64,000 bases of DNA. It comes from Plantibacter sp. ME-Dv--P-122b (GTDB lineage Bacteria; Actinomycetota; Actinomycetes; Actinomycetales; Microbacteriaceae). The notes below the pieces were generated by a model. It was not told the origin of the DNA and made no database searches. It worked only from the letters and a program-made list of their open reading frames with translations. The stretch spans positions 434,001 through 498,000 of the forward strand of contig NZ_JARVSC010000003.1 of assembly GCF_030209375.1 (NCBI RefSeq), in the 5' to 3' direction. Positions 1 to 64,000 of the stretch are shown here, in pieces. Position 1 is the stretch's first letter. The number at the start of each line of letters is the position of its first letter. Position numbers and translations under genes: made by a program.

Positions 1-926
1 AGGCTGCTCGCCGCCCGGATGCGCTGGACGTCGGGATGCGGTCCGTCGCCGACCAACAGGTGGGCGACCCGGTGGAACACCTCCGGGTCGTCCGCCCCGA
101 CCGGCAGATGCCCGTACGCGCGTTCGGCGTCGTCGAGTTCCTCACCGAGGTCGCGCCCGAACGCCCACTGCATGAGTGCGAGGTCGCTCGCCCACGGGCG
201 TGACAGGCTCAGCAACAGGAAGGCCACTTCCCGGGCGGTCATCGCCTCGACACCGCGGGCGAGTGCGTCCTCGAAGACCCCAGGAAGGCCGTCGAGTCGT
301 TCCACGACGTCTCCGAGGTCGATCCGCCAGGTCGTGCGGGCGTGATCGGCGGCCGCGTCGAGCATGGAGGCCAGTCGAGCGCAGAGCACCCGGTACTCGA
401 GGTCGACGGCTGCGAACGTCGCCACGTCCACCGACGGGACCTCGGTCGTGACGAGCTCCCAGGGGAGCGGTGGGACCGGCGGGACCGCCGCCGAGGCCAC
501 GATCGCCGGCGGACGCCCTCCGGCGGGGAGTCCAGGGTCGAGGTAGGAGCCCCAGCCGTCAGCGGCCGAGCAGAGGGCGTCCTTGACCGTGAACCCCTGC
601 GCGCCCGCCAGCTCGAGGACCGCGTCGGCGATGGTCCTGCCCGGTGGCTCCGCTCCGGCCCCGAACGCGTCGTCCGTGTAGACCACGGGCACGATGGCGT
701 CGACACCCGGGGCCCGGCAGGCGAACCCGAGGGCGCGCTCCGCCGCGGCGTCCGCCACCTGCCGGTCGACGTCCGTTCCGGCCGGCAGGTGCACCTGGAG
801 TGCGCCGCGGCTGTGACGGCCGGCGAACAGGACGACGACGAGGCTCGATCTCGGAGTGCTTCCGACGAGTCCGGGGATGAGGGCGAGGAGGTCTTCGGCC
901 GCGTGGGCCTGCACGATGTGGATCAT
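1..926 (-). CDS. DUF4192 domain-containing protein (3' end cut by window edge)
   Basis: This frame stays open from an ATG at 924-926 to the left edge, giving about 308 residues, so the C-terminus is missing. The N-terminus reads MIHIVQAHAAEDLLALIPGL, followed by a hydrophobic strand (SSLVVVLFAG). Further in are an IVPVVYTDD strand and a W-rich C-terminal half (ARTTWRIDL, SRPWASDLALMQWAF). This is the layout of the actinobacterial DUF4192 family, whose function is unknown. A GTG at 972-974 would add 16 residues; neither start has a clear Shine-Dalgarno sequence, and I chose the ATG because family members usually begin close to the IV-A-LLALxPxLxG segment. The gene is divergent from the ThDP enzyme at 1150. 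Confidence 0.8.
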   Translation of the reverse strand, partial: MIHIVQAHAAEDLLALIPGLVGSTPRSSLVVVLFAGRHSRGALQVHLPAGTDVDRQVADAAAERALGFACRAPGVDAIVPVVYTDDAFGAGAEPPGRTIADAVLELAGAQGFTVKDALCSAADGWGSYLDPGLPAGGRPPAIVASAAVPPVPPLPWELVTTEVPSVDVATFAAVDLEYRVLCARLASMLDAAADHARTTWRIDLGDVVERLDGLPGVFEDALARGVEAMTAREVAFLLLSLSRPWASDLALMQWAFGRDLGEELDDAERAYGHLPVGADDPEVFHRVAHLLVGDGPHPDVQRIRAASS

Positions 927-1149
927 GCGGCAAGCTTCGGTCGAAGCCGGGTCCGGCTGTCCGGCAGATGTCACGGATGTGGAGCGGATGCTGTCGAGGC
1001 CGCACTGTGCAGCGTGGTCGCCGCGGAGTAGAGTGTGCTCGTCAGACTCCGCAGCACGGGGGTCGTTGCTCGAAAAAAGGGCGATAGCGCGGCCAGCACC
1101 GGCGAGACACACACGGAATCCCATCCGTCCACGTTCTCGAAGGTCTCCC

Positions 1150-2874
1150 ATGTCCGAACACGCTTCGTCGACCGTTCCCACGTCGATCCGCCCCTCCACC
1201 GTCTCCGCCCGAGTGGCGCAGGCACTCAGTCGCCACGTCTCAGAGGTGTTCGGGGTCATGGGCAACGGCAACGCGCACCTCCTCGACGCCCTCGCCGCGA
1301 CCAGGACCCGCTTCACCGCCATGCGCCACGAGGCCGGGGGCGTCGCCGCAGCCGACGCCTATGCCCGCGCGGGTGGCGGCCTCGCTGCCGCGACCGCGAC
1401 CTACGGCGCCGGATTCACCAACACCCTGACGCCCCTCGCGGAGGCGGTGATGGCCCAGATCCCGCTGGTCCTCGTCGTCGGTGACGCCCCGACCACCGGC
1501 GCCCGCTCCTGGGACGTCGACCAGTTCCAGATCGCCGCCGGGCTCGGTGCGCCGACCTTCACCGTCGGCCGCGACGACGCCACCGCGACCACGCTGCGCG
1601 CCATCGAGCACGCCGTCCACCGCCGGACCGCGGTCGTGCTCGCCATCCCCTACGACCTCGCCGCCATGGCATCCGACGAACCGCTGCGGGCCGACGGGAC
1701 ACCGCACCACCCGGCGCTCGTCCGGCCGTCACGCGTGGAGCCGGTCGCGCGGCGCCTGGACGCCGCCGCCGCTGCCCTGCGCAGCGCAGACCGTCCGCTC
1801 ATCCTGGCCGGGCGTGGAGCCTGGCTGGCCGACGCCGGCCCCGTGCTCGGCGAGCTCGCCGACCGGCTCGACGCCCACATCGCGACCACGGCGCTCGGAC
1901 GCGGGCTCTTCGGTTCCAGCGCCCGTGATCTCGGCGTGGCCGGCGGCTTCGCGACGGAGCACGCCGCGAGACGCATCGCCGAAGCGGACGTCGTGCTCGT
2001 CGTCGGCGCCGGCCTCAACCAGTTCACGATGCGGTTCGGCGAGGCCTTCGCCCACGACGCGCACGTCATCCAGGTCGACCTCGCCGACGCCCCGACGAAC
2101 GCCAGGGTCGACGAGCTCATCCACGGTGACGCGGCCCTCACAGCCGCAGGTCTCCTGGAACGGCTCTCCGACGGCGCGGGGTCCGGATGGGTCGCGTCGG
2201 CCGGCGCCGCCCGCCCAGCACCGCACCTCGATCGCGATCTGGGTGACGGCTCGTCCGGCGACGGACTGTGCGCGGACGGGCGGCTCGACCCGCGCAGCCT
2301 CGCGCACCGATTGGACGAGCTGCTCCCGGCCGACCGCACGGTCGTGCAGGACGGCGGCCACTTCATCGGCTGGGCGCCGATGTACTTCGACATCCCCTCC
2401 CCCGATCGCCTCGTCATGGTCGGGACGGCGTACCAGTCGATCGGACTCGGGTTCCCGAGCGCTGTCGGTGCAGCGGCGGCCGGGCACACGGGCACCACCG
2501 TCCTCTGCACCGGCGACGGCGGCGGTCTCATGGCACTCCCGGACCTCGACACCGTCATCCGCACGGTGCCGAGCGGCGTGATCGTGGTCTTCAATGACGC
2601 CGCCTACGGAGCCGAGGTCCACCAATACGGCTCACGTGGACTCGACCAGACCCCGATGCTCATCGACGAGGTCGACTTCGCCGCCCTCGCGCGGGCCTTG
2701 GGGGGCCAGGGCGTGACGATCGACACGCTCGCGGACCTCGACGGACTCACCGACTGGGTCCACGCCGGGGCGCAGGGCGTCCTCCTGCTCGACTGCCGCA
2801 TCTCCACGAGCGTCGTCGCCCCGTACCTCTCCGAGATGATGCAGCAGGGACCACGACCGGTCACCGTCGACTGA
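1150..2874 (+). CDS. Thiamine pyrophosphate-dependent enzyme (acetolactate synthase-like)
   Basis: The 574-residue protein has the three-domain layout of the ThDP decarboxylase/acetohydroxyacid synthase superfamily. The N-terminal Pyr domain carries the cofactor-activating Glu61 (MRHEAGG). A central domain follows, then a PP domain with the GDG motif at about 455-457 and its partner ND at about 482. The second Asn of the usual NN is Asp here. ATG 1150 was chosen because the residues before it are Arg-rich and uninformative, while the family core starts about 20 residues after it. No regulatory subunit is adjacent, so a biosynthetic IlvB role is not supported; a 2-oxoacid decarboxylase or carboligase of unknown substrate fits better. 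An alpha/beta hydrolase follows after 34 bases. Confidence 0.85.
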   Translation: MSEHASSTVPTSIRPSTVSARVAQALSRHVSEVFGVMGNGNAHLLDALAATRTRFTAMRHEAGGVAAADAYARAGGGLAAATATYGAGFTNTLTPLAEAVMAQIPLVLVVGDAPTTGARSWDVDQFQIAAGLGAPTFTVGRDDATATTLRAIEHAVHRRTAVVLAIPYDLAAMASDEPLRADGTPHHPALVRPSRVEPVARRLDAAAAALRSADRPLILAGRGAWLADAGPVLGELADRLDAHIATTALGRGLFGSSARDLGVAGGFATEHAARRIAEADVVLVVGAGLNQFTMRFGEAFAHDAHVIQVDLADAPTNARVDELIHGDAALTAAGLLERLSDGAGSGWVASAGAARPAPHLDRDLGDGSSGDGLCADGRLDPRSLAHRLDELLPADRTVVQDGGHFIGWAPMYFDIPSPDRLVMVGTAYQSIGLGFPSAVGAAAAGHTGTTVLCTGDGGGLMALPDLDTVIRTVPSGVIVVFNDAAYGAEVHQYGSRGLDQTPMLIDEVDFAALARALGGQGVTIDTLADLDGLTDWVHAGAQGVLLLDCRISTSVVAPYLSEMMQQGPRPVTVD

Positions 2875-2908
2875 GCCCGCGCGGCGCCACCGCGGGTATC
2901 GTTGACGG

Positions 2909-3703
2909 GTGCTTCCTCAGCCTGCCCCGACCGCACCCACCTACGTCATGTCGACGGACGGCATCCGGATCGCGACCTACCTCCACGAACCGGCTCCGGG
3001 CACCGGCGACCTCGGCACGATCGTCGCGGTGCACGGCTTCGCCTCGAGTGCCGGACTCAACTGGGACCTCGCCGGGTGGACACGCACGCTGACGCGCGCC
3101 GGGTACCGTCTGCTGACCCTCGACCAACGCGGTCACGGAGCCTCCGACAAACCGACGGATCCCGCCGCATACCGACTCGACATCCTCGTCGACGACGTCC
3201 TGTCCGTCCTCGACGGCTACGGCGTCGACGAACCGCACTACCTCGGGTACTCGCTGGGCTCCCGGGTGGGTTGGCGGTTGGGTGTCCGGCACCCCGACCG
3301 TGTGCGCTCGCTCAGCCTCGGCGGTCTCCCCGAGGGCGACTCGCTCCGCGACTTCGACCTGGAGGCGGCCCGTCACCACATGAGGACCGGGACGACGATC
3401 ACCCACGCCCTCACGGACACGTACGTGGCGATGGCCGAGGGCGTCCCGGGAAACGACGTGGAGGCCCTCATCGCCCTGGTGGAAGGCCTCCGCGGAGGGC
3501 CACAACCGAGCACGGCCGAGGTGCCGCCGCTGCCGATGCTGCTCGTGACCGGAGACGACGACGCGGTCGCCGCCGGGAGTCGGCGGCTCGCCGAAGCCGC
3601 TGGCGCCCGCTACGTGGGGCTGCCCGGCCGCGAGCACTTCAACGCGGTCTCGTCGCGGGCGTTCAAGGACGCCGTGCTCGCGTTCCTCGCCGAGCAGGGG
3701 TAG
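2909..3703 (+). CDS. Alpha/beta hydrolase
   Basis: This 264-residue protein has the canonical single-domain alpha/beta hydrolase fold: an oxyanion segment AVHGFASSAG, the strand LDQRGHGAS, the nucleophile elbow G-Y-S-L-G (Ser115), and a C-terminal GREHF with His243. It begins at GTG 2909. ATG 2948 is an in-frame alternative that would start at MSTDGIRIATYLHEP, where homology should begin. It lies 34 bases after the ThDP enzyme on the same strand and may be cotranscribed with it. Substrate is not predictable. A REP-like element follows the gene at about 3750. Confidence 0.85.
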   Translation: MLPQPAPTAPTYVMSTDGIRIATYLHEPAPGTGDLGTIVAVHGFASSAGLNWDLAGWTRTLTRAGYRLLTLDQRGHGASDKPTDPAAYRLDILVDDVLSVLDGYGVDEPHYLGYSLGSRVGWRLGVRHPDRVRSLSLGGLPEGDSLRDFDLEAARHHMRTGTTITHALTDTYVAMAEGVPGNDVEALIALVEGLRGGPQPSTAEVPPLPMLLVTGDDDAVAAGSRRLAEAAGARYVGLPGREHFNAVSSRAFKDAVLAFLAEQG

Positions 3704-3747
3704 CTGTCCGGGGTCAAGGTACTCGATGCGGAGAACCTGCCCGGGGG

Positions 3748-3769
3748 CACTTCGACAAGCTCAGTGACC
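3748..3769. repeat. REP-like element, degenerate copy
   Basis: CACTTCGACAAGCTCAGTGACC matches the reverse orientation of the element found repeatedly at 32.7-35.7 kb and at 40.2 kb. It sits between the convergent ends of the hydrolase (3703) and the MMPL gene (3798), the usual position for such extragenic palindromic repeats. Confidence 0.65.
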
Positions 3770-3797
3770 GGAAGGAGTCCTCCCTCGACCGCCTCGG

Positions 3798-6068
3798 TCA
3801 GGCCGCGTGCCGGTGCTCGACACGACCCTTCGCGAGCTTCGACGGCCACCAGATGGCGCTCCCGATGTCGTGGCTGAGGGCTGGGACGAGCAGCGTCCGG
3901 ACGATGATCGTGTCGAGGAGGACCCCGAACGCCACGATGAACGCGATCTGCGCGAGGAACAGGATCGGGATGACGCCCAGCGCCGCGAACGTCGCCGCGA
4001 GCACGAGTCCCGCCGAGGTGATCACGCCACCCGTGATCGCCAGGCCCCGCAGCACGCCGGCCCGCGTTCCGACCCGCAGCGACTCCTCGCGGACCCTCGT
4101 CATGAGGAAGATGTTGTAGTCGATCCCGAGCGCCACGAGGAACACGAAGCCGTAGAGCGGCACGCTCGGGTCCGCGCCCGGGAACCCGAGCACGTGGTTG
4201 AACACGAGCGCGGAGACCCCGAGGGCCGCCCCGAAGGACACCACCACGCTGAGGATCAGCAGGACCGGGGCGAGCACCGAGCGGAGCAGCAGCATGAGGA
4301 TGAGGAGGATGACGGCGAGCACCACGGGGATGATGAGGTTCCGGTCGTGGATGGACGCGTCGTTCGAGTCGATGGCGGTGGCCGTCACGCCGCCGACCGG
4401 TGTATGGGCACCGACCTCGGCGTCGAGGGTCGAGCGCAGCTGTCGCACGCTCTCCTCCGCCGTCGCGGAGTCCGGTGCCGCGTCGAGCGTCGCCTGGAGC
4501 ACGATGCGGCCGTCGTCGACCGTCGGGTCGGCCGACGCCACCGGGGTCCCGGGCGGCCCAGCGGCGGGAGCCGTGAACACCGCCTCCCCGTCCCCGACCG
4601 TCGCATCCGCAGTGCCGGTCGCGGAGTCGCCCGACAGCACCTGGACGGTGTCGAGACCGTCCGCCTCCTCGAGGATGCCGATGACCTGCGCAGCGTCGCC
4701 CTCCTGCGCGAGGACGTACACGGGGCTCGCCGAACCGGCCGGGAAGTGCTCACCGAGAGCCGCTTGACCGTCACGGGCCTCGGACGTGCCGAGGATGAGG
4801 TCGCTCTGGGCGACGCCGTCCGCCTTGAGCTGGAAGACCCCGAGGCTCGCGACCAGGAGGAGCAGGGTGCTCCCGATCCAGACGACGCGGGCGTGGCGGG
4901 AGATGAGGCGGGCGATCCCACCCCACAGACCGGTGGTCGGCACGGCGGTGTCGTCGGTCGACGAGGCGCGCACACGGTGCTCGCTCCCGTACTTCGGGCG
5001 CAGCGGCCAGAACGAGGTGCGACCGCAGGCCAGCAGGAGCGCGGGCAGGAAGGTGAGCGCCGCGAGGACCGAGAAGACGATCCCGATCGAGGCGACCGGC
5101 CCGAGCGCCTTGTTCGAGTTCAGGTCGCTGAGCAGCAGGCAGAGCAGTCCGGCGATGACGGTGCCGCCCGACGCGACGATCGGCTCGAACGATCCTCGGA
5201 GCGCAGCCCACGTCGCATCCCACCGCCGCTCGTGGTCGCGGAGCGCCTCCCGGTACCGGGAGACGTAGAGCAGTGAGTAGTCGGTCGCCGCACCGATCAC
5301 GAGGATGAAGAGGATGCCCTGCACCTGGCCGTTCAGCAGGACGACGCCGGCCTTCGCGAGCCACCACACGGTGAGGAGTGCGGTGCAGAGGGCGAACAAG
5401 GAGGTGCCGAGCACGAGGAACGGGAGGACCGGCGAACGGTACACGACGATGAGGATGAGGAAGACGGCGCCGAGCGCGGTCAGGAGGAGGATGCCGTCGA
5501 TGCCGGCGAAGGCGTCGCTGAGGTCGGCGGTGAACCCTGCCGGGCCGGTGACGAAGACGTCGAGGCCGGCCGGGGCAACTTCGGCGAGCTGCGCACGGAG
5601 GGCCTCGACGACGTCGCCGACCTCCGCGTCGCCGCTGATCGGGACGAAGACCTCGACCGCGTCGCCATCCTCGGAGGGGATGGCCGGAGAAACGCCGTCG
5701 GCGACGCCCTCGGTGGAGGACAGGGCTGAGAGCTCGTCGTCGATCGCCGCCCGGTCCTCGTCGGTGATCCCGCCGTTGCGGACGAACAGCACGAGGGCCG
5801 GGATGTCGTCACCCTCCCGGAACCCGTCGAGTGCCGTCTGCACCTCGGTCGCGTCCGCGCTCGCGGGGAGGAAGCTCGTCTGGTCGTTGGTCGCGACCTC
5901 GCTCACCTTCCCGAAGTACGGACCGCCGACGCCGGCGGCCGTGAGCCAGAGGAGGATGAGGACCACGGGGAGCACGACCCGCAGCCACCGCGGCGCACCC
6001 GCCCGATCCCGCTGCTGCGTCCGGGTGTCCGCGTCCGTCTGCGTTCCGCCGTGTCGTCCGTGCGTCAT
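3798..6068 (-). CDS. MMPL-family (RND superfamily) membrane transporter
   Basis: This 756-residue protein has the RND/MMPL plan twice over: one transmembrane helix at about residues 28-47, a large extracytoplasmic loop to about 180, and a block of helices (ILLLTALGAVFLILIVVY and following). A second loop then spans about 420-560 before a second helix block and a short basic tail. The length is typical of actinobacterial MMPL proteins that export lipids, dyes or drugs using proton motive force. The start is ATG 6068. An AT-rich palindromic sequence lies about 30-50 bases upstream (6098-6120), suggesting control by a local repressor, but no regulator gene is adjacent. The substrate is unknown. 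Confidence 0.88.
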   Translation of the reverse strand: MTHGRHGGTQTDADTRTQQRDRAGAPRWLRVVLPVVLILLWLTAAGVGGPYFGKVSEVATNDQTSFLPASADATEVQTALDGFREGDDIPALVLFVRNGGITDEDRAAIDDELSALSSTEGVADGVSPAIPSEDGDAVEVFVPISGDAEVGDVVEALRAQLAEVAPAGLDVFVTGPAGFTADLSDAFAGIDGILLLTALGAVFLILIVVYRSPVLPFLVLGTSLFALCTALLTVWWLAKAGVVLLNGQVQGILFILVIGAATDYSLLYVSRYREALRDHERRWDATWAALRGSFEPIVASGGTVIAGLLCLLLSDLNSNKALGPVASIGIVFSVLAALTFLPALLLACGRTSFWPLRPKYGSEHRVRASSTDDTAVPTTGLWGGIARLISRHARVVWIGSTLLLLVASLGVFQLKADGVAQSDLILGTSEARDGQAALGEHFPAGSASPVYVLAQEGDAAQVIGILEEADGLDTVQVLSGDSATGTADATVGDGEAVFTAPAAGPPGTPVASADPTVDDGRIVLQATLDAAPDSATAEESVRQLRSTLDAEVGAHTPVGGVTATAIDSNDASIHDRNLIIPVVLAVILLILMLLLRSVLAPVLLILSVVVSFGAALGVSALVFNHVLGFPGADPSVPLYGFVFLVALGIDYNIFLMTRVREESLRVGTRAGVLRGLAITGGVITSAGLVLAATFAALGVIPILFLAQIAFIVAFGVLLDTIIVRTLLVPALSHDIGSAIWWPSKLAKGRVEHRHAA

Positions 6069-6097
6069 GCGCGCGCCCCGTTCTCGCCCTGCTCGAA

Positions 6098-6120
6098 ATA
6101 ATATGCAGCTAGCTTACTAT
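6098..6120. promoter_or_regulatory. Probable operator/promoter of the MMPL gene
   Basis: In a GC-rich region this 23-bp stretch is strikingly AT-rich. It is centred on the perfect palindrome AGCTAGCT (6107-6114), and its flanking arms (ATATGCAGCT and AGCTTACTAT) match at 7 of 10 inverted positions. It lies directly upstream of the MMPL start. MarR- and TetR-type repressors often bind such sites upstream of MMPL exporters, but the regulator here is unidentified. Confidence 0.5.
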
Positions 6121-6146
6121 CTGCGACAGGCGGCCGGGGACGGAGT

Positions 6147-6722
6147 TCAGGCGGGGACGACGACTCCCCCGGCTTCGGTGATCTCGGCGAGCGCCGCATC
6201 CCCGGCGGCCCGGTCGACGGGCGCGACGAGACCGGCGAGGACGCGGACCTGCAGGCCGTGCTCGATGGCGTCGAGCGCACTCCGGCGGACGCAGTAGTCG
6301 GTCGCGAGACCCACGACGTCGACCTCCGTGATGCCGGCATCCGTGAGGACCTCGTCGAGGCTCCGACCTTCCGGCGTCACGCCCTCGAAGATCGAGTATC
6401 CGTGGGCACCCTGGCCCTTGCGGATGTGGGTGCCGACGCTCTTGGTGTCGAGCGCGTGGTGGTACTCGGCGCCTGCACTCCCCGCGACGCAGTGCACCGG
6501 CCAGTTCGTCACGTAGTCGGGCTCACCCGTCGCGAAGTGACCGTCGTTGTCGCCCTCGGCATCGTGCCAATCGCGTGAGGCGAACACGTGCGCGTACTCG
6601 TCCCCGTGCTCGGCCAGCAGCTGCGTGACCCCCGCGGCGACGGCCTCGCCGCCGTCCACGCCGAGCGCACCGCCCTCGGTGAAATCGTTCTGTACGTCGA
6701 TGATGAAGAGCGCGCGCGCCAC
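6147..6722 (-). CDS. pncA: Nicotinamidase / isochorismatase-family hydrolase
   Basis: The enzyme should hydrolyse nicotinamide to nicotinate in NAD salvage. From the GTG at 6720-6722 the protein has 191 residues and shows the family triad: Asp9 (FIIDVQNDF), Lys102 (IRKG) and Cys144 (ATDYCV). The metal ligands Asp51 and His53 (RDWH) and His62 (GHF) are also present. I prefer this GTG because a GGAGG lies six bases upstream and because FIIDVQ should be near the N-terminus; an in-frame ATG at 6770 would add 16 uninformative residues. The gene is followed by the MMPL promoter region. Confidence 0.88.
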   Translation of the reverse strand: MARALFIIDVQNDFTEGGALGVDGGEAVAAGVTQLLAEHGDEYAHVFASRDWHDAEGDNDGHFATGEPDYVTNWPVHCVAGSAGAEYHHALDTKSVGTHIRKGQGAHGYSIFEGVTPEGRSLDEVLTDAGITEVDVVGLATDYCVRRSALDAIEHGLQVRVLAGLVAPVDRAAGDAALAEITEAGGVVVPA

Positions 6723-6821
6723 GATGCCTCCGGGTTGTCGTCGTCCCGCCTCGGTGGAGGCGGGTTCCATCGAGGGTAACGCCGGGGAACCGACCTGGTC
6801 AGGTGGTTGCGCTGCCGTGGC

Positions 6822-7016
6822 TCAGAGGCGCCGCGCGCGTTCCTTGCGGCGGTCGAAGAACTGGAGACCGATGTTCACGCCCATGAGGATGGTGCCGAGG
6901 AGCATGGCGACGAGCCCGGCGATCCGGAACCCGACCGGCAGCTCGAGGAGCAGCGCGAAGACGATCCCGAGCAGGATGAGCGCGGCACCCGCGGAGAACA
7001 GCACCAGATACTTCAT
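6822..7016 (-). CDS. Small two-helix membrane protein
   Basis: This 64-residue protein begins MKYLVLFSAGAALILLG. It has two hydrophobic segments at about residues 3-25 and 28-52 and a strongly basic tail (FFDRRKERARRL), which should place the C-terminus in the cytoplasm. I chose the ATG at 7016 because the upstream in-frame extension is Gly/Pro/Arg-rich and matches no protein pattern. No family is recognised. It is divergent from the lipoprotein at 7077. Confidence 0.65.
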   Translation of the reverse strand: MKYLVLFSAGAALILLGIVFALLLELPVGFRIAGLVAMLLGTILMGVNIGLQFFDRRKERARRL

Positions 7017-7076
7017 GCCCCAACGGTACCGGCTGGACGACGGCCCCGGGACGGGACCGCGACCTAGGCTGGGGAC

Positions 7077-7940
7077 ATGACCCGTCTCCCCCGTCGCACG
7101 CACCAGCTCATCGCGGCGGGCACCGCGCTCCTACTCGCGGTCACCGCCGCCGGTTGCTCCACCGTCCCGAGCGGTACACGCTCCGGTGCCGAATCGACCC
7201 CGTCGGTGGGCGACTTCCCCACGGACGTCGTCTTCGACTACCAGCTCGGCGGTGGCTACGAGCCGGCGGCCGGCGTGGGCGGCGTCGCGCGCGACAGCAC
7301 CGACTCCCCCGACCCTGACTGGTACTCCATCTGCTACGTCAACGGCTTCCAGAGCCAGCCGGCCGATCGCGAGGCCTGGCTCGCCGAACCGGACCTCGTC
7401 CTCACCGACGACGACGGCGAACCGATCGTCGACGAGAACTGGCCCGACGAGCTCATCTTCGACCTCTCCACCGACTTCCGTCGCGCGCGGATCGCCGAGC
7501 GGGTCGGCGCGAGCATCACCCGCTGCGCGCAGGCCGGCTTCGACGCCGTCGAGATCGACAATCTGGACTCGTACACCCGATCCGACGGTCGACTCACCGT
7601 GGAGGACGCGATCGCCCTCGCCACCCGGTACGCCGACCTCGCCCACGACGCGGGCCTCCTCCTCGGGCAGAAGAACGCCGCCGAGCTCGGCACGCGAGGA
7701 CGGGACGACGTCGGGTTCGACTTCGCCGTCGCGGAGGAGTGCCACCGCTTCGACGAGTGCGCCACCTACACCGAGGTGTACGGAGACGCCGTGCTGGACA
7801 TCGAGTACACCGACGACCTGCGCGGCACCTTCGACGAGGTGTGCGCCGATCCGCAGGTCCCGTTCTCCACGATCCTGCGCGACCGCGACCTCCTGACGGC
7901 CGACGACCCCGCCCACGTGTTCGAAGCCTGCGCGAGGTAG
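7077..7940 (+). CDS. Endo-alpha-1,4-polygalactosaminidase-like lipoprotein (GH114 type)
   Basis: The 287-residue protein starts with a lipoprotein signal peptide whose lipobox ends at Cys27 (VTAAGC). The mature part shows the features of the GH114/TM1410 TIM-barrel family: DVVFDYQLGG at the first strand, WYSICYVNGF, DLSTDFRRARIAERV, and the characteristic DAVEIDNLDSY, where Glu159, Asp161 and Asp164 are the likely acidic active-site residues. Known members cut alpha-1,4-linked galactosamine polymers. The substrate here is inferred from the family only. The protein should be anchored on the outer face of the membrane. Confidence 0.82.
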   Translation: MTRLPRRTHQLIAAGTALLLAVTAAGCSTVPSGTRSGAESTPSVGDFPTDVVFDYQLGGGYEPAAGVGGVARDSTDSPDPDWYSICYVNGFQSQPADREAWLAEPDLVLTDDDGEPIVDENWPDELIFDLSTDFRRARIAERVGASITRCAQAGFDAVEIDNLDSYTRSDGRLTVEDAIALATRYADLAHDAGLLLGQKNAAELGTRGRDDVGFDFAVAEECHRFDECATYTEVYGDAVLDIEYTDDLRGTFDEVCADPQVPFSTILRDRDLLTADDPAHVFEACAR

Positions 7941-8038
7941 GCACCGGCAGGAGATCCGCTCCGGGCCAGGAGCTTCCTCGGTGAAGCGTCCTCCTCCGGG
8001 GCTGATCCCCTGCGCTCAGGCATCTCCAGCAGGTGTCG

Positions 8039-8075
8039 GTAGCGTGGAGGCATGATCCGGACCCACGACGCATGA
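8039..8075 (+). promoter_or_regulatory. Possible leaderless 7-codon upstream ORF coupled to the LysR gene
   Basis: A TAGCGT hexamer (about 8039-8044) could serve as a -10 box. Eight bases after it, ATG 8052 opens a frame of seven codons (MIRTHDA) that ends at TGA 8073-8075. That stop overlaps the LysR start ATG 8072-8074 in an ATGA junction. The LysR gene itself has no convincing Shine-Dalgarno sequence, so translational coupling from this mini-ORF is plausible but unproven. Confidence 0.35.
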
Positions 8076-8977
8076 ACTTGGAGCAGCTGGAGGCGGTCGT
8101 CGCGGTCGTCGACTACGGATCGTACGCGGCGGCGGCCGATGTCCTGCAGATCTCGCAGCCCTCGCTCACGAGACGCATCCAACGCTGCGAGACCGACCTC
8201 GGGCTCGCGCTCTTCACCCGGGTCGGTCGGCGCATGCACATCACCGACGCCGGCCGGTCCGTCCTCGGCCCGGCGAGGCGGATGCTCCAGGAGGCGAACG
8301 GGCTCCGCGCACTCGTCGACGCCCAGCACGCGCTCACCGTCGGCACGCTCCGGATCGGCGCACTCCCCTCGCTCGTCGCAACCCACGTCCCGGAGCTCGT
8401 CGCGCGGTTCCACGCCGCGCACCCCGACGTCCGCATCGAGGTCACGGGCGCCGTCGACTCCGCCGAACTGCTCGAAGCCGTCGACCTCGGGCGCATCGAC
8501 CTCGGTGTGGCCGATGTGGCCACCGCCGGCCCCGGTGTCGAGGTGCGACTCCTGGAGGAACAGCGGTTCGCGATCGTCCTCCCCGGCTTGAGGACCGTCG
8601 CCGAGCGCGAGGCCGGCCACACGCCACCGACCATCACCGGCGACGAGCTGGCTGCGCACACCCTGGTGACCCTCCCCCGCGGGACCTCGATGCGCGGCGT
8701 GACCGACGAGGCGTACGCCCGCTTCGGCGTGCAGCCCCCGCGGGTCATCGTGACCACCCAGCGCGACGCGCTCACGCGGTTCGCGACCGCCGGCGTCGGC
8801 CTGACCGTGGTGCCCGAGCGGCTCGCCGACTGGGCTGCGGCGAACGGCGCCCGGGTCCGCCGGTTCCCGACACCGGTCACGAGGAGCATCGGCCTGCTCG
8901 TGCGCCACGACAGCCTCGGGGCACCCGCCGTGAGTGCCTTCCTCCGCTTGGCGGAGCGGGTCCCACCCGCCGAGTGA
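8072..8977 (+). CDS. LysR-family transcriptional regulator
   Basis: The 301-residue length is normal for LysR regulators. The N-terminal winged helix-turn-helix spans residues 1-60 (MNLEQLEAVVAVVDYGSYA, then AADVLQISQPSLTRRIQRCE). The C-terminal effector-binding domain shows VGTLRIGALPSLVATHVPEL and GVGLTVVPERLA. ATG 8072 was chosen over GTG 8033 because LysR proteins begin directly with the M-x-x-x-Q-L motif. LysR genes usually control a divergent neighbour; here the upstream gene is on the same strand and ends at 7940, so the target is unclear. Confidence 0.88.
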   Translation: MNLEQLEAVVAVVDYGSYAAAADVLQISQPSLTRRIQRCETDLGLALFTRVGRRMHITDAGRSVLGPARRMLQEANGLRALVDAQHALTVGTLRIGALPSLVATHVPELVARFHAAHPDVRIEVTGAVDSAELLEAVDLGRIDLGVADVATAGPGVEVRLLEEQRFAIVLPGLRTVAEREAGHTPPTITGDELAAHTLVTLPRGTSMRGVTDEAYARFGVQPPRVIVTTQRDALTRFATAGVGLTVVPERLADWAAANGARVRRFPTPVTRSIGLLVRHDSLGAPAVSAFLRLAERVPPAE

Positions 8978-8987
8978 CGCGGGCGCG

Positions 8988-10442
8988 TCAGCCGCAGAGG
9001 TCCGCGGCGGCGTTGCGGGACTCGACCTCGACGGGCGCCGGTGCGGTAGGCGTGGCCAGTGCGGCGAAGTCGTCGCCGATGACGAGCACGACGTCCTCCT
9101 CGTCCGGTCCCGGTTCGCCGCTCACGACGACGGTGATCCCCAGCTCCTGGGCGAGGGAGGCGGCCGTCGCCCGAGCCGCGTCCGAGTCGCGCGCGAGCAG
9201 GACCGTGACCGGGGTGTCCGTCTCCGCGTCGCCGATCGACGCGACGGTGTAACCGAGGGCGGTCAGTCGGTCGGCCGTCGCCGTCGCGACCCCGTTCGTC
9301 TGCGAGCCGTTGAGGACGCTGACCGCCTCGACCCGCACCGGTTCGACCGGGGCGACCGGCTCGGCGGGGGACGCATCAGCGGTTCCCGCGATCGGCACCG
9401 GGACATCGGTGGCGAGGCTCGAGAAGACGATCGCGGCGTCATCACTCGGGACGACCCGGTTGGCGTCCGACGGCGCCTCGGTCCACGGCATCGTCAGGAA
9501 GGTGATGGCCGACGCCGGCACCTGCGAGACCCGGTGGGCGAGCGAGGTCAGGCTCGCGAGGTCGCCGAGCGCGGTGTCGACGGTGAGCGAGGAGGTGACC
9601 GCGTCCAGGAAGCGGATGAGGCGGTCCGGCCGGGTGAGCACCTCGGCACTCAGCGCCCGCTGCACGATCGCGGACATCACCATCTGCTGGTTGCCGAGGC
9701 GGGAGATGTCGCTGCCGTCACCCACCGCATGCCGGGTGCGGGCGAGCGCGAGCGCCTGCGTCCCGTCGATGACCTGCGCCCCTGCGGGCAGCGCGAGGTT
9801 CGAATAGGGGTCCTCCATGTCCGACGGCAGACACACCGCCAGCCCGTCCATGCCGTTGACGATCGCCTGGAAGCCGCTGAAGTCGAGCTCGACGAAGTGG
9901 TCGATCGGCACACCGGTCATCGCCTGCACCGCAGCGACCGAGCAGGCGGCACCGGAGTTCAACGCCGCGTTCACCATGCCGTAGTCGTCGGGCGTCCCCC
10001 GCCCGGTGTCCATGCACATCGACAGGTCGGTCAGCGTGTCACGCGGAATCTGCATCGCGTCGATCCGGGTGTTGCCCTCGGACACGTGCACGAGCACCAT
10101 CGCGTCGCTGCGCTTGGTACCGGTGTCCTCACCGTAGTCGCCGACCCCAAGGTCACGGCTGTCGGAGCCGAGGAGCAGGACGTTGATCGCCGGGTCCGGC
10201 GCGCCCGGCTGTGCGGGCTCGGTCGAACGTCCGGTCGGGGCGGCGATGGCCTCGGAGCTGAGGTTGCCCTGCAGCCGCAGTGCGAGCGCACCGACACCCC
10301 CGAGGAGTGCGAGCACGAGGCCGCCTGCGATGCCGACGATGAGGCGCCGACGGCGGACCCGTGCGCTCACCCCACCGCCGTGACGGCGAGCGTGGGCGGC
10401 ACGTGGGCGGACGGATGCCTCGGGGAGATCGGGTCTGCGCAT
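8988..10442 (-). CDS. LCP-family cell-wall glycopolymer ligase with LytR_C domain
   Basis: The 484-residue protein has a basic cytoplasmic tail, one transmembrane helix at about residues 34-56, the LytR-CpsA-Psr domain at about 85-260, and a C-terminal LytR_C domain at about 365-460 (VSVLNGSQTNGVA). The LCP domain shows NVLLLGSDSRD, KRSDAMVLVHV, IPRDTL, and GTQALALARTRHAVGDGSDISR. LCP enzymes attach teichoic-acid-like polymers or arabinogalactan to peptidoglycan outside the membrane. Start ATG 10442 leaves room for the basic tail. No cell-wall genes are adjacent. Confidence 0.9.
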   Translation of the reverse strand: MRRPDLPEASVRPRAAHARRHGGGVSARVRRRRLIVGIAGGLVLALLGGVGALALRLQGNLSSEAIAAPTGRSTEPAQPGAPDPAINVLLLGSDSRDLGVGDYGEDTGTKRSDAMVLVHVSEGNTRIDAMQIPRDTLTDLSMCMDTGRGTPDDYGMVNAALNSGAACSVAAVQAMTGVPIDHFVELDFSGFQAIVNGMDGLAVCLPSDMEDPYSNLALPAGAQVIDGTQALALARTRHAVGDGSDISRLGNQQMVMSAIVQRALSAEVLTRPDRLIRFLDAVTSSLTVDTALGDLASLTSLAHRVSQVPASAITFLTMPWTEAPSDANRVVPSDDAAIVFSSLATDVPVPIAGTADASPAEPVAPVEPVRVEAVSVLNGSQTNGVATATADRLTALGYTVASIGDAETDTPVTVLLARDSDAARATAASLAQELGITVVVSGEPGPDEEDVVLVIGDDFAALATPTAPAPVEVESRNAAADLCG

Positions 10443-10524
10443 CGTCCCAGTGCACCAAGCGTCGAAGCGGCGGACAAGCAGCCTGCCCGGCGCGACTCAT
10501 GCGCGGCGCGCATGCGTCGGAGGA

Positions 10525-11682
10525 TCAGCTCACGGGCGAGGCGACCTCCGAGCCACGCAGCCCGGGCACCGCGCGCTTGCCGAACTGGCCGGTGACGACC
10601 AGGATGAGCGCCGTCGCTGCGAGGAGGATCCAGCCCGGCCAGCCGAGTAGGGTGCCGAACACGCTGCCGCTGTCCTGCATCGACGACCGGCTGGCGAACA
10701 GCAGCAGTGCCCCGACGGCGGCGTTCACCGCGCCGTGGGCGATCACCGCCGGCCAGACCGAGGCCGAGCGGAGCCGCAGCCAGCCGATGAGCACGCCGAG
10801 CAGCATGCACCAGCCGACCATGAGGAGCAGGCCGACCACATCGGTCCGCTGGTAGTTGTAGCCGAGGAGGATGAGCGGTGCGTGCCACACGCCCCAGATC
10901 GCCCCGGACAGCAGGAGGGCGGGCCAGGTGCCGAGCGGCAGGAGGTTCGGCAGCAACCAGCCGCGCCAGCCGAGTTCCTCCCCGAACGCGGACAGCGATG
11001 CCACCAGGACGCCGAGGGGCAGGGTGAGGAGCTGGACCAGGGCGACCGTGGTGAGGTCGTCGCGCCCGAGCTCGCCGGCGCCCGAGGCGGTCATGATGGC
11101 GGCGAGACCGGACAGGCCGACGAGGTCGAGCTCGATGAGCCCCATGGCCTGCCCGAGCAGCATGGAGCAGAACGCGAGGACGGGGAACCCGACGAGCGCC
11201 GACGCGCACAGCCCGAGGGTCCGCCCGAGCGGACGCAGCGGCGCGAGTCCGAGCAGCCGCGGGATGCTCCTCGGGCGGGCGACGAACAGCACCACGACGA
11301 GCGCGGCGATGGTCGGGGTGTACATCATGCCGAGGGCGATGAGCTGGAACCAGGGGTTCGCGAGTCCCTCGCCCGACAGCCACAGCGGTGCGGCGATGAG
11401 CCAGGCGAGGCCGACGGCGAGCGCGGTGAAGACCCCGACGGCGACCCACGGGACCCTGGCGGGCAGGATCGGGGCCAGCTCGCGGTTGCGCCGGCGCTGG
11501 CGGTCCGCCGCGGACTCCGGCTGCTGCGCGAGCACGGCCCGCCCGGCGGCACCGATCACCGGAGCCGCGGCCGGTGCTGGTGCAGGCGGTCCGTCGGCGA
11601 CCGGCGTCCGGATCGGCCCCGGCACGGGCTGTCCGATCGGCGCCCAGCCGCCCTCGATCGGTGTGTCGTCCGGTCGCTGCAT
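10525..11682 (-). CDS. CPBP-family intramembrane glutamic endopeptidase
   Basis: The 385-residue protein has a Pro/Ala-rich cytoplasmic N-terminus (about 1-75) and about eight hydrophobic segments. The CPBP motifs are intact: motif 1 FGEELGWRGWLLP (EExxxR), motif 2 WGVWHAPLILLG, and motif 3 with a late His in VIAHGAVNA. Related enzymes include type II CAAX prenyl endopeptidases and bacteriocin-processing or immunity proteins. The natural substrate is unknown. It is transcribed toward the LCP gene with an 82-base gap that may hold the LCP promoter. Confidence 0.88.
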   Translation of the reverse strand: MQRPDDTPIEGGWAPIGQPVPGPIRTPVADGPPAPAPAAAPVIGAAGRAVLAQQPESAADRQRRRNRELAPILPARVPWVAVGVFTALAVGLAWLIAAPLWLSGEGLANPWFQLIALGMMYTPTIAALVVVLFVARPRSIPRLLGLAPLRPLGRTLGLCASALVGFPVLAFCSMLLGQAMGLIELDLVGLSGLAAIMTASGAGELGRDDLTTVALVQLLTLPLGVLVASLSAFGEELGWRGWLLPNLLPLGTWPALLLSGAIWGVWHAPLILLGYNYQRTDVVGLLLMVGWCMLLGVLIGWLRLRSASVWPAVIAHGAVNAAVGALLLFASRSSMQDSGSVFGTLLGWPGWILLAATALILVVTGQFGKRAVPGLRGSEVASPVS

Positions 11683-11756
11683 GTCATCCCCCGTGGTCGC
11701 GAACAGATTTCTACGCTACGGAGCGACGGCGCGTGGCGCATCCGCCGCCCGGGGGA

Positions 11757-12746
11757 TCACGCGGTGAGGTGGCAGCCGCAGGACTCCCGCAGGAGGAGTC
11801 CGACGGGGACGACGGTGCTGCGCTCGTGCTCGCCGTCCGCGTCTCCGAAGCGGGCGAGCGCACGGGTGGCGGCCAAGCGGCCCAGTCGTGCCGGGTCCTG
11901 TTCGATCACGCTGACCGCCGGATCGAGCTGGTCGGCCATCGGGAAGTCGCCGAAGCCGAGCGAGGCGATCCCCCGCGAGCGCAGCGCGGGGACGAGCGCC
12001 ATCGTCACACGCGCGTTCGCCGAGAACAGGGCCGTCGGCGGGGAGGCGAGGGCGAGGAGCCCGTCGACCACGGCGGCAGCCGGTTCGCGGTCCGTCGCGT
12101 CGAGGCTGACGAGCGCGTCGTCGAGGTCGATCCCGCTCTCGTCGAGCGCCGAGCGGTAGCCCTCGAGTCGGCGACGGGTGCTCGGCGGGTGTGCCGAGTC
12201 GGCGACGAAGGCGACGCGGGTGTGCCCGTGCTCGAGCAGGTGCCTCGTCGCGAGGTAGGCGCCGCGGTGGTCGTCCTCGACGAAGCTGTCGGCGTCGAGC
12301 CCCCCGGGGGCGCGGTCGACGAACACGATGGGCGTGTGCTCGGCCCACGGCGCGAGCCACGACTGGTCCTCCGCGACGGGCGCGAGGACGAGCCCCATGA
12401 GCTGCGATCGGAGCAGGGAGTCGAGCACGGCGCGCTCGCGCGTCGGATCGTCGCCGATGCTCGTGACGAGGGTGGTGATGCCCGAGACGGAGCAGACCTC
12501 CTCGACGGCTCGGACGACCGCGGCGAAGAAGGGGTCGACGACATCCGGGACAGCGACGCCGACGGAGGAGGACCGCCCGGCGCGGAAGGTGCGCGCCAGG
12601 ACGTTCGGGACGTAGTTCAGCTCCCGCATCGCCGACTCGACCCGCGACCGCGTCTCCGGGAGCACGTGCGGATCGTCGTTGAACACACGGGAGACCGTCT
12701 TCGAGCTCACGCCGGCGAGGGACGCCACGTCCTGCATCGTGGCCAT
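11757..12746 (-). CDS. LacI-family regulator LacI-1, last gene of the kinase/aldolase operon
   Basis: The 329-residue protein has an N-terminal LacI helix-turn-helix (MATMQDVASLAGVSSKTVSR), a hinge with YVPNVLARTF, and a periplasmic-binding-protein-like effector domain. It ends in a Cys-rich RESCGCHLTA. The DNA-reading region, including the SKTVSRVFNDDPHVLPETR segment, is almost the same as in LacI-2 at 39120. Two ATGTCA-type operators lie in the promoter of its own operon at 15305-15354, so autoregulation is likely. The gene follows the LacD-like aldolase after 87 bases that contain a GC-rich hairpin. Confidence 0.9.
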   Translation of the reverse strand: MATMQDVASLAGVSSKTVSRVFNDDPHVLPETRSRVESAMRELNYVPNVLARTFRAGRSSSVGVAVPDVVDPFFAAVVRAVEEVCSVSGITTLVTSIGDDPTRERAVLDSLLRSQLMGLVLAPVAEDQSWLAPWAEHTPIVFVDRAPGGLDADSFVEDDHRGAYLATRHLLEHGHTRVAFVADSAHPPSTRRRLEGYRSALDESGIDLDDALVSLDATDREPAAAVVDGLLALASPPTALFSANARVTMALVPALRSRGIASLGFGDFPMADQLDPAVSVIEQDPARLGRLAATRALARFGDADGEHERSTVVPVGLLLRESCGCHLTA

Positions 12747-12800
12747 GGCTGCTCCTCGGGTGGTTCCACCTGCGTGGCGTGGTCGGATCGGGCTGGTTCG

Positions 12801-12826
12801 CGGGCGGCGACCGAGGACGCCGCCCG
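12801..12826 (-). terminator. GC-rich hairpin between aldolase and lacI-1
   Basis: The perfect 9-bp inverted repeat CGGGCGGCG / CGCCGCCCG with an 8-base loop starts eight bases after the aldolase stop and lies upstream of lacI-1. There is no U-tract, so it may be a partial terminator, a Rho-independent-like attenuator or an mRNA-stabilising structure that lowers LacI-1 expression relative to the enzymes. Confidence 0.55.
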
Positions 12827-12833
12827 CGATCCG

Positions 12834-13754
12834 TCAGCGACCGGCGAGCGCGGTCTCGATGACCTGCTCGAGCTCACGGAGGCGAGGCAGCGCACGGTTC
12901 GTGAGCAGCTCCTCGCGCTTCGCCGACGAGATCGAAAGGCTATCCTTCCACAGCGAACGACCGGCCATCGCGCCGCCGGCACCGTTCTCGACCGCGGTGC
13001 GGACCTGGCCCACGAAGGTCTCGTGGTCGACGCCGGCGGAGAGCACGGCCCACGGCACGCCGGCGGCCGCCTCGGTCACGGCTGCGGCGGCCTCGGCGGA
13101 GCCCGGGTACTGGAGCTTCAGGACCTTGGAACCGGCGGCAACGGAGATCTCCGCGGCGCCGCGCACGAGCTCGGGGAAGATCTCGGCGTAGGCCTCGTCG
13201 CTCTCGCCGTCGAGCTGGTAGACGAGGATCTCGACGATGAGCAGCACGCCCTCGGCGGTGCACTCCTCCACGAGGCGGGCGATCTCGTCGATGACGACCT
13301 GCTCGGCCTCGCGCTGGTCGGAGCGCAGGTAGAAGAGCATCTTGGCGGCGTCGCCACCGAGTTCGCGGACCCGACGGGCGTCCATGCCGGGAACGTACTT
13401 CGTCCGACGTAGACCGTTCTCGGTGTCGAAGCCCGAGGAGTCCATGCCGACGACGAGACCGGTCGTGCGGGAGAGGGTGCGCTCGTCGACGACGAGCGGG
13501 AGGGCGACCTCCGGGTCGAGGAGGATGGCGGGTGCGTGGTTGCCGAGGAACCGGACGAGGTCGCTCTTGGCCTCGGCGAGTTCGTCACGGCTGATGCCGG
13601 CCGCGCCGTTCGGGGCGTCGGTCATGACGGCCTTCATGCCGTTGCGCTGGTCACCGGCGACGATGAGCATGCCGCCGCCCGGGGTGCTGATCGTGGCCAT
13701 GGCGCGGCGTTCGAGCGTCGTCAGCTCGTTGGTCCTGGTGGCTACTGCGTTCAT
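12834..13754 (-). CDS. LacD/YihT-type class I aldolase (tagatose-bisphosphate aldolase-like)
   Basis: The 306-residue TIM-barrel aldolase carries the landmarks of the LacD family: AGDQRNGM at 33-40 (DQR motif), the GMDSSGFDTENG loop, GGDAAKMLFYLRSD at about 133-146, and VLKLQYPG, whose Lys213 is the likely Schiff-base residue by analogy with LacD. Known members split tagatose 1,6-bisphosphate (LacD) or 6-deoxy-6-sulfofructose 1-phosphate (YihT). ATG 13754 is preceded by GGAG-type sequence (aaggagcacc region); longer in-frame extensions are Arg/Pro-rich. It lies between an FGGY kinase and LacI-1, so it probably cleaves the phosphorylated product of that kinase. Confidence 0.85.
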   Translation of the reverse strand: MNAVATRTNELTTLERRAMATISTPGGGMLIVAGDQRNGMKAVMTDAPNGAAGISRDELAEAKSDLVRFLGNHAPAILLDPEVALPLVVDERTLSRTTGLVVGMDSSGFDTENGLRRTKYVPGMDARRVRELGGDAAKMLFYLRSDQREAEQVVIDEIARLVEECTAEGVLLIVEILVYQLDGESDEAYAEIFPELVRGAAEISVAAGSKVLKLQYPGSAEAAAAVTEAAAGVPWAVLSAGVDHETFVGQVRTAVENGAGGAMAGRSLWKDSLSISSAKREELLTNRALPRLRELEQVIETALAGR

Positions 13755-13842
13755 GAGGTGCTCCTTGTGCTTCGGATGGGGTCTGATCCCGGCAGCGGTC
13801 GCGCCGGGGAGGATCGGTCTGGGTCGTCGGGTGGTCGGTCGG

Positions 13843-15252
13843 TCAGGGATGTGATCGGGAGGTGGCTGGTTCGAGGAGCGCCCCGGCGAAGACGGCCGCG
13901 CCGTACGCGGTGTCCTGGGACCGGTGCGACACCTGCACGCCGGGCAGGACGGCCGCTCGGGCGCGTTGCACGGACCGCATGCCGGCCCAGCCGCCGGTGA
14001 GTAGCGCCGAGGTGGCCGGCGCGACCTCGCGGTCCATCGCCGCGATGAGCACGGCGAGTTCGTCGTTGCCGTGCCGGAGCACCGCTTCGAAGACCTCGGC
14101 CGGTCCAGCGCCGTCGGCACGGACCGTGAGCTTGAGGACGCCGTCGTCGTTCCGGGCGCCCGCGACCGAGATGTCGCCGTCGCCGAGCAGCCCGCCCGCC
14201 GGGAGCGCCATGACCTCGTCGTCCAGGCGGTCGCGCCCTGCGCGGTCGGTCACTCCGACGAGCTGGAGGGTGCGACGCATGAGCAGGCCGGTCTTGACGC
14301 CGGCGACGAGCACCCAGGTGCCCGGCACGACGTGACGGACGCAGTTGATGAACACCTCGGCGAGGCGCTCCCGAGCGGCGAACGGGAGTGGTTCGTCGAG
14401 GCGTCGCAGCAGGACCTCGGCCGTGCCCATCGACACGTGATACCGCTCGGCGGGGAACGAGCCGGTGGAGACGGCCGACACGAGGTGGTCGTGGCCGGCG
14501 ACGGTCAGGGCCGCACCGGAGAAGACCGCCGGCACCCACGGACTGCTCGCTGCGCCGAGCGGGGCACCGGCGTCGGTGAACGGCGGGAGGAACGACGCGT
14601 CGACGCCGAGGTGGTCGAGCAGTTCGGGCCACGGCTCCCCCGTGTCCTGGTCGAGCAGGCCGGTGCGCGACGAGAGCGAGTACTCGGCTGCCTCCTCGCC
14701 GCCGAGGGCCGAGACGAGGTACTCCGGCAGGTTGAGCCAGCGCGTTCCGGCGAGGTCGAGTCCGGCGTCGCGGAGGTGGAGGAGCTTGATGACCGAGACC
14801 TGCACGCCGAGCGGCAGGCCGGTCCGACCGGCGAACTGCTCGGCGATCTCGGCCGGGAGGGCTGCGAGCTGTTCGGCGCCGCGCGGATCGAACCAGGCGA
14901 TGGCGGGCGCGACGGGCCGGCCGACGGCGTCGAGGACGATCCCGGACTCCCCCATGCCGGAGACGGCGAGTGCTTGGACTCGCACGGCAGGCCCGAATCG
15001 GCCGACGAGCTCCGCACCGACGTGGTCGAGGAGCTCGCGGACGGTGGCGATGAGGGACGCGGCCTCCATGACGGTCGTGCCGCCTGGACCGGCGAGCCAC
15101 GGGGTGGGCAGCTGGTGGATGAGGACCTCGGCGCCGTCGGCGTCGGTCACGAGGATCTTGACGCCGGTGCTGCCGAGGTCGAGGCCGGCGACGAGCCGAT
15201 CCGCGGCCACGGCGGTGACGGCGGTCGAGTCGAGGTTCGCAGCAGGGTGCAC
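13843..15252 (-). CDS. FGGY-family carbohydrate kinase
   Basis: The 469-residue protein has the two-domain FGGY fold: phosphate-1 motif AGLDLGSTGVKI near residue 25, substrate-loop residues around VSGMGESG and WFDPRG, the MGTAEVLLR segment at the start of domain II, and TGGWAGMRSVQRARA near the C-terminus. The usual sugar-binding sequences of xylulokinase, glycerol kinase or rhamnulokinase are not obvious, so the substrate is unknown. The start is GTG 15252. Its promoter carries two ATGTCA-type LacI operators. With the LacD-like aldolase 88 bases downstream it forms a kinase-aldolase pair. Confidence 0.85.
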   Translation of the reverse strand: MHPAANLDSTAVTAVAADRLVAGLDLGSTGVKILVTDADGAEVLIHQLPTPWLAGPGGTTVMEAASLIATVRELLDHVGAELVGRFGPAVRVQALAVSGMGESGIVLDAVGRPVAPAIAWFDPRGAEQLAALPAEIAEQFAGRTGLPLGVQVSVIKLLHLRDAGLDLAGTRWLNLPEYLVSALGGEEAAEYSLSSRTGLLDQDTGEPWPELLDHLGVDASFLPPFTDAGAPLGAASSPWVPAVFSGAALTVAGHDHLVSAVSTGSFPAERYHVSMGTAEVLLRRLDEPLPFAARERLAEVFINCVRHVVPGTWVLVAGVKTGLLMRRTLQLVGVTDRAGRDRLDDEVMALPAGGLLGDGDISVAGARNDDGVLKLTVRADGAGPAEVFEAVLRHGNDELAVLIAAMDREVAPATSALLTGGWAGMRSVQRARAAVLPGVQVSHRSQDTAYGAAVFAGALLEPATSRSHP

Positions 15253-15304
15253 GGCGGTGTCCGTTCAGGTTCCGACGTCCGTGTCGGCTTCCGACGATGA
15301 CTCC

Positions 15305-15354
15305 ATGTCATCGATGTCATGGCGAGCATACCTCGTTCATGTCATCGATGACAT
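15305..15354 (-). promoter_or_regulatory. Twin LacI operators around a -10 box for the kinase/aldolase/lacI-1 operon
   Basis: The 16-bp perfect palindrome ATGTCATCGATGACAT is at 15339-15354, and the related ATGTCATCGATGTCAT is at 15305-15320, 34 bp centre to centre. Between them, on the minus strand, is TATGCT (15325-15330), a good -10 box for the gene starting at 15252. The CG dinucleotide at the centre is typical of LacI-family operators. The local LacI-1 is the expected ligand. Confidence 0.75.
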
Positions 15355-15411
15355 ACCCCAGCGTGAATTCTTCGGAAACGGGGCACCGGAGGGTGGCGGA
15401 AGCCGGCGGAC

Positions 15412-16467
15412 TCAGTCGCCGAAGTCGTCCGCCGCCGGCTCGAACACGATTTCGAGGTCGACCTCGAACGACTCCCCGGGCGCAACGGTCCGCCCGGCCT
15501 TCCCGCGATCCGGACCGACGGCGTGACTCGGCCAACAAGTGCCGGGTTCGATGCCGAGGGCGTACGACCCCGCGGCCGTGCTCCGCCACACCGTGAGGAA
15601 GGGCAACTGCTCCGGTCGGAACCGGACCGTGACCGTGCCGGCCTCGCCCGACAGGGTCGCGATGGACCAGCCGTCAGGCCCGGCGACCGCGTCGAGGGCG
15701 TCGACCTGTTCGTCTGCAGCCGGTTCGGGCTCGCCGATCACCCGCCGCCAGGCACCGTCGTCCGGGCGTTCGGACCCCGCCCCGCCGGGGACGTCGGCCT
15801 CGGCCGCCACGACGGCACCGCCGTGCAGCAGCGGCCAGCCGAGGTTCACGTGGTAGAGCAGGCGCACCGGCTCGGCGACGAACCCCTCGTTCCGGACGAC
15901 GTCGTGCAGGCGGATCCGCGCGACGCCGACCTCGGCTCGGATGCTGCGGGTCACCGTGAGGTTCTGCTGGAACACGGCGCCCTCGCGGAGCAGACCGTCG
16001 ACGAGGAGCTCGTACCGGCCCGACGCGGTCCATCGCCCCTCGCGGCGGGTGAGGGTCGCCGGGATGCGATGCGCCCGACCGTGCATCCCGCCGTCCGTCT
16101 CCGCGGCCACCCCGACGGCGGTGAGCCCGCAGGTCGTCAGCAGACCGCCCTGCCAGCGGCGGGCCCAACTCTCGGCCTGCGGAGCGGTCGTCGGCGCGAC
16201 GAACGACACGACCTCGCCGTTCCAGGAGGCCTCGCCGAGGTCGAGGAACTGGTCGACCTCGACCGTGACCTCGAGTCCGCCGAGGTGGCGCAGTTCGACC
16301 TGGCGCCGGCCCGTCGACGGCCCGTCGTCGACGCGGACCGCACGCGGAGCCCACGCCCGCTCGACGGCACCCGATCGGGCTTCGACGAAGCGCCGACGTC
16401 TGGCGCCCCACGCGGCGTCACGGTCGACCTGGTCGTCAGGCGTCTGTTCGGGCGGCGTCGTCGTCAT
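15412..16467 (-). CDS. DUF4432 aldose-1-epimerase-like protein
   Basis: The 351-residue protein matches the DUF4432 branch of the galactose mutarotase-like fold: WQGGLLTTCGLTAVG and MHGRAHRIPATL in the middle, YHVNLGWPLLHGG with probable active-site residues, and GIEPGTCWPSHAVG near the C-terminus. Members occur in sugar catabolic operons and are assumed to interconvert anomers or act on unusual sugars; no reaction is firmly known to me. ATG 16467 begins MTTTPPEQTP; the upstream in-frame sequence is a shadow of the preceding SDR. It is the last gene of an eight-gene operon. Confidence 0.8.
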   Translation of the reverse strand: MTTTPPEQTPDDQVDRDAAWGARRRRFVEARSGAVERAWAPRAVRVDDGPSTGRRQVELRHLGGLEVTVEVDQFLDLGEASWNGEVVSFVAPTTAPQAESWARRWQGGLLTTCGLTAVGVAAETDGGMHGRAHRIPATLTRREGRWTASGRYELLVDGLLREGAVFQQNLTVTRSIRAEVGVARIRLHDVVRNEGFVAEPVRLLYHVNLGWPLLHGGAVVAAEADVPGGAGSERPDDGAWRRVIGEPEPAADEQVDALDAVAGPDGWSIATLSGEAGTVTVRFRPEQLPFLTVWRSTAAGSYALGIEPGTCWPSHAVGPDRGKAGRTVAPGESFEVDLEIVFEPAADDFGD

Positions 16468-16520
16468 GGCGGATCCTCGGGTCGGTGCGGTCGGGTCGGT
16501 GCGGTCGGGGTGGGGCTGGC

Positions 16521-17288
16521 TCAGAGGGCGGTGTAGCCGCCGTCGATCACGAGGCTCTGGCCCGTGAGGTACGAGGAGGCGTCGGACGCGAGCAGCAGGA
16601 CGAGCCCGTGGAGGTCCTCCGGCTGCCCCATCCGGCCCGCCGGGATGCCAGCGGTCCACTCGGCGGCGAGGTCGGGGTTCGCCTCGGTGAACTCGCGCGT
16701 CATGTCGGAAAGGAAGTACCCGGGGGCGATCGCGTTGACCCGGACGCCGAAGGGCGCCCACTCGACCGCGAGCGACGACGCGAGGTGACTGACCGCCGCC
16801 TTCGACGCGTTGTAGGAGGCCTGGAACTGCGGCTGGTTCACGATGAACGCCGACATCGACGAGATGAAGACCGCCGAGGCGGGCCGGCCCGCGGCGATGG
16901 CACGACGCGCGAAGGACTGCGCGGCGAAGAAGGTGCCGTCGAGGTTCACGGCGAGCACCTTCCGCCAGGTGTCCGCCGGCACGTCGACGCTGTCGCCCCA
17001 GATGGTGATGCCCGCCGCGGTCACGAGCAGCGAGGGCGCACCGAGCTCGTCCTCGGCAGCGGAGAAGGCGGCCTCGACGGCGGTGGCGTCGGTGACGTCG
17101 ACCGGGTGCGCCGAGGTGCGGACGCCGTACTCGGACGCCAGCCGCTCGGCCGACTCGTGGACGGTCGGCAGGAGGTCGAGCAGCGCCACCTGGACGCCCT
17201 GCGCGGCGAGCGCCGTGGCGATCGAGTAGCCGAGCCCGCGGGCCCCGCCGGTGATGACGGCTGTGCGGCCGTGGAGGTCAGCGAACAT
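16521..17288 (-). CDS. SDR polyol dehydrogenase-like oxidoreductase (arabinitol/mannitol/sorbose-reductase type)
   Basis: This classical 255-residue short-chain dehydrogenase has a nucleotide-binding TGGARGLG at 13-20, the NAG-equivalent TAAG at 90-93, catalytic Ser143/144, Tyr159 and Lys163 (YNASK), and ends in VIDGGYTAL. The surroundings VNLDGTFFAAQ, SMSAFIVNQPQ, EWAPFGVRVNAIAPGYFLSDMT resemble NAD(P)-dependent mannitol, arabinitol and sorbose reductases. In this operon it could oxidise a polyol to a ketose for the kinases upstream. Asp38 at the end of strand 2 (ALLDLL) suggests NAD rather than NADP. Confidence 0.85.
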   Translation of the reverse strand: MFADLHGRTAVITGGARGLGYSIATALAAQGVQVALLDLLPTVHESAERLASEYGVRTSAHPVDVTDATAVEAAFSAAEDELGAPSLLVTAAGITIWGDSVDVPADTWRKVLAVNLDGTFFAAQSFARRAIAAGRPASAVFISSMSAFIVNQPQFQASYNASKAAVSHLASSLAVEWAPFGVRVNAIAPGYFLSDMTREFTEANPDLAAEWTAGIPAGRMGQPEDLHGLVLLLASDASSYLTGQSLVIDGGYTAL

Positions 17289-17345
17289 GTGTGGTCCTTC
17301 GATCGGGGCGGGCTGGTGGAGGTGTCGTCGGGCGATGCGAGTCGC

Positions 17346-18092
17346 TCAGATCTCCTGGTCGGTGGGCAGGATGACGAGGTCCCGGATGGTGACGTGTCGG
17401 GGTCTCGTGAGCATGAAGAGCACGGCGTCGGCGACGTCCTCGGAACGGATGCCGGTGCGTGCGGCGATCTGGTCTTCCACGCCGGAAGCCCCCTCGGCGA
17501 TCCCCCACAGCTCGTTGAGCACGACGCCGGGGGCGACCGCGCCCATCCGCACCCCGAATCCGACGAGGTTCCGCCGGGTGGTGTGGACGAACGACTGCAT
17601 GGCGTGTTTCGTCGCGGAGTAGACGGGTTCCCAGTGGATGTCCTGGTGCCCGGACACGGAGCTCGTCACCAGGACGTCGCCAGCACCCTGCTCGACGAGG
17701 TGCGGCAGCGCTGCACGGACCGTCGCCATCGCTCCGAGGACGTTGACGCCGACGAGCTCATCGATCGCGGTCATCGGGGTGTCGACGACGTCACCGCCGA
17801 CATAGAGGCCCGCGTTGGCGAGGACGATGTCGAGGCGCCCGAAGGCGGCGAGCGCCAGGGCGACGGCCTGCTCGGACACGGCGGGGTCGGCGAGGTCACC
17901 CGCCAGGAAGACGCTCGGTGTCGGCAGGGCGTCGGCGACGCCCGAGAGTCGCTCGGTGGAGCGTCCCACGAGCACCGTGCGCACCCCGGCACCGGCGAGC
18001 GCCTGGGCGTACGAGCGGCCGATGCCCGAGGACGCTCCGGTGATGATCGCGACCTGCCCGGTGAGGTCGGTGGCGCTGGTCGACACGCTCAT
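17346..18092 (-). CDS. SDR-family oxidoreductase
   Basis: This 248-residue short-chain dehydrogenase has TGASSGIG at 18-25, LANAG at 91-95, Ser144/145, and Tyr158 with Lys162 (YSATK). The C-terminal part (VAPGVVLNELWG) is less typical of polyol dehydrogenases, and Arg44 after strand 2 (VGRSTERL) would accept NADP. ATG 18092 overlaps the stop of the aldolase gene in an ATGA junction, so it is translationally coupled. The second SDR of the operon may act on the aldehyde or the keto product of the aldolase; this is inference. Confidence 0.82.
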   Translation of the reverse strand: MSVSTSATDLTGQVAIITGASSGIGRSYAQALAGAGVRTVLVGRSTERLSGVADALPTPSVFLAGDLADPAVSEQAVALALAAFGRLDIVLANAGLYVGGDVVDTPMTAIDELVGVNVLGAMATVRAALPHLVEQGAGDVLVTSSVSGHQDIHWEPVYSATKHAMQSFVHTTRRNLVGFGVRMGAVAPGVVLNELWGIAEGASGVEDQIAARTGIRSEDVADAVLFMLTRPRHVTIRDLVILPTDQEI

Positions 18093-18931
18093 GTCGTGGT
18101 CCTTCCGTGCGCCGTCCCGGCGCGGTCGGTGGTGGATTCCTGCGCGGCGAGCGCGGCTCGACGCAGCAGTTCGTCGGGTCTCGTGTCGATGCGGGCGACG
18201 GCCTCGTCGCTCAGGTACACCGGCCCGCCGGCGGCGAGTGTTCCGAGGAGCACCTGGGCGACCTTCACGGTCATCTCGGTGATCCGGAGGACCTCGGCCG
18301 CGCTCGATCCGAGGGCGAACATCCCGTGGTTCTGCAAGTACACGACCTTCGGCACCCGGCCGGTCGTGGCGAGCTGCTCGCGCAGCAGGCGGCGGACCGT
18401 GCGGGCGAGCTCGAGCCCGGGGTCGACGTACGGCACGAGCAGCGGATCGGTGCCGAGGACCACGATCTGGTCGGGGAAGAGCGAACCGCGGGTCAGGGCG
18501 TCGGCCGACGGTGAGCAGAGCAGCGCGTTGACCGGTACGGGATGGGTGTGGCCGACCGCGACGACGCCGGGCAGGTCGAGGCAGACGGCGTGGAGGATCG
18601 CCTCCACCGAGGGGCGCCGACCGTTCCCGGCGAGCGCCGCGGCGTCGAACAGCGCGGCCACCTCGGCATCGCCTCCAGTGCGGGAATCGACGAGGTCGAG
18701 CACCGGTCCGATCGCGAGACGGACCGCGTCCTCCGCGGTCGCCACGGCCATCGACGCGCCGCTCGCCTTCACGAGCATCGCCCGAGCACCGTCCTCGGTC
18801 AGGAGCAGGGAGGTGTTGCCCTCCGCCAGGAGCGCCCACGCCCGGTCTGCACGCCCGAGGTCGCGCGAGAAGGCGACGAAGCGGTCGAGGAGGTCCGTCT
18901 CGGCCTCAGATCGGTCGATGCGGTCGGTCAT
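18089..18931 (-). CDS. Class II aldolase/adducin-family (AraD/RhaD-like) aldolase
   Basis: The 280-residue protein has the zinc-dependent aldolase layout: LAEGNTS at 36-41, SGAS, Glu110 (PSVEAILHA) as the likely acid/base, HTH at 128-130 and a third His at 202 (QNHG) as metal ligands. Related enzymes split L-rhamnulose or L-fuculose 1-phosphate into DHAP and lactaldehyde, or epimerise ribulose 5-phosphate. The rhamnulokinase-like gene directly upstream (ATGA overlap at 18928-18931) makes a ketose-1-phosphate the probable substrate. Confidence 0.87.
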   Translation of the reverse strand: MTDRIDRSEAETDLLDRFVAFSRDLGRADRAWALLAEGNTSLLLTEDGARAMLVKASGASMAVATAEDAVRLAIGPVLDLVDSRTGGDAEVAALFDAAALAGNGRRPSVEAILHAVCLDLPGVVAVGHTHPVPVNALLCSPSADALTRGSLFPDQIVVLGTDPLLVPYVDPGLELARTVRRLLREQLATTGRVPKVVYLQNHGMFALGSSAAEVLRITEMTVKVAQVLLGTLAAGGPVYLSDEAVARIDTRPDELLRRAALAAQESTTDRAGTAHGRTTT

Positions 18932-20400
18932 GTCGGTGTCCGCTCCTGGTCGTGGTCGTCGTGATCGTCGTGACCGTGGCGGTAGACCGCGTCGAGCGAC
19001 GGCGCGTGACCGGCTGCGACGAGTTGCACGGCCAGGTTGCCGAGCGCCGAGGCCTCTGCCGGACCGGCGGTGACGGGGAGGCCGGTCCGCGCCGCCGTGC
19101 GGGTGCACAGGAGTCGGTTGCGCGATCCGCCACCGACGATGCGGACCGAACGGATCGTCACGCCGGTGATCGCCTCGCAGGCCCGGGCCGTCTCGGCGTA
19201 GGCGGCCGCGAGACTCTCGACGATGCTGCGCACCGTGGCGGCCCGTCCGCTCGGCGGACGCTGTCCGGTCTCCCGGCAGAGCGTCGCGATCCGTTCCGGC
19301 ATGTCACCCGGGACGAGCAGTCGCGGGTCGGCGACGTCGAACACGGCGGGCGGGTCATCCGCGTCCGCCTGCGCCTCCGCCACGCCCGACACGAGACCGA
19401 CGAGGTCGACCGCGCTCCCGTCCTCGGCGGACCAGGCGCGGGCGCACTCCGTGAGCAGCCACATCCCCGCCAGGTTGCGGAGGAGCAGTGAGGAACCGGC
19501 GACACCGGCCTCGTTGGTGAAGCCGGCGGTCCGCGCGTGCTCGGTGAGCACCGGTTCGGGCAGGCACACTCCGACGAGGGACCAGCTGCCACTCGAGACG
19601 AGGAGCTCCGCGCCGTCCGGGCGGGCGAAGGCGAGCGCGGACGCGGTGTCGTGCTCGGCGACGCGGTGGACCGGGATCGGCACGCTCGATCCGAGACGCG
19701 CCGTGACCTCCGGCGTCGTCGGGCCGGCGACCGTCCCCGGTCCGACCACGGGAGGGAAGTCGAAGCCGTCGAGACCCCAGCGACGGATGAGCTCGACCGC
19801 CCAGTCGCCGGTGCCCTGATCGAGCAGTTGCGTCGTCGAGGCGATCGTGCGCTCCGCTCCGACGACGCCCGTGAGCAGCCACACCCAGAGGTCCGGGACG
19901 AGCAACACGGTCGGGCGATCACCGTCGGCTCGGCGGACGTCGAGCTCCTCTGCGCGGGACCGGAGCTGGTACGAGGTGTTGATGGTCTGCTCCAGCACGC
20001 CGGTGACCGCGTAGGCCGTCGCGGCGTCGACGAGCACGGCGGCACGGGCCGGTCCGTCGGCGTCGGCGCCGCGGTGATGCGGCACGGTCGGGACCGCCGT
20101 CCCGGTGCCGGCAGTCAAGAGCGCCACGTCGACGCCCCAACTGTCGACTCCGATCCCGTCGAGCACACCGCCCGCGGTCTCTGCGATCCGGACGGCCTCC
20201 GCGAGCCCGACGAGGGTCTGCTCGAACAGGCGCTCCGCATCCCACCGGAGCCGCCCGTCTTGCGTGATCGGGCCGTTCGGGAACCGGTGCACCTCGGTGA
20301 GCTCCAAGCGGCCGTCGACCCAGCGCCCGAGCATGACGCGACCGCTCGACGCACCGAGGTCCACAGCGGCGTGGAAGCGAGGAACGGCCTGATCGATCAT
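18928..20400 (-). CDS. Rhamnulokinase-like FGGY kinase
   Basis: The 490-residue FGGY kinase has the rhamnulokinase pattern: HAAVDLGASSGRVMLGRW at the N-terminus, HRFPNG, DGIGVDSWGVDVALL, TINTSYQL, PDLWVWLLTG and VSSGSWSLVG in the ATP-binding half, with IVGGGSRNRLLC near the C-terminus. The expected product is a ketose 1-phosphate. No rhamnose isomerase is nearby, and two SDRs are, so the ketose may come from polyol oxidation rather than aldose isomerisation. The His/Asp-rich tail (HGHDDHDDHDQ) is unusual. Start ATG 20400 overlaps the PfkB stop. Confidence 0.87.
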   Translation of the reverse strand: MIDQAVPRFHAAVDLGASSGRVMLGRWVDGRLELTEVHRFPNGPITQDGRLRWDAERLFEQTLVGLAEAVRIAETAGGVLDGIGVDSWGVDVALLTAGTGTAVPTVPHHRGADADGPARAAVLVDAATAYAVTGVLEQTINTSYQLRSRAEELDVRRADGDRPTVLLVPDLWVWLLTGVVGAERTIASTTQLLDQGTGDWAVELIRRWGLDGFDFPPVVGPGTVAGPTTPEVTARLGSSVPIPVHRVAEHDTASALAFARPDGAELLVSSGSWSLVGVCLPEPVLTEHARTAGFTNEAGVAGSSLLLRNLAGMWLLTECARAWSAEDGSAVDLVGLVSGVAEAQADADDPPAVFDVADPRLLVPGDMPERIATLCRETGQRPPSGRAATVRSIVESLAAAYAETARACEAITGVTIRSVRIVGGGSRNRLLCTRTAARTGLPVTAGPAEASALGNLAVQLVAAGHAPSLDAVYRHGHDDHDDHDQERTPT

Positions 20401-21401
20401 GGCGTCGTCGTCTCGTCGCGCGGTGGCGTGGCCGGTTCGCTGAGCGGCGTCGTCGGGTCGGGGTCCTGGACGGCGACCGGTGTCGTCAACGCCTCGAGCG
20501 AGGTGAGGACGGTCGTCGCGCTCGACACGGCGAGTGCACCCCAGGCGGCGGCCGACGCGACCGCGGCCGCCGGGTCGTCCCGTCCGTCCTCGCCGTGGAG
20601 TCCGACGAGGAATCCGGCCAACGAGGCGTCGCCGGCACCGGCCGTGTTCACGACCGTGGCTGCGACGTGCGCGTGCCACAGCCCCGCGGCGGTGCGGAGG
20701 AGCGCCCCGTCGGCCCCCATGCTCACGTAGACGAGGTCGCAGCCGGCACGGTGCAGTTCGTCGGCGGCGGACGCGACATCGCCGATCGTCAGCAGCTCAC
20801 GGCCGGTGAGCTCGGCGAGCTCGTGCGCGTTCGGCTTGAGCAGGTGGACGAGGTCGAGGTTCGCGACGGCGGTCTCGAGCGCCGCACCCGCGGTGTCGAC
20901 GGCCACGCGCGCTCCCCGGTCACCCGCCTGCCGGAGCAACTGGAGGATGTCGACGAGGCCGGTGCCGCCCTGGACCGTCGGGATCGTGCCGGAGAGGACC
21001 AGCCAGTCCGCGCCGATCCGGTCGATCTCCGCACCGGAGGTCGCCACGACGGCGGCCCAGTCCTCGGCGCGCAGCGGGATCGCCGGTTCGTTGACCTTGG
21101 TCGTCCCGGTCGCCGCGTCCAGGATGGTCGTGTTGACTCGCGTCCGCCCGTCGGTCGGGACAACGGCGAGCAACGTCCGGAGTGCGGGGTCGTCTGCGAG
21201 GATCCGTCCGTCCGCACCCATCGGCACCACCGCACGGACCGGGAGCGGCGAGAGGGTGACCGCCCGCGCGACGTTGACGCCCTTGCCGCTCAGCTCGGTG
21301 GACACGCCCACCGCCCGGTTGACGTCGCCGAGTCGCAACCCGTCGACGCGGTAGGTCTGGTCGATCGCGGCCGCCGGCGTGACCGTGACGATGCCGCTCA
21401 T
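20397..21401 (-). CDS. PfkB-family sugar kinase (1-phosphofructokinase/LacC-like)
   Basis: The 334-residue protein shows the PfkB signatures: VTPAAAIDQTYRVDGLRLGDVNRA and LSGKGVNVARA at the N-terminus as in 1-phosphofructokinase and tagatose-6-phosphate kinase, LLKPNAHELAELTG in the centre, and NTAGAGDASLAGFL with the catalytic Asp. This FruK/LacC branch phosphorylates an already phosphorylated ketose. Here it could turn the ketose 1-phosphate made by the FGGY kinases into a 1,6-bisphosphate for the aldolase at 24727. The C-terminal 25 residues are Pro/Thr-rich. Both ends overlap neighbours by four bases. Confidence 0.87.
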   Translation of the reverse strand: MSGIVTVTPAAAIDQTYRVDGLRLGDVNRAVGVSTELSGKGVNVARAVTLSPLPVRAVVPMGADGRILADDPALRTLLAVVPTDGRTRVNTTILDAATGTTKVNEPAIPLRAEDWAAVVATSGAEIDRIGADWLVLSGTIPTVQGGTGLVDILQLLRQAGDRGARVAVDTAGAALETAVANLDLVHLLKPNAHELAELTGRELLTIGDVASAADELHRAGCDLVYVSMGADGALLRTAAGLWHAHVAATVVNTAGAGDASLAGFLVGLHGEDGRDDPAAAVASAAAWGALAVSSATTVLTSLEALTTPVAVQDPDPTTPLSEPATPPRDETTTP

Positions 21402-22183
21402 GCGTCCGCCCCGACCGTCTCGACGCGGACGCCGGTCGCGAGGAGGGCGTCGAGGGTCGGTTCGTCGACGCCGTGATGCACCACCGCCACGTCGAGACGG
21501 GCGGCCGGGACGGAGGCGGCGAGGCCGTCTGCGCCGAACGTCGCGGGGTCGCCCAGGAGCATCGCCGTGGACGCCAGCTCGACGGCCGACGCGACGACCG
21601 CCGCCTCCTCCGGAGAGGCGTGGAGCAGTCGGCCGTCCGCGGAGACACCGAGCGCCTCGACGACCGCGACGTCGAGGCGGAGGCCGGCGAGCTGCTCGCG
21701 CGCCCAGGCGCCGGTGAGGACGCCGCGCCCGTCCGCCGTTCCGCCGACGAGGTGGACGACGGCCGATTCCCCGGCAGCGGCAGCGGCCAGCGCCACCGGC
21801 ACCGAAGCGGTCACGATGACGGTCCCGGCGGTCGTCGCGAGGCCGGCGGCGAGCTCCTCGCAGGCCGAGCCCGCGCCGAGGAAGACCGCTGAGCCCGGGT
21901 CGACCAGGGTCAGCGCTTGCGCCGCGAGCGCACCGGACACCCCGGAGTCCTGGCCCGGGTCGAGGTCCGTGCGCACCGCCCCGCCGTGCGCGCGTCGGAG
22001 ACGTCCGTCGAGTTCGAGGACGCGGAGGTCGCGTCGGATCGTCTCCTCGGTCACGCCGAGGTCCGCTGCGAGCACGCCGACCTCGACCCGCCCGTCCTGG
22101 TCGAGTCGGGTGAGGATCTCCCGACGCCGGTCGTCCACCGAACTGGACGTGGCCGTCCCGCGGCCGCCGACGGAGGCGCTCAT
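21398..22183 (-). CDS. DeoR-family regulator DeoR-1 inside the operon
   Basis: The 261-residue protein has a DeoR helix-turn-helix at about 17-70 (RRREILTRLDQDGRVEV, then EETIRRDLRVLELDGRLRRAHGG) and a sugar-phosphate-sensing domain. The sensor domain is atypical: where family members have EEAxVKRA, this protein has PEEAAVVASA, so the basic residues that usually bind the effector phosphate are gone. ATG 22183 follows the kinase at 22180 with an ATGA overlap. It may sense an unusual ligand or work as a constitutive or partner regulator with DeoR-2 at 23902. Confidence 0.85.
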   Translation of the reverse strand: MSASVGGRGTATSSSVDDRRREILTRLDQDGRVEVGVLAADLGVTEETIRRDLRVLELDGRLRRAHGGAVRTDLDPGQDSGVSGALAAQALTLVDPGSAVFLGAGSACEELAAGLATTAGTVIVTASVPVALAAAAAGESAVVHLVGGTADGRGVLTGAWAREQLAGLRLDVAVVEALGVSADGRLLHASPEEAAVVASAVELASTAMLLGDPATFGADGLAASVPAARLDVAVVHHGVDEPTLDALLATGVRVETVGADA

Positions 22184-23769
22184 CGTTCCACCCCGACTCG
22201 GTCGTCGCGTTCGGACGCCGGACCGTCGGGGCTCGACTCCTCGGCCCGCCGTCGCCACCAGGGGCCGGTGGCCTCGACGAGCTCGTCGAACGCGGTTCCG
22301 ACCCCGGCCCAGTACGCGGCCGAGGCGCCCGTCGGCAGGACGGCGGGTGCGTGTCGGACGACGTCGCGCTGGGCCTGTTCCACCGACGGCAGGAGTCCGG
22401 TGGCGACCCCGGCGACGATCGCGGCGCCGAGGGCTCCGGCCTCCTCGGAGTCGACGACCGTCACGGGCGCCCGGAGCGCGTTGGCGACGAGCTGTACGTA
22501 CAGCGGCGACCGCGCGAGCCCGCCGCCGAGGACGATCGGCTCATCCCACCGGAATCGCTCGCCGAGCGCACGGGTGTGCCAGCGGTGCATGAGCACGATG
22601 CCCTCGAGGGCTCCGCGCAGGACGTGTGCCCGGGTGTGCCAGTCGCGGACGCCGGCGAGGGTGGCCGAGGCTCCGGCGCCGAGCGGCGAGTCCGATTGGA
22701 AGGGCAGGATGAGCGGCACCTGCTCCTCCGGCGGGAGGGCGGCGGCCTCGGCGATCAGCGCGTCGCGGCCGGTGGCGTCGGACACGCCCAGGAGCCGGAG
22801 CGTCCAGTCGAAGGAGGGCGATGCCGTCGCCGACGTGGACATCGCGATGCGCAGGTCCGGGGTGATCGAGAGGCGGGACTGCCACCGCGGGTCCACGTCG
22901 GGCTGGGTCGTCGTCACGCCGTTGGTGCTGAACGAGCCGGCCACGAGGGCGAGCCGCCCGGGGACGAGTGCGCCCATGCCGATCGACGAGGCCTGCACGT
23001 CGTGGAGTCCCGACACGACCGGTGTCCCGCTTGCGAGGCCCGTGACCGCGGCGGCCGCCGGCAGCACCGACCCGACGATCGTGCCGCTCGGGTTGATCGG
23101 CGGCAGCAGGCGGAGCAGTTCGGCGGGCAGGCCGTAGGCGTCGAGGACTTCGGCGCTCCAGGTGGCGGTCCCGACGTCCAGGAAGGAGGCGCAGGCGTCG
23201 GAGTAGTCGGTGGAGATCTCGCCGGTGAGCCGCAGGCGGACCACGTCCTTGCAGAAGAGCATCGCGTCTGCCTGCTCGACACGCTCCGGGTCGTGGCGGA
23301 GCAACCAGCGGAGGAGGTTGCCGGCGGCGCCCGGCGTCGGCAGCTGTCCGGAGCGTTCGAGCACCACGCGCAGCCGGTCCGGGTCAGCCGCGAGTTCGGC
23401 GGCCTCGACGTGCGCCCGGGAGTCCATCGCCGTGATGGCCGGGCCGACCGGCTCTCCGGCGGCGGTCACGAGGTGCAGGCCGTCGCCGTGGCCGGTGATC
23501 CCGACGGCGGCGACCAGGGCCGGGTCGACACCCGACGTCGCCATCACCTCCGACACCGCGTCGGCGACCGCGGCCCACAAGGCGTCCTGCGACCGCTCGG
23601 CGTGCCGGGCGACCGGGCGGTCGACGGGGCTCGCGCGGCGAGCGACCGCGACCGGCCGCAACCGCTCGTCGTGCAGGACGGCCTTGACGGCGGTCTGCCC
23701 GACGTCGATCCCGAGCAGGAACCGCGACCCCGACTCGTGGGGTGCGCTGTGCGGCCCGTGCTCAGCCAT
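22180..23769 (-). CDS. FGGY kinase of the L-xylulokinase/erythritol-kinase branch, first gene of the operon
   Basis: The 529-residue FGGY kinase reads FLLGIDVGQTAVKAVLHDE at the N-terminus, GITGHGDGLHLV, FCKDVVRLRLTG, GLHDVQASSIGMG and GGGLARSPLYVQLVANAL. This layout resembles LyxK (L-xylulokinase) and EryA (erythritol kinase) more than XylB. ATG 23769 was chosen because GGAAGG lies six bases upstream; an ATG 24 bases further out lacks such a site. The intergenic region to the divergent deoR-2 (23770-23901) should hold the promoter of the eight-gene operon. Confidence 0.86.
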   Translation of the reverse strand: MAEHGPHSAPHESGSRFLLGIDVGQTAVKAVLHDERLRPVAVARRASPVDRPVARHAERSQDALWAAVADAVSEVMATSGVDPALVAAVGITGHGDGLHLVTAAGEPVGPAITAMDSRAHVEAAELAADPDRLRVVLERSGQLPTPGAAGNLLRWLLRHDPERVEQADAMLFCKDVVRLRLTGEISTDYSDACASFLDVGTATWSAEVLDAYGLPAELLRLLPPINPSGTIVGSVLPAAAAVTGLASGTPVVSGLHDVQASSIGMGALVPGRLALVAGSFSTNGVTTTQPDVDPRWQSRLSITPDLRIAMSTSATASPSFDWTLRLLGVSDATGRDALIAEAAALPPEEQVPLILPFQSDSPLGAGASATLAGVRDWHTRAHVLRGALEGIVLMHRWHTRALGERFRWDEPIVLGGGLARSPLYVQLVANALRAPVTVVDSEEAGALGAAIVAGVATGLLPSVEQAQRDVVRHAPAVLPTGASAAYWAGVGTAFDELVEATGPWWRRRAEESSPDGPASERDDRVGVER

Positions 23770-23843
23770 CGGCGGCCTTCCGTTCGTCGTCATCGTCGTC
23801 GTCGGGTGCGCCCGATCATGTTGATCTTCGCACCGATCCCACC

Positions 23844-23875
23844 GAATCGGAAGGGATATCGGACAGATTCGGATA
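23844..23875. promoter_or_regulatory. Direct TCGGA repeats in the deoR-2/kinase divergent promoter region
   Basis: Three copies of (A/T)(A/T)TCGGA-like sequence (TCGGA at 23847, 23859 and 23869) are spaced by 12 and 10 bases, close to one helical turn. DeoR-family regulators often bind tandem short repeats, so this is the best candidate operator for DeoR-1 or DeoR-2. It sits about 30-55 bases before the deoR-2 start and 75-105 bases before the kinase start. Confidence 0.4.
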
Positions 23876-23901
23876 CGCTGGCCGGACCGGACGGAGCAGT
23901 C

Positions 23902-24672
23902 ATGTACCCAGCAGAGCGTCATGCCGCGATCCTCGCGGGCGCCCGCGACGGCGACGGTGCCCTGTCGGTCGCCGAGCTGAGCAGCCGACTCGGCGTCACC
24001 CCGGAGACCATCCGGCGCGACCTCGCGGTGCTCGAGCGACAGGGACTCGTCCGCCGCCACCACGGTGGCGCGGTCCTCGCCCGACGATCCGCGTTCGAGC
24101 CCAGTCTCCAACGACGCCGCGAGGGCGAACGCATCGAACGCGCCGCCGTCGCCCGGCTCGTCGTCGAGCAGCTCCCCGAGGAAGGAGTCGTCCTGCTCGA
24201 CTCCGGTGCGATGACCCTGGAGGTCGCCGCGCTCCTCCCCCACGCCAGCCGACTCCTCGTGGTCACGAACAGCCTGCCGATCGTCGCCCTACTCGGTGGT
24301 CGACCGCGGCTCACCGTGCTCGCCCTGCCCGGGCGGGTCCGCGCCGTCACGCAGGCGACGGTCGGCGCGTGGACCGTCGAACGGCTGTCGGGACTCCACG
24401 CCGACGTCGCCGTCCTCGGCGCCAACGGGGTGGGGCTCACCTCGGGTGCCACGACGACGCTGCCGGAGGAGGCCGAGGTGAAGCGGGCGATGCTCGGCAT
24501 CGCCAGACGACGTATCCTCGCCGTCACCGCCACGAAGTTCGGCGCCACCTCGTTCCACCGGGCCGCTGGGCTCGACGAGTTCGACCAGATCGTGACCGAC
24601 GACGGGCTCGACCCGGACACCGTCGAGGCGCTCGCCGAGACCGGTCCCGAACTGCTGCTGGCCACCACCTGA
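23902..24672 (+). CDS. DeoR-family regulator DeoR-2
   Basis: The 256-residue protein is a standard DeoR regulator. It starts MYPAERHAAILAG; the helix-turn-helix follows at about 20-55 (LSSRLGVTPETIRRDLAVLE, then HHGGAV). The C-terminal isomerase-like sensor shows LDSGAMTLEVAALL, VTNSLPIVALL, LGANGV and TLPEEAEVKRAM with the effector-binding Lys-Arg intact. It is divergent from the eight-gene operon and lies 54 bases before the class II aldolase gene, with which it is probably cotranscribed. The likely inducer is a sugar phosphate from that pathway. Confidence 0.9.
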   Translation: MYPAERHAAILAGARDGDGALSVAELSSRLGVTPETIRRDLAVLERQGLVRRHHGGAVLARRSAFEPSLQRRREGERIERAAVARLVVEQLPEEGVVLLDSGAMTLEVAALLPHASRLLVVTNSLPIVALLGGRPRLTVLALPGRVRAVTQATVGAWTVERLSGLHADVAVLGANGVGLTSGATTTLPEEAEVKRAMLGIARRRILAVTATKFGATSFHRAAGLDEFDQIVTDDGLDPDTVEALAETGPELLLATT

Positions 24673-24726
24673 CCATCCCCACCGGCACCGGGTCGATCGC
24701 CCGCGTGCACCCCGAGAGGAACCACC

Positions 24727-25545
24727 ATGACGCTCGTCTCCACCGCCGCGCTCCTCGACACGCAGCGCGCCGTGCTCGCCTTCAACGTCATCCAGCTCGA
24801 ACACGGCGAGGCGATCCTCCGCGGCGCCGAATTCGCGGGCCGGGGCGTCATCCTGCAGGTGTCCGAGAACGCGGCGAACTACCACGGCGGCCTCGCACCG
24901 ATCGGGCTCGCGAGCCTGGAGCTCGCCCGCGAGGCCGGCACCGCGACCGCCGTCCACCTCGACCATGCCGAGGATGAGACGCTCGTCGAGGAGGCGGTCC
25001 GGCTCGGATTCACCTCGGTCATGTTCGACGCGGCGACCCTCCCCGACGAGGAGAACCGCGAACGCACCGCAGCGGTCGCCCGCGCGGCTCAAGCTCAGGG
25101 CGTGTGGGTCGAGGCCGAGTTGGGGGCCATCGGCGGCAAGGGTGGAGCGCACACCCCTGGTGTCCGGACCGACCCTGGCGAGGCAGCGGCGTTCGTCGCC
25201 GGCACCGGCGTCGACGGCCTCGCGGTCGCGGTCGGCAGCTCGCACGCGATGACCTCCCGGAGCGCGACCCTCGACTTCGGGCTCATCCGGGAACTCGCCG
25301 CAGCCGTCCCTGTCCCGCTCGTCCTGCACGGCTCGAGCGGTGTGAGCGACGAGGACCTCGTGCGGGCGGTGGACGCGGGCATGCGCAAGATCAACATCTC
25401 GACGCACATCAACGGCGTCTTCACCCGAGCCGTCCGTGAGCGCCTCGAAGCGGATCCGTCCCTCGTCGACCCGCGGAAGTACCTCGGCCCGGCGCGCGAC
25501 GCGGTCGCCGCCGAGGTCGCGCGGCTCCTCACCCTCGTTGCGTAG
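24727..25545 (+). CDS. Class II fructose/tagatose-bisphosphate aldolase-like protein (KbaY/GatY type)
   Basis: The 272-residue zinc aldolase has HLDH at 77-80 (Asp79 the likely catalytic acid/base, His80 a zinc ligand), SVMFDAATLP, AELGAIGGKGG, the His ligand region LHGSSGV and KINISTHIN binding phosphate. Its short length and FNVIQLEHGEAIL start resemble GatY/KbaY and sugar-specific homologues rather than glycolytic FbaA. GAGAGG seven bases before ATG 24727 is a good ribosome site. In its setting it should cleave a ketohexose 1,6-bisphosphate made by the PfkB at 20397. Confidence 0.88.
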   Translation: MTLVSTAALLDTQRAVLAFNVIQLEHGEAILRGAEFAGRGVILQVSENAANYHGGLAPIGLASLELAREAGTATAVHLDHAEDETLVEEAVRLGFTSVMFDAATLPDEENRERTAAVARAAQAQGVWVEAELGAIGGKGGAHTPGVRTDPGEAAAFVAGTGVDGLAVAVGSSHAMTSRSATLDFGLIRELAAAVPVPLVLHGSSGVSDEDLVRAVDAGMRKINISTHINGVFTRAVRERLEADPSLVDPRKYLGPARDAVAAEVARLLTLVA

Positions 25546-25583
25546 GACTCGTCGCCGACCCGACGGTCAGTCGATCGAGCCGT

Positions 25584-25883
25584 TCACAACCAGTGGACGA
25601 TGTCCGGGTCCAGGCAGACCCCGCCGAGACCCTCGGTGGTGGTGACGCCGTCCGCGAACCGGATCACCACGGCCCGTCCCTCCATACGCACGTACTCGGC
25701 CCGGAGCCCGAGTCGGAACGGGACGTCGGTCGACGCGGTGGCCGCACGGCTCGCGCGTTCGGGGACCGTGATGACCAGGCGGTGGGCTCGCCCCGCTGCA
25801 TCGACGACCTCGGCCTCGATCCGTCCCGGAGCATCGTCGGACAGCCGGCGCACCGCGGTCGCCGCGACGATCACCTGGGTCAT
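25584..25883 (-). CDS. Hypothetical 99-residue protein
   Basis: The frame MTQVIVAATAVRRLSDDAPG to DPDIVHWL has a balanced residue mix and alternating beta-strand-like segments (HRLVITVPE, RLGLRAEYVRMEGRAVVIRFADG). This is unlike the Arg/Pro-rich antisense frames nearby, so I take it as coding. No family is recognised. It lies downstream of the ABC-transporter operon, beyond that operon's terminator, and converges on the class II aldolase gene. Confidence 0.5.
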   Translation of the reverse strand: MTQVIVAATAVRRLSDDAPGRIEAEVVDAAGRAHRLVITVPERASRAATASTDVPFRLGLRAEYVRMEGRAVVIRFADGVTTTEGLGGVCLDPDIVHWL

Positions 25884-25940
25884 GTCGCGATTCTCGCACC
25901 CCGTGGAGGGTGGCGTCGAGGCGGAGCTGCCGGACGCAGC

Positions 25941-25977
25941 GCGACGGCGCCGGAGCTCGAAGCTCCGACGCCGTCGC
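25941..25977 (-). terminator. Strong hairpin terminator of the sugar ABC operon
   Basis: A near-perfect long hairpin starts 30 bases after the binding-protein stop: outer 9-bp stem GCGACGGCG / CGCCGTCGC and inner 7-bp stem CGGAGCT / AGCTCCG around a CGA loop, with one mismatch between the stems. No U-tract follows, as is common in high-GC actinobacteria. Confidence 0.75.
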
Positions 25978-26006
25978 GGTCTGATGATGCGGGACGACCG
26001 GAAGGC

Positions 26007-27002
26007 CTAGCCGCACTTGGACTGGTAGACGGCATCCTTCGCGTCGCCGTCGACGTTGTCCTTCGTGATGATGGTGAAGCCGGTCTCGATCTTGGCCTCG
26101 ACCTTGTCACCGTTCAGTGCGGCGATCGCCTGGGCGACGCCGTCCTTGCCGATGGTGGCCGGCTCCTGAGCGACGAGCGCCTGGACGGTGCCCTCCTTCA
26201 GCTGCTTGACCTGGGCGGGACCCGCGTCGAACCCGACGATGGTGACCGAGTCCTCCTTGCCGGCCTGCTTGACTCCGGTCGCGGAACCTTCGGCCGCGAA
26301 CAGGTTCGCTGCGAAGATGCCCACGATGTCGGGGTCCTTCTGGAGCGCCGCGGTCACGATCTCGGCGGCCGTGGACGGCTCGTTGTGGCTGTACTGCACG
26401 CCGAGGTCGGTGAACTTGTCATCGCCCTTGACCGCTTCCTGGAAGCCCTCGGCACGGGCGTCCGTGGTCGAGATGCCGGGGTCGACCGAGACCACGAGGA
26501 CCTTGCCGCCCTCGGGGTGCGCTGCCTTGATCGCGTCGAACGCCGCAGCGCCGCCGCCCTTGTTGTCGCTCGAGATCTGCGAGACCGCGAACGACGGGTC
26601 GTCGACGGTGGTGTCGACGAGGACGACCTTGATGCCCGCGTCGGCCGCAGCCTTGAGCGGGGCCTCCATGGCCTTCACATCGGTCGGGGCGACGAGGATC
26701 GCGTCCGGCTTCGAAGCGACGACCGAGTCGACGAGCGGCTTCTGCAGCGTCGGGTCGAACTTCTCCGGACCCTGGGTCGTGACCGTCGCGCCGGCATCCT
26801 TCGCCGCCGATTCGATACCGCACTGCATCGAGATGTAGAACTCGTCGCCTGCGACGCCCTGGATGAACGCGATCTTGTAGCCGTCGGAACCTGCGCCGGC
26901 GCTGCTGCCGCCCGAGCTCGCGCCACCGGAACACCCGGTGAGCATGAGGCCTGCCGACGCGCCGAGCGCGAGGACTCCGAGAACTGACTTCTTCCACTTC
27001 AT
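26007..27002 (-). CDS. Sugar ABC transporter substrate-binding lipoprotein (RbsB/FrcB type)
   Basis: The 331-residue protein has a lipoprotein signal (MKWKKSVLGVLALGASAGLM, then LTGC with Cys24) and a Ser/Gly linker. The mature part has the pattern of pentose/hexose-binding type I proteins: YKIAFIQGVAGDEFYISM, DAILVAPTDVKAMEAPL, VVLVDTTVDD, GKVLVVSVDPGIST, GIFAANLFAAEG and VTIVGFDAGP. It captures the sugar outside the membrane for the permease at 27074. It is the last gene of the operon, with a 71-base gap to the permease. The ligand is unknown. Confidence 0.92.
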   Translation of the reverse strand: MKWKKSVLGVLALGASAGLMLTGCSGGASSGGSSAGAGSDGYKIAFIQGVAGDEFYISMQCGIESAAKDAGATVTTQGPEKFDPTLQKPLVDSVVASKPDAILVAPTDVKAMEAPLKAAADAGIKVVLVDTTVDDPSFAVSQISSDNKGGGAAAFDAIKAAHPEGGKVLVVSVDPGISTTDARAEGFQEAVKGDDKFTDLGVQYSHNEPSTAAEIVTAALQKDPDIVGIFAANLFAAEGSATGVKQAGKEDSVTIVGFDAGPAQVKQLKEGTVQALVAQEPATIGKDGVAQAIAALNGDKVEAKIETGFTIITKDNVDGDAKDAVYQSKCG

Positions 27003-27073
27003 TGTGATTACCCGTTTCTCTTGAACTGCTGGACTACTGGGATGGTGCGGGGGGTGTTGATCGGTGTAGGGGG

Positions 27074-28159
27074 TTATTTCTTCTTCCTGCTGACGAGGGC
27101 TCGCCAGAAGCTCGTGGATCCACCGCGGGCTGCGGAGGAACGGCGGACCTGGTCGACGTAGACGGCCAGGATGAGGACGGCACCGACGGCGACCTGCTGC
27201 CAGAAGGGCTGCACGCCGGTGATGACGAAGCCGTTCTGGAGGACGGCCGGGATGAACAGGCCGACGACGGTGCCGAAGATCGTCCCGTAGCCACCGAACA
27301 GTGAGGTGCCACCGATGACGACCGCGGCGATGACGTTCAGGTTCGTCTGCGACTGACCGGCGATCGCGGTGGTGCCGAACTGCGACAGCGACAGGATGCC
27401 GGCGAGACCCGCGAGACCACCCGAGATCGCGTAGATGCGGATGAGGTGACGGTCGACCTTCACGCCGACGCGTCGTGCCGCCTCCTCGCTCGATCCGACC
27501 GCGTAGGTGTACAGGCCGAACTTCGTCTTGTGGAGGACGAGCGCACCGATGATGACGACGACGAGGGCGATGACCGAGATGATCGGGACCGCACCGAAGA
27601 CGTTGCCGTACCCGATCGAGTCGGTGAGGACCGACGGCACCTCGCGGATGTCGACACCGCCGGTGAGGATCTGGGCGAGGCCGAGCGCCATGCCGAGGCT
27701 ACCGAGGGTGACGATCAGCGGCGGCACCTTCGCCTTGGAGATGAGGATGCCGTTGAACGTGCCCCACAGGATGCCGACGCCGATCGACACGATGATGCCG
27801 ACGATCGCGGTCCCCCAGTCGTCGCCACCCATGGCCCGCATCGTCGTCGCGGACACGACGCCCGAGAAGACGAGGACGGATCCGATCGAGAGGTCGATGC
27901 CGGAGGTGATGATGACGTAGGTCATGCCGACGCCGAGCACCGCGAGGATCGAGGCGTTCTGCACGACGAGCCGCAGGTTGGACAGCTGCGCGAAGGTGTC
28001 GGGCGCGATCGCGGAGAAGATCGCGATGACGACGAGGAGGACGATGAAGATCTGGAAGGCCTGGGCCTTGAAGAGCTTCCTGATCGGGGTCTCCCGATCC
28101 TTGGCCGTCTCGATGGCGGTCGTCTCCGGCCCCATCTCGGCCTGCTTCACCGCGCTCAT
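27074..28159 (-). CDS. Sugar ABC transporter permease (RbsC/FrcC type)
   Basis: The 361-residue integral membrane protein has about nine to ten hydrophobic segments. It carries hallmark sequences of the RbsC family: GVGMTYVIITSGIDLSIGSV, GTFNGILISKAKVPPLIVTL, GGTSLFGGYGTIFGTVVG. The cytoplasmic N-terminus (about 1-33) is longer than usual. It overlaps the ATPase stop by an ATGA junction, so the two are coupled. It forms the membrane channel of the importer, probably as a homodimer. Confidence 0.92.
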   Translation of the reverse strand: MSAVKQAEMGPETTAIETAKDRETPIRKLFKAQAFQIFIVLLVVIAIFSAIAPDTFAQLSNLRLVVQNASILAVLGVGMTYVIITSGIDLSIGSVLVFSGVVSATTMRAMGGDDWGTAIVGIIVSIGVGILWGTFNGILISKAKVPPLIVTLGSLGMALGLAQILTGGVDIREVPSVLTDSIGYGNVFGAVPIISVIALVVVIIGALVLHKTKFGLYTYAVGSSEEAARRVGVKVDRHLIRIYAISGGLAGLAGILSLSQFGTTAIAGQSQTNLNVIAAVVIGGTSLFGGYGTIFGTVVGLFIPAVLQNGFVITGVQPFWQQVAVGAVLILAVYVDQVRRSSAARGGSTSFWRALVSRKKK

Positions 28160-28917
28160 GCGACGTTCCTCGTGCTGGCACCGGTCATGAGACCGACGAG
28201 TTCTTCCATGTTCGTGTCCTTCGTGTCGACCGTCGCCGCGCGGTGGCCGAGCCGCAGCACCTGCACGCGGTCGGACACCTCCATGACGTGCGGCATCGAG
28301 TGGCTGATGAAGACGACCGCGATGCCCTTGTCGCGCACCCGGCGGATCGTCTCGAGGACGTTCTTCGTCTGGCGGACGCCGAGGGCGGCCGTCGGTTCGT
28401 CGAGGAAGACGACCTTGTTGGCCCAGTGCACCGCGCGGGCGATGGCGATCGCCTGGCGCTGTCCACCGGACATCGCGCCGACCGGGTCGGTGAGCGAGCG
28501 GACGGTCGCGCCGAGTTCGTCGAAGGCGTGACGCGACTGCTTGCTCATCTCCTTGACGTTCATGAGGCCGAGCAGGCCGCCGAGGCCGGGCCGCATGATC
28601 TCGCGGCCGAGATAGACGTTCTGCACGGGGTCGAGGTGGGGCGCGAGGGCGAGGTCCTGGTAGACCGTCTCGATGCCGAGCGCGCTCGACTGCATGGGCG
28701 AGGTGAGGGTGATCGGTTCGCCTTCGAACTTGATAACGCCGCTGTCGACCGCGAGGTTGCCGGAGAGGGCCTTGACCAGGGTGGACTTGCCCGCACCGTT
28801 GTCGCCGATGAGGGCGGTGACCTCGCCGGGGTAGACCTCGAAGTCCGCTTCGTCGAGGGCGCGGACGTGCCCGAACTGCCGGGTGAGGCCTCTGGCCTCC
28901 AAGACGGGAGTCGTCAT
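28156..28917 (-). CDS. Sugar ABC transporter ATP-binding protein, single-domain (FrcA type)
   Basis: The 253-residue ATPase has Walker A GDNGAGKST at 38-46, Q-loop Gln87 (VYQDLAL), signature MSGGQRQ at 149-155, Walker B VVFLDEP with Asp173/Glu174, and switch His in ISHSM. Only one nucleotide-binding domain is present; RbsA-type partners of this permease class usually have two fused domains of about 500 residues. Single-domain versions such as FrcA of the frcBCAK fructose system exist, so two copies should act as a homodimer. ATG 28917 follows an AAAGGAACGAG-type ribosome site. Confidence 0.92.
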   Translation of the reverse strand: MTTPVLEARGLTRQFGHVRALDEADFEVYPGEVTALIGDNGAGKSTLVKALSGNLAVDSGVIKFEGEPITLTSPMQSSALGIETVYQDLALAPHLDPVQNVYLGREIMRPGLGGLLGLMNVKEMSKQSRHAFDELGATVRSLTDPVGAMSGGQRQAIAIARAVHWANKVVFLDEPTAALGVRQTKNVLETIRRVRDKGIAVVFISHSMPHVMEVSDRVQVLRLGHRAATVDTKDTNMEELVGLMTGASTRNVA

Positions 28918-29047
28918 GTCGTTCTCGTTCCTTTCCAGCCGGCCCCGGTGGCCGGGTCCGGCGTGTGGTGGCTGTCGTACCGCCGGTCGGGGCGGTGGCG
29001 TGTGGTGAGCTGCTGCGTGATCGTGGGTCCTGCGTCGAGGGGTGGCG

Positions 29048-30148
29048 TCATCGGATGCCTCCCGATGCGAGGGTCGCCGGCCAGCCCGCACCGGGGCCGG
29101 CGGCGAGCACGGTTGCCGAGCCGCTGACGGTCCAGGGCCCGAACCCGGCCGGGACGGCGAAGACCTCGCCGGCCGAGAAGTCCACGGCGTCGGTCCCGGC
29201 GTCAGCCTCGGGGACCAGTGCGCCGGCGCCGGTGAGTGCGAGGGCGACCGAGAATCCCGCCTCCACGGATGCGCTGCCGTCGGTGCTGGGCGCCACGGCG
29301 ACGAGCTGGAAGTAGGGGTCGGCGGCCGCGGGCAACAGCGACACCGGCGCGTCCGTCCGGGCGTCGAGGTCGTGCAGGACGACGAGGTGTTCGATCTCGG
29401 ACTGCGGGAGCGCCTTCGTCGACACCGCACCCATCACGGTCTCGAATCCGAGGCCGAGGTGGGACTCGTCGCGCGTCGAGGTCGTGACCGACCACTCGAG
29501 GAGGATGGAGAGGTCGGTCGGTTCCTGCACCTCCGCGAGGAAGATGCCGCCGTCGATCGCGTGGGCCGTGCCGGCCGGGACGAGGATGCCCATGCCGCGC
29601 TCGACGACGATCCGGTTCATGTGCGACAGCATCCACTCGCTGTCCTGGGCGTCGCGACGACGGTCGAGTTCGTCGGGGTCGACATCCTCGCTCCATCCGA
29701 GGTGGACGGCCGAACCGGGCTCGGCGTCGAGGATGAACCAGGCCTCCGTCTTGCCGTAGGCGCAGTCGAGGTGGGAGGCGGCGAACGCCCGGTCGGGGTG
29801 GACGTGGACGGGGAGCCGCTGACGAGCGTCGAGCAGCTTGACGAGGATGCCGGTGTCGGCGGCGTCGGTGCCGTGGTCCTGTCCCGCACCGGTCCATTGC
29901 TCCGGGTCGGCCGCGACGAGGTCGCGGAGCAGGACGCCGTCGATGGTGCGGGCGAGGCCGATGGCACCGCCGGGCTCCTGGTCGGCGCGGCTCACGGTCG
30001 CTCCGAGCCACTCCTCCGGCTGGAACTCGCTCTGCTGCTCGATGCCGCGCAGGCTCGCGATGCGGTCGCCGCCGCGGTAGAAGTGCTCGATGAGGTTCGG
30101 TGCGAGTCGCGTCGGCTGGGCGAGCCTCGTGGGCTGGGTCGTGCTCAT
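29048..30148 (-). CDS. Class I mannose-6-phosphate isomerase-like protein
   Basis: The 366-residue cupin protein shows the type I phosphomannose isomerase zinc site: VHVHPD (two His), GKTEAWFIL (Glu), and a later His in PAGTAHAIDGGIFLAEVQEPTD. Type I enzymes interconvert mannose 6-phosphate and fructose 6-phosphate, but homologues in sugar operons take other substrates. It lies between lacI-3 (ATGA overlap at 30145-30148) and the ABC ATPase (130-base gap), so it probably isomerises the imported and phosphorylated sugar. The C-terminal 80 residues form a second cupin-like part. Confidence 0.85.
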   Translation of the reverse strand: MSTTQPTRLAQPTRLAPNLIEHFYRGGDRIASLRGIEQQSEFQPEEWLGATVSRADQEPGGAIGLARTIDGVLLRDLVAADPEQWTGAGQDHGTDAADTGILVKLLDARQRLPVHVHPDRAFAASHLDCAYGKTEAWFILDAEPGSAVHLGWSEDVDPDELDRRRDAQDSEWMLSHMNRIVVERGMGILVPAGTAHAIDGGIFLAEVQEPTDLSILLEWSVTTSTRDESHLGLGFETVMGAVSTKALPQSEIEHLVVLHDLDARTDAPVSLLPAAADPYFQLVAVAPSTDGSASVEAGFSVALALTGAGALVPEADAGTDAVDFSAGEVFAVPAGFGPWTVSGSATVLAAGPGAGWPATLASGGIR

Positions 30149-31206
30149 GCTGCTGGTCCTCCGACCATGCTCGTGGTGGACGCGGTGCGCGCGTCCACGG
30201 TGTGACGCTGCGCCGGGCCGGGGATCTCTCCGGAACCACGCGACACCAGGGAGGTCGGGACGACCCACTCGCGCGGCTCGTCGGCCGGCGATTCGCGCAG
30301 TTCGAGGAGTCGCTCGATCGCGGCGGTCCCGATGACGAACGGATCCTGGTTGATGCAGCTGACGGCCGGTCGCAGGACGTCCGCGAGGGTGAAGTCGCCG
30401 AACGCGATGTGCGCCGTCCCCTCACGCCCGATGCGGTGCAGCGAGGTCGTCAGACCGATCGCCGCCTTCGCGTTGGACGCGAAGAAGGCGGTGGGCGGGT
30501 CCTCGAGTCCGAGCAGGCGCTCCGTCTCGGCGGCGTAGTCGAGTGAGCCGTCGATGGTCCAGGAGACGAGCGACGGGTCGAGGTCGATGCCGGCCTCGGC
30601 GAGGACGTCGGTGTACCCGTGGTAGCGCCGACGGATGGTGAGGAAGCGCTCGTCCCGGTCGTAGAAGGCGATGCGGGTGTGGCCGAGCTCGACGAACTGG
30701 CGGATCGCGAGCTGGGTGGCGGCGTAGTCGTCGACCACGACGCTGTCGAAGGCGGCGAGCGGACGGTCGACGGCCACGACGGGCGTCACGTTCCGGAACG
30801 CCTCGAGGTAGGGAAGCTCCGCGGCGACCGGGGCGATGATGACGCCGGCGACCTGGTGGCCGGCGATGAACCCGGTGAGCTGGTCGCGCTCGCGCCCCTC
30901 GTCGAGCCCGGTGCTCGCCACGAGGACGCTCAGGCCCTCCTTGAGCGCGCGGGCCTCGATGGCGCTCACGAGCGACGCGAAGAACGGGTCGGCGAGTGAA
31001 TCGATGAGGACGCCGATCGCGCCACCGGTGCCGGACTTCAGTGAGCGGGCGGCCGTGTTGGGCACGTACCCGAGGCGATCGATCGCCTCGAGCACGCGGC
31101 TTCGGGTCTCGGGGTGCACGGACGGTTCGCCGTTCACCACCCGCGAGACGGTCTTGATGCTGACGCCGGACTGCGCAGCCACATCCTTGATCCCGGGCGG
31201 CCGCAT
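30145..31206 (-). CDS. LacI-family regulator LacI-3, first gene of the ABC importer operon
   Basis: The 353-residue LacI protein starts MRPPGIKDVAAQSGVSIKTV, has the hinge YVPNTAARSLKSG, and the full effector domain (GVLIDSLADPFFASLV, VAVDRPLAAFDSVVVDD, IAFGDFTLADVLRPAVS). The C-terminus has an extra 25-residue tail. ATG 31206 fits the family start; an in-frame ATG at 31356 would add 50 Arg/Pro-rich residues and lies inside an operator. GACAACGTTGTC operators at 31342-31446 lie in its promoter, implying autoregulation and control of the importer. Confidence 0.9.
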   Translation of the reverse strand: MRPPGIKDVAAQSGVSIKTVSRVVNGEPSVHPETRSRVLEAIDRLGYVPNTAARSLKSGTGGAIGVLIDSLADPFFASLVSAIEARALKEGLSVLVASTGLDEGRERDQLTGFIAGHQVAGVIIAPVAAELPYLEAFRNVTPVVAVDRPLAAFDSVVVDDYAATQLAIRQFVELGHTRIAFYDRDERFLTIRRRYHGYTDVLAEAGIDLDPSLVSWTIDGSLDYAAETERLLGLEDPPTAFFASNAKAAIGLTTSLHRIGREGTAHIAFGDFTLADVLRPAVSCINQDPFVIGTAAIERLLELRESPADEPREWVVPTSLVSRGSGEIPGPAQRHTVDARTASTTSMVGGPAA

Positions 31207-31538
31207 CAGCGGGTCCGCCTGACGGGAAGCGGAACGGGTCCGACGTCGCAGCCGGTCCGGAGCGACGGGACGTGCGCACGTGTCCGGATCGGACTGGTCG
31301 CGGTGATCGCGGGGTTGCAGGTGCCCATGGGCTCCACCTCCTGACAGCGTTGTCATCGGTCGGGGTGGTGCAGCTGCAGAACCCCGTCGTTCCTTCGTGC
31401 GCCTATACTGACCGCAGACCGACAACGTTGTCAAGCAACGTTGTCTGAAAGAGATCAAATTCATTTGGAACTCGCATCGAAGAGGCGTTTAGACCCCTCG
31501 GATGTGGGTCGCCACCCCGGAATCATCGAGGAGTCAGC
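31207..31538. promoter_or_regulatory. Intergenic control region between lacI-3 and the kinase-HAD fusion
   Basis: This 332-base gene-free stretch holds three LacI-type sites and a divergent promoter zone. Site 1 is TGACAGCGTTGTCA at 31342-31355, site 2 is CGACAACGTTGTCA at 31420-31433, and site 3 is the half-degenerate AAGCAACGTTGTCTG at 31433-31447. On the minus strand TTGACA (31429-31434) overlaps site 2 and could be the -35 box of the lacI-3 operon, with AGTATA about 19 bases downstream. On the plus strand TATACT (31403-31408) and TTTGGA/TTTAGA (about 31464-31494) are possible promoter elements. The remaining part, 31207-31340, shows nothing clear. Confidence 0.7.
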
Positions 31539-32747
31539 GTGATCGTCGTCGTCGCAGGAGCAGCCGGAAGCGGGAAGACCACGCTCGGACGCGAGCTGGC
31601 CAGAGCCCTTCGACTCCCACTCCTGGACCTCGACACCATCACGAATCCGCTGCTCGACGGTCTCGGTGCGGTGGCGGATCCCGATGGCGACGAACCGCTC
31701 CACTGGAACGACCCGAAGCTGCGCCCGACCATGCGCCCGGCGCGGTACGCGGCCCTCCGAGCGGTCCTCGCCGATCAGCGCGACAGCGGCGTCGGCGCCG
31801 TGCTCGTCGCCCCCTTCACCGCGGAGCTCCGTGGCGGCGCCGAATGGGACGCGCTCGTCGAGGCGGCCGGGGTCGTCCCGAAGGTCGTCTGGCTGCACAC
31901 CGATGCCGCCACGCTCGCAGCTCGCCGAGCCGAACGCGGCGCCGAGCGGGACACGCACATCGTTGACCCGTCGACCGACACCCCACCCACCATCGAGCAC
32001 CTGTCGATTGAAGCGGCGTTGTCCACCTCGCAGCAGCTCGCCGCCGTCCAACGCGCGCTCGGCCTCGGACGGACCATCGAGGCCTCCGCACCGATCTTCG
32101 ACCAGGTCTTCGCCGCCGGGCTCTTCGACCTCGACGGGACGCTCATCGACTCGACGCCGGCCGTGAACCGGTCGTGGGCGCAGCTCGCCCGCGAATACGG
32201 TCTCGAGGGCGACCTGCTCGCCGCGGGACACGGGCAGCCCGCTGCCCAGGTGCTCGCCGCGATCTTCCCGCCCGAGCAGGTCGCCGAAGCGCTCGCACGG
32301 ATCATCGAGATCGAGGCCGACGAGGTCGCCGACGTCATCGCCCTCCCGGGGGCGGCGGAGGCGCTGGCAGCGCTCGGTGACGACGCGAAGGCGATCGTCA
32401 CGAGTGGCACGAGACTCATCGCCGGCAACCGGATCGCGGCCGCCGGACTCGTGCGGCCGGAGGTCGTCGTGACCTTCGACGACGTCACGAAGGGCAAGCC
32501 GGACCCCGAACCGTTCCTGCTCGGCCGCACCCGGCTGGGCATGGAGTCGCAGCCGTGCGTCGTGTTCGAGGACGCACCGGCCGGGCTCGCCGCGGCGCGC
32601 GCGGCCGGCTGCTGGACGGTCGGCATCGCCGGCACGCACGAGGCGCACGAACTCGATGCGGACCTCGTCATCGACGGCCTCTTCCAACTGCGGCTCGAGC
32701 CGGTCGCCGCGGGTGGATTCCGACTCGCCCCGGCAGCGCTGGGCTGA
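31539..32747 (+). CDS. Fusion of P-loop sugar kinase-like domain and HAD-family sugar phosphatase
   Basis: The 402-residue protein joins two enzymes. Residues 1 to about 180 form a P-loop kinase-like domain (Walker A GAAGSGKT at 7-14) similar in layout to gluconate/shikimate kinases. Residues about 190-400 form a HAD subfamily IA phosphatase with all motifs: DLDGT (Asp197, Asp199), motif II VTSGT (Ser289), Lys320 in KGKPDPEPF, and FEDAPAG (Glu344, Asp345). Kinase and phosphatase in one chain could set the phosphorylation state of the same sugar. GTG 31539 follows GAGGAG by five bases. It is divergent from lacI-3 and shares its operator region. Confidence 0.85.
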   Translation: MIVVVAGAAGSGKTTLGRELARALRLPLLDLDTITNPLLDGLGAVADPDGDEPLHWNDPKLRPTMRPARYAALRAVLADQRDSGVGAVLVAPFTAELRGGAEWDALVEAAGVVPKVVWLHTDAATLAARRAERGAERDTHIVDPSTDTPPTIEHLSIEAALSTSQQLAAVQRALGLGRTIEASAPIFDQVFAAGLFDLDGTLIDSTPAVNRSWAQLAREYGLEGDLLAAGHGQPAAQVLAAIFPPEQVAEALARIIEIEADEVADVIALPGAAEALAALGDDAKAIVTSGTRLIAGNRIAAAGLVRPEVVVTFDDVTKGKPDPEPFLLGRTRLGMESQPCVVFEDAPAGLAAARAAGCWTVGIAGTHEAHELDADLVIDGLFQLRLEPVAAGGFRLAPAALG

Positions 32748-32759
32748 GCGGCACCCCGA

Positions 32760-32865
32760 TCCCTGAGCCTGTCGAAGAACCGGAGGCTGACGAAACTGAT
32801 GCAGCCTCCTCCGAACACGCTCCTCGGCAACCGCGGAGACTCGTTCCCTGAGCCTGTCGAAGGGC
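32760..32865. repeat. Two REP-like elements after the kinase-HAD gene
   Basis: Copies CCCTGAGCCTGTCGAAGAAC (32761-32780) and CCCTGAGCCTGTCGAAGGGC (32846-32865) lie in the same orientation in the 246-base gap before the next gene. Both belong to the family that recurs at 33.7-35.7 kb and 40.2 kb. Confidence 0.8.
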
Positions 32866-32956
32866 ACGCGGACGACTGCCGGATCGCCATGCCCGTTCCC
32901 TCGTCGACGTCAGCTGACCCAGGGCCACTTGGCTCGTCACGGTCACGTCGACTATC

Positions 32957-32985
32957 TTGCATCTGAAATAACACTGCTAACATAT
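32957..32985 (+). promoter_or_regulatory. Possible AT-rich promoter of the CPBP-like gene
   Basis: TTGCAT (32957-32962) and ACATAT (32980-32985), 17 bases apart, lie nine bases before the ATG at 32994. The AT-rich stretch stands out in this GC-rich DNA. The short leader leaves little room for a Shine-Dalgarno sequence, so translation would be leaderless or nearly so. Confidence 0.4.
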
Positions 32986-32993
32986 CGACTGCC

Positions 32994-33614
32994 ATGTCGA
33001 CGCTCACAGACGCCCCCTCCCGCCGATCCCTCCGCCCGCTCTCCGCGCTCGCGATCTCCGCGTCCTGGTTCGCCCTGTGGTGCTTGACCCCGGGCCTCAC
33101 CGACCGAGGCCCCGTTCGTCTGGTGGCGCGCGACGACGCCCTCGTGGTCTTCCTTGAGTCCCTGATCGCCGGCCTCCTGGCGATCGCCATCGCCATCCTG
33201 CAGCGCACCCACACGCGTGCACTCTTCGCACCGTCTCGGCAGCGGTTCCTCTACGTCATCCCGCTCGCGCTCGCGCTCGCGTTGCCGTTGCACGATGAGC
33301 TCGAGTTCCCGGTGCTGCTCTACCTCTTCTGGATGACCGTCTCGGTGTTCTGGCAGGACTACCTGACCTTCGGACTCCTGCAACGCCATCTCGCCGCGCG
33401 CTTGCCATCGCGCACGGTCATCCCCGTCGTCGCCGCCCTGTTCGCCCTCGGACACGTCATCCTGCTCCCCGACAAGTTCGGGATCGTCCCGAACCCGCTT
33501 CCGGCACTGAGCATGCTCACTCTCGGACTCCTGCTCGCATGGCTCCGTCGCCGGTTCACGACGATGCACCTCATCCTGACGCTGCACCTGTCGTTCTATT
33601 TCATCTTCGCGTGA
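32994..33614 (+). CDS. CPBP-like membrane protein lacking the catalytic Glu pair
   Basis: The 206-residue protein has about six hydrophobic segments. It has the tail-end organisation of CPBP intramembrane proteases: FWQDYLTFGLLQRHL at about 119-133 in the place of motif 1, ALGHVILLP at 151-159 in the place of motif 2 (His154), and HLSFYF at the end. The glutamates of EExxxR are replaced by Gln121-Asp122 and the Arg is missing. I infer a non-proteolytic homologue; a divergent active enzyme cannot be excluded. It is flanked by REP-like repeats on both sides. Confidence 0.7.
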   Translation: MSTLTDAPSRRSLRPLSALAISASWFALWCLTPGLTDRGPVRLVARDDALVVFLESLIAGLLAIAIAILQRTHTRALFAPSRQRFLYVIPLALALALPLHDELEFPVLLYLFWMTVSVFWQDYLTFGLLQRHLAARLPSRTVIPVVAALFALGHVILLPDKFGIVPNPLPALSMLTLGLLLAWLRRRFTTMHLILTLHLSFYFIFA

Positions 33615-33946
33615 GGTCCAGCCACGCGTGGGGATGCGGACCCTGGCGAGCACCTCGACCGGCTTGACGACCGCGTCACCGTCGTTCCCTGAGCCTGTCG
33701 AAGGGCACCCCGAGCAACCTTCCCCACCGCACCACGACAAGCTCCGCGACCGCGTCTCCGCCGTTCCCTGAGCTTGTCGAAGGGCCCACGAGCAACCTCC
33801 CCACCGCACCTCGACAACGGCGGAACCTCGCTCCCTGAGCCTGTCGAAGGGCGCCCCGAGCGAACGTCACCTGTCGGATAAATACCCAGATCAGGGGCGT
33901 ATTCACTGCACGTTCCAATGTCAGTGGTCCGTGTTTGGATGGATCC
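33615..33946. repeat. Gene-free stretch with three REP-like elements
   Basis: This 332-base region contains REP-like copies at 33687-33706, about 33767-33785 (variant GAGCTTGTCG) and 33833-33852, all in the CCCTGAGCCTGTCGAAGGGC orientation, roughly 70-80 bases apart. The last 90 bases (33855-33946) include a less GC-rich stretch (ATAAATACCCAGATCAGGGG) that may hold the promoter of the HNH gene. No coding frame is convincing. Confidence 0.75.
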
Positions 33947-35494
33947 ATGACCAGCACCGCACCAAGCCCGCTCGCCGCCGCCGCGGCCGGGTTCAATGCC
34001 GTGTGGCAGGGCGCGCTCGACGCGATCCGTCCAGGTTCCGGTGTCGCGGAGCAGCTCGAGAACATGAACGACGAGGCGATCCTCCGGGTCCTCGACGAAC
34101 TCGGTGCCGTGCAGCATGCGGTCGAGGTCCTCGCGGCCCGCGTCGTCGGCGCGATCGCGTTGCGGCCGTCGCCCAGTGGCCGCGGCGGCACGCTCGTGCG
34201 CGCCGCCGGCTACGCCAACCCGGGCGTCATGGTCGCCGAACGGTGGCGCGTCTCCCGCGCCCGCGGCGCGGCGATCGCCGAGGTCGGTGCCGCCATCACC
34301 CAACCGCGCGGGCTGCTCGGCGAGTTGGAGGAATGCCCGTTCCCCGAGATCGCCACGGCGCTTGAACCGGCACCCCATTTCAACGCAACAACCGAACCCA
34401 CCGCCGATCTCGACTCCACCACCGCCCAGGCCGACCGACCCGGGGAGCCCTCGTCGTCCACCACACCGGATGGTGACGCACCGGCTGCCCTCGGCAGCCC
34501 CCGATCACCCCTGAGCGTCGATGGTGCTGCGGTCATCGTCCGCGAGCTCCGCAACGCGGGCCGCATCTGCACCAAACCCGAACTGCAAGCCGCGTCGGTC
34601 ATCGCCATCGAGCACGCCGCCCATGCACCCCTGCAGGACGTCACCCGCATCGCGAAACTCGTCCGCACCCGCCTCGACCAAGACGGCCGCGAACCCCGCG
34701 ACGAACTCCTCCGCCGAGCAGAACGCTGCACCATCCACGAACTCCCCACCGGCATGACCCTCCTCCGCGCCGAACTCGCCCCCGAAAGCGCCGCCTTCAT
34801 CCGCGCCGGCCTCGACGCCCTCATCGCAGCCACCACCCGCCGTCCCCACTTCATCCACCCCGACACGGCCGACCCCGCCGACCAACCCGACGGATCAGGC
34901 ACCCCGATGCCCGACGGACCGTCGCTCATCCCCATCGACCGACGACGCGCCATCGCCCTCACCGAGACCTTCCGACACCTAGCCGGCTGCAGCGCCGCCG
35001 CCACCGAACTCACCCCCGTCACCGTCATCATCCGCACCGACCACGACACCCTGCAAACCGGCCTCGGCACCGCCACCATCGACGGCATCGACGAACCCAT
35101 CGGCCCTGGCGCCCTCCGCCGCCTCGCCGCCGACGCCAACCTCATCCCCATGATCCTCAACGGCCCATCCCAAGTCCTCGACCTCGGCACCAGCACCCGC
35201 CTCTTCACCCGCGGACAGAAACTCGCCCTCGCCGAACGCGACGGCGGCTGCGCCTGGACCGGCTGCACCCACCCACCCTCCTTCACCGAAGCCCACCACA
35301 TCCGATGGTGGTCCCAAGGCGGACCCACCAACCTCGACAACGGGGTACTCCTCTGCCCCTTCCACCACCACCGCATCCACGACGACCACTGGACCATCAC
35401 CATCCAGAACGGCATCCCCTGGTTCATCCCACCCAGCCACATCGACCGACACCAAACCCCCATCCGAGGCGGACGAATCCACCTCGCCGCCTGA
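33947..35494 (+). CDS. DUF222 domain HNH endonuclease
   Basis: This 515-residue protein belongs to the family of actinobacterial DUF222-HNH proteins. An N-terminal helical DUF222 region lies at about 10-360 with a Pro/Thr-rich insertion (about 140-185). The C-terminal HNH motif comprises the metal-binding CAWTGC, EAHHIRWWSQGG, and DNGVLLCPFHHHRIHDDHW. Such genes are multicopy in many Microbacteriaceae and Mycobacteria; whether they act as mobile-element nucleases or in defence is unknown. The second half of the gene is extremely C-rich and G-poor on the coding strand. It is flanked on both sides by REP-like repeats. TTG 33935 is an alternative start. Confidence 0.87.
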   Translation: MTSTAPSPLAAAAAGFNAVWQGALDAIRPGSGVAEQLENMNDEAILRVLDELGAVQHAVEVLAARVVGAIALRPSPSGRGGTLVRAAGYANPGVMVAERWRVSRARGAAIAEVGAAITQPRGLLGELEECPFPEIATALEPAPHFNATTEPTADLDSTTAQADRPGEPSSSTTPDGDAPAALGSPRSPLSVDGAAVIVRELRNAGRICTKPELQAASVIAIEHAAHAPLQDVTRIAKLVRTRLDQDGREPRDELLRRAERCTIHELPTGMTLLRAELAPESAAFIRAGLDALIAATTRRPHFIHPDTADPADQPDGSGTPMPDGPSLIPIDRRRAIALTETFRHLAGCSAAATELTPVTVIIRTDHDTLQTGLGTATIDGIDEPIGPGALRRLAADANLIPMILNGPSQVLDLGTSTRLFTRGQKLALAERDGGCAWTGCTHPPSFTEAHHIRWWSQGGPTNLDNGVLLCPFHHHRIHDDHWTITIQNGIPWFIPPSHIDRHQTPIRGGRIHLAA

Positions 35495-35821
35495 CACACG
35501 GCACCCGCACGCCTGCGCCCTGCCCTTCGACAAGCTCAGGGACCAAGACGCGAATCATCCTTCGACAAGCTCAGGGGCCGACACGGGAACCACCCTGCCC
35601 TCGGACATGCTCAGCGACCGACGCCGTCCTCGACAACCCAGCCACCCCGCTCCCTGAGCCTGTCGAAGGGCCCGCGAACAACCGCCACACCCGCCCTTCG
35701 ACAAGCTCGGGGACCAAGACGGGAACCGCCAGCACTCGACGACGGGGGCGGGTCAGCGACCGAGCGCACCCACGCCTCAGCCAGGGGCGGCCCGACGAAG
35801 CACCGTCCGACCGCCGCAGGC
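35495..35821. repeat. Gene-free stretch with five REP-like elements
   Basis: This 327-base region downstream of the HNH gene holds copies at 35522-35542, 35558-35579, 35598-35619 (degenerate) and 35693-35713 in the CCCTTCGACAAGCTCAGGG orientation, plus one inverted copy at 35652-35671. Neighbouring opposite copies can fold into a long hairpin, which may terminate transcription from both converging genes. No coding frame is convincing. Confidence 0.78.
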
Positions 35822-37315
35822 TCACCCCGCGGCGACGACCTCTTCCACCGCCACCCGCGCACCGACGGCCACAAGCCGCGCACGCGCCGCGATGAACGCC
35901 TCGCGCAACCGCGCGTCCGATCCGAGGTCGCCGAACACGACCTCCAGGTCCAGGAAGGCCCCAGGGCGCTCCGCCTCCTGCGCGACCGCCGCCTGCAACT
36001 CGGCCAACCGGCGGTCGACCGGGGCAAGCTCCCGCCCGTCGTCACCGACACCCTCGATGAACCGGCTCCACGCCGCGAGCACGAGCGCCGAGCGGGCGAT
36101 CCCGCCGCCGGTCCGCAACTGCTCACGGACGACCGGGAGCAGGAACTTCGGGATGCGCTCCGAACCGTCGACGATCTGCCGCGCCAAGGTGTCCTTGATC
36201 GCCTCACTGCCGAACCGGCGCATCAGCTCCGCGCAGTACGCGTCGATGTCGATGCCCGGCACCGGCGCGAGCGTCGGCCTCGCCTCCTCGTGCATGTACC
36301 CGAGGAGGAACCGCGAGAACAGCTCGTCGCGGCAGACGTCGTGCACGTATGTCTCCCCCGCCAGCAGCCCGAGGTAGCTCATCGCCTGGTGGGAGGCGTT
36401 CAACAGCCGGAGCTTCATCAGCTCGTAGGGCTCGACGTCCTCCACGAGCTGCACGCCCACCTGCTCGTACGGCGGACGACCGTCGGAGAAGTCGTCCTCG
36501 AGCACCCACTGCTCGAAGGACTCCGAGAGCACCGGCCAGCGGTCGTCGATCCCGAACCGATCCGAGACGAACGCGCGCTGCTCGTCCGTCGTCGCCGGCG
36601 TGATGCGGTCCACCATCGAGTTCGGAAACCGCACCTCCGCGGCGATCCAGGCGGCGAGCGCCGGGTCGATCCGCTCGGCGAAGGCGAGGATCGCCGTCCG
36701 GGCGACGTGTCCGTTGCCCTGGATGTTGTCGCACGACATGACCGTGAACGGAACGGCACCGGCGTCGCGTCGGGCACGGAGGGCCGCCGTGATGAACCCG
36801 AGCGGGCTCTGCGGCAGCGCGCCCGCCGGCAGCCCGTCGAGGTCCGCGAGCGTCGCACCGTCGCTCGGCTCGAACGCGCCGGTCGCATCGTTCACCCCGT
36901 AGCCGCCCTCGGTGATCGTGAGCGACACGATCCGCGTCGACGGATCGCTCACCCGTGCGAGGACCGCTTCCGGGTCGTCGGGAGCGAACAGGTACTCGAC
37001 GATCGACCCGACGACACGCGCCTCGACCTCGCCGTCCGGACTCGTCGTCACGAGCGTGTAGAGCCGGTCCTGAGCACCGAGTGCGTCCCGCATGGCGGCG
37101 TCACCGGCCAGCGTGCCGACGCCGACGAGCCCCCAGGACGCGTGCTCGTCCCCGGGGAGCCCGAGCACGCGGTCGACGAACATCGCCCCGTGCGCGCGGT
37201 GGAAGGCGCCGACCCCGAAGTGGACGATGCCGGGTCGGATGGCCGAGCGGTCGTAGGCGGGGACGGCCACCTGCTCGTCGAGATCGGTGAGGGTGGCGTC
37301 GGAGAGCTGGGTCAT
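35822..37315 (-). CDS. Mannitol/D-arabinitol 2-dehydrogenase (long-chain polyol dehydrogenase)
   Basis: The 497-residue protein is a typical polyol-specific long-chain dehydrogenase. It has an N-terminal Rossmann domain with IVHFGVGAFHRAHGA at about 29-43 and a C-terminal all-helical domain with the catalytic K-x4-N-x2-H motif at about 300-308 (KLRLLNASHQ). It oxidises mannitol to fructose, arabinitol to xylulose or a related uronate alcohol with NAD. It lies downstream of the FrcK-like kinase with a 101-base gap and is controlled by the LacI operators at 38227-38276. Length and motifs are complete. Confidence 0.92.
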   Translation of the reverse strand: MTQLSDATLTDLDEQVAVPAYDRSAIRPGIVHFGVGAFHRAHGAMFVDRVLGLPGDEHASWGLVGVGTLAGDAAMRDALGAQDRLYTLVTTSPDGEVEARVVGSIVEYLFAPDDPEAVLARVSDPSTRIVSLTITEGGYGVNDATGAFEPSDGATLADLDGLPAGALPQSPLGFITAALRARRDAGAVPFTVMSCDNIQGNGHVARTAILAFAERIDPALAAWIAAEVRFPNSMVDRITPATTDEQRAFVSDRFGIDDRWPVLSESFEQWVLEDDFSDGRPPYEQVGVQLVEDVEPYELMKLRLLNASHQAMSYLGLLAGETYVHDVCRDELFSRFLLGYMHEEARPTLAPVPGIDIDAYCAELMRRFGSEAIKDTLARQIVDGSERIPKFLLPVVREQLRTGGGIARSALVLAAWSRFIEGVGDDGRELAPVDRRLAELQAAVAQEAERPGAFLDLEVVFGDLGSDARLREAFIAARARLVAVGARVAVEEVVAAG

Positions 37316-37347
37316 GTGGTGCCTTCTCGTCGGTGAGCGGGTTCCGG

Positions 37348-37407
37348 GTGGTGCAGGTCGGGGGTGCTGCGGCTGCTGCGTGGTTCAGGTGGAGGGCGCT
37401 GCGGCTG
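37348..37407. repeat. Imperfect 28-bp direct repeat between kinase and dehydrogenase genes
   Basis: Two 28-base copies (37348-37375 and 37380-37407), each ending in GCTGCGGCTG and starting GTGGT(G/T)CAGGT, are offset by 32 bases. They fill most of the gap between the kinase stop and the dehydrogenase start and differ at only a few positions, so they look like a recent local duplication. Confidence 0.6.
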
Positions 37408-37416
37408 AGGGGCGGG

Positions 37417-38133
37417 TCAGGCGCCGTGGGTGGATTCGGTCTCCACCGGCGTCGACGCGTCGAGCGTGACGATCCGGGTGGCGCGTTGCTTGGTCGCGTC
37501 GACCAGGCGGGCGTTCGGCTCGTCGACGCCGAGCACCCAGGCTTCAGCCTCCTCGCGCGGGTGGCCGTGACCGAGGCGTCGGGCGATGAGTCGGTCGCGG
37601 CGGACCTCGTCGTCCACGTCGACGTACCAGGACTCGTCGAGTTGCGCGGCGACACCCTGCCAGCCGTGGTCGTCGAAGAGCAGGTAGTTGCCCTCCGTGA
37701 TCACGAGCGGCACCTCGGGGCGGACGAGGACGGCACTGCCGATCGACGCCTCGAGCGAGCGGTCGAACCGGGGTGCATAGATCGGTGTGCCCGGCGACTC
37801 GGCGGTGCGTCCGGCACGGGCGAGGCGGAACAACAGCGCGATGTAGCCGTCGACGTCGAAGGTGTCGGGCGCGCCCTTGCGGTCGCGTCGCCCGAGGCGG
37901 ACGAGCTCGGCGTTGTCGAGGTGGAAGCCGTCCATCCCGACGATGACCGCCTGATCACCGAGTGCGGCGGCGAGCGCGTCACTCACGGTGGACTTGCCCG
38001 CACCGGGCGCCCCGACGATCCCGAGGATCCGCCGGGACCCGGTGGCGGCGAGCGAGCGGGCGTGATCGATGAGGCCGTCGAGGTCGACGAAGCCAGCGAG
38101 GCCGGTCCCAGCGGTGGTCGTGATGCCGCTCAT
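37417..38133 (-). CDS. P-loop nucleoside/fructose kinase-like protein (FrcK/YggC family)
   Basis: The 238-residue protein has a uridine kinase-like P-loop fold: Walker A GAPGAGKST at 41-49, GMDGFHLDN with substrate-binding Asp/His, RKGAPDTFDVDGY, YAPRFDRS, and ITEGNYLLFDD. Members of this family are found with sugar transporters (FrcK in the frcBCAK fructose operon) and are assumed to phosphorylate ketoses. Here it is followed by a polyol dehydrogenase and could phosphorylate the ketose that enzyme makes. ATG 38133 was chosen because an AGGAGAGG-type site precedes it. Its promoter is the TTGACA-N17-TACCGT sequence at 38192-38220. Confidence 0.82.
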   Translation of the reverse strand: MSGITTTAGTGLAGFVDLDGLIDHARSLAATGSRRILGIVGAPGAGKSTVSDALAAALGDQAVIVGMDGFHLDNAELVRLGRRDRKGAPDTFDVDGYIALLFRLARAGRTAESPGTPIYAPRFDRSLEASIGSAVLVRPEVPLVITEGNYLLFDDHGWQGVAAQLDESWYVDVDDEVRRDRLIARRLGHGHPREEAEAWVLGVDEPNARLVDATKQRATRIVTLDASTPVETESTHGA

Positions 38134-38191
38134 CGTGATGCCTGACCTCTCCTGGGAGCCGACCGGTCGCGGTCGCGCCGTCGCCCGACTC

Positions 38192-38299
38192 ACGGTAGGT
38201 CCAGTGGATGCGTGTGTCAACACCAAATGTCACCGGTGTCATGATCTGCTGGTGAAATCCATGTCACGGGTGACATGGCCGTTGTTCCGTGGTTATGAT
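38192..38299. promoter_or_regulatory. Divergent promoters with two LacI operators (module D)
   Basis: Leftward: TTGACA (38215-38220 on the minus strand), 17-base spacer, TACCGT (38192-38197), reading into the kinase. Rightward: TATGAT (38294-38299) with a -35 (GTGACA/TGACAT) inside the right-hand operator, reading into the SDR. Operators: ATGTCACCGGTGTCAT at 38227-38242 and ATGTCACGGGTGACAT at 38261-38276, 34 bp centre to centre. That is the same spacing as the pair at 15305-15354. LacI-2 at 39120 is the expected repressor. Confidence 0.78.
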
Positions 38300-38354
38300 G
38301 CTCCCGACCCGGTGCACCGACGCACGGGCCTCATCACGTCGATCGGACCACCTC

Positions 38355-39083
38355 ATGACTGACTTCAACGGCCGCACCATCCTCGTCACGGGAGCGAGCG
38401 GCGGCATCGGCGGCGCGACCGTCCGCCACCTCGTCGCAGCGGGCGCGCAGGTGATCGCCTCCGGTCGCAACGTCGAGCACCTCGACGCCATCGCCGCCGA
38501 GACGGGCGCCGAACCGCTGCCCTTCGACCTCACCTCGGAGGACAGCGTCCGCGACGCGATCGAGGGACGCGACATCTGGGGCGTCGTGAACTCCGGCGGT
38601 TGGGGCGGCGAGATCGCCTCCCCGCAGGAGACCGACATCGACGTGTTCGACAAGGTCATCAGCATCAACGCGCGCGGGTCGCTGCTCGTCACCAAGTACG
38701 CGTCTCGCGAGATGATCCGCCAGGAACGCGGCGGTGCGATCGTGAACGTCTCCAGCCAGGCGAGCCTGGTCGCCCTCTCCGGCCACATCTCCTACGGCTC
38801 ATCGAAGGCCGCACTCGACAACATCACGCGGGTCTCGGCCCTGGAACTCGGGAAGTACGGCATCCGCGTCAACGCCGTCAACCCGACCGTCGTGATGACG
38901 CCGATGTCCGCCTGGTACTGGGGTCGCCCCGACATCGAGGGCCCCTTCCTCGAGGCGATGCCGCTCGGTAAGTGGGCCACCGAGGACGACATCGCCGGCC
39001 CGATCACCTTCCTGCTGAGCGACGCCGCCGGCATGATCTCCGGCGTCTCGCTGCCGATCGACGGCGGCTACACCGCACGCTGA
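38355..39083 (+). CDS. L-xylulose reductase-like SDR (DCXR type)
   Basis: The 242-residue short-chain dehydrogenase has TGASGGIG at 12-19, VNSGG in place of NNAG, Ser133/134, Tyr147 and Lys151. The segment RVNAVNPTVVMTPM followed by LGKWATEDD is close to the dicarbonyl/L-xylulose reductase pattern (VNPTVVMT). DCXR enzymes interconvert xylitol and L-xylulose or reduce dicarbonyls with NADPH; SGRN after strand 2 fits NADP. It is divergent from the kinase/arabinitol dehydrogenase pair, so the module as a whole suits pentitol or hexitol interconversion. Confidence 0.87.
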   Translation: MTDFNGRTILVTGASGGIGGATVRHLVAAGAQVIASGRNVEHLDAIAAETGAEPLPFDLTSEDSVRDAIEGRDIWGVVNSGGWGGEIASPQETDIDVFDKVISINARGSLLVTKYASREMIRQERGGAIVNVSSQASLVALSGHISYGSSKAALDNITRVSALELGKYGIRVNAVNPTVVMTPMSAWYWGRPDIEGPFLEAMPLGKWATEDDIAGPITFLLSDAAGMISGVSLPIDGGYTAR

Positions 39084-39119
39084 CCCGATCCGGCAGGACC
39101 GAACGGGAGGGACCCGACC

Positions 39120-40103
39120 ATGGCCACGATGCGCCAGATCGCCGCAGCCGCCGGCGTGAGCGCGAAGACGGTCTCGCGGGTCTTCAACGACGACCCGCAC
39201 GTCCTCCCGGAGACGCGAGAACGGGTCGAGTCGATCATGCGGGAGCTCGACTACGTGCCGAACTCCCTCGCGACAGCGTTCCGCTCAGGCCGCCCGTCGG
39301 TCATCGGGGTCGCCGTCCCCGACATCGTCGACCCGTTCTTCGCCGAGATCGCGCGTGCGGTGGAGCGGACGGCGCGCGATCACGACATGTCGACACTCGT
39401 GACGAGCCTCGGCGACGACCCGGACCGCGAGCGCGCGGTCCTCGAGCCGATGCTCCGGCGTCAGCTGGCCGGGGTGGTGCTCGCGCCGATCGGCGACGAC
39501 CAGAGCTCGCTGGCCGCGTGGGCGTCGCGGACGCCGTTCGTGTTCGTCGACCGCGCGCCGGGAGGCCTCACGGCCGACGCCTTCACGCAGGACGACTTCG
39601 GTGGGGCGTTCGCGGCGACGACCCACCTCGTCGAGCACGGCCACGACCGGATCGCCTTCGTCGGCGACCAACTGGCCCTGCCGACGACCGCCGAGCGGCT
39701 GCGCGGGTACCGGGCGGCACTCACCGAAGCCGGGCTGCCCGCCGACGAGGAGCTCATCGTCCTCGGCGCGGCGACCCGCGAGGGCGCGGCGCGTGCGCTG
39801 GCGACGGTCGGCTCGCGGGCGACGGCCTTGTTCTCGTCGAACGCCGTCTGCACGATGGCGTTGCTGCCCGCACTCGCCGAGCCGCCGCTCCCACTGGTCG
39901 CATTCGGCGACTTCCCCTTGGCCGAGCTCCTACGACCGTCGGTGTCCGTGATCACGCAGGACCCGGAGGCCCTCGGTCGGCTCGCTGCGCAACGCATCAT
40001 CGACCGCCTCGACCGCCCCGACGGGCGATACCGCCGGAGCACGGTGCTCCCGGTGCACCTCGTCGAGCGCGATTCGTGTCGGGCCGCGTCCGCGGTGCGC
40101 TGA
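39120..40103 (+). CDS. LacI-family regulator LacI-2
   Basis: The 327-residue protein begins MATMRQIAAAAGVSAKTVSR and is a close paralogue of LacI-1: the stretch from TVSRVFNDDPHVLPET to YVPN is nearly the same, while the effector domains differ more. It follows the SDR after 36 bases, with GGGAGG nine bases before ATG 39120. Its operators are most probably those at 38227-38276, and because the reading helix matches LacI-1, cross-binding to the module A operators is likely. It ends in VERDSCRAASAVR. Confidence 0.9.
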   Translation: MATMRQIAAAAGVSAKTVSRVFNDDPHVLPETRERVESIMRELDYVPNSLATAFRSGRPSVIGVAVPDIVDPFFAEIARAVERTARDHDMSTLVTSLGDDPDRERAVLEPMLRRQLAGVVLAPIGDDQSSLAAWASRTPFVFVDRAPGGLTADAFTQDDFGGAFAATTHLVEHGHDRIAFVGDQLALPTTAERLRGYRAALTEAGLPADEELIVLGAATREGAARALATVGSRATALFSSNAVCTMALLPALAEPPLPLVAFGDFPLAELLRPSVSVITQDPEALGRLAAQRIIDRLDRPDGRYRRSTVLPVHLVERDSCRAASAVR

Positions 40104-40144
40104 GTCGCCGGCTCAGAGCCGCCCCGGCCGAGCCGTCGAATCCC

Positions 40145-40219
40145 CGGTCACTGAACCATCCCCGCCCCTGAACCATCCCGGTCACTGAACCATCCCGGTC
40201 CCTGAGCCTGTCGAAGGGC
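40145..40219. repeat. 17-bp minisatellite ending in a REP-like element
   Basis: Three tandem 17-base units (40145-40161, 40162-40178, 40179-40195; consensus CGGTCACTGAACCATCC) run directly into a fourth unit, CGGTCCCTGAGCCTGTC, which is the start of a REP-like element (40200-40219, CCCTGAGCCTGTCGAAGGGC). The unit reads as a mutated left half of the REP element. The array lies between the converging lacI-2 and amide hydrolase genes. Confidence 0.75.
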
Positions 40220-40272
40220 GCCACGCGAACGCCACGACACCTCGACCGGCTCGGGAGACGAAACCGGGCGGC

Positions 40273-41214
40273 CTAGTAGCTCAACGTCGCCGGCGCGAAC
40301 TCCACGGTCTGGTCGCCGACGCGGCTCGGGTCGCGCGGGTCGAGGCGGCGGACCTCGCTGACGTCCGCGAGTTCGTCGAGGTCGATCCAGAAGATGTTCG
40401 GACTCCGTGTCGAGCCGAAGTAGTACACCCGGTTCGTGAGGTCCGCCCCGGCCCGCCACCACGTCGGGTACACGTCGCCCGTCGAGTACGGCGCGCCGTA
40501 CGGTACCGACACGTTCGCGATGAGCTGGAACACACCCGCCACCGCCTCGACGGTGTCCGCCGGCTCCGGCAGGTAGTGGAGGAAGTAGGAGGCGCGCACG
40601 AACCGGTCGACCGAGGTGATGTCGCCGGGAGGCGGGAGCTCGCCGCCGAACGGCCGGTAGCGGTCGCGGTTGGTGATCTGCTCGTCGAGGCTCGGCGAGT
40701 TGGCCATCACAGTGAACTCGCGGCCGTGGTGGACGACGAGCCGGCCGTCGATCGGCTCGATGATCGCGGAGTCACCCGATGCGTCCTCGATGGCGATGTG
40801 GATCCCCATCTGGAGGCCGCGGAACATCGGGGACGTGATGCGGACGGTGTCGATGTCGGCGATCGCTTCGGCGACCGACCCGTAGGTGTCGAGGAGGTAC
40901 TGCACCCAGAGCGCGTTCGAGACCGTCGGACGGCCATCGGGCTCGGCGAATGTCACGTCCTCCGGGTCGAGGTAGAGCGCGTGTGCTCCGAGGCCCGCCG
41001 TGTTCAGGCCGTCGACGGTCCCCATCCCCCACATGCTCGTGACGACGCTGCCGTATCGCGAGGTCCACCGGTGCGAGGTGGCGTCGCCCGTGCCACCTCG
41101 GGCGGTACCGCTCGGGACGAACCACAGCTCGGGTTCGTCGCTCTCCGACCAGTCCATGCAGCGGCTGACCGTCTTGGCGACCGCGTTGTCGTTCCAGAAG
41201 ATTCGAGTGCACAC
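40273..41214 (-). CDS. Linear amide C-N hydrolase (choloylglycine hydrolase family)
   Basis: The 313-residue N-terminal nucleophile hydrolase starts GTG-TGC, so Met removal exposes the catalytic Cys2 (MCTRIFWNDN). Further family features are GRCMDW-like RCMDWSES, GMGTVDGLNTAGL, FTVMANSPSLDEQ with a conserved Asn, and RASYFL with the late Arg. Members hydrolyse conjugated bile salts, penicillin V or N-acyl homoserine lactones. In a soil or plant actinobacterium, an acylase on N-acyl compounds is more likely than bile-salt hydrolysis. No signal peptide is visible. Confidence 0.88.
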   Translation of the reverse strand: MCTRIFWNDNAVAKTVSRCMDWSESDEPELWFVPSGTARGGTGDATSHRWTSRYGSVVTSMWGMGTVDGLNTAGLGAHALYLDPEDVTFAEPDGRPTVSNALWVQYLLDTYGSVAEAIADIDTVRITSPMFRGLQMGIHIAIEDASGDSAIIEPIDGRLVVHHGREFTVMANSPSLDEQITNRDRYRPFGGELPPPGDITSVDRFVRASYFLHYLPEPADTVEAVAGVFQLIANVSVPYGAPYSTGDVYPTWWRAGADLTNRVYYFGSTRSPNIFWIDLDELADVSEVRRLDPRDPSRVGDQTVEFAPATLSY

Positions 41215-41253
41215 GCGCTGAGCGTACCCCGAGCGCGGTGCTCGCCGGAGGGG

Positions 41254-41805
41254 CTATCGCCCACGCAGTGCCGCCGCCTCGCTGAGCCAGCGGCTGTAGC
41301 AGTCCCAGGGGTCGACGTCGCGGGCGACCGAGGCGATGTGGGTGAGCAGTCGAGGCGACCCCGTGAACCACTCGGAGCGTTCGAGGCGCTCGCGGGCGAA
41401 CTGTTCGTGACGCGCACGCTCGACGTGCCGGTCGCCGCGCTCGAGGGCGAGGAGTTCGTCGTGCCAGATCGCGGCGAACCGCTGGCGTGGGTTGGTCGTC
41501 GTGCCGATCTTCACGCGGTCGCCGTGGCGGAGGTAGTAGACGACGTCGATCCGCGGCCGGGCGAGGTCGTCATCGGGCACGTCCCCGTGCCGCCACTCGC
41601 ACGCGGCGCACAACCAGCCGGACGGGTAGTGACGGCCGAGCCGCGAGCCGCACATGATGCACGGCGACGGCAGGGCGTCGACCACACCCCAACGGCGCTC
41701 CGCCCAGTCGGCGGCGAGGGCCAGGTGATCCTCGCAGAGCGCGACGGGCGCGTCGACCGGTGCCGCGGCGTCACACCCGGGTTGTACGCATCGTCTGTGG
41801 GGCAT
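41254..41805 (-). CDS. Zinc-ribbon protein with GIY-YIG (T5orf172/MUG113) nuclease-like domain
   Basis: The 183-residue protein has two Cys clusters: CVQPGC with CEDH at about 6-30, and CIMCG with CAAC at about 50-75, each able to bind zinc. The C-terminal half begins VVYYLRHGDRVKIGTTTNPRQR, the altered GIY-YIG core of the T5orf172/MUG113 group (the second Y-x-G replaced by KIG), and ends in helical HEQFARERLERSEWF with the conserved Glu. The family is found in phages and bacteria, with nuclease function assumed. ATG 41805 starts MPHRRC; an upstream start at 41868 is less likely. Confidence 0.75.
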   Translation of the reverse strand: MPHRRCVQPGCDAAAPVDAPVALCEDHLALAADWAERRWGVVDALPSPCIMCGSRLGRHYPSGWLCAACEWRHGDVPDDDLARPRIDVVYYLRHGDRVKIGTTTNPRQRFAAIWHDELLALERGDRHVERARHEQFARERLERSEWFTGSPRLLTHIASVARDVDPWDCYSRWLSEAAALRGR

Positions 41806-41919
41806 CTCCCGAGTGTCCCCCACCCCGCCGACACCGTCCTCCAACCCCGGACGGGACGCCGGGGGCAAGCGCGCTCCCGGCTGGGAGACGGTCGGGTGGC
41901 CTCCCAGCCGACGCGCACG

Positions 41920-43098
41920 TCACAGCGCGATCGCGCGACCCTCCTCGTGGGAGCGGATCGCCGCACGGTAGATGTCGTGGGTGAGCGCCGCCTCCTCGGG
42001 CCGCGCCGCGCCGAACCGGTCGCCGAGCGAGCCGTGCCGCTCGGCGAGGAACACGGCCCACATCTGGAGGATCGTGTCGGAGAACCCGGACTCGAAGTTC
42101 GGGCCGGTCACCGTCGGCCACACCGACTGGCTGCCCGCGTCCAGCTGCTGCCACACCTGCTCCCGCCCGCCACCCGGGATGTCCCGCACCGCGAACACCT
42201 CGACGAGCTTCGGGTTCTTCGTGCTGAAGCGGACCCCGCCGTCGAGACCGATCGCCTCGAACTCCCACGTGTTCTTCTGCCCGGGATCGATGCGCTTCGT
42301 CTCGGTCGTCAGCGGGAAGCGGACACCGTCGTGGGTCGCCCAGCTGTGCAACACGGCGTTGTCCCAGGTGTCGCACGGCACGAGCGAACCGTCGGGGCCC
42401 GGGCGCTCGGTGACGATGTTCTGCAGCACCCCGTACACACTCTCGGGTGCCCAACCGAGCCGCAACGGCACATGCCAGGTGTGCATCCCGAGGTCGTTCA
42501 TCACGCCGGCCTCACCGCAGAACTGCGTCTGGCGCTTCCAGTTGATCTGCTTGCCCCGATCGATGTCACTCGAGTGCAGGAAGCTGTTGCGCGCCTCGAC
42601 GATCGTGCCGAGCGCCCCGGACCGGACGTAGTCGATCGCCAGCTGCGCACCCGGGAAGAACGGCATCTCACTCGAGCACCGGACGAAGCTCTCGGGGTGC
42701 TCGGCCATCGCCGCGAGGACGGACTGCGCCGCAGCGGCATCCATGCCGAAGGGCTTCTCCGCCAGCAGACTCTTCCCGGCCCGGATGACGTCGGTGTAGA
42801 TCTGCTCGTGGAGGTCGTGACGGACGGCCACGTAGACGACGTCGACCGACGGGTCGGCGAGCAGCTCGTGGTAGTCCGTGGTCTTCGTGACGACGGTGTC
42901 GATCTCGTCGAACCAGTCGAGCGCCGCCGGGTTGATGTCGCAGACGGCCGTCAGTCGCGGTCGCACCGGGTGGTCGATGAGTGCCGGCCACCGCTGGATG
43001 GCGGCGGCGATCTCGCGCCCCATGAGTCCGCCGCCGATGATCGCGACGTTGACGCGCTCCGCCGTCGCCCGGTCGGCCGTCACCTGGTCGGCGCTCAT
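41920..43098 (-). CDS. Gfo/Idh/MocA-family oxidoreductase
   Basis: The 392-residue NAD(P)-dependent sugar oxidoreductase has an N-terminal Rossmann fold (AIIGGGLMG at 19-27), VYVAVRHDLHEQI, the family motif AEKPFG at 113-118, and the C-terminal alpha/beta domain with GVMNDLGMHTWHVP, whose Asp and His complete the active site. Family members oxidise inositols, glucose or other cyclic and phosphorylated sugars. It follows the class I aldolase with an ATGA overlap (43095-43098). With the divergent PfkB kinase it should form an oxidation, phosphorylation and cleavage route. Confidence 0.9.
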   Translation of the reverse strand: MSADQVTADRATAERVNVAIIGGGLMGREIAAAIQRWPALIDHPVRPRLTAVCDINPAALDWFDEIDTVVTKTTDYHELLADPSVDVVYVAVRHDLHEQIYTDVIRAGKSLLAEKPFGMDAAAAQSVLAAMAEHPESFVRCSSEMPFFPGAQLAIDYVRSGALGTIVEARNSFLHSSDIDRGKQINWKRQTQFCGEAGVMNDLGMHTWHVPLRLGWAPESVYGVLQNIVTERPGPDGSLVPCDTWDNAVLHSWATHDGVRFPLTTETKRIDPGQKNTWEFEAIGLDGGVRFSTKNPKLVEVFAVRDIPGGGREQVWQQLDAGSQSVWPTVTGPNFESGFSDTILQMWAVFLAERHGSLGDRFGAARPEEAALTHDIYRAAIRSHEEGRAIAL

Positions 43099-43937
43099 GC
43101 GCGAGCCGCCTCGAGGATCGCGAGGCCGGCATCGGCGTCGGCGCCGTCGTGCAGCACCGCCATGAGTGCCGCGGTGATGGCGGCCGGGTGCTCGTGCTGG
43201 ATGATGTTGCGGCCGTAGACGATGCCGCTGACCCCGGCGTCGAGGACGGCGACCGTGCGCTCCAGCAGCGTCCGGTCGTCGACGCGACCGCCGCCGCGGA
43301 CGAGGACGGGGATGTCACCGGCGATCTGAACGACACGTGCGTACTCGGTGATGTCGCTGCTCGGGTCCGCCTTGATGAGGTCGGCACCCAGTTCGACCGC
43401 CTGGCGCACGAGGGTGACGATCTTCTCGATGTCGCCGTCGACCTGATACCCGCCGGCCGTCGTGTTGTCCTGCATGACGAGCGGTTCGATCATGAGCGGC
43501 ATCCCGTACCGGGTCGCTTCGCGACGCAGGGCCATGATCGAGCGGATGTTCGCCTCGCGGACCTCGGGGTGGTCGGGGAGCTGCATGAGGTTGACACACA
43601 CGGCGACGGCGTCCAGCCGGACCGCCTCCTCGATCGCGTGCGGCACGTGGTGGCTGTAGAGGATCGAGTCGAGGGGGTTGCCGTAGACGTTCGCGACGTC
43701 CGTCCGCAGGACGAGCGCCGGCTTGTCCTTGCCGGGGACCTGCTGCAGGAGACGGGCCTGGCCGAGGGTCAGCTGGACGGCGTCCGGGCCCGCGGCGACG
43801 AGCGTGCGGACGACCTCGCCCATGTCCTCGATGCCGGTGATGAACGAACGCTCGCCGAAGAACCCGTGGTCGACGGCGACGTCGAGCGCGCGACCGGATC
43901 GGGCGTTGAAGAGACGATTGAGGCGGTACAGCGACAT
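43095..43937 (-). CDS. DhnA/LsrF-type class I aldolase
   Basis: The 280-residue TIM-barrel protein matches the DhnA family of class I fructose-bisphosphate/2-amino-3,7-dideoxy-heptulosonate aldolases. It has LDVAVDHGFFGE near residue 20, NLMQLPDHPEVREA, MPLMIEPLVMQDN, ELGADLIKADPSSD with the probable Schiff-base Lys, and VLVRGGGRVDD with phosphate binding at SGIVYGRNI. LsrF handles phospho-AI-2 and DhnA handles fructose bisphosphate; the substrate here is open. ATG 43937 follows AGGAG. Its promoter contains a perfect AGACAACGTTGTCT palindrome. Confidence 0.87.
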   Translation of the reverse strand: MSLYRLNRLFNARSGRALDVAVDHGFFGERSFITGIEDMGEVVRTLVAAGPDAVQLTLGQARLLQQVPGKDKPALVLRTDVANVYGNPLDSILYSHHVPHAIEEAVRLDAVAVCVNLMQLPDHPEVREANIRSIMALRREATRYGMPLMIEPLVMQDNTTAGGYQVDGDIEKIVTLVRQAVELGADLIKADPSSDITEYARVVQIAGDIPVLVRGGGRVDDRTLLERTVAVLDAGVSGIVYGRNIIQHEHPAAITAALMAVLHDGADADAGLAILEAARA

Positions 43938-44006
43938 TGCGGCGGCTCCTGATCGTGACGGGGAGGGTTTCCGAATCGTCCCTCGGTGTGTCACAGTAGT
44001 GGCCTG

Positions 44007-44020
44007 AGACAACGTTGTCT
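44007..44020. promoter_or_regulatory. LacI-type operator between the aldolase and PfkB genes
   Basis: AGACAACGTTGTCT is a perfect 14-bp palindrome with a central CG. It lies in the 125-base divergent region between the aldolase start (43937) and the kinase start (44063). Its 12-base core GACAACGTTGTC is the same as that of site 2 in front of lacI-3 at 31421-31432. Confidence 0.8.
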
Positions 44021-44062
44021 AGCTTGCGCCGGGCCAGGCCCGGGGCGAAGAACGGAGGGTCC

Positions 44063-45139
44063 ATGGGCGAGATCGTCGTCGCCGGTCACATCTGCGTCGA
44101 CCTGTCGCCAGGGCTGAGCGCGAACGCGCGCATCGATCCAGGTGCCCTCATCGACACGGGCCCGCTCCGCATCTCCTTGGGCGGCTGCGTCGCGAACACC
44201 GGCCTCGCCCTCGCCGATCTCGGGAGCAGGGTCCGCCTCCACGCGACCGTCGGCGACGACGAACTCGGCGCGATCGTCGCGTCGCGCATCGCGGCGCACG
44301 AGCGGCTGCACCCGGCACTCGAGGTCACCGACCGCGCCGCGACCTCCTACAGCGTCGTCGTCGAGCCAGCCGGCCTCGACCGCACCTTCTGGCACCACAC
44401 GGGCGCGAACGAGGTGTTCACCGGCGAGCACCTGGCCGTCGGCGACGCGGACCTCGTCCACCTCGGTTATCCTCCGCTGCTCCCAGGGATCGTCGCCGAC
44501 CACGCGGCGCCCCTCGCGACACTCCTCGAACGGATCCACCGACACGGCGCGACCACCTCGATGGACCTCGCCGTCGTCGACCCCACGAGCGCCGTCGGCC
44601 ATCTCGACTGGGAGGCGATCCTCCGACGCACCCTGCCGATGACCGACATCGTGAGTCCGAGCGTCGACGACCTGCGTTCTGCGCTCGGCACGCTCCGTCT
44701 CCCGGCCGGGACCAGTGCATCACCGCTGGCCCAAGCCGCGGCGTTCGCGGACCTCCTGCTCGCCTGGGGTGCCGGCGTCGTGGCGATCTCGGCCGGTGAG
44801 GACGGCCTGCTGCTCCGATCCGCCGGTGTCGACCGCCTGCGTCTGGGCGGACGGATGCTCGCACCGCTCGCCGAGGCCTGGGCCGACGTCGACCTCGTCG
44901 CGCCGCCCGTTCCCGCACCCGCGTTCGTGTCGACGAACGGCGCCGGCGACGCATCCACAGCCGGCCTGCTCTTCGCGATGTCGCGCGGCGCCGCACCGGC
45001 GGAAGCCGCCGAACTCGCGGGCGCCAGTGCCGCTGCGACGATCGCGGGACTCCGTCCGACGGCGGCCGAGATCACCCGGCTCCGCCCCGGGATCAGCAGC
45101 CTCTTCGCGGTCGCAGGGGCGGGCGATCCGATCGCGTGA
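44063..45139 (+). CDS. PfkB-family carbohydrate kinase
   Basis: The 358-residue ribokinase-type protein has GEIVVAGHICVDLSPGL at the N-terminus, the signature SLGGCVANTGLALADLG near residue 40 and STNGAGDASTAGLLF near residue 295 with the catalytic Asp. GGAGGG six bases before ATG 44063 supports the start. It is divergent from the DhnA aldolase and shares the palindromic operator with it. It probably phosphorylates the product of the Gfo/Idh oxidoreductase before aldol cleavage, as IolC does in inositol breakdown, but the other iol genes are absent. Confidence 0.88.
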   Translation: MGEIVVAGHICVDLSPGLSANARIDPGALIDTGPLRISLGGCVANTGLALADLGSRVRLHATVGDDELGAIVASRIAAHERLHPALEVTDRAATSYSVVVEPAGLDRTFWHHTGANEVFTGEHLAVGDADLVHLGYPPLLPGIVADHAAPLATLLERIHRHGATTSMDLAVVDPTSAVGHLDWEAILRRTLPMTDIVSPSVDDLRSALGTLRLPAGTSASPLAQAAAFADLLLAWGAGVVAISAGEDGLLLRSAGVDRLRLGGRMLAPLAEAWADVDLVAPPVPAPAFVSTNGAGDASTAGLLFAMSRGAAPAEAAELAGASAAATIAGLRPTAAEITRLRPGISSLFAVAGAGDPIA

Positions 45140-45164
45140 TCCCCCATACGCCAGGATGGTGAGC

Positions 45165-46187
45165 ATGCGCAGCTCCCGACCCCCGACCATGAACGACGTC
45201 GCCGCGGCGGCCGGGGTCGGGCTGAAGACCGTGTCGCGGTATGTGAACGGCGCGACGAACATCAACCAGGAGCTGTCGGAACGGATCGGCGCGGCGATCG
45301 AAGCCCTCGGCTACCGGCACAACCTGGCGGCCGCGAGCATCCGCCCCGGACGGTCCAGCAAGGTCATCGGGCTCATCATCAGCGACCTGGCGAACCCCTA
45401 TTACTCGGTCCTGGCCCGCTCGGTGGAGCGCGTGTGCACGGAACACGGCTACCTGCTGATGTCCGCGAGCTCCGAGGAGGACGCCGACCGGCACCGTCTC
45501 CTCGTCGACCGGCTCGTCGCGCAGCGCGTGGACGGCCTCGTCGTCGTGCCACCACGGCAGGCGACGACGGCCTGGGCCACCAGCACGATCGTCCACGTCC
45601 CGATGGTGCTCGTCGACCGACCGACCGGGCCGCTGGAGTCGGTCGAGGTGCACACGGTGCTCGCCGACAACGCTGGCGGAGCGACCCGGGCGACAGCGGC
45701 CATGCTCGCCGCGGGTGCGCGTCGGGTCGCGTTCCTCGGTGACTCACTCGAGTTGTACACGATGCGCGAGCGCCTGGCCGGCTACCACCGAGCGCTGGCT
45801 GAGGCCGATCTCGGCGGCGCGACGGGGACGGGTCCGATCGAGCCGATCGTCTCCGACGGCGCCCACTCCGTCGAGGACGCTGCGGCGGTCGTGGAGGGGT
45901 TCCTGGCGTCGGGCGAGGTGGATGCGGTGTTCGCCGCGAACAACCGGGCGGCGATCGGGGCGGTGCAGGCGTTCGCGATGGCCGGGCGACGGCTTCCGCT
46001 CGTGGGGTTCGACGACTTCGAGGCGGCACCGCTCGTGACGCCGGCGGTGTCGGTGGTGGCGCAGGACGTCGCGCTCATGGGTCGGGTCGCGGCGGAGACC
46101 CTCCTGGCGCTCATCGCCGGCGAGGCGGGCCCGCCCGTGAGCCACACCCTGGGCGTGCGTCTGGAGCTGCGCGGCTCCGAGCGCTGA
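45165..46187 (+). CDS. LacI-family regulator LacI-4
   Basis: The 340-residue LacI protein has its helix-turn-helix at about 8-30 (MNDVAAAAGVGLKTVSRYVN), hinge YRHNLAAASIRPGRSS, and effector domain with GLIISDLANPYYSVLARS and FVGFDDF-like LVGFDDFEAAPLVTP. It follows the PfkB gene after 25 bases. ATG 45165 has AGGA eight bases upstream; ATG 45156 is a close alternative. At the base-contact positions (GLKTVSR) it resembles LacI-3 (SIKTVSR) more than LacI-1/2, consistent with both using the GACAACGTTGTC operator. Confidence 0.9.
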   Translation: MRSSRPPTMNDVAAAAGVGLKTVSRYVNGATNINQELSERIGAAIEALGYRHNLAAASIRPGRSSKVIGLIISDLANPYYSVLARSVERVCTEHGYLLMSASSEEDADRHRLLVDRLVAQRVDGLVVVPPRQATTAWATSTIVHVPMVLVDRPTGPLESVEVHTVLADNAGGATRATAAMLAAGARRVAFLGDSLELYTMRERLAGYHRALAEADLGGATGTGPIEPIVSDGAHSVEDAAAVVEGFLASGEVDAVFAANNRAAIGAVQAFAMAGRRLPLVGFDDFEAAPLVTPAVSVVAQDVALMGRVAAETLLALIAGEAGPPVSHTLGVRLELRGSER

Positions 46188-46205
46188 CGGGGCGGGGGCC
46201 TCGGC

Positions 46206-47975
46206 TCAGCGTCCGGGGTAGGTGAGGCCGTGGCCGAAGCGGAAGAGCGGGTCCTCGGTGTCGTAGGGGACGTCGGACCGACTCGCCTCGACGGCCGCCA
46301 TCGAGCGCGGCAGATCGAACGGCAGCCGACCCTCCGGCAGCGCCCGACCGAACACGACGTCGAGGAACGCCGCGTCACTGCCGCCGAAGCTCGCGACGAG
46401 TGCCGCGACCGCATCCGCCACCCCGGTGAGGATGGCCGGTCGGTCGAGGTGCATGTCGAGCACGGTCGGCACCGTCAGCGCGAGCGCCCGCAACCGCTCG
46501 ACCTCGTCGGCCGGGATGTCGAGCGATCCGGCGTGGAACATGGCCTCGAAGCCGCCGGGCCGCGGTTCGTACGGCGTCTGCATGCGCACGAGGGCGACGT
46601 CCGCCGAAGCCGGATCCGCGACGACCTCGCCGTACGCGCCCGCGACCTCGGGATCGATGCCCTCCAGGTACAGCCGCGGACGCGGCGAGCGCACCGGCAA
46701 CGTCGCCTCCACGTTCGTCAGGACCGTGAACGCGCGGCGCTGTGCGGCCTCGCCGGCGGCGACGGAGTCCGCGCGCCCGACGATCCCACTCGCGGCGCCC
46801 GCGTCGACGTACGGCTGCTCGAAGAGCCCCAGCACGAACTTCTCGCGCAGCAATCGGCGCACCGAGGCGTCGATGCGATCCTCGGTGACACGTCCCTGCT
46901 CGACGAGTTCGACGACGAGCTCGGGGCGGGCCTCGCCACCGAACTGGTCGCAGCCGGCCTGCAGGATGCGCTCGACCCGTGACAGCTCGTCGAGGTGCTC
47001 CAGACCCCATGCCCGCGCGGGCATGTCCTGTCCCATGATCGACGTGTCGGTGACGAGCCCCCAGTCGGTGCAGACGATGCCCGCGAAGCCGAGCTCCTCG
47101 CGCAGGAGCCCGGTGATGATCCCGTGGTTGAAGGCGAACGCGACCTCTTCGTGTTCGGTCCCGACGGGCATGCCGTAGTAGGGCATCATCTGCGCGGCTC
47201 CGGCGGCGATCGCGGCGCGGAACGGGATGAGGTGGTAGTCGAAGTTGTCGCCGGGGTACACCTGTTCTCGCCCGTAGGCGAAGTGCGGGTCCTCCCCGTC
47301 GAGCTGTGGCCCGCCACCGGGGAAGTGCTTCGTCATCGTGGAGACCGAATGTGGCCCGAGTTCGGCACCCTGGAACCCTCGGATGTAGCCCGCGACGAGT
47401 TCGGCGCTGAGCTCGGCGTCCTCGCCGAACGTGCCACCGATGCGGGACCAGCGCGGCTCGGTCGCGAGGTCGACCTGCGGGTGGAGCGCCAGCCGGATCC
47501 CGACGGCGAGGTACTCCTGCCGCGCGGTGTCGGCGAACGCCTCGACGAGGTCGGCCGATCCGATCGCCGCGAGGCCGAGCGTCTCGGGCCACTGCGAGAA
47601 CGCGCCGGCACGGGCCGCCGTCCCCACATTGTCGGTGAAATGGTTGCGGGGGTCGGTCGACAGCGTGACCGGGATGCCGAGCCGCGTGCGCGACGCGCGC
47701 TCCTGCAGGGCGTTGGTCCACTCGGCGAGGGCCGTCGTGTCTGGCGCGGTGCCGAGGACGTTGAAGTGGGACATGAGCTGCTCGCCGATCATGTGCTCGC
47801 CGCTCGCGAGCCCCATATGCGGGTTGGCCTCGTCGATGGGGCCCGGGGCGATCATCGTCTGGAAGAGCATGCCGGCCTTCTCGGCGACGGTCATCCGTCC
47901 GAGGAGGTCCTCCACCCGATCCTCCACCGGCAGGGTCGCGTCGCGGTAGGGCAGCGCGGATTTATGCTCGCTCAT
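46206..47975 (-). CDS. Glycoside hydrolase family 3 protein (beta-glucosidase-like)
   Basis: The 589-residue protein has the GH3 N-terminal TIM barrel with TMTKHFPGGGPQLDGEDPHF (KHF motif), and GFAGIVCTDWGLVTD, whose Asp is the nucleophile. A shorter alpha/beta sandwich domain follows from about 400 (TVLTNVEATLPV to FRFGHGLTYPGR). The length and lack of a signal peptide indicate a cytoplasmic enzyme cutting imported beta-glycosides. It converges on lacI-4 with an 18-base gap. ATG 47975 is preceded by GAGGAACGG. The substrate could be a glycoside of the sugar handled by module E. Confidence 0.9.
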   Translation of the reverse strand: MSEHKSALPYRDATLPVEDRVEDLLGRMTVAEKAGMLFQTMIAPGPIDEANPHMGLASGEHMIGEQLMSHFNVLGTAPDTTALAEWTNALQERASRTRLGIPVTLSTDPRNHFTDNVGTAARAGAFSQWPETLGLAAIGSADLVEAFADTARQEYLAVGIRLALHPQVDLATEPRWSRIGGTFGEDAELSAELVAGYIRGFQGAELGPHSVSTMTKHFPGGGPQLDGEDPHFAYGREQVYPGDNFDYHLIPFRAAIAAGAAQMMPYYGMPVGTEHEEVAFAFNHGIITGLLREELGFAGIVCTDWGLVTDTSIMGQDMPARAWGLEHLDELSRVERILQAGCDQFGGEARPELVVELVEQGRVTEDRIDASVRRLLREKFVLGLFEQPYVDAGAASGIVGRADSVAAGEAAQRRAFTVLTNVEATLPVRSPRPRLYLEGIDPEVAGAYGEVVADPASADVALVRMQTPYEPRPGGFEAMFHAGSLDIPADEVERLRALALTVPTVLDMHLDRPAILTGVADAVAALVASFGGSDAAFLDVVFGRALPEGRLPFDLPRSMAAVEASRSDVPYDTEDPLFRFGHGLTYPGR

Positions 47976-48053
47976 GGGTGGTCCGTTCCTCGTCGGTGAG
48001 TGGGGCGGCGTCGGGATCACCCGGGCTCAGGCGAGCCGGCAGCGAAAACCGAA

Positions 48054-48071
48054 CTCCGTTCGGGAACGGAG
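48054..48071 (-). terminator. Hairpin terminator after the esterase gene
   Basis: On the minus strand CTCCGTT-CCCG-AACGGAG forms a 7-bp stem with a four-base loop, followed by TTCGGTTTTCG, a short U-rich tail. It lies 41 bases after the esterase stop codon (48112). Because the GH3 promoter must also lie in this 136-base gap, an operator role is an alternative. Confidence 0.55.
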
Positions 48072-48111
48072 CGTGACTCCAGTATGCCCGCTGACGAGGA
48101 TCACGCAAGAC

Positions 48112-49065
48112 TCAACCGGCGTGGGTCCCCATGGCGCGCAGCCCGTCGGCCAGCCAGTCCAGCGACGGGGAGACGCCTGGCGCGTCCGGATGGCGATTGA
48201 GGTGGCCATGGAGGACGCCCGGCTCCAGCCGGCTCCGTACGGGAGCACCGGCGGCCTCCGACGCCCTGATGAGCAGCTCCCCCGACGGCCGGAGGTCGTC
48301 GAACTCCGAGAGCAGGACCGACAGCGGCGGGCGGTCCGGCGTCACGGGGACAATTCCCGGCAAAGCGAGCTCGGGCACGTCCTCAAGCCGACCGACGTAG
48401 TTCTCGACCATCCAGTCGACCGACTCGGTCGGGAACCGCATGAAGTCCGGCAGGACCGCCATCTCGGACAGGACGTCCGCGGGCAGGGCGGGCACGACGG
48501 CGTGCAGGAACGGGTAGGCCAGCAGCACGGCGTCCGCGCGGCGATCGCTGCGGAGTGACGCGGCGAGCGCGAGGGCCGCTCCGGCACTGGCCCCACCGAT
48601 GGCCGTCCGCGCACCGGGCACGGCCGACCGCTCGTCGTCGAGCTGCTCCCAGACCGCGAGCACGTCGTCGAGCGGCACCGGGTAGCGCGTCGTGCCGTTC
48701 GCCAAGCGGTAGTCGACGGAGACGACCTCGGCACCCGCTCGCGCCGCCAGTTCGGCGCTCACGACGTGTGCCTCCGGCCAGTCGAGCGTCCCCGCCGCGA
48801 AGCCGCCGCCGTGCACCCAGAGGAGGGCGACGCCGCTGGGGTCGGCCGGGACGTAGCGCCGGATCGGGACCGCACCGTGCGGGCCGTCGACGACCTCGTC
48901 GGTGATCTTCACGTCGCTCGGTGGACTCCACGGCCCGTCGTCGCCATAGGCCGCGAGTCGTTCCTGGAACGCCTCGTCCAGCGTGCCGCCGGCAGCGGCG
49001 CGATCGGCGTTCGAGAACCCGTCGAAGAGGCTCAGGCGGTCGCGGTAGTACGGATCGAGTGACAT
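48112..49065 (-). CDS. HSL-family alpha/beta hydrolase (esterase)
   Basis: The 317-residue protein carries the hormone-sensitive-lipase-type motifs: oxyanion HGGGF (about 84-88), EVVSVDYRLANG, nucleophile elbow GGASAGA, and SEFDDLRPSG and VLHGHLNRH with the Asp and His of the triad. It should hydrolyse short acyl esters in the cytoplasm. The start is ATG 49065, divergent from the siderophore-interacting protein with a 68-base gap. A hairpin terminator follows at 48054-48071. Confidence 0.88.
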   Translation of the reverse strand: MSLDPYYRDRLSLFDGFSNADRAAAGGTLDEAFQERLAAYGDDGPWSPPSDVKITDEVVDGPHGAVPIRRYVPADPSGVALLWVHGGGFAAGTLDWPEAHVVSAELAARAGAEVVSVDYRLANGTTRYPVPLDDVLAVWEQLDDERSAVPGARTAIGGASAGAALALAASLRSDRRADAVLLAYPFLHAVVPALPADVLSEMAVLPDFMRFPTESVDWMVENYVGRLEDVPELALPGIVPVTPDRPPLSVLLSEFDDLRPSGELLIRASEAAGAPVRSRLEPGVLHGHLNRHPDAPGVSPSLDWLADGLRAMGTHAG

Positions 49066-49133
49066 GCGCCGAGCCTACCCAGCCGAGTGTCCCCCGCCAG
49101 GACCGAGGCGCTGGTCCTCCTAGACTCGATGCG

Positions 49134-49985
49134 ATGCCCGTCCCGTTCCTGCACTCGCCGAACATCCTGTTCGACACCGTCGTGGACCGCACGGAACGGC
49201 TGTCGCCCGGCTTCGTCCGACTCACCCTCGCCGGCACCTCCCTCGACGACTTCGCGCCGTACGAGCGGGACCAGCGGATCAAGATCCTGCTGCCGGGAGA
49301 CGACGGCGCCTACCCGGAGGGACTCCACGGCGGCCTGCCGGAGCACGCGTGGCGGCGGGCCTGGCGCGCACTCCCACCCGCGGACCGTCCGGTGATGCGC
49401 AGCTACACGGCCCACCGTGTCAGGGCGGCGCAGCAGGAGGTCGACCTCGACGTGTTCATCCACGAGCCGGCCGGTCCAGCCAGTCGATGGGCGCTCGGGG
49501 CGCGGGTGGGCGACCGGTTGCTCGTCTCGGGACCGGACGTCCGTCGCGGCGACCCGACGCATGGTGTCCAGTGGGCACCCGGCACCGCGACGACCGTGCT
49601 CATCGCCGCCGACGAGACGGCCTTCCCGGCCGTCCACGGGATCCTGCGCTCCCTCGACGACGGCATCCGCGCCCACGTCCTCCTCGAGCTCGGCGACCCC
49701 GCCGACACCGCCCTGCTCGGGCCGCTGCTCGAGCGCCACACGGTCGAGGTCCATGAACGGGCCGCGCGGGCGGGCGGTGACGCGCTCGTCGCCGGCGTCG
49801 AACAGTGGCTCCGCACACACGGGTCGTCGGCAGCGACGCTCGGCACCGACTTCGCCGCCTGGCTGGTGACCGAGAGCACCCGGATCCCCCTCCTGCGCGC
49901 TGCGACGACCGACCACGGGATCGACCCGGAGCGCGTCCATGGGCAGGGCTACTGGAACGCCCGGCCCAGAGCCACGCCTGAATGA
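49134..49985 (+). CDS. Siderophore-interacting (ferric-siderophore reductase) protein
   Basis: The 283-residue flavoprotein has an FAD-binding domain with RDQRIKILLPG and RPVMRSYTAHRVR (R-x-Y-T motif), and the NAD(P)H-binding half with LIAADETAFPAVHGILRSL and HGQGYWNARP at the C-terminus, all typical of ViuB/SIP proteins. It releases iron from imported siderophores by reduction. A TAGACT hexamer (49121-49126) seven bases before ATG 49134 could be a -10 box, making the transcript leaderless. It precedes the FecB-type gene and the iron box at 49984. Confidence 0.88.
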   Translation: MPVPFLHSPNILFDTVVDRTERLSPGFVRLTLAGTSLDDFAPYERDQRIKILLPGDDGAYPEGLHGGLPEHAWRRAWRALPPADRPVMRSYTAHRVRAAQQEVDLDVFIHEPAGPASRWALGARVGDRLLVSGPDVRRGDPTHGVQWAPGTATTVLIAADETAFPAVHGILRSLDDGIRAHVLLELGDPADTALLGPLLERHTVEVHERAARAGGDALVAGVEQWLRTHGSSAATLGTDFAAWLVTESTRIPLLRAATTDHGIDPERVHGQGYWNARPRATPE

Positions 49986-50003
49986 AGGTTATGCTTGCCT
50001 TAC
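49984..50003. promoter_or_regulatory. DtxR/IdeR-type iron box before the siderophore-binding protein gene
   Basis: GAAGGTTATGCTTGCCTTAC resembles the DtxR/IdeR operator (TTAGGTTAGSCTAACCTAA) with the AGGTTA and CCT-A half-sites in the right places. It starts at the last base pairs of the SIP gene and lies about 40 bases before GTG 50042, so iron-dependent repression of the fec genes is expected. Confidence 0.65.
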
Positions 50004-50041
50004 TCGGTCGCGTCCGTCGCGACCCGTTCGAAAGGTGATCC

Positions 50042-50977
50042 GTGCCCCTCCCCCTCGCCGATCGTCGACGTCTCGTCGCCGTCGCCGCCCTCTCCATCGC
50101 CGCCCTCGGCCTCTCCGCCTGCAGCAGCTCGAGCGCCTCGACCCCCTCGGACACCGCGGCGAGCGCGACGCACGTCATGGAGCACGCCCACGGCGAGACC
50201 AGCATCCCCGACGCACCCAAGCGGGTCGTCGTCCTCGAACCGGTGCAGCTCGACACGACCGTCGCGCTCGGCATCACCCCGGTGGGTGCAGCGGTGCTGA
50301 ACGAGACCGCCGGTGTCCCCGCCTACCTCGGCGAGCAGGCTGCCGACATCCCCACCGTCGGGACCGTGGCGGAGCCGAACGTGCAGCTGATCGCCGCTGC
50401 GAAGCCCGACCTCATCATCGGCACCGAGTCGCGACACTCGGCCCTGTACGACCAGCTGTCCGAGATCGCTCCGACGGTGTTCATGGCGACGCAGACCGAC
50501 CCCTGGCGCGACAACGTGCAGTTCGTCGCCGACGCGCTCGGCGACCCGGACGGCGCGGACGAGCTCCTCGACGCCTACGACGCACGCTGTGCGGAGATCG
50601 CCAAGGAGCACGACACCGCCGGCAAGACGGCACAGCTGATCCGTCCGCGCGACGGCGTCCTGACCCTCTACGGCCCGACCTCCTTCGCCGGCAGCACCCT
50701 CGAGTGCGCCGGGTTCACGACGCCCGAACACGCCTGGGAGGACATCTCCCTCGACCTCTCCCCCGAGCGCGTGCTCGAGGCGAAGGCCGACCAGGTCTTC
50801 GTGACCAGTGTCGACCCAGACGACGCCTCGACGCTGCCGGCCTCCCTCACCGCGAACGCGGACGCCTTCCCCGAGCTGCACCTCGTGGACCAGTCCTTCT
50901 GGATCACCGGCGTCGGCCCCCTCGGCGGCATGGCCGTCCTCGACGACCTCGACCGGCTGCTCTCCGACGGTTCGTGA
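50042..50977 (+). CDS. Iron-siderophore ABC transporter substrate-binding lipoprotein
   Basis: The 311-residue protein has a lipoprotein signal with Cys27 (LGLSAC) and the type III binding-protein pattern of FecB/FhuD: KRVVVLEPVQLDTTVALGI, TVGTVAEPNVQLIAAAKPDLIIGT, a long connecting helix (DNVQFVADALGDPDGADELL) and DISLDLSPERVLEAKADQVFV. The start is GTG 50042 after a GAAAGG site. The stop overlaps the permease GTG in a GTGA junction. It binds a ferric siderophore outside the membrane. Confidence 0.9.
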   Translation: MPLPLADRRRLVAVAALSIAALGLSACSSSSASTPSDTAASATHVMEHAHGETSIPDAPKRVVVLEPVQLDTTVALGITPVGAAVLNETAGVPAYLGEQAADIPTVGTVAEPNVQLIAAAKPDLIIGTESRHSALYDQLSEIAPTVFMATQTDPWRDNVQFVADALGDPDGADELLDAYDARCAEIAKEHDTAGKTAQLIRPRDGVLTLYGPTSFAGSTLECAGFTTPEHAWEDISLDLSPERVLEAKADQVFVTSVDPDDASTLPASLTANADAFPELHLVDQSFWITGVGPLGGMAVLDDLDRLLSDGS

Positions 50978-52029
50978 CGACACCGACCGCGATCCTGACC
51001 GCCCGCGACACCTCGGTGGGACGGCGGGCGCCGCAGCGACACCGCTTGCTCGTCGTACTGCTCGCGGGCGTCGCGGCGCTCGCGGTCGCCGTCCTCCTGT
51101 CGTTGTTCATCGGGGCGAACCCCATCGCTCCGGATGACGTCCGTGCGGCGCTCCTCGGCACGGGCTCGGATGAGGCGGACTTCGTCGTGTGGGACCAGCG
51201 GGTGCCACGCACGGTCGCGGCGCTGGCCGTCGGGGCCGCCCTGGGTGTCGCGGGTGCGCTCATGCAGGCGTTCACCCGGAACCCGCTGGCCGACCCCGGC
51301 ATCCTCGGGGTCAACGCGGGGGCAGGCTTCGCGGTCGCCATCGGCCTGGCGTTCCTCGGCGTCCGGGCGCCGGGCGACATCGCCTGGCTGGCCTGCGGCG
51401 GGGCGCTCGTCGTCACCCTCGTCGTGTACGCGATCGGTTCCGGCGGGCGTGAGCAGTCCTCCACCGCCCGCCTCACCGTCACGGGTGTCGCCTTCGGCGC
51501 CGTGCTCGCCGGGCTGACGACGGGGATCGCGATCACGCACCCCGACGCGTTCGACCGGATGCGCGGCTGGAACGCCGGCAGCCTGCTCGAACGCGACCTC
51601 GGCGTCGTCGTGCCGGTCCTGCCCTTCCTCACCGTGGGGCTCGTCCTGGCAGCCGCGAGCGCGCGGAGCCTCAACGCGATCGCCCTCGGCCCGGACGTCG
51701 CCAGAGCACAGGGCGTCAGCGTCGCACGCAGTCGCATCCTGGTGCTCGCCGCGGTGACGCTGCTCGTCGGCGGCGCCACCGCGATCGCCGGGCCGATCGC
51801 CTTCGTCGGCCTCGTCGTGCCCCACCTCGTGCGCTGGTCGGTCGGCAGCGATCAGCGCCGCATCCTCGGGGGTTCGGTCCTCGTCGGCTGCATCCTCGTG
51901 CTGTGCTCCGACGTCGTCGGACGGATCGCGGTGCTCCCGGGCGAGATGCCCGTCGGGCTCGTGACCGCGTTCGTCGGGGCGCCCGTCCTCATCGCTCTCG
52001 CCCGACGCAGAACGGCCTCGGGCCTGTGA
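50974..52029 (+). CDS. Iron-siderophore ABC permease (FecCD family), first subunit
   Basis: The 351-residue membrane protein has about nine hydrophobic segments and the FecCD family patterns: VPRTVAALAVGAALGVAGAL, MQAFTRNPLADPGILGVNAG, GPIAFVGLVVPHLVR (coupling region) and LPGEMPVGLVTAFVGAPV. It begins at GTG 50974, overlapping the binding-protein stop, and ends in a GTGA overlap with the second permease. The two permeases should form a heterodimer. Confidence 0.9.
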   Translation: MTTPTAILTARDTSVGRRAPQRHRLLVVLLAGVAALAVAVLLSLFIGANPIAPDDVRAALLGTGSDEADFVVWDQRVPRTVAALAVGAALGVAGALMQAFTRNPLADPGILGVNAGAGFAVAIGLAFLGVRAPGDIAWLACGGALVVTLVVYAIGSGGREQSSTARLTVTGVAFGAVLAGLTTGIAITHPDAFDRMRGWNAGSLLERDLGVVVPVLPFLTVGLVLAAASARSLNAIALGPDVARAQGVSVARSRILVLAAVTLLVGGATAIAGPIAFVGLVVPHLVRWSVGSDQRRILGGSVLVGCILVLCSDVVGRIAVLPGEMPVGLVTAFVGAPVLIALARRRTASGL

Positions 52030-53054
52030 GCACGACACGGGATCGGGAGACCGCACGTCCGATCACCGGGCGCCGACCGGCACGACGGACCCTCCTCGTC
52101 TGCGCCGCCGTCGTCGTGGCGATCGTCGTCGCGGCGATCGCCGGCCTCGCGCTCGGCGACTACCCGCTGACCACCGACGAGGTGATCGGCGTCCTCACCG
52201 GACGCGTCGACGGCCTGGCCCGCACGGTCGTCCTCGACTGGCGACTCCCCCGCGTGCTCGCGGCGATCGGCTTCGGCGCAGCGCTCGGTGTCTCGGGAGC
52301 GATCTTCCAGACCCTCACCCGGAATCCGCTCGCGAGCCCCGACATCATCGGCCTCGCGAACGGCTCGTTCACCGGGATGCTCATCGCGCTGCTCCTCCTC
52401 GGCGGCAGCTGGCCGGCGTTGATGGCCGGGTCGCTGATCGGCGGTCTGGCTGCCGCGGTCGCGATCTTCCTGCTGGCCCTCCGCCAGGGCTTGTCGGGCT
52501 TCCGCTTCATCGTCGTGGGCATCGGCGTCTCGGCCATGCTCGCCGCGTTCAACAGCTGGCTGCTGCTCCGGGCCGACCTCGACGTCGCGCTCTTCGCGGC
52601 GGCCTGGGGCGCGGGGACGCTCAACACCGCGACCGCGACCGTCGTCTGGCCGGCACTCGCGTGCCTCGTAGTGCTCTTCGCGGTCCTGCCGTTCGCCGCC
52701 CGTCCGCTCCGCCAGCTGGAACTCGGAGACGACGTGGCTGCCGCGACCGGAGTGCGCCTCACCCGCGAACGCGCCATCCTCATCGGCCTCGCGGTCGCAC
52801 TGGTGAGCGCGGTGACCGCCGTGGCCGGCCCGATCGCGTTCATCGCCCTGGCCGCGCCGCAGATCGCACGCCGACTGACCCGCTCGCCGGGCATCCCGCT
52901 GGTGGCGACGGGGCTCGTCGGCGGCGTCCTGCTCCTCGCATCCGACCTCGTGGCCCAGCATCTGATCCCGCTGACGGTGCCGGTCGGCGTCGTCACGGTG
53001 GTCGTCGGCGGGCTGTACCTCACGCAGTTGCTGCTCCGCGAACGGCGGCGCTGA
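52026..53054 (+). CDS. Iron-siderophore ABC permease (FecCD family), second subunit
   Basis: The 342-residue protein has the same family features as its upstream partner: LPRVLAAIGFGAALGVSGAI, FQTLTRNPLASPDIIGLANG, AGPIAFIALAAPQIARRL and VPVGVVTVVVGGLYL. It starts at GTG 52026 by GTGA coupling. No ATP-binding subunit follows: the next gene at 53075 is an unrelated regulator on the other strand. The ATPase must be encoded elsewhere or shared with another system. Confidence 0.9.
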   Translation: MSTTRDRETARPITGRRPARRTLLVCAAVVVAIVVAAIAGLALGDYPLTTDEVIGVLTGRVDGLARTVVLDWRLPRVLAAIGFGAALGVSGAIFQTLTRNPLASPDIIGLANGSFTGMLIALLLLGGSWPALMAGSLIGGLAAAVAIFLLALRQGLSGFRFIVVGIGVSAMLAAFNSWLLLRADLDVALFAAAWGAGTLNTATATVVWPALACLVVLFAVLPFAARPLRQLELGDDVAAATGVRLTRERAILIGLAVALVSAVTAVAGPIAFIALAAPQIARRLTRSPGIPLVATGLVGGVLLLASDLVAQHLIPLTVPVGVVTVVVGGLYLTQLLLRERRR

Positions 53055-53074
53055 GGGATCCGGGACCACGCGAC

Positions 53075-53314
53075 TCATCGCGCGTCGTCGAGCTCCAGCA
53101 GTTCGCCGACCGTGCAGTCGAGCACCCGACAGATCGCCGTCAGGGTCGAGAACCGGATCGCCTTCGCGCGGTCGTTCTTCAGCACCGACAGGTTCACCAC
53201 GCTCACACCGACGAGCTCGCTGAGCCGCGCGAGGGTGAGACCGCGGTCGGCGAGCAACCGGTCGAGGTTGCAGTGCACGCCGGTCGCGACGTCCTCGTCA
53301 GGCGCCGGCACCAT
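53075..53314 (-). CDS. Small XRE/YozG-type helix-turn-helix regulator
   Basis: The 79-residue protein consists almost only of an HTH domain: LDRLLADRGLTLARLSELVG, VSVVNLSVLKNDRAKAIRFS, and CRVLDCTVGELLEL. This is the short Cro/CI-like type (YozG/YdaS) often encoded directly after a DUF2975 membrane protein, as here. The start codon overlaps the stop of the DUF2975 gene by one base (TGATG), so the two are coupled. It probably represses its own operon at the inverted repeat 53978-54010. Confidence 0.88.
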   Translation of the reverse strand: MVPAPDEDVATGVHCNLDRLLADRGLTLARLSELVGVSVVNLSVLKNDRAKAIRFSTLTAICRVLDCTVGELLELDDAR

Positions 53315-53964
53315 CAGACGAGCCCCTCGGTGTCGGCGCGCAGGCGCTCACCGGCACGGAACGCGATCGCAAGGCCGCCGACCGCCATGGCGACGAGCAC
53401 CGGGATCCAGGTGAGCGGATAGGGGGTTCCTTCGACGGCGCCGTCGGTAGCCACTGCGAGCGCGCCGTTCGACGCCATCGTTCCGAACCAGGTGTCCGCG
53501 ATCCACCCGCAGAGGATGGCGATCGAGGCGATCGAGAGCAGCCGTGCGTTCCCGGGTGCGAAGGCATCGCCACGCAACAGGCGCCGGAAGAAGCGGAACG
53601 CGCAGACGATGACCACGAGGTTCGCGACCGCCGGCAGGATCGCGGCGAGCAGCACACAGACGAGGGTCACCACCGGCAGGTCGGCCACGACGACCGTGCC
53701 CTGATCGACCGTGAAGGAGCCGGCTCCTGCCGCGCCCGGCAGGGCCGTGTCCACGGCGTCGAAGAACACGGGCACGCGGGTCCCGTCGGTACCGAAGACG
53801 TCGAGCAGCCGGAGGACGAGGGTGACGACGACGGCCCCCGCCGCGAAGACGGCGGCTCCGAGCACGGACACGAGGTCGTTGCGGGTGGAGCGCTCGGTCT
53901 TCGCAGCCTGCCAGGCTGCATGGTCGAAGCCGGACGGCGTCGGGCGATCGGTGGAGTCGGTCAT
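53314..53964 (-). CDS. DUF2975 membrane protein
   Basis: The 216-residue protein has four hydrophobic segments (about 33-56, 95-122, 143-160, 183-203) and the GDAFAPGNARLLSIASIAIL stretch typical of DUF2975. It is coupled to the small HTH regulator downstream, a standing pair in Firmicutes and Actinobacteria whose role is not known to me; membrane sensing with sequestration of the regulator is conceivable. ATG 53964 (MTDSTDR) was chosen over ATG 53979 because the longer form would run into the inverted repeat. Confidence 0.82.
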   Translation of the reverse strand: MTDSTDRPTPSGFDHAAWQAAKTERSTRNDLVSVLGAAVFAAGAVVVTLVLRLLDVFGTDGTRVPVFFDAVDTALPGAAGAGSFTVDQGTVVVADLPVVTLVCVLLAAILPAVANLVVIVCAFRFFRRLLRGDAFAPGNARLLSIASIAILCGWIADTWFGTMASNGALAVATDGAVEGTPYPLTWIPVLVAMAVGGLAIAFRAGERLRADTEGLV

Positions 53965-53977
53965 GATTATCACATCC

Positions 53978-54010
53978 ATATCGATTGTCGTTGGTATCGA
54001 TAAACGATAT
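53978..54010. promoter_or_regulatory. Long inverted repeat upstream of the DUF2975/HTH operon
   Basis: ATATCGATTGTCG (53978-53990) and CGATAAACGATAT (53998-54010) match at 11 of 13 inverted positions around a 7-base spacer. The sequence is AT-rich and lies 14 bases before the ATG at 53964. It is the best candidate operator for the small XRE regulator. Confidence 0.65.
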
Positions 54011-54064
54011 GTCGAGACTGATCAAAACGCAAGTGCGGGCGGAGAGCACGTCCGCCCGGCCGGA

Positions 54065-54397
54065 TCATCCTGGCGGTGACTCGTCGAGCGCCTCGAGCTC
54101 ACGCAGCGCCGCCTCGGCACGCTCGAGCCGATCAGCCTCCGGCTCCTCCCACCACTTCGGACCGCGTTCACCGAGCCCGTGCTTCGCGAGGCCGACGCGT
54201 CGACGGGCAGCAGCGACCGCATCGTCGTCACCCGCCCGCTTCGCGACGCCGACGCCGGAGCGCCCGCGGCCGAGATGGGACTGCAGGGACGCGACGAGCT
54301 CCGACGGCAGACTCGGATCCGTCCGGCGCCAGTGCCTGCCGTTCACGACGAACCAGTGCTCATCCTCGGTCGGTCCATCATCGGATCGCGGCGTCAC
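54065..54397 (-). CDS. Conserved hypothetical protein
   Basis: From GTG 54397 the protein has 110 residues and reads as follows: EDEHWFVVNGRHWRRTDPSLP at the N-terminus, then a helical, Ala/Arg-rich middle (VGVAKRAGDDDAVAAARRRV), GERGPKWWEE, and a Glu/Ala-rich C-terminal helix. Similar small proteins with the WxVVxGRxWRxTDPxxP signature are common in bacteria but have no known function. GTG 54397 is preceded by AGGGGG six bases upstream; GTG 54433 is an alternative start. Confidence 0.72.
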   Translation of the reverse strand: MTPRSDDGPTEDEHWFVVNGRHWRRTDPSLPSELVASLQSHLGRGRSGVGVAKRAGDDDAVAAARRRVGLAKHGLGERGPKWWEEPEADRLERAEAALRELEALDESPPG

Positions 54398-54478
54398 GGG
54401 TGCCCCCTGGAGACGACGCAGGGCCCGGCCCACCGCGAACGCGGACGAGACCGGACCCTGGAGGTCATGATGGCGCGA

Positions 54479-54787
54479 TCAGCCGTTCTTGACGGCGTCG
54501 AGCACGCCCGCCCAGCCGAAGGCCGAGATGGCGTCGGCAAAGGTCGAGTCGCCGCGCCCCTCGCCGATCTGCTTGCCCGAGGCGTCGCGGACGACGACCG
54601 TGTGGTCCTTCTCCGCCTCGGTGCCGTTGCCCTCCTCGATGAAGTCGATGTGGATCTCGCTGTCGCCGAGGGTGCCGGTGACCGTGGTCGTGGCGTCCTT
54701 CTCGGTGGTCTTCGTCGTGAGGAACGGACCGCCGCCGAGTGCCGCGAGCGCCTCGTTGATCTGGTTGGTGAGCGATGAGGTGTTCAT
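54479..54787 (-). CDS. Hypothetical 102-residue protein
   Basis: The protein begins MNTSSLTNQINEALAALGGG, continues with TTTVTGTLGDSEIHIDFIEEG, and ends TFADAISAFGWAGVLDAVKNG. The composition is acidic and soluble with no Cys and no membrane segment. GGGAGA six bases before ATG 54787 is a good ribosome site. I do not recognise a family. A 13-bp tandem repeat array lies about 95 bases upstream. Confidence 0.72.
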   Translation of the reverse strand: MNTSSLTNQINEALAALGGGPFLTTKTTEKDATTTVTGTLGDSEIHIDFIEEGNGTEAEKDHTVVVRDASGKQIGEGRGDSTFADAISAFGWAGVLDAVKNG

Positions 54788-54880
54788 GTGTCTCTCCCTA
54801 CGGTGGTGAAGCGTCCAGGGTAGTGACCGCACCCGGGAACGGCAGGAGCATGGCGCTCGCGCGCGAGATGTGCGATAGGG

Positions 54881-54945
54881 CGACCGGAGACGACGACTGG
54901 AGACGGCGACCGGAGACGGCGACCGGACACGACGACCGGAGTCGC
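54881..54945. repeat. Five tandem 13-bp repeats
   Basis: Five exact-length units start at 54881, 54894, 54907, 54920 and 54933 with consensus CGACCGGAGACGG. Each unit differs from the consensus at one to three positions and the period is constant at 13. The array lies in the 297-base gap between the divergent genes at 54787 and 55085. A further 140 bases to the PNPOx-like gene show no clear signal beyond its ribosome site. Confidence 0.85.
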
Positions 54946-55084
54946 CGCAGGAGCAGAAGATCCGCCCCGCGTCAACGGTCGGCGCCATCCAGGTGCGGTC
55001 GGAGCCGCGAGTCGTAGGCTGCGAGCCACGCAGACCGGCGCCCCGACACCGAGGGGCCGGTCGACGAGACGAAGGAGATCCCCC

Positions 55085-55570
55085 ATGGCCGGAGACACCG
55101 ACCCCCACACGACCCTCAACACGCTGCTCGCGGACTTCCGGTTCGCGATGCTCACCACGGTGGACCTCGACGGCAAGCTCGTCGCCCACCCGCTCACCGT
55201 GCAGGAGCGCGAGTTCGACGGCGACCTGTGGTTCATCGTCGGCAAGGACGCCTCCGCGGTGCAGCAGCTCGACGTCAACCCGAACGCCGGCGTCACGCTG
55301 AGCTCGGACAGCTCGTGGGTGTCGCTCGCCGGCACCGCCGAACTCGTCGAGGACCAGGCCAAGCTGGAGGAGCTCTGGAACAGCGTCGTCGAGGCCTGGT
55401 TCCCGGACGGCCCCTCCGACCCGCGCGTCGGCCTGCTGAAGTTCTCGGCCGACAGCGCCGAGTACTGGGACAGCCCCGGCGGCAAGATCGCGACCGCCGT
55501 CGCGTTCGTGAAGTCGAAGGTCACCGGCGAGACCTACGACGGCGGCGACAACGCGAAGCTCGACCTGTAA
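55085..55570 (+). CDS. Pyridoxamine 5'-phosphate oxidase-like (general stress protein 26 type) protein
   Basis: The 161-residue protein is a split-barrel flavin-binding fold: FRFAMLTTVDLDGKLVAHPLT at the first strands, DGDLWFIVGKDASAV, SSWVSLAGTAELVED, and the C-terminal KFSADSAEYWDSPGGKIA typical of the GSP26 group. It should bind FMN, F420 or a related cofactor; the reaction is unknown. GAAGGAG eight bases before ATG 55085 is a strong ribosome site. Confidence 0.87.
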   Translation: MAGDTDPHTTLNTLLADFRFAMLTTVDLDGKLVAHPLTVQEREFDGDLWFIVGKDASAVQQLDVNPNAGVTLSSDSSWVSLAGTAELVEDQAKLEELWNSVVEAWFPDGPSDPRVGLLKFSADSAEYWDSPGGKIATAVAFVKSKVTGETYDGGDNAKLDL

Positions 55571-55591
55571 CGAGCGGTCGCCTGCACACCT

Positions 55592-57004
55592 TCAGGCACG
55601 TTCGTCCCTCAGGACGCCGCCGAGGATGCGGGCCGCTTCATCGAAGCGACCCGCATCCTCGCCGGAGTAGTTGACCCGGAGGTAGTGCCCCGCGGGTTCC
55701 GCCGGGAACCACTCGGTGCCGTCGGAGACGATGAGCCCACGGCTCTCGCAAGTGCGGACCACGCGCGGCACATCGGTGCCTTCCGGGAGCCGCAACCACA
55801 GGTTCAGTCCACCGAGCGGCAGCCGCTCGAGGTGCGTCGTCGGGGCGTGCTCGCGCAGACTCGCGACGAGCAGGTCCCGCCGGGCCCGGAGGAGCGGTCG
55901 CAGACCACGGAGGTGCGACCGCCACCCGGGTTGGGTGACGACGTCGAGGGCTGCGGCCTGCAGGACCCCGCTGATGTACATCGACTCGGCGGCCAGGTCG
56001 GCCAGGATCCGGTCGTGGGCGGGTCCCCGCGCGATGACGGCGGCGACCCGGAGCGCCGGCGAGACGCTCTTGGTGAGCGACCGGAGGTAGATGACGTGTC
56101 CGTCGTCGTCGAGCGCGGCGAGCGGCCGGGCATCGACGTCGATCGCGAGGTCGTGTGCCCAGTCGTCCTCGACGAGGAACGCGCCGTGCCGCCGGACGGT
56201 CTCGAGGATCGCGGCCCCCGTCTCCGGTGACCATCGGCCACCCGTCGGGTTCGCGAAGGTCGGCTGTGCGTAGAACGCCCGCGCACCGGTGTCCTGGAAC
56301 GCGCGCTCCACGACGTCCGGGTCCGGTCCGTCGGGGCCGGTCGGCACAGGGACCAGCGTCACGCCCGCCTGCTCGGCCGCGAGGATCGCACCCCAGTAGC
56401 TCGGCGACTCGATGAGCATCGGCTGCCCCGGGCCGACGAGCGCTCGGAAGATCGAGCTGAGTCCGCTCTGACTGCCGGAGATCACGATGACGTCCCGCGC
56501 GGTCGGCGGCGTGACCCCGGGCGGTGCGGCCTCCGCGAGGTCGGCTGCGAACCACGCCTGGAGCTCCGGCGAGCCGGCCGCCGGCGATCGGGTCATCGCC
56601 ACATCGGTGCGGGCGGCGCGGGCGAGCGCGGCACGGACCAGCCGTTCGGGCAACAATTCTCGGGCCGGGTATCCGGAGTGCATCGCGATCGCAGCGGGTG
56701 CGACCGACCGTTGCGCCGAGGACAGGGCGCCAGAGCGCCACGGCAGCGCGCCGAGCGCGGCGGTCTGCCAGCCGTAGTCCACCGATCGCGCCGGACGAGC
56801 CGCTCGCACGAAGGTGCCGACGCCCGGCCGACTCTCGATGAGCCCTCGCCCGGCGAGCTGGCGCATCGCGTTCTGGACGGTGACGGGGCTCGCTGCGAAC
56901 TCGGCAGTCAACGCCCGATTGGAGGGCACGCGTGCACCCGGAGGTGCCGCTGCGATCCAAGCGGTCATGGCGGCGACGATCCGCCCGGTGCTATCGTTGT
57001 CCAT
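55592..57004 (-). CDS. MocR/PdxR-type GntR regulator with aminotransferase domain
   Basis: The 470-residue protein fuses an N-terminal GntR winged helix (about 1-70; RVPSNRALTAEFAASPVTVQ, RGLIESRPGVGTFV) to a fold-type I aminotransferase domain (about 100-465). That domain has the PLP-site features YAQPTFANPTGGRWS, VEDDWAHDL, and SLTKSVSPALRV with the Schiff-base Lys. MocR proteins sense amino compounds via PLP. The start overlaps that of the divergent EamA gene (CATG at 57002-57005), and three direct repeats lie across this junction. Its target is therefore probably the EamA/PaiB operon and itself. Confidence 0.9.
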   Translation of the reverse strand: MDNDSTGRIVAAMTAWIAAAPPGARVPSNRALTAEFAASPVTVQNAMRQLAGRGLIESRPGVGTFVRAARPARSVDYGWQTAALGALPWRSGALSSAQRSVAPAAIAMHSGYPARELLPERLVRAALARAARTDVAMTRSPAAGSPELQAWFAADLAEAAPPGVTPPTARDVIVISGSQSGLSSIFRALVGPGQPMLIESPSYWGAILAAEQAGVTLVPVPTGPDGPDPDVVERAFQDTGARAFYAQPTFANPTGGRWSPETGAAILETVRRHGAFLVEDDWAHDLAIDVDARPLAALDDDGHVIYLRSLTKSVSPALRVAAVIARGPAHDRILADLAAESMYISGVLQAAALDVVTQPGWRSHLRGLRPLLRARRDLLVASLREHAPTTHLERLPLGGLNLWLRLPEGTDVPRVVRTCESRGLIVSDGTEWFPAEPAGHYLRVNYSGEDAGRFDEAARILGGVLRDERA

Positions 57005-57050
57005 GAGTCCAGAGAGTAGCGTTATCGTGACGCCGGCGCGAGTGTTATCC
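56990..57050. promoter_or_regulatory. Direct repeats GYTATCG at the MocR/EamA junction
   Basis: GCTATCG (56990), GTTATCG (57021) and GTTATCC (57044) are direct repeats spaced by 31 and 23 bases. MocR regulators such as GabR and PdxR bind direct repeats at their divergent promoters. The repeats fall inside the first codons of both annotated genes, so the true starts may lie further in. Confidence 0.5.
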
Positions 57051-57917
57051 CGCAGCGGGCTCGGCTGGGGCTTCCTCGGCGTCCTGACGTTCTCCTTCAC
57101 GGTCCCCGTCACGAAGGTCGCACTCGTCGGGCTCTCGCCGCTCTTCATCGGTTCCGGGCGCGCGGTCGTCGCAGCCCTGCTCGCCGCGATCACCCTCGCC
57201 ACACTGCGAGCGCGGCGACCGACCGGCATGCAGTGGGCTCGCGTCGCGATCGTCGCGGGCGGCGTCGTCGTCGGATTCCCACTCCTGACCTCCTTCGCAC
57301 TGACCACCGCTCCGGCCGGCCACAGCGCCGTGGTGATCGGCCTCCTTCCGGCAGCGACGGCGGTCGCCGCCGTCCTCCGCGGCGGCGAGCACCCGACGCG
57401 CCGCTTCTGGATCTTCGCCGGCTCGGGTGCGGTCGCCGCGATGCTGTTCGCGTCCGTTCAGCACGGCAACCTGGCCCCGATGGCCTGGTCGGATCTCCTC
57501 CTCCTCGGAGCCGTCGTCGCGGCCGCCGTCGGCTACGCGGAGGGCGGACTGCTCGCCCGGGAGCTGGGCTCCCGGCAGACGATCTCCTGGGCACTCGTCG
57601 TGGTAGCACCGCTCATGGTCGCCCTCACGGCGCTGTCGGTCGTCCAGAACCCTCCGACCGCCCCCGCGGTCAGCTGGCTGGCGTTCGGCTACCTCGGCGT
57701 CGTGAGCATGTTCCTCGGCTTCTTCGCCTGGTATCGCGGACTCGCGATCGGCCCGATCGCCCGGGTCAGCCAGATCCAACTCGTCCAGCCGGTGCTGAGC
57801 ATCGTCTGGGCGGCCCTCATCCTCCGCGAGCGACTCGACTGGGCCACCGTGCTCGGCGGGCTCGCGGTCATCCTGTGCGCCGGCCTCGCCGTCCGCACCC
57901 GTCTCGACCGGAAGTGA
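57003..57917 (+). CDS. EamA/DMT-family exporter
   Basis: The protein has up to 304 residues with ten hydrophobic segments in two EamA repeats: FLGVLTFSFTVPVTKVALVG with the first repeat to about 155, and the second from about 165 to VLGGLAVILCAGLAV. DMT exporters move amino acids, polyamines or related metabolites. The annotated ATG 57003 overlaps the MocR start; GTG 57027 or GTG 57042 (VLSRSGLGWGF) are realistic alternatives because the first helix begins only afterwards. PaiB follows after seven bases. Confidence 0.87.
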   Translation: MSPESSVIVTPARVLSRSGLGWGFLGVLTFSFTVPVTKVALVGLSPLFIGSGRAVVAALLAAITLATLRARRPTGMQWARVAIVAGGVVVGFPLLTSFALTTAPAGHSAVVIGLLPAATAVAAVLRGGEHPTRRFWIFAGSGAVAAMLFASVQHGNLAPMAWSDLLLLGAVVAAAVGYAEGGLLARELGSRQTISWALVVVAPLMVALTALSVVQNPPTAPAVSWLAFGYLGVVSMFLGFFAWYRGLAIGPIARVSQIQLVQPVLSIVWAALILRERLDWATVLGGLAVILCAGLAVRTRLDRK

Positions 57918-57924
57918 CCCCACC

Positions 57925-58542
57925 ATGCGCCACACCCCCACCTACCTGATGACCGACGTCGACGAGGTCAAGCGCCTCATCCGCAACCACCCGTGGGCGA
58001 CGTTCGTCTCGCCCGCGAGCACCGGGCTCGTCGCCTCCCACTACCCGGCGATCCTCGAGGAGGACCGGGACGAGCTGTCGATCGTCAGCCACTTCGGCCG
58101 GCCGGACGAGCGCTCGCACGAGCTCGGGGATCACGAGATCCTCGTCATCATCCAGGGACCGCACGACTACGTCTCGCCGAGCTGGTACCCCGAGGGTCAG
58201 GTGATCCCGACGTGGAACCACGTCACCGCGCACCTGTACGGCAGGCCGGAGGTCCTCAGCGAGGACGAGAACTACGAGATGCTCTCGCGACTCACCGACC
58301 ACTTCGAGGATCACCGACCGGACGGCCGCCACCTGTCCCAGGACGAGGCCGGTACCCGGCGCGCAGCGAAAGGGACGGTCGGCCTGCGGATGCGCGTGAC
58401 CCGCTTCGACGCCCGCGCGAAGCTCAGTCAGAACAAGACGCCCGAGGTGGTCGACGACATCACCGCACACCTTGCGGAGCGGAATCCGGCACTGGCCGAG
58501 GAGATGCGCCGCCAGCAGGATCGGCGGCCGGCGGGGCACTGA
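57925..58542 (+). CDS. paiB: PaiB-family FMN-binding protein
   Basis: The 205-residue protein shows the PaiB signature: MRHTPTYLMTD start, DEVKRLIRNHPWATFVS, HFGRPDERSHEL, HDYVSPSWYP followed by VPTWNH-like IPTWNHVTAHLYG, and KLSQNK near the C-terminus. PaiB proteins bind FMN or haem-like ligands in a split barrel and were first described as negative regulators of sporulation and protease genes. It is seven bases behind the EamA exporter. Its 3' end overlaps the second EamA gene on the other strand by 83 bases. Confidence 0.9.
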   Translation: MRHTPTYLMTDVDEVKRLIRNHPWATFVSPASTGLVASHYPAILEEDRDELSIVSHFGRPDERSHELGDHEILVIIQGPHDYVSPSWYPEGQVIPTWNHVTAHLYGRPEVLSEDENYEMLSRLTDHFEDHRPDGRHLSQDEAGTRRAAKGTVGLRMRVTRFDARAKLSQNKTPEVVDDITAHLAERNPALAEEMRRQQDRRPAGH

Positions 58543-59470
58543 CCCGACGGGCACCGACGCGACCGCGGGCGTCGCTCACGAGCACGAGGGCGACGCCCGC
58601 AGCACTGAGCAGGAACCCGCCGGCCGTCAGGAGCGTGAACGGCTCCCGGAAGAGGAGCGCACCCGCGACGGCGGTCGTCGGCGCGACGAGGAACAGGAGC
58701 GCGTTGAGGACCGTGACCCCGATGCGACGCAGCAGCCACCAGTAAAGGCCGTAGGCCGAGAGCGTCGGGACGAGCGCGAGGAAGAGCGTCGTGAGCCAGA
58801 AGGTCGCGTCAGCCGGCGGCATCGCGTCACCGGTCGCGAGGGCGAGCACCGCGAGGAGCACCATGGTCACCGTCGCATGGACGGTCAGCGTGAGGAGGAC
58901 CGGGGATCGGTGCGGCGAGCGCCGTTCCAGGATCGTCGCGGTGATGAGACTGACCATGGCCAGTGCGGGCAGGGCGTAGGCGATCGGCGGTGCGTCCGAG
59001 GCGCCGAACTGGGACTGCACGATGAGGAACACCCCGACTGCGCCGATCCCGAGCCCCAGCCACTGGGCACCCGGAACCCGCACGTGCAACAGCGGTCCGG
59101 CGAGTGCCGCGATGACGAGCGGCTGGACGGCGTCGATGAGTGCGGTCGTCCCGGTCGAGATGCCCACGGCGACCGAGGCGTAGACGAACACGACGTAGCC
59201 GAACTGCGCGAACAGGCCGATGACGAGCTGCGACCGCACCTGAGCCCGGGTGGCGTTCCGCCACTGCCCGGTCAGCAGCAGCACGATCGAGAGCCCCACG
59301 GCGAGCGGGACGAACCGCCAGAGGAGCACGGTGAGCACCGGCACGTCCTCGGTTCCGATCTTCGCGACGATGAACCCGGAGCTCCACGCGAGGACGAACC
59401 CGATCGCCGCGAGGGGGACGATGACCGCATGGATCGCGCGAACCACAGGTATACCGATCTGTTTACTCAT
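58460..59470 (-). CDS. EamA/DMT-family transporter
   Basis: The 336-residue protein has ten hydrophobic segments in two EamA repeats (AIGFVLAWSSGFIVAKIGTED at the first helix and VLNALLFLVAPTTAVAGALL near the ninth) and a 30-residue Arg/Pro/Ala tail. The N-terminal motif is typical of the RhaT/YdcZ-like group exporting metabolites. ATG 59470 faces the TetR gene at 59503 with a palindromic operator between them, so the TetR protein should control it. The tail overlaps the paiB end. Confidence 0.88.
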   Translation of the reverse strand: MSKQIGIPVVRAIHAVIVPLAAIGFVLAWSSGFIVAKIGTEDVPVLTVLLWRFVPLAVGLSIVLLLTGQWRNATRAQVRSQLVIGLFAQFGYVVFVYASVAVGISTGTTALIDAVQPLVIAALAGPLLHVRVPGAQWLGLGIGAVGVFLIVQSQFGASDAPPIAYALPALAMVSLITATILERRSPHRSPVLLTLTVHATVTMVLLAVLALATGDAMPPADATFWLTTLFLALVPTLSAYGLYWWLLRRIGVTVLNALLFLVAPTTAVAGALLFREPFTLLTAGGFLLSAAGVALVLVSDARGRVGARRVSAPPAADPAGGASPRPVPDSAPQGVR

Positions 59471-59478
59471 TCCCGCAG

Positions 59479-59494
59479 TATACAGACTGGTATA
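59479..59494. promoter_or_regulatory. Probable TetR operator between EamA and tetR genes
   Basis: TATACAGACTGGTATA has inverted arms TATAC / GTATA with a 6-base centre in the 32-base gap of the divergent pair. A second GGTATACC palindrome lies 25 bases to the left within the EamA N-terminal codons (59447-59454). Confidence 0.6.
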
Positions 59495-59502
59495 GTTTTC
59501 GC

Positions 59503-60090
59503 ATGACGGTCGACACTCCAGAGCTCGCACCCCTCACGCCGGGCGCACGACTCGTGCTCGACGCCGCCTCCGTGCTCTTCTACGAGAACGGCATCCACGC
59601 GGTCGGCGTCGACACCATCGCGGAGGCGGCCGGGGTCACGAAGAAGACGCTCTACGACCGCTTCGGCAGCAAGGAGGCCCTCGTGCTCTCCTACCTGCAG
59701 CATCGCGACGCCCGCTGGCGCGCTTGGGTCGACGAGGCGCTCGCCCGGCACCCGGAACCCGGGATCGACCGCGTCCTCGCGATCTTCGACGCGGCGATCG
59801 GCTGGTCGGACGACAACAGCCCCAAGGGCTGCAGCGCCGTCAACGCACGCGCGGAGATCCCCGACCACGCGACGAGCGGCCTCGTCCTCCCCGAGGTCAC
59901 GCGGCAGAAGCAGTGGCTGCTGGAGCGCTTCGCCGAGCTCATCACCGAAGCCGGCCTGTCCGACCCCGGAGCACGCGCCCGCGAACTCATGCTGCTCTAC
60001 GAGGGCGCGATCGTGACGGTCGGGATGCGCACCTTCCGCGAACCGTTCGAGACCGCCCGCGCGATCGCGCGTCGACTCCTGGCCGCCTGA
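59503..60090 (+). CDS. TetR-family transcriptional regulator
   Basis: The 195-residue protein has the TetR N-terminal HTH at about 13-60 (ARLVLDAASVLFYENGIHAV, DTIAEAAGVTKKTLYDRFGS) and a ligand-binding helical domain with CSAVNARAEIPDH and LLYEGAIVTVGMR, similar to regulators of small-molecule exporters. It is divergent from the EamA gene with only 32 bases between the starts, which hold a palindromic site. Autoregulation and repression of the exporter are likely. Confidence 0.9.
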   Translation: MTVDTPELAPLTPGARLVLDAASVLFYENGIHAVGVDTIAEAAGVTKKTLYDRFGSKEALVLSYLQHRDARWRAWVDEALARHPEPGIDRVLAIFDAAIGWSDDNSPKGCSAVNARAEIPDHATSGLVLPEVTRQKQWLLERFAELITEAGLSDPGARARELMLLYEGAIVTVGMRTFREPFETARAIARRLLAA

Positions 60091-60145
60091 CCTGGACCAG
60101 GCCACGGCCTGTCGGCGATTACCCGACATCCCGTAGGGTCTCGGG

Positions 60146-60970
60146 ATGGACTTCACCGACGACGCCACCGCCACCGACCGCGAGAGCAGCACCGAACGCA
60201 TCGACACCGACCGCGTCGCCGTCATCACCGGAGTCGGGCGCCGCCGCTCGATCGGCGCCGGACTCGCCACCGGTCTCGCCGCGGACGGCTGGAACCTCGT
60301 CCTCAACGCGTGGCGGCCTTACGACGAGCGCCTCGGCTACGAGCGGACCCCCGACGACCCCGAGGCGATCGCGGACGAGTGCCGCGCGCTCGGCGTGACC
60401 GTCGAGGTCGTGTTCGGCGATCTCGCCGACCCGGCGTTCCCGGCCGAGCTCGTCGGGCGGGCGGCGCGACTGGGTCCCGTGTCGGGGCTCGTCATGTCGC
60501 ACTGCGAGTCGGTGGACAGCTCGATCCTCACGACGGACGTCGACAGCTGGGACCGCCACTTCGCCGTGAACGCGCGGGCGACGTGGCTGCTCATCAAGGC
60601 CTTCGCCGAACAGCTCCCCGTGCAGGAGGCGCCGCCCCGGGTGGCCGGTCGGATCGTCGCCCTCACGAGCGACCACACCGTGAACAACCTCCCCTACGGA
60701 GCCAGCAAGGGCGCGCTCGACCGCATCGTGACCGCTGCAGCGGTGGAGCTGGGCGACCGCGGGGTGCGGGCGAACGTCATCAACCCGGGTCCGATCGACA
60801 CGGGCTGGATGACCGACGACATCCGCCGCTGGGGCACCGAGGCGACGCCCGCCGGTCGGCTCGGAACGCCGTCCGACACCGCCGACCTCGTCCGCTTCCT
60901 GTTCTCGCCCGCGGGCTCCTGGATCAACGGCCAGGTCCTCTCGAGCAACGGCGGGTTCAACGTCGGCTAG
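60146..60970 (+). CDS. SDR-family oxidoreductase
   Basis: The 274-residue short-chain dehydrogenase has an N-terminal acidic extension of about 20 residues. It carries the glycine motif TGVGRRRSIGAGLA at 28-41 (the FabI/FabG-like variant with three Arg), MSHCES in place of NNAG, TSDH with Ser, YGASK with Tyr and Lys, and ends LSSNGGFNVG. Similar enzymes are annotated as 3-ketoacyl-ACP reductases, but the substrate cannot be fixed. Its stop overlaps the stop of the homocysteine methyltransferase gene (convergent, four bases). Confidence 0.85.
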   Translation: MDFTDDATATDRESSTERIDTDRVAVITGVGRRRSIGAGLATGLAADGWNLVLNAWRPYDERLGYERTPDDPEAIADECRALGVTVEVVFGDLADPAFPAELVGRAARLGPVSGLVMSHCESVDSSILTTDVDSWDRHFAVNARATWLLIKAFAEQLPVQEAPPRVAGRIVALTSDHTVNNLPYGASKGALDRIVTAAAVELGDRGVRANVINPGPIDTGWMTDDIRRWGTEATPAGRLGTPSDTADLVRFLFSPAGSWINGQVLSSNGGFNVG

Positions 60971-61875
60971 AGGCGTGCATCCCGGCCGATCCGAGCAGGG
61001 ATGTCGGCGATGTCGTCCGGCATGATCCGGCAGCAGCCGCCGATGATCGTCGCCCCGGCCTCCAGCCAGGCCTCCACCTCGCCGACCCCGGCGACTCCCC
61101 GCCAGCAGCGGGCATCGGCATCCCAGCGCTCGCCGGAGTTCGGGTAGACCACCACCGCCTTGTCCGTCACGGACCGCGCAGCGGCGATGGCCGGGAGGAC
61201 CTCGTCCGGGTGCGAGCAGTTGACGCCGACGGCCTGGAACTCGTCGATCCGCTCGACGAGACGGAAGCCCTCCGCCATCGGTTCACCCGAGCGCAGACGA
61301 CCGCCCTCCACCGTGAACGACAACCATGCCGGCACGCCCGAACCCCGCACCAGATCGGCGAGCGCCGTCGCCTCGTCGAGCGTCGGGATGGTCTCGAGGG
61401 CGAGGAGGTCGGGGCCGGCGTCGGTCAGCACTGCCAACCGCCGCTCGTGCCAGCGACGGAGCTCGGTCCGACTGAGACCGGAGGCACCCTCGTACTCCGA
61501 GCCGTCACCGAGCGTCGCGCCGTACGGACCGACCGACGCGGCGACGAGGAGCGGGCCGCCGGGGTCCGAATCCGCCCGCGTGTCGCGCGCCGCACACGCC
61601 AGCTCGACGCTCGACCGCAGGAGCCGTTCGGTCTCCGGACCCGAGATGCCGATCCGCTCGAACGCCTCGAACCCGACCTGGTACGACGACGTGATCGCGA
61701 TCTGCGCACCGGCGGCGAAGAACTCCCGATGAGCGTCCAGAATCGCCTGTGGCTCCTCCACCAACAGGCGAGCGCTCCACAGCGTGTCGGAGAGGTCGTG
61801 CCCGCGTGCCTCGAGCAACGTTCCGAGACCGCCGTCGAGGGTCCAGACACCGCGCCGAACATCCATGCCGTCCAT
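60967..61875 (-). CDS. mmuM: Homocysteine S-methyltransferase
   Basis: The 302-residue barrel protein has the zinc-thiolate site NCSHP (Cys) and GGCCR (two Cys), LDGGLGTLLEARGHDL at the N-terminus, ITSSYQVG, and VNCSHPDEVLPAI. It should transfer a methyl group from S-methylmethionine or S-adenosylmethionine to homocysteine. The start could be ATG 61875 (MDGMDV) or ATG 61866. It is divergent from the MFS gene at 62104. Confidence 0.9.
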   Translation of the reverse strand: MDGMDVRRGVWTLDGGLGTLLEARGHDLSDTLWSARLLVEEPQAILDAHREFFAAGAQIAITSSYQVGFEAFERIGISGPETERLLRSSVELACAARDTRADSDPGGPLLVAASVGPYGATLGDGSEYEGASGLSRTELRRWHERRLAVLTDAGPDLLALETIPTLDEATALADLVRGSGVPAWLSFTVEGGRLRSGEPMAEGFRLVERIDEFQAVGVNCSHPDEVLPAIAAARSVTDKAVVVYPNSGERWDADARCWRGVAGVGEVEAWLEAGATIIGGCCRIMPDDIADIPARIGRDARL

Positions 61876-61916
61876 TGTGCCCGCACGACCGCGGGGAGGG
61901 GCGCCACTGGACACCT

Positions 61917-61931
61917 GGTATTGTCTATACC
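61917..61931. promoter_or_regulatory. Inverted repeat upstream of the MFS transporter and mmuM
   Basis: GGTATTGTCTATACC (GGTAT-5-ATACC) is a short perfect-arm palindrome in the 228-base divergent gap. It lies 42 bases from the mmuM start. It may be an operator for either gene. The rest of the gap, including the stretch to the GTG at 62104, shows a moderately AT-rich zone at about 62040-62100 likely to hold the MFS promoter. Confidence 0.35.
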
Positions 61932-62103
61932 CGTCCAGAGCCGAGAGGACGCGTTCTCCCCGAGAACGACCCGCCACCCGACGTGAAGCTCCCCCGAGCT
62001 CCGTGCCAGTGCAGCATGGCGATCCTCCGGCATTTCTCGGGCACTGAGCGATTACGCGAGTGCCGAATGATTCAACACGACTGTCAGGAAACGAGTACTG
62101 CTT

Positions 62104-63690
62104 GTGAACTCCAGCGACAACGCGGCATCATCGTCCCCCGCATCCCCCTCCCCCAAATCCGGCCGGAAGCCGGCCCGTAAGACCAGGCGACTCCGCGTCG
62201 ACGACGTCCTCGTCGTCAAGACGTCCAAGGTCCGCACTGCCATCTCGGGCACCGTCGTCGGCAACTTCATGGAGTGGTTCGACTTCGGCATCTACGGCTA
62301 CCTCGCGGTCACGATGACCGTCGTCTTCACCGAGGGACTCCCTCCTGAAGCCGGCATCCTCGTCACCCTGTTCGGTTTCGCCGTGTCGTTCCTCGTGCGT
62401 CCGCTCGGCGGGCTCGTGCTCGGACCGCTCGGCGACAAGATCGGCCGGAAGAAGATCCTCTTCCTCACGATGTCGATGATGGCCGCGGCGACCGCCCTCA
62501 TCGGCGTGCTGCCGACCGCCGCCCAGATCGGGCTGTGGGCCATCGCACCGCTGTACCTCCTCAAGATGATCCAGGGCTTCTCGACCGGCGGTGAGTACGC
62601 CGGCGCGTCCACCTATGTCGCCGAGTTCTCCCCCGACCGCCGACGCGGGTTCTGGGCCTCCTGGCTCGACGTCGGGTCCTACGTCGGCTTCGCGGCCGGC
62701 GCCGGAACCGTCGCCCTCACCACCCTGATCGCAGAAGGCCTCGCCGGCCCCGACGCGATGACCGAGTTCGGTTGGCGCATCCCGTTCCTCATCGCCCTGC
62801 CGCTCGGTGCGGTGGCGGTGTGGTTCCGCCTCAAGATCCCCGAGACCCCGGCCTACGAGGTCACCGAGACCGCCGGTGGGATCGAGTCCGAGCACGAGGA
62901 CCCCATGGCCCGCCAGGGGATCTTCGGGATCTTCCGTCACTTCTGGCGCCAGATCCTCATCGCGATGGCGATCGTCGCCGCGACGAACACCGCCGGCTAC
63001 GCGCTCACGAGCTACATGCCGACGTACCTCGAGAAGGACGTCGGGGTCTCCAACCTGACGGCCGCCGTCGCGACCATTCCGGTCCTGCTGATCATGTCCG
63101 CCTGCCTGCCGCTCGTCGGCCGGATGTCCGACAAGCTCGGTCGCAAGCCCGTCTACCTCATGGCCGTCGGTGCGACCCTCGCCCTCATGGTGCCGGCGTT
63201 CGCGGTCATGCAGATCGGTGAGATCTGGGCCATCTTCATCGCCCTCTTCATGGTGGCCGCACCGGTGGCGCTGTGGGCGGGACCGTCCGCGGCCTCGCTC
63301 CCGGCCTTCTTCCCGACGGCATCGCGCTTCGGTGCCATGGCGATCGCCTACAACCTGTCCGTCTCGCTCTTCGGCGGCACGACGCCGCTGTTCAGCGAAT
63401 TCCTGATCCAGGTCACCGGCAACACCTTCATGCCCGCGTTCTACATCATGTTCTTCGCGGCAGTGGCGGGCGTCGGCGTGCTCACGATGCGGGAGACGGC
63501 CCGTCGTCCGCTCATCGGCTCGGTGCCGACGGTCGAGACGAAGGCCGAGGCGGTGGAACTCGTCAAGGGGCAGGACGACAACCCGCTCATCGACACCCAC
63601 ACGATGCCGCTCGACATCCTGCCGCCCGCGTCGACCACCGGCGCAGCAGCGGACGGCCAGGACGGACGCGTCACGACGCCCGCCGGCTAG
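62104..63690 (+). CDS. MFS transporter, metabolite:H+ symporter (ProP-like) type
   Basis: The 528-residue protein has a 45-residue basic/Ser N-terminal tail, twelve hydrophobic segments, and a polar C-terminal tail of about 60 residues. The first helix with GTVVGNFMEWFDFGIYGYLA and loops GDKIGRKK and GRMSDKLGRKP mark the metabolite:H+ symporter family (ProP, KgtP, ShiA). Substrates of relatives are proline, betaine, 2-oxoglutarate or shikimate; here it is unknown. GTG 62104 has AGGA eleven bases upstream. The last 20 bases overlap the converging tatB end. Confidence 0.9.
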   Translation: MNSSDNAASSSPASPSPKSGRKPARKTRRLRVDDVLVVKTSKVRTAISGTVVGNFMEWFDFGIYGYLAVTMTVVFTEGLPPEAGILVTLFGFAVSFLVRPLGGLVLGPLGDKIGRKKILFLTMSMMAAATALIGVLPTAAQIGLWAIAPLYLLKMIQGFSTGGEYAGASTYVAEFSPDRRRGFWASWLDVGSYVGFAAGAGTVALTTLIAEGLAGPDAMTEFGWRIPFLIALPLGAVAVWFRLKIPETPAYEVTETAGGIESEHEDPMARQGIFGIFRHFWRQILIAMAIVAATNTAGYALTSYMPTYLEKDVGVSNLTAAVATIPVLLIMSACLPLVGRMSDKLGRKPVYLMAVGATLALMVPAFAVMQIGEIWAIFIALFMVAAPVALWAGPSAASLPAFFPTASRFGAMAIAYNLSVSLFGGTTPLFSEFLIQVTGNTFMPAFYIMFFAAVAGVGVLTMRETARRPLIGSVPTVETKAEAVELVKGQDDNPLIDTHTMPLDILPPASTTGAAADGQDGRVTTPAG

Positions 63691-64000
63691 CGGACTCGTC
63701 GACGCGTTCGTCGATGACGACGCGTTCGGTGATCACGATCGGGGCGGGTGCGCGGTGCGCATCCGCCCCGTCGCGTCCGACCCGCTCGAGGAGCGCGGCC
63801 TGCCAGCCGCCGCTCGCAACCGGCTTCGCCGAGGCAGACGGCACGGACGGCTCCACCTGCACCTCCGACGTCGTCGACTGCTCGAGCTGCGCGACCGACC
63901 CATGATCCTCGACGAGCGCCTCCTGGATGATCCGTCGGGGATCGAACTGTCGAGGGTCGAGGCGTTTCCACTCGGTCGGGTCGAACTCGGAGCCCAGTTC
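63671..64000 (-). CDS. tatB: TatB (Sec-independent translocase subunit), C-terminal part, cut by window edge
   Basis: The minus-strand frame open to the right edge translates, from the edge inward, as ELGSEFDPTEWKRLDPRQFD, then RRIIQEALVED, followed by a variable Ser/Val/Glu/Arg-rich tail ending in RVDESASRRAS at the TGA 63671-63673. The (E/D)F-x-(P/E)-x-(D/E)W-(K/R)-x-LDPRQ(F/Y)DPRRII-x-EAL stretch is what I know from actinobacterial TatB proteins directly after the amphipathic helix. The membrane anchor lies outside the window. It overlaps the MFS stop by 20 bases. Confidence 0.72.
   Translation of the reverse strand, partial: ELGSEFDPTEWKRLDPRQFDPRRIIQEALVEDHGSVAQLEQSTTSEVQVEPSVPSASAKPVASGGWQAALLERVGRDGADAHRAPAPIVITERVVIDERVDESASRRAS

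Follow-up and report, generated by a model that had tools for sequence, protein, structure and literature searches.

A Kinase Domain and a HAD Phosphatase Domain Joined in One Conserved Chain Within an Actinobacterial Sugar/Polyol Cluster

Introduction

Why should a bacterium encode a kinase and a phosphatase as a single polypeptide, and do so in the midst of genes for the uptake and breakdown of sugars? The question is raised by one reading frame in Plantibacter sp. ME-Dv--P-122b, part of a 64,000-nucleotide stretch of DNA that we analyzed whole and refer to as “the window.” A preliminary description of this frame had seen in it a P-loop kinase fused to a complete HAD phosphatase, had likened the pair to 6-phosphofructo-2-kinase/fructose-2,6-bisphosphatase (PFKFB), and had suggested that it tunes or exchanges a phosphate on an imported sugar or else makes a signaling sugar phosphate.

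If both halves are active, the protein would be a compact example, from bacterial catabolism, of a kinase and its antagonist phosphatase working as one polypeptide. The cluster exists in fused, separate-gene and kinase-only versions, which provide natural controls, and the locus points to a widespread, apparently uncharacterized sugar/polyol pathway of actinobacteria for which a regulator and an operator can be proposed.

Two Complete Domains in One Chain

The gene starts with GTG and runs for 402 residues in a single frame. Its parts are the following.

31528 to 31533, plus strand: ribosome-binding site GAGGAG, read from the sequence, 5 nt 5' of the GTG
31539 to 32747, plus strand: kinase–HAD fusion protein, 402 aa (ORF call, Pfam, orthologues)
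31539 to 32081, plus strand: N-terminal AAA_33 kinase domain, residues 1–181 (Pfam, invariant columns, model, Foldseek)
32112 to 32744, plus strand: C-terminal HAD-IA phosphatase domain, residues 192–402 (Pfam, NCBIfam, nearest solved relative 2qlt)

Both domains exceed their Pfam gathering cut-offs, AAA_33 at residues 3–139 (E 1.9e-13; 51.3 bits against a cut-off of 27) and HAD_2 at residues 195–362 (E 4.6e-22). The two-domain reading of the preliminary description thus holds, and so do the good ribosome site that it reported and its Walker A motif at residues 7–14, which reads GAAGSGKT. The kinase half has further key residues in D30/D32, the substrate-side DxD, and in the lid (R129/R133/R137-D138), and the other half has all four HAD motifs (D197/D199, S289, K320, E344/D345). 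Judged by sequence, then, the N-terminus is a complete small-molecule kinase domain and the C-terminus a complete HAD-IA domain of the sugar-phosphatase type.

The function of HAD-IA phosphatases is difficult to predict by sequence. Ours passes TIGR01509 (62.7 bits, cut-off 29.4), matches PRK11587, the profile of Escherichia coli YfbT, at E 5.8e-46 with 156.6 bits, which is below the curated cut-off of 282, and also matches NF046057, that of Acinetobacter MtlD (E 4.7e-12). The kinase half reaches 18.0 bits with TIGR01313 (gluconokinase GntK/IdnK), below the curated cut-off of 113.75. Foldseek placed the kinase domain nearest to 2rhm, a putative kinase, and to gluconokinases, at about 16–21% identity; the full chain, through its HAD, came nearest to 2qlt, the yeast glycerol-3-phosphatase GPP (34% identity). 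AlphaFold gave confident models, with mean pLDDT values of 87.9 for the full-length fusion and 88.6 for the kinase domain alone, but the placement of the two domains relative to each other is unsure, since the pTM was 0.67 for the full chain vs. 0.84 for the kinase.

A Fusion Kept Intact

Is the joining real? The full-length fusion is present in all seven Plantibacter genomes at 93–98% amino acid identity (orthologues on three Plantibacter contigs are 92–97% identical) and in other genera at 47–68%. A sample of 398 Microbacteriaceae genomes, with the best four candidates scored in each, yielded 10 full-length fusions beyond Plantibacter, six of them in g12 and one each in g84, g74, g8 and g69, and two other families contribute one genome each, G749 (locus L092) and G867 (L144). 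Some orthologue matches contain a stop codon; the reading frames stay open for 395 aa, and the stop appears internal because the match extends beyond the C-terminal one.

Between Plantibacter species, dN/dS is 0.06–0.11 for the kinase and 0.06–0.10 for the HAD, or about 0.07 for both; that is, the two halves are under purifying selection of equal strength. With the orthologues intact, the frame kept across genera and dN/dS low, we rejected a frameshift or assembly artifact, a danger that the preliminary description had itself foreseen. It had also feared a Walker A motif with no real kinase around it, and this, too, we rejected: across 15 fused orthologues, G7, G12, K13, D30, D32, R69, Y70, R129, R133, R137 and D138 are invariant, as is APFT at 91–94, and the kinase set is still fully conserved in an alignment of 20 rows that includes stand-alone kinases. 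The HAD residues that had been named as catalytic (D197, D199, S289, K320, E344 and D345) are invariant in the same 15 proteins.

Three genomes show unusual architectures. In G288 (L090:9079-10416), kinase and HAD are separated by about 44 residues more than in the other orthologues, so that a long linker is evidently tolerated. G788 and G973 have long open frames around the kinase, of 1046 and 901 aa, which are candidate fusions; the kinase match of G973 (L143:8668-11174) sits between genes for a LacD-like aldolase and a tryptophan 2,3-dioxygenase, and this kinase may be truncated, since only query residues 2–122 align.

The Surrounding Gene Cluster

The preliminary description had placed the gene in a sugar context, opposite lacI-3 and the ManA/ABC genes, and the neighborhood bears it out.

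12834 to 13763, minus strand: LacD-like aldolase; relatives often adjoin the kinase in other genera
13843 to 15252, minus strand: FGGY sugar kinase; relatives often adjoin the kinase in other genera
24727 to 25545: class II FBP-type aldolase
26007 to 27002, minus strand: importer sugar-binding protein (profiles; closest 5dkv, E 2.9e-63)
27074 to 28159, minus strand: ABC importer permease, ribose type (profile matches)
28156 to 28919, minus strand: ATPase of the ABC importer (a longer frame is open to 29430)
29048 to 30268, minus strand: ManA-like protein, mannose-6-phosphate isomerase family (TIGR00218 at E 2.5e-12, below cut-off; 1qwr)
30145 to 31206, minus strand: LacI3 regulator, its gene divergent from that of the fusion (a longer frame is open to 31464; the HTH domain led us to place the start at 31206)
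35822 to 37315, minus strand: polyol dehydrogenase, mannitol 2-dehydrogenase family (profiles; solved relatives)
37417 to 38226, minus strand: PRK09270-type P-loop kinase (fructokinase-like 3c8u)
38289 to 39083, plus strand: SDR dehydrogenase, which travels with the kinase (profiles; locus comparison)
39120 to 40103, plus strand: LacI4 regulator (profile matches)
43095 to 44012, minus strand: second DeoC/LacD-family aldolase
44060 to 45139, plus strand: PfkB kinase, divergent from the second DeoC/LacD-family aldolase

The window additionally encodes further FGGY and PfkB kinases and a Gfo/Idh dehydrogenase. Much of this company is kept elsewhere: among 28 kinase loci, the importer permease is found at 25, the binding protein at 24, the SDR at 22, the LacD-like aldolase at 18 and, at 17 each, the polyol dehydrogenase and the FGGY kinase. 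The genes for the LacD-like aldolase and the FGGY kinase directly adjoin the kinase in several genomes. The binding protein is closest among solved structures to 5dkv, which we take to have been solved with tagatose, and the dehydrogenase is closest to mannitol 2-dehydrogenases, likenesses that narrow the substrate only to ketoses or hexitols.

Viewed more broadly, positions 11757–46187 make up a catabolic island for sugars and polyols, about 34 kb in length. It encodes several LacI and DeoR regulators, three or more FGGY kinases, two PfkB kinases and two aldolases of the DeoC/LacD family, along with the class II FBP-type aldolase, an Aldolase_II protein and a DUF4432 protein. Synteny with g12 and G200 extends over much of the island.

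Operators and Regulation

Three predicted operators accompany these genes.

31342 to 31355: LacI-type operator TGACAGCGTTGTCA, lacI3/fusion intergenic region
31420 to 31433: LacI-type operator CGACAACGTTGTCA, lacI3/fusion intergenic region
44007 to 44020: third operator AGACAACGTTGTCT, between the DeoC/LacD-family aldolase (minus strand) and the PfkB kinase (plus strand)

A search of the whole genome for the pattern TGACAACGTTGTCA, allowing up to two mismatches, gave four sites (the reversed pattern, as a control, gave one site per strand): two are in the intergenic region between lacI3 and the kinase–HAD gene, one is at 44007 and one is on contig 14. A pair of operators 76–88 bp apart lies 5' of the kinase gene at Plantibacter, g12, G283 and G200 loci, and from their position we infer that LacI3 would bind them. 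This pattern makes it very probable that the fusion gene is sugar-inducible and belongs to a catabolic regulon. G069, which has no close LacI3, instead has a TGACACCGGTGTCA palindrome near the kinase–HAD start (L091:9476).

The same palindrome is seen at L082:4798, L085:4553, L091:1997, L091:9476 and L091:11522, near SDR/PRK09270-kinase and importer genes, and it is possibly the operator of LacI4.

Fused, Separate and Kinase-Only Versions

The preliminary description had called for a count of fused against split homologues, and we find that nature has tried three arrangements. Besides the fusions, the same type of cluster occurs with a kinase of this subfamily and no HAD (G200, G550, G816, G054 and others), and two genomes (G004 and G087) have a kinase gene and a HAD gene adjoining and convergent inside the cluster; G176 has both, on different contigs. 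The kinase is, in other words, the constant element of the cluster.

How did the HAD come to join it? In the kinase tree, the fused forms make up one clade that includes the kinase of G200, and a fused-only clade excluding G200 was rejected (p-AU 0.008), from which it follows that G200 probably lost its HAD, a lack that was judged among the best four candidates scored per genome and is not firm genome-wide. For the HAD, 95% of bootstrap trees unite the fused domains in a single group, and the clustered but separate ones (G004, G087 and G176) fall within the stand-alone HADs, the sampled ones of which have other neighbors, resembling dCTP deaminase, carotenoid desaturase and SbcCD (named by eye). 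The AU test rejected a single clade of fused plus clustered-separate HADs, and with it one ancestral clustered HAD that was later fused, at a p-AU of 0.0045 that is somewhat optimistic because the groups were named after a first tree. Since the separate clustered HADs thus sit on a different branch, the same kind of HAD joined the kinase cluster on two or more occasions, in one case by fusion and in another as a neighboring gene. No other evidence speaks as strongly as this repeated recruitment for the two activities belonging together; at the same time, the HAD looks accessory, given the kinase-only clusters and its probable loss from G200.

What Might the Two Domains Do?

The reading that we favor, to which we give about even credence, is a bifunctional catabolic enzyme under LacI control: a kinase for a sugar or polyol intermediate joined to a phosphatase that clears side products of the same pathway. 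We infer the kinase and phosphatase activities, their substrates and the proofreading role, the last from the accessory distribution of the HAD, its sole basis. The AAA_33 domain would use ATP to phosphorylate a hydroxyl group on an intermediate derived from a sugar or polyol. Candidates are a ketose and the C3 aldehyde formed as the LacD-like aldolase cleaves a ketose-1-phosphate. In one scheme, the FGGY kinase would make the ketose-1-phosphate, the aldolase would convert it to DHAP and a C3 aldehyde, and the fusion kinase would phosphorylate the aldehyde; in another, the fusion kinase would add the second phosphate of a ketose bisphosphate.

The GPP/YfbT-like HAD may in turn hydrolyze phosphorylated sugars or polyols of that pathway. 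Since G200 and other genomes keep the cluster with no HAD in it, the most plausible task of the HAD would be to clear side products or excess phosphate esters made by the fusion kinase and the other kinases of the cluster, as a form of local proofreading or overflow control, and the fusion would be expressed together with the importer and aldolases under LacI control. As had been suggested, the fusion may also tune or exchange a phosphate on the sugar that is imported. A fuller version of our reading, in which a promiscuous sugar-catabolic kinase carries its proofreading phosphatase in cis, the pairing having evolved twice, in an undescribed actinobacterial sugar/polyol pathway, seems to us tentative and somewhat unlikely as a whole.

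Two other schemes are less likely than the removal of side products or excess esters. The domains could catalyze two obligatory, sequential steps that relocate a phosphate, the kinase adding one at one carbon and the HAD removing one elsewhere or from a bisphosphate. Consecutive steps are often joined by fusions, and other kinases of the cluster (FGGY, PfkB, PRK09270) could provide the first phosphate, but the kinase-only clusters of G200, G550 and G816 have otherwise the same gene content, which argues that the HAD is not obligatory unless another phosphatase substitutes for it; relocation strikes us as unlikely. Quite unlikely is a switch of the PFKFB kind, with domains that make and destroy a signaling sugar phosphate such as an inducer of LacI3. 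Its appeal lies in the predicted opposing activities of a single chain and in a gene divergent from a LacI regulator with conserved operators between; yet the kinase is kept without an adjacent phosphatase in the same type of cluster (G200, G550 and others), as one would expect of a catabolic step more than of a synthase/hydrolase switch, and neither a regulatory domain nor the PFKFB families appear among the Pfam matches. We found nothing positive in favor of the signaling sugar phosphate of the preliminary description.

Might one domain be catalytically silent, a sensor or a scaffold for the other? A precedent is a plant FAD synthetase fused to an inactivated pyrophosphatase (PMC9678776), but with the catalytic residues of both domains all invariant in the 15 fused orthologues, and with selection equally strong on both halves, we consider this very unlikely. 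Repair of nucleic acid ends by a 5'-kinase and 3'-phosphatase of the Pnkp type, suggested by the order of P-loop kinase then HAD, is scarcely credible for a HAD of the capped sugar-phosphatase type that has no PNK3P match and a kinase found in a sugar cluster in every genus examined.

Relation to Known Systems

In T4 Pnkp, a P-loop kinase at the N-terminus and a HAD phosphatase at the C-terminus share one chain, which is the domain order of our fusion. It acts, however, on nucleic acid ends and has another type of HAD, whereas the fusion has a HAD_2/HAD-IA domain and a sugar-catabolic cluster; membership was rejected on domains, Pfam giving HAD_2 in place of PNK3P. PFKFB combines a P-loop kinase with a histidine phosphatase in a sugar context. 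The likeness that the preliminary description drew is sound as to a P-loop kinase plus a phosphatase in a sugar context, but the fusion carries a HAD where PFKFB has a histidine phosphatase, and we rejected membership, with neither 6PF2K nor a histidine-phosphatase domain among the Pfam matches. Nor is PFKFB the nearest precedent: a P-loop kinase plus a HAD is the layout of T4 Pnkp, and plants have AtFMN/FHy, a riboflavin kinase fused to an FMN hydrolase (PMC9678776).

AtFMN/FHy shares with our protein a kinase and an opposing phosphatase in one polypeptide, and it differs in being eukaryotic, in belonging to flavin metabolism and in its unrelated kinase family. Acinetobacter MtlD, a mannitol-1-phosphate dehydrogenase/phosphatase (PMC6291793), joins a related HAD (NF046057; 7ocn-7ocu) to an enzyme of a polyol pathway, but there, the partner is a dehydrogenase and the role is biosynthetic. 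The closest relatives of the HAD half, E. coli YfbT (PRK11587) and yeast GPP1 (2qlt), are themselves stand-alone; gluconokinase GntK/IdnK and 2rhm are the nearest folds of the kinase half, yet TIGR01313 falls far below its cut-off. The fusion has the layout of a bifunctional kinase/phosphatase, with both catalytic domains complete in one conserved chain, and we found no description of an AAA_33 and HAD fusion in the open-access literature. Kinase–phosphatase fusions are already known; what appears to be new is this variant, in which an AAA_33 kinase is paired with a HAD-IA phosphatase in a sugar-catabolic setting.

Other Features Near the Fusion Gene

The fusion gene and the polyol dehydrogenase are near each other in most relatives. 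In the window, a 519-aa ORF (33935–35494) with an HNH-like C-terminal motif (DUF222/HNH, by eye) lies between them. A CCTGAGCCTGTCGAAG-like repeat follows the fusion gene on its 3' side, at 32764–32778 and 32850–32864; it also appears translated in several nearby intergenic ORFs and looks like a dispersed intergenic repeat.
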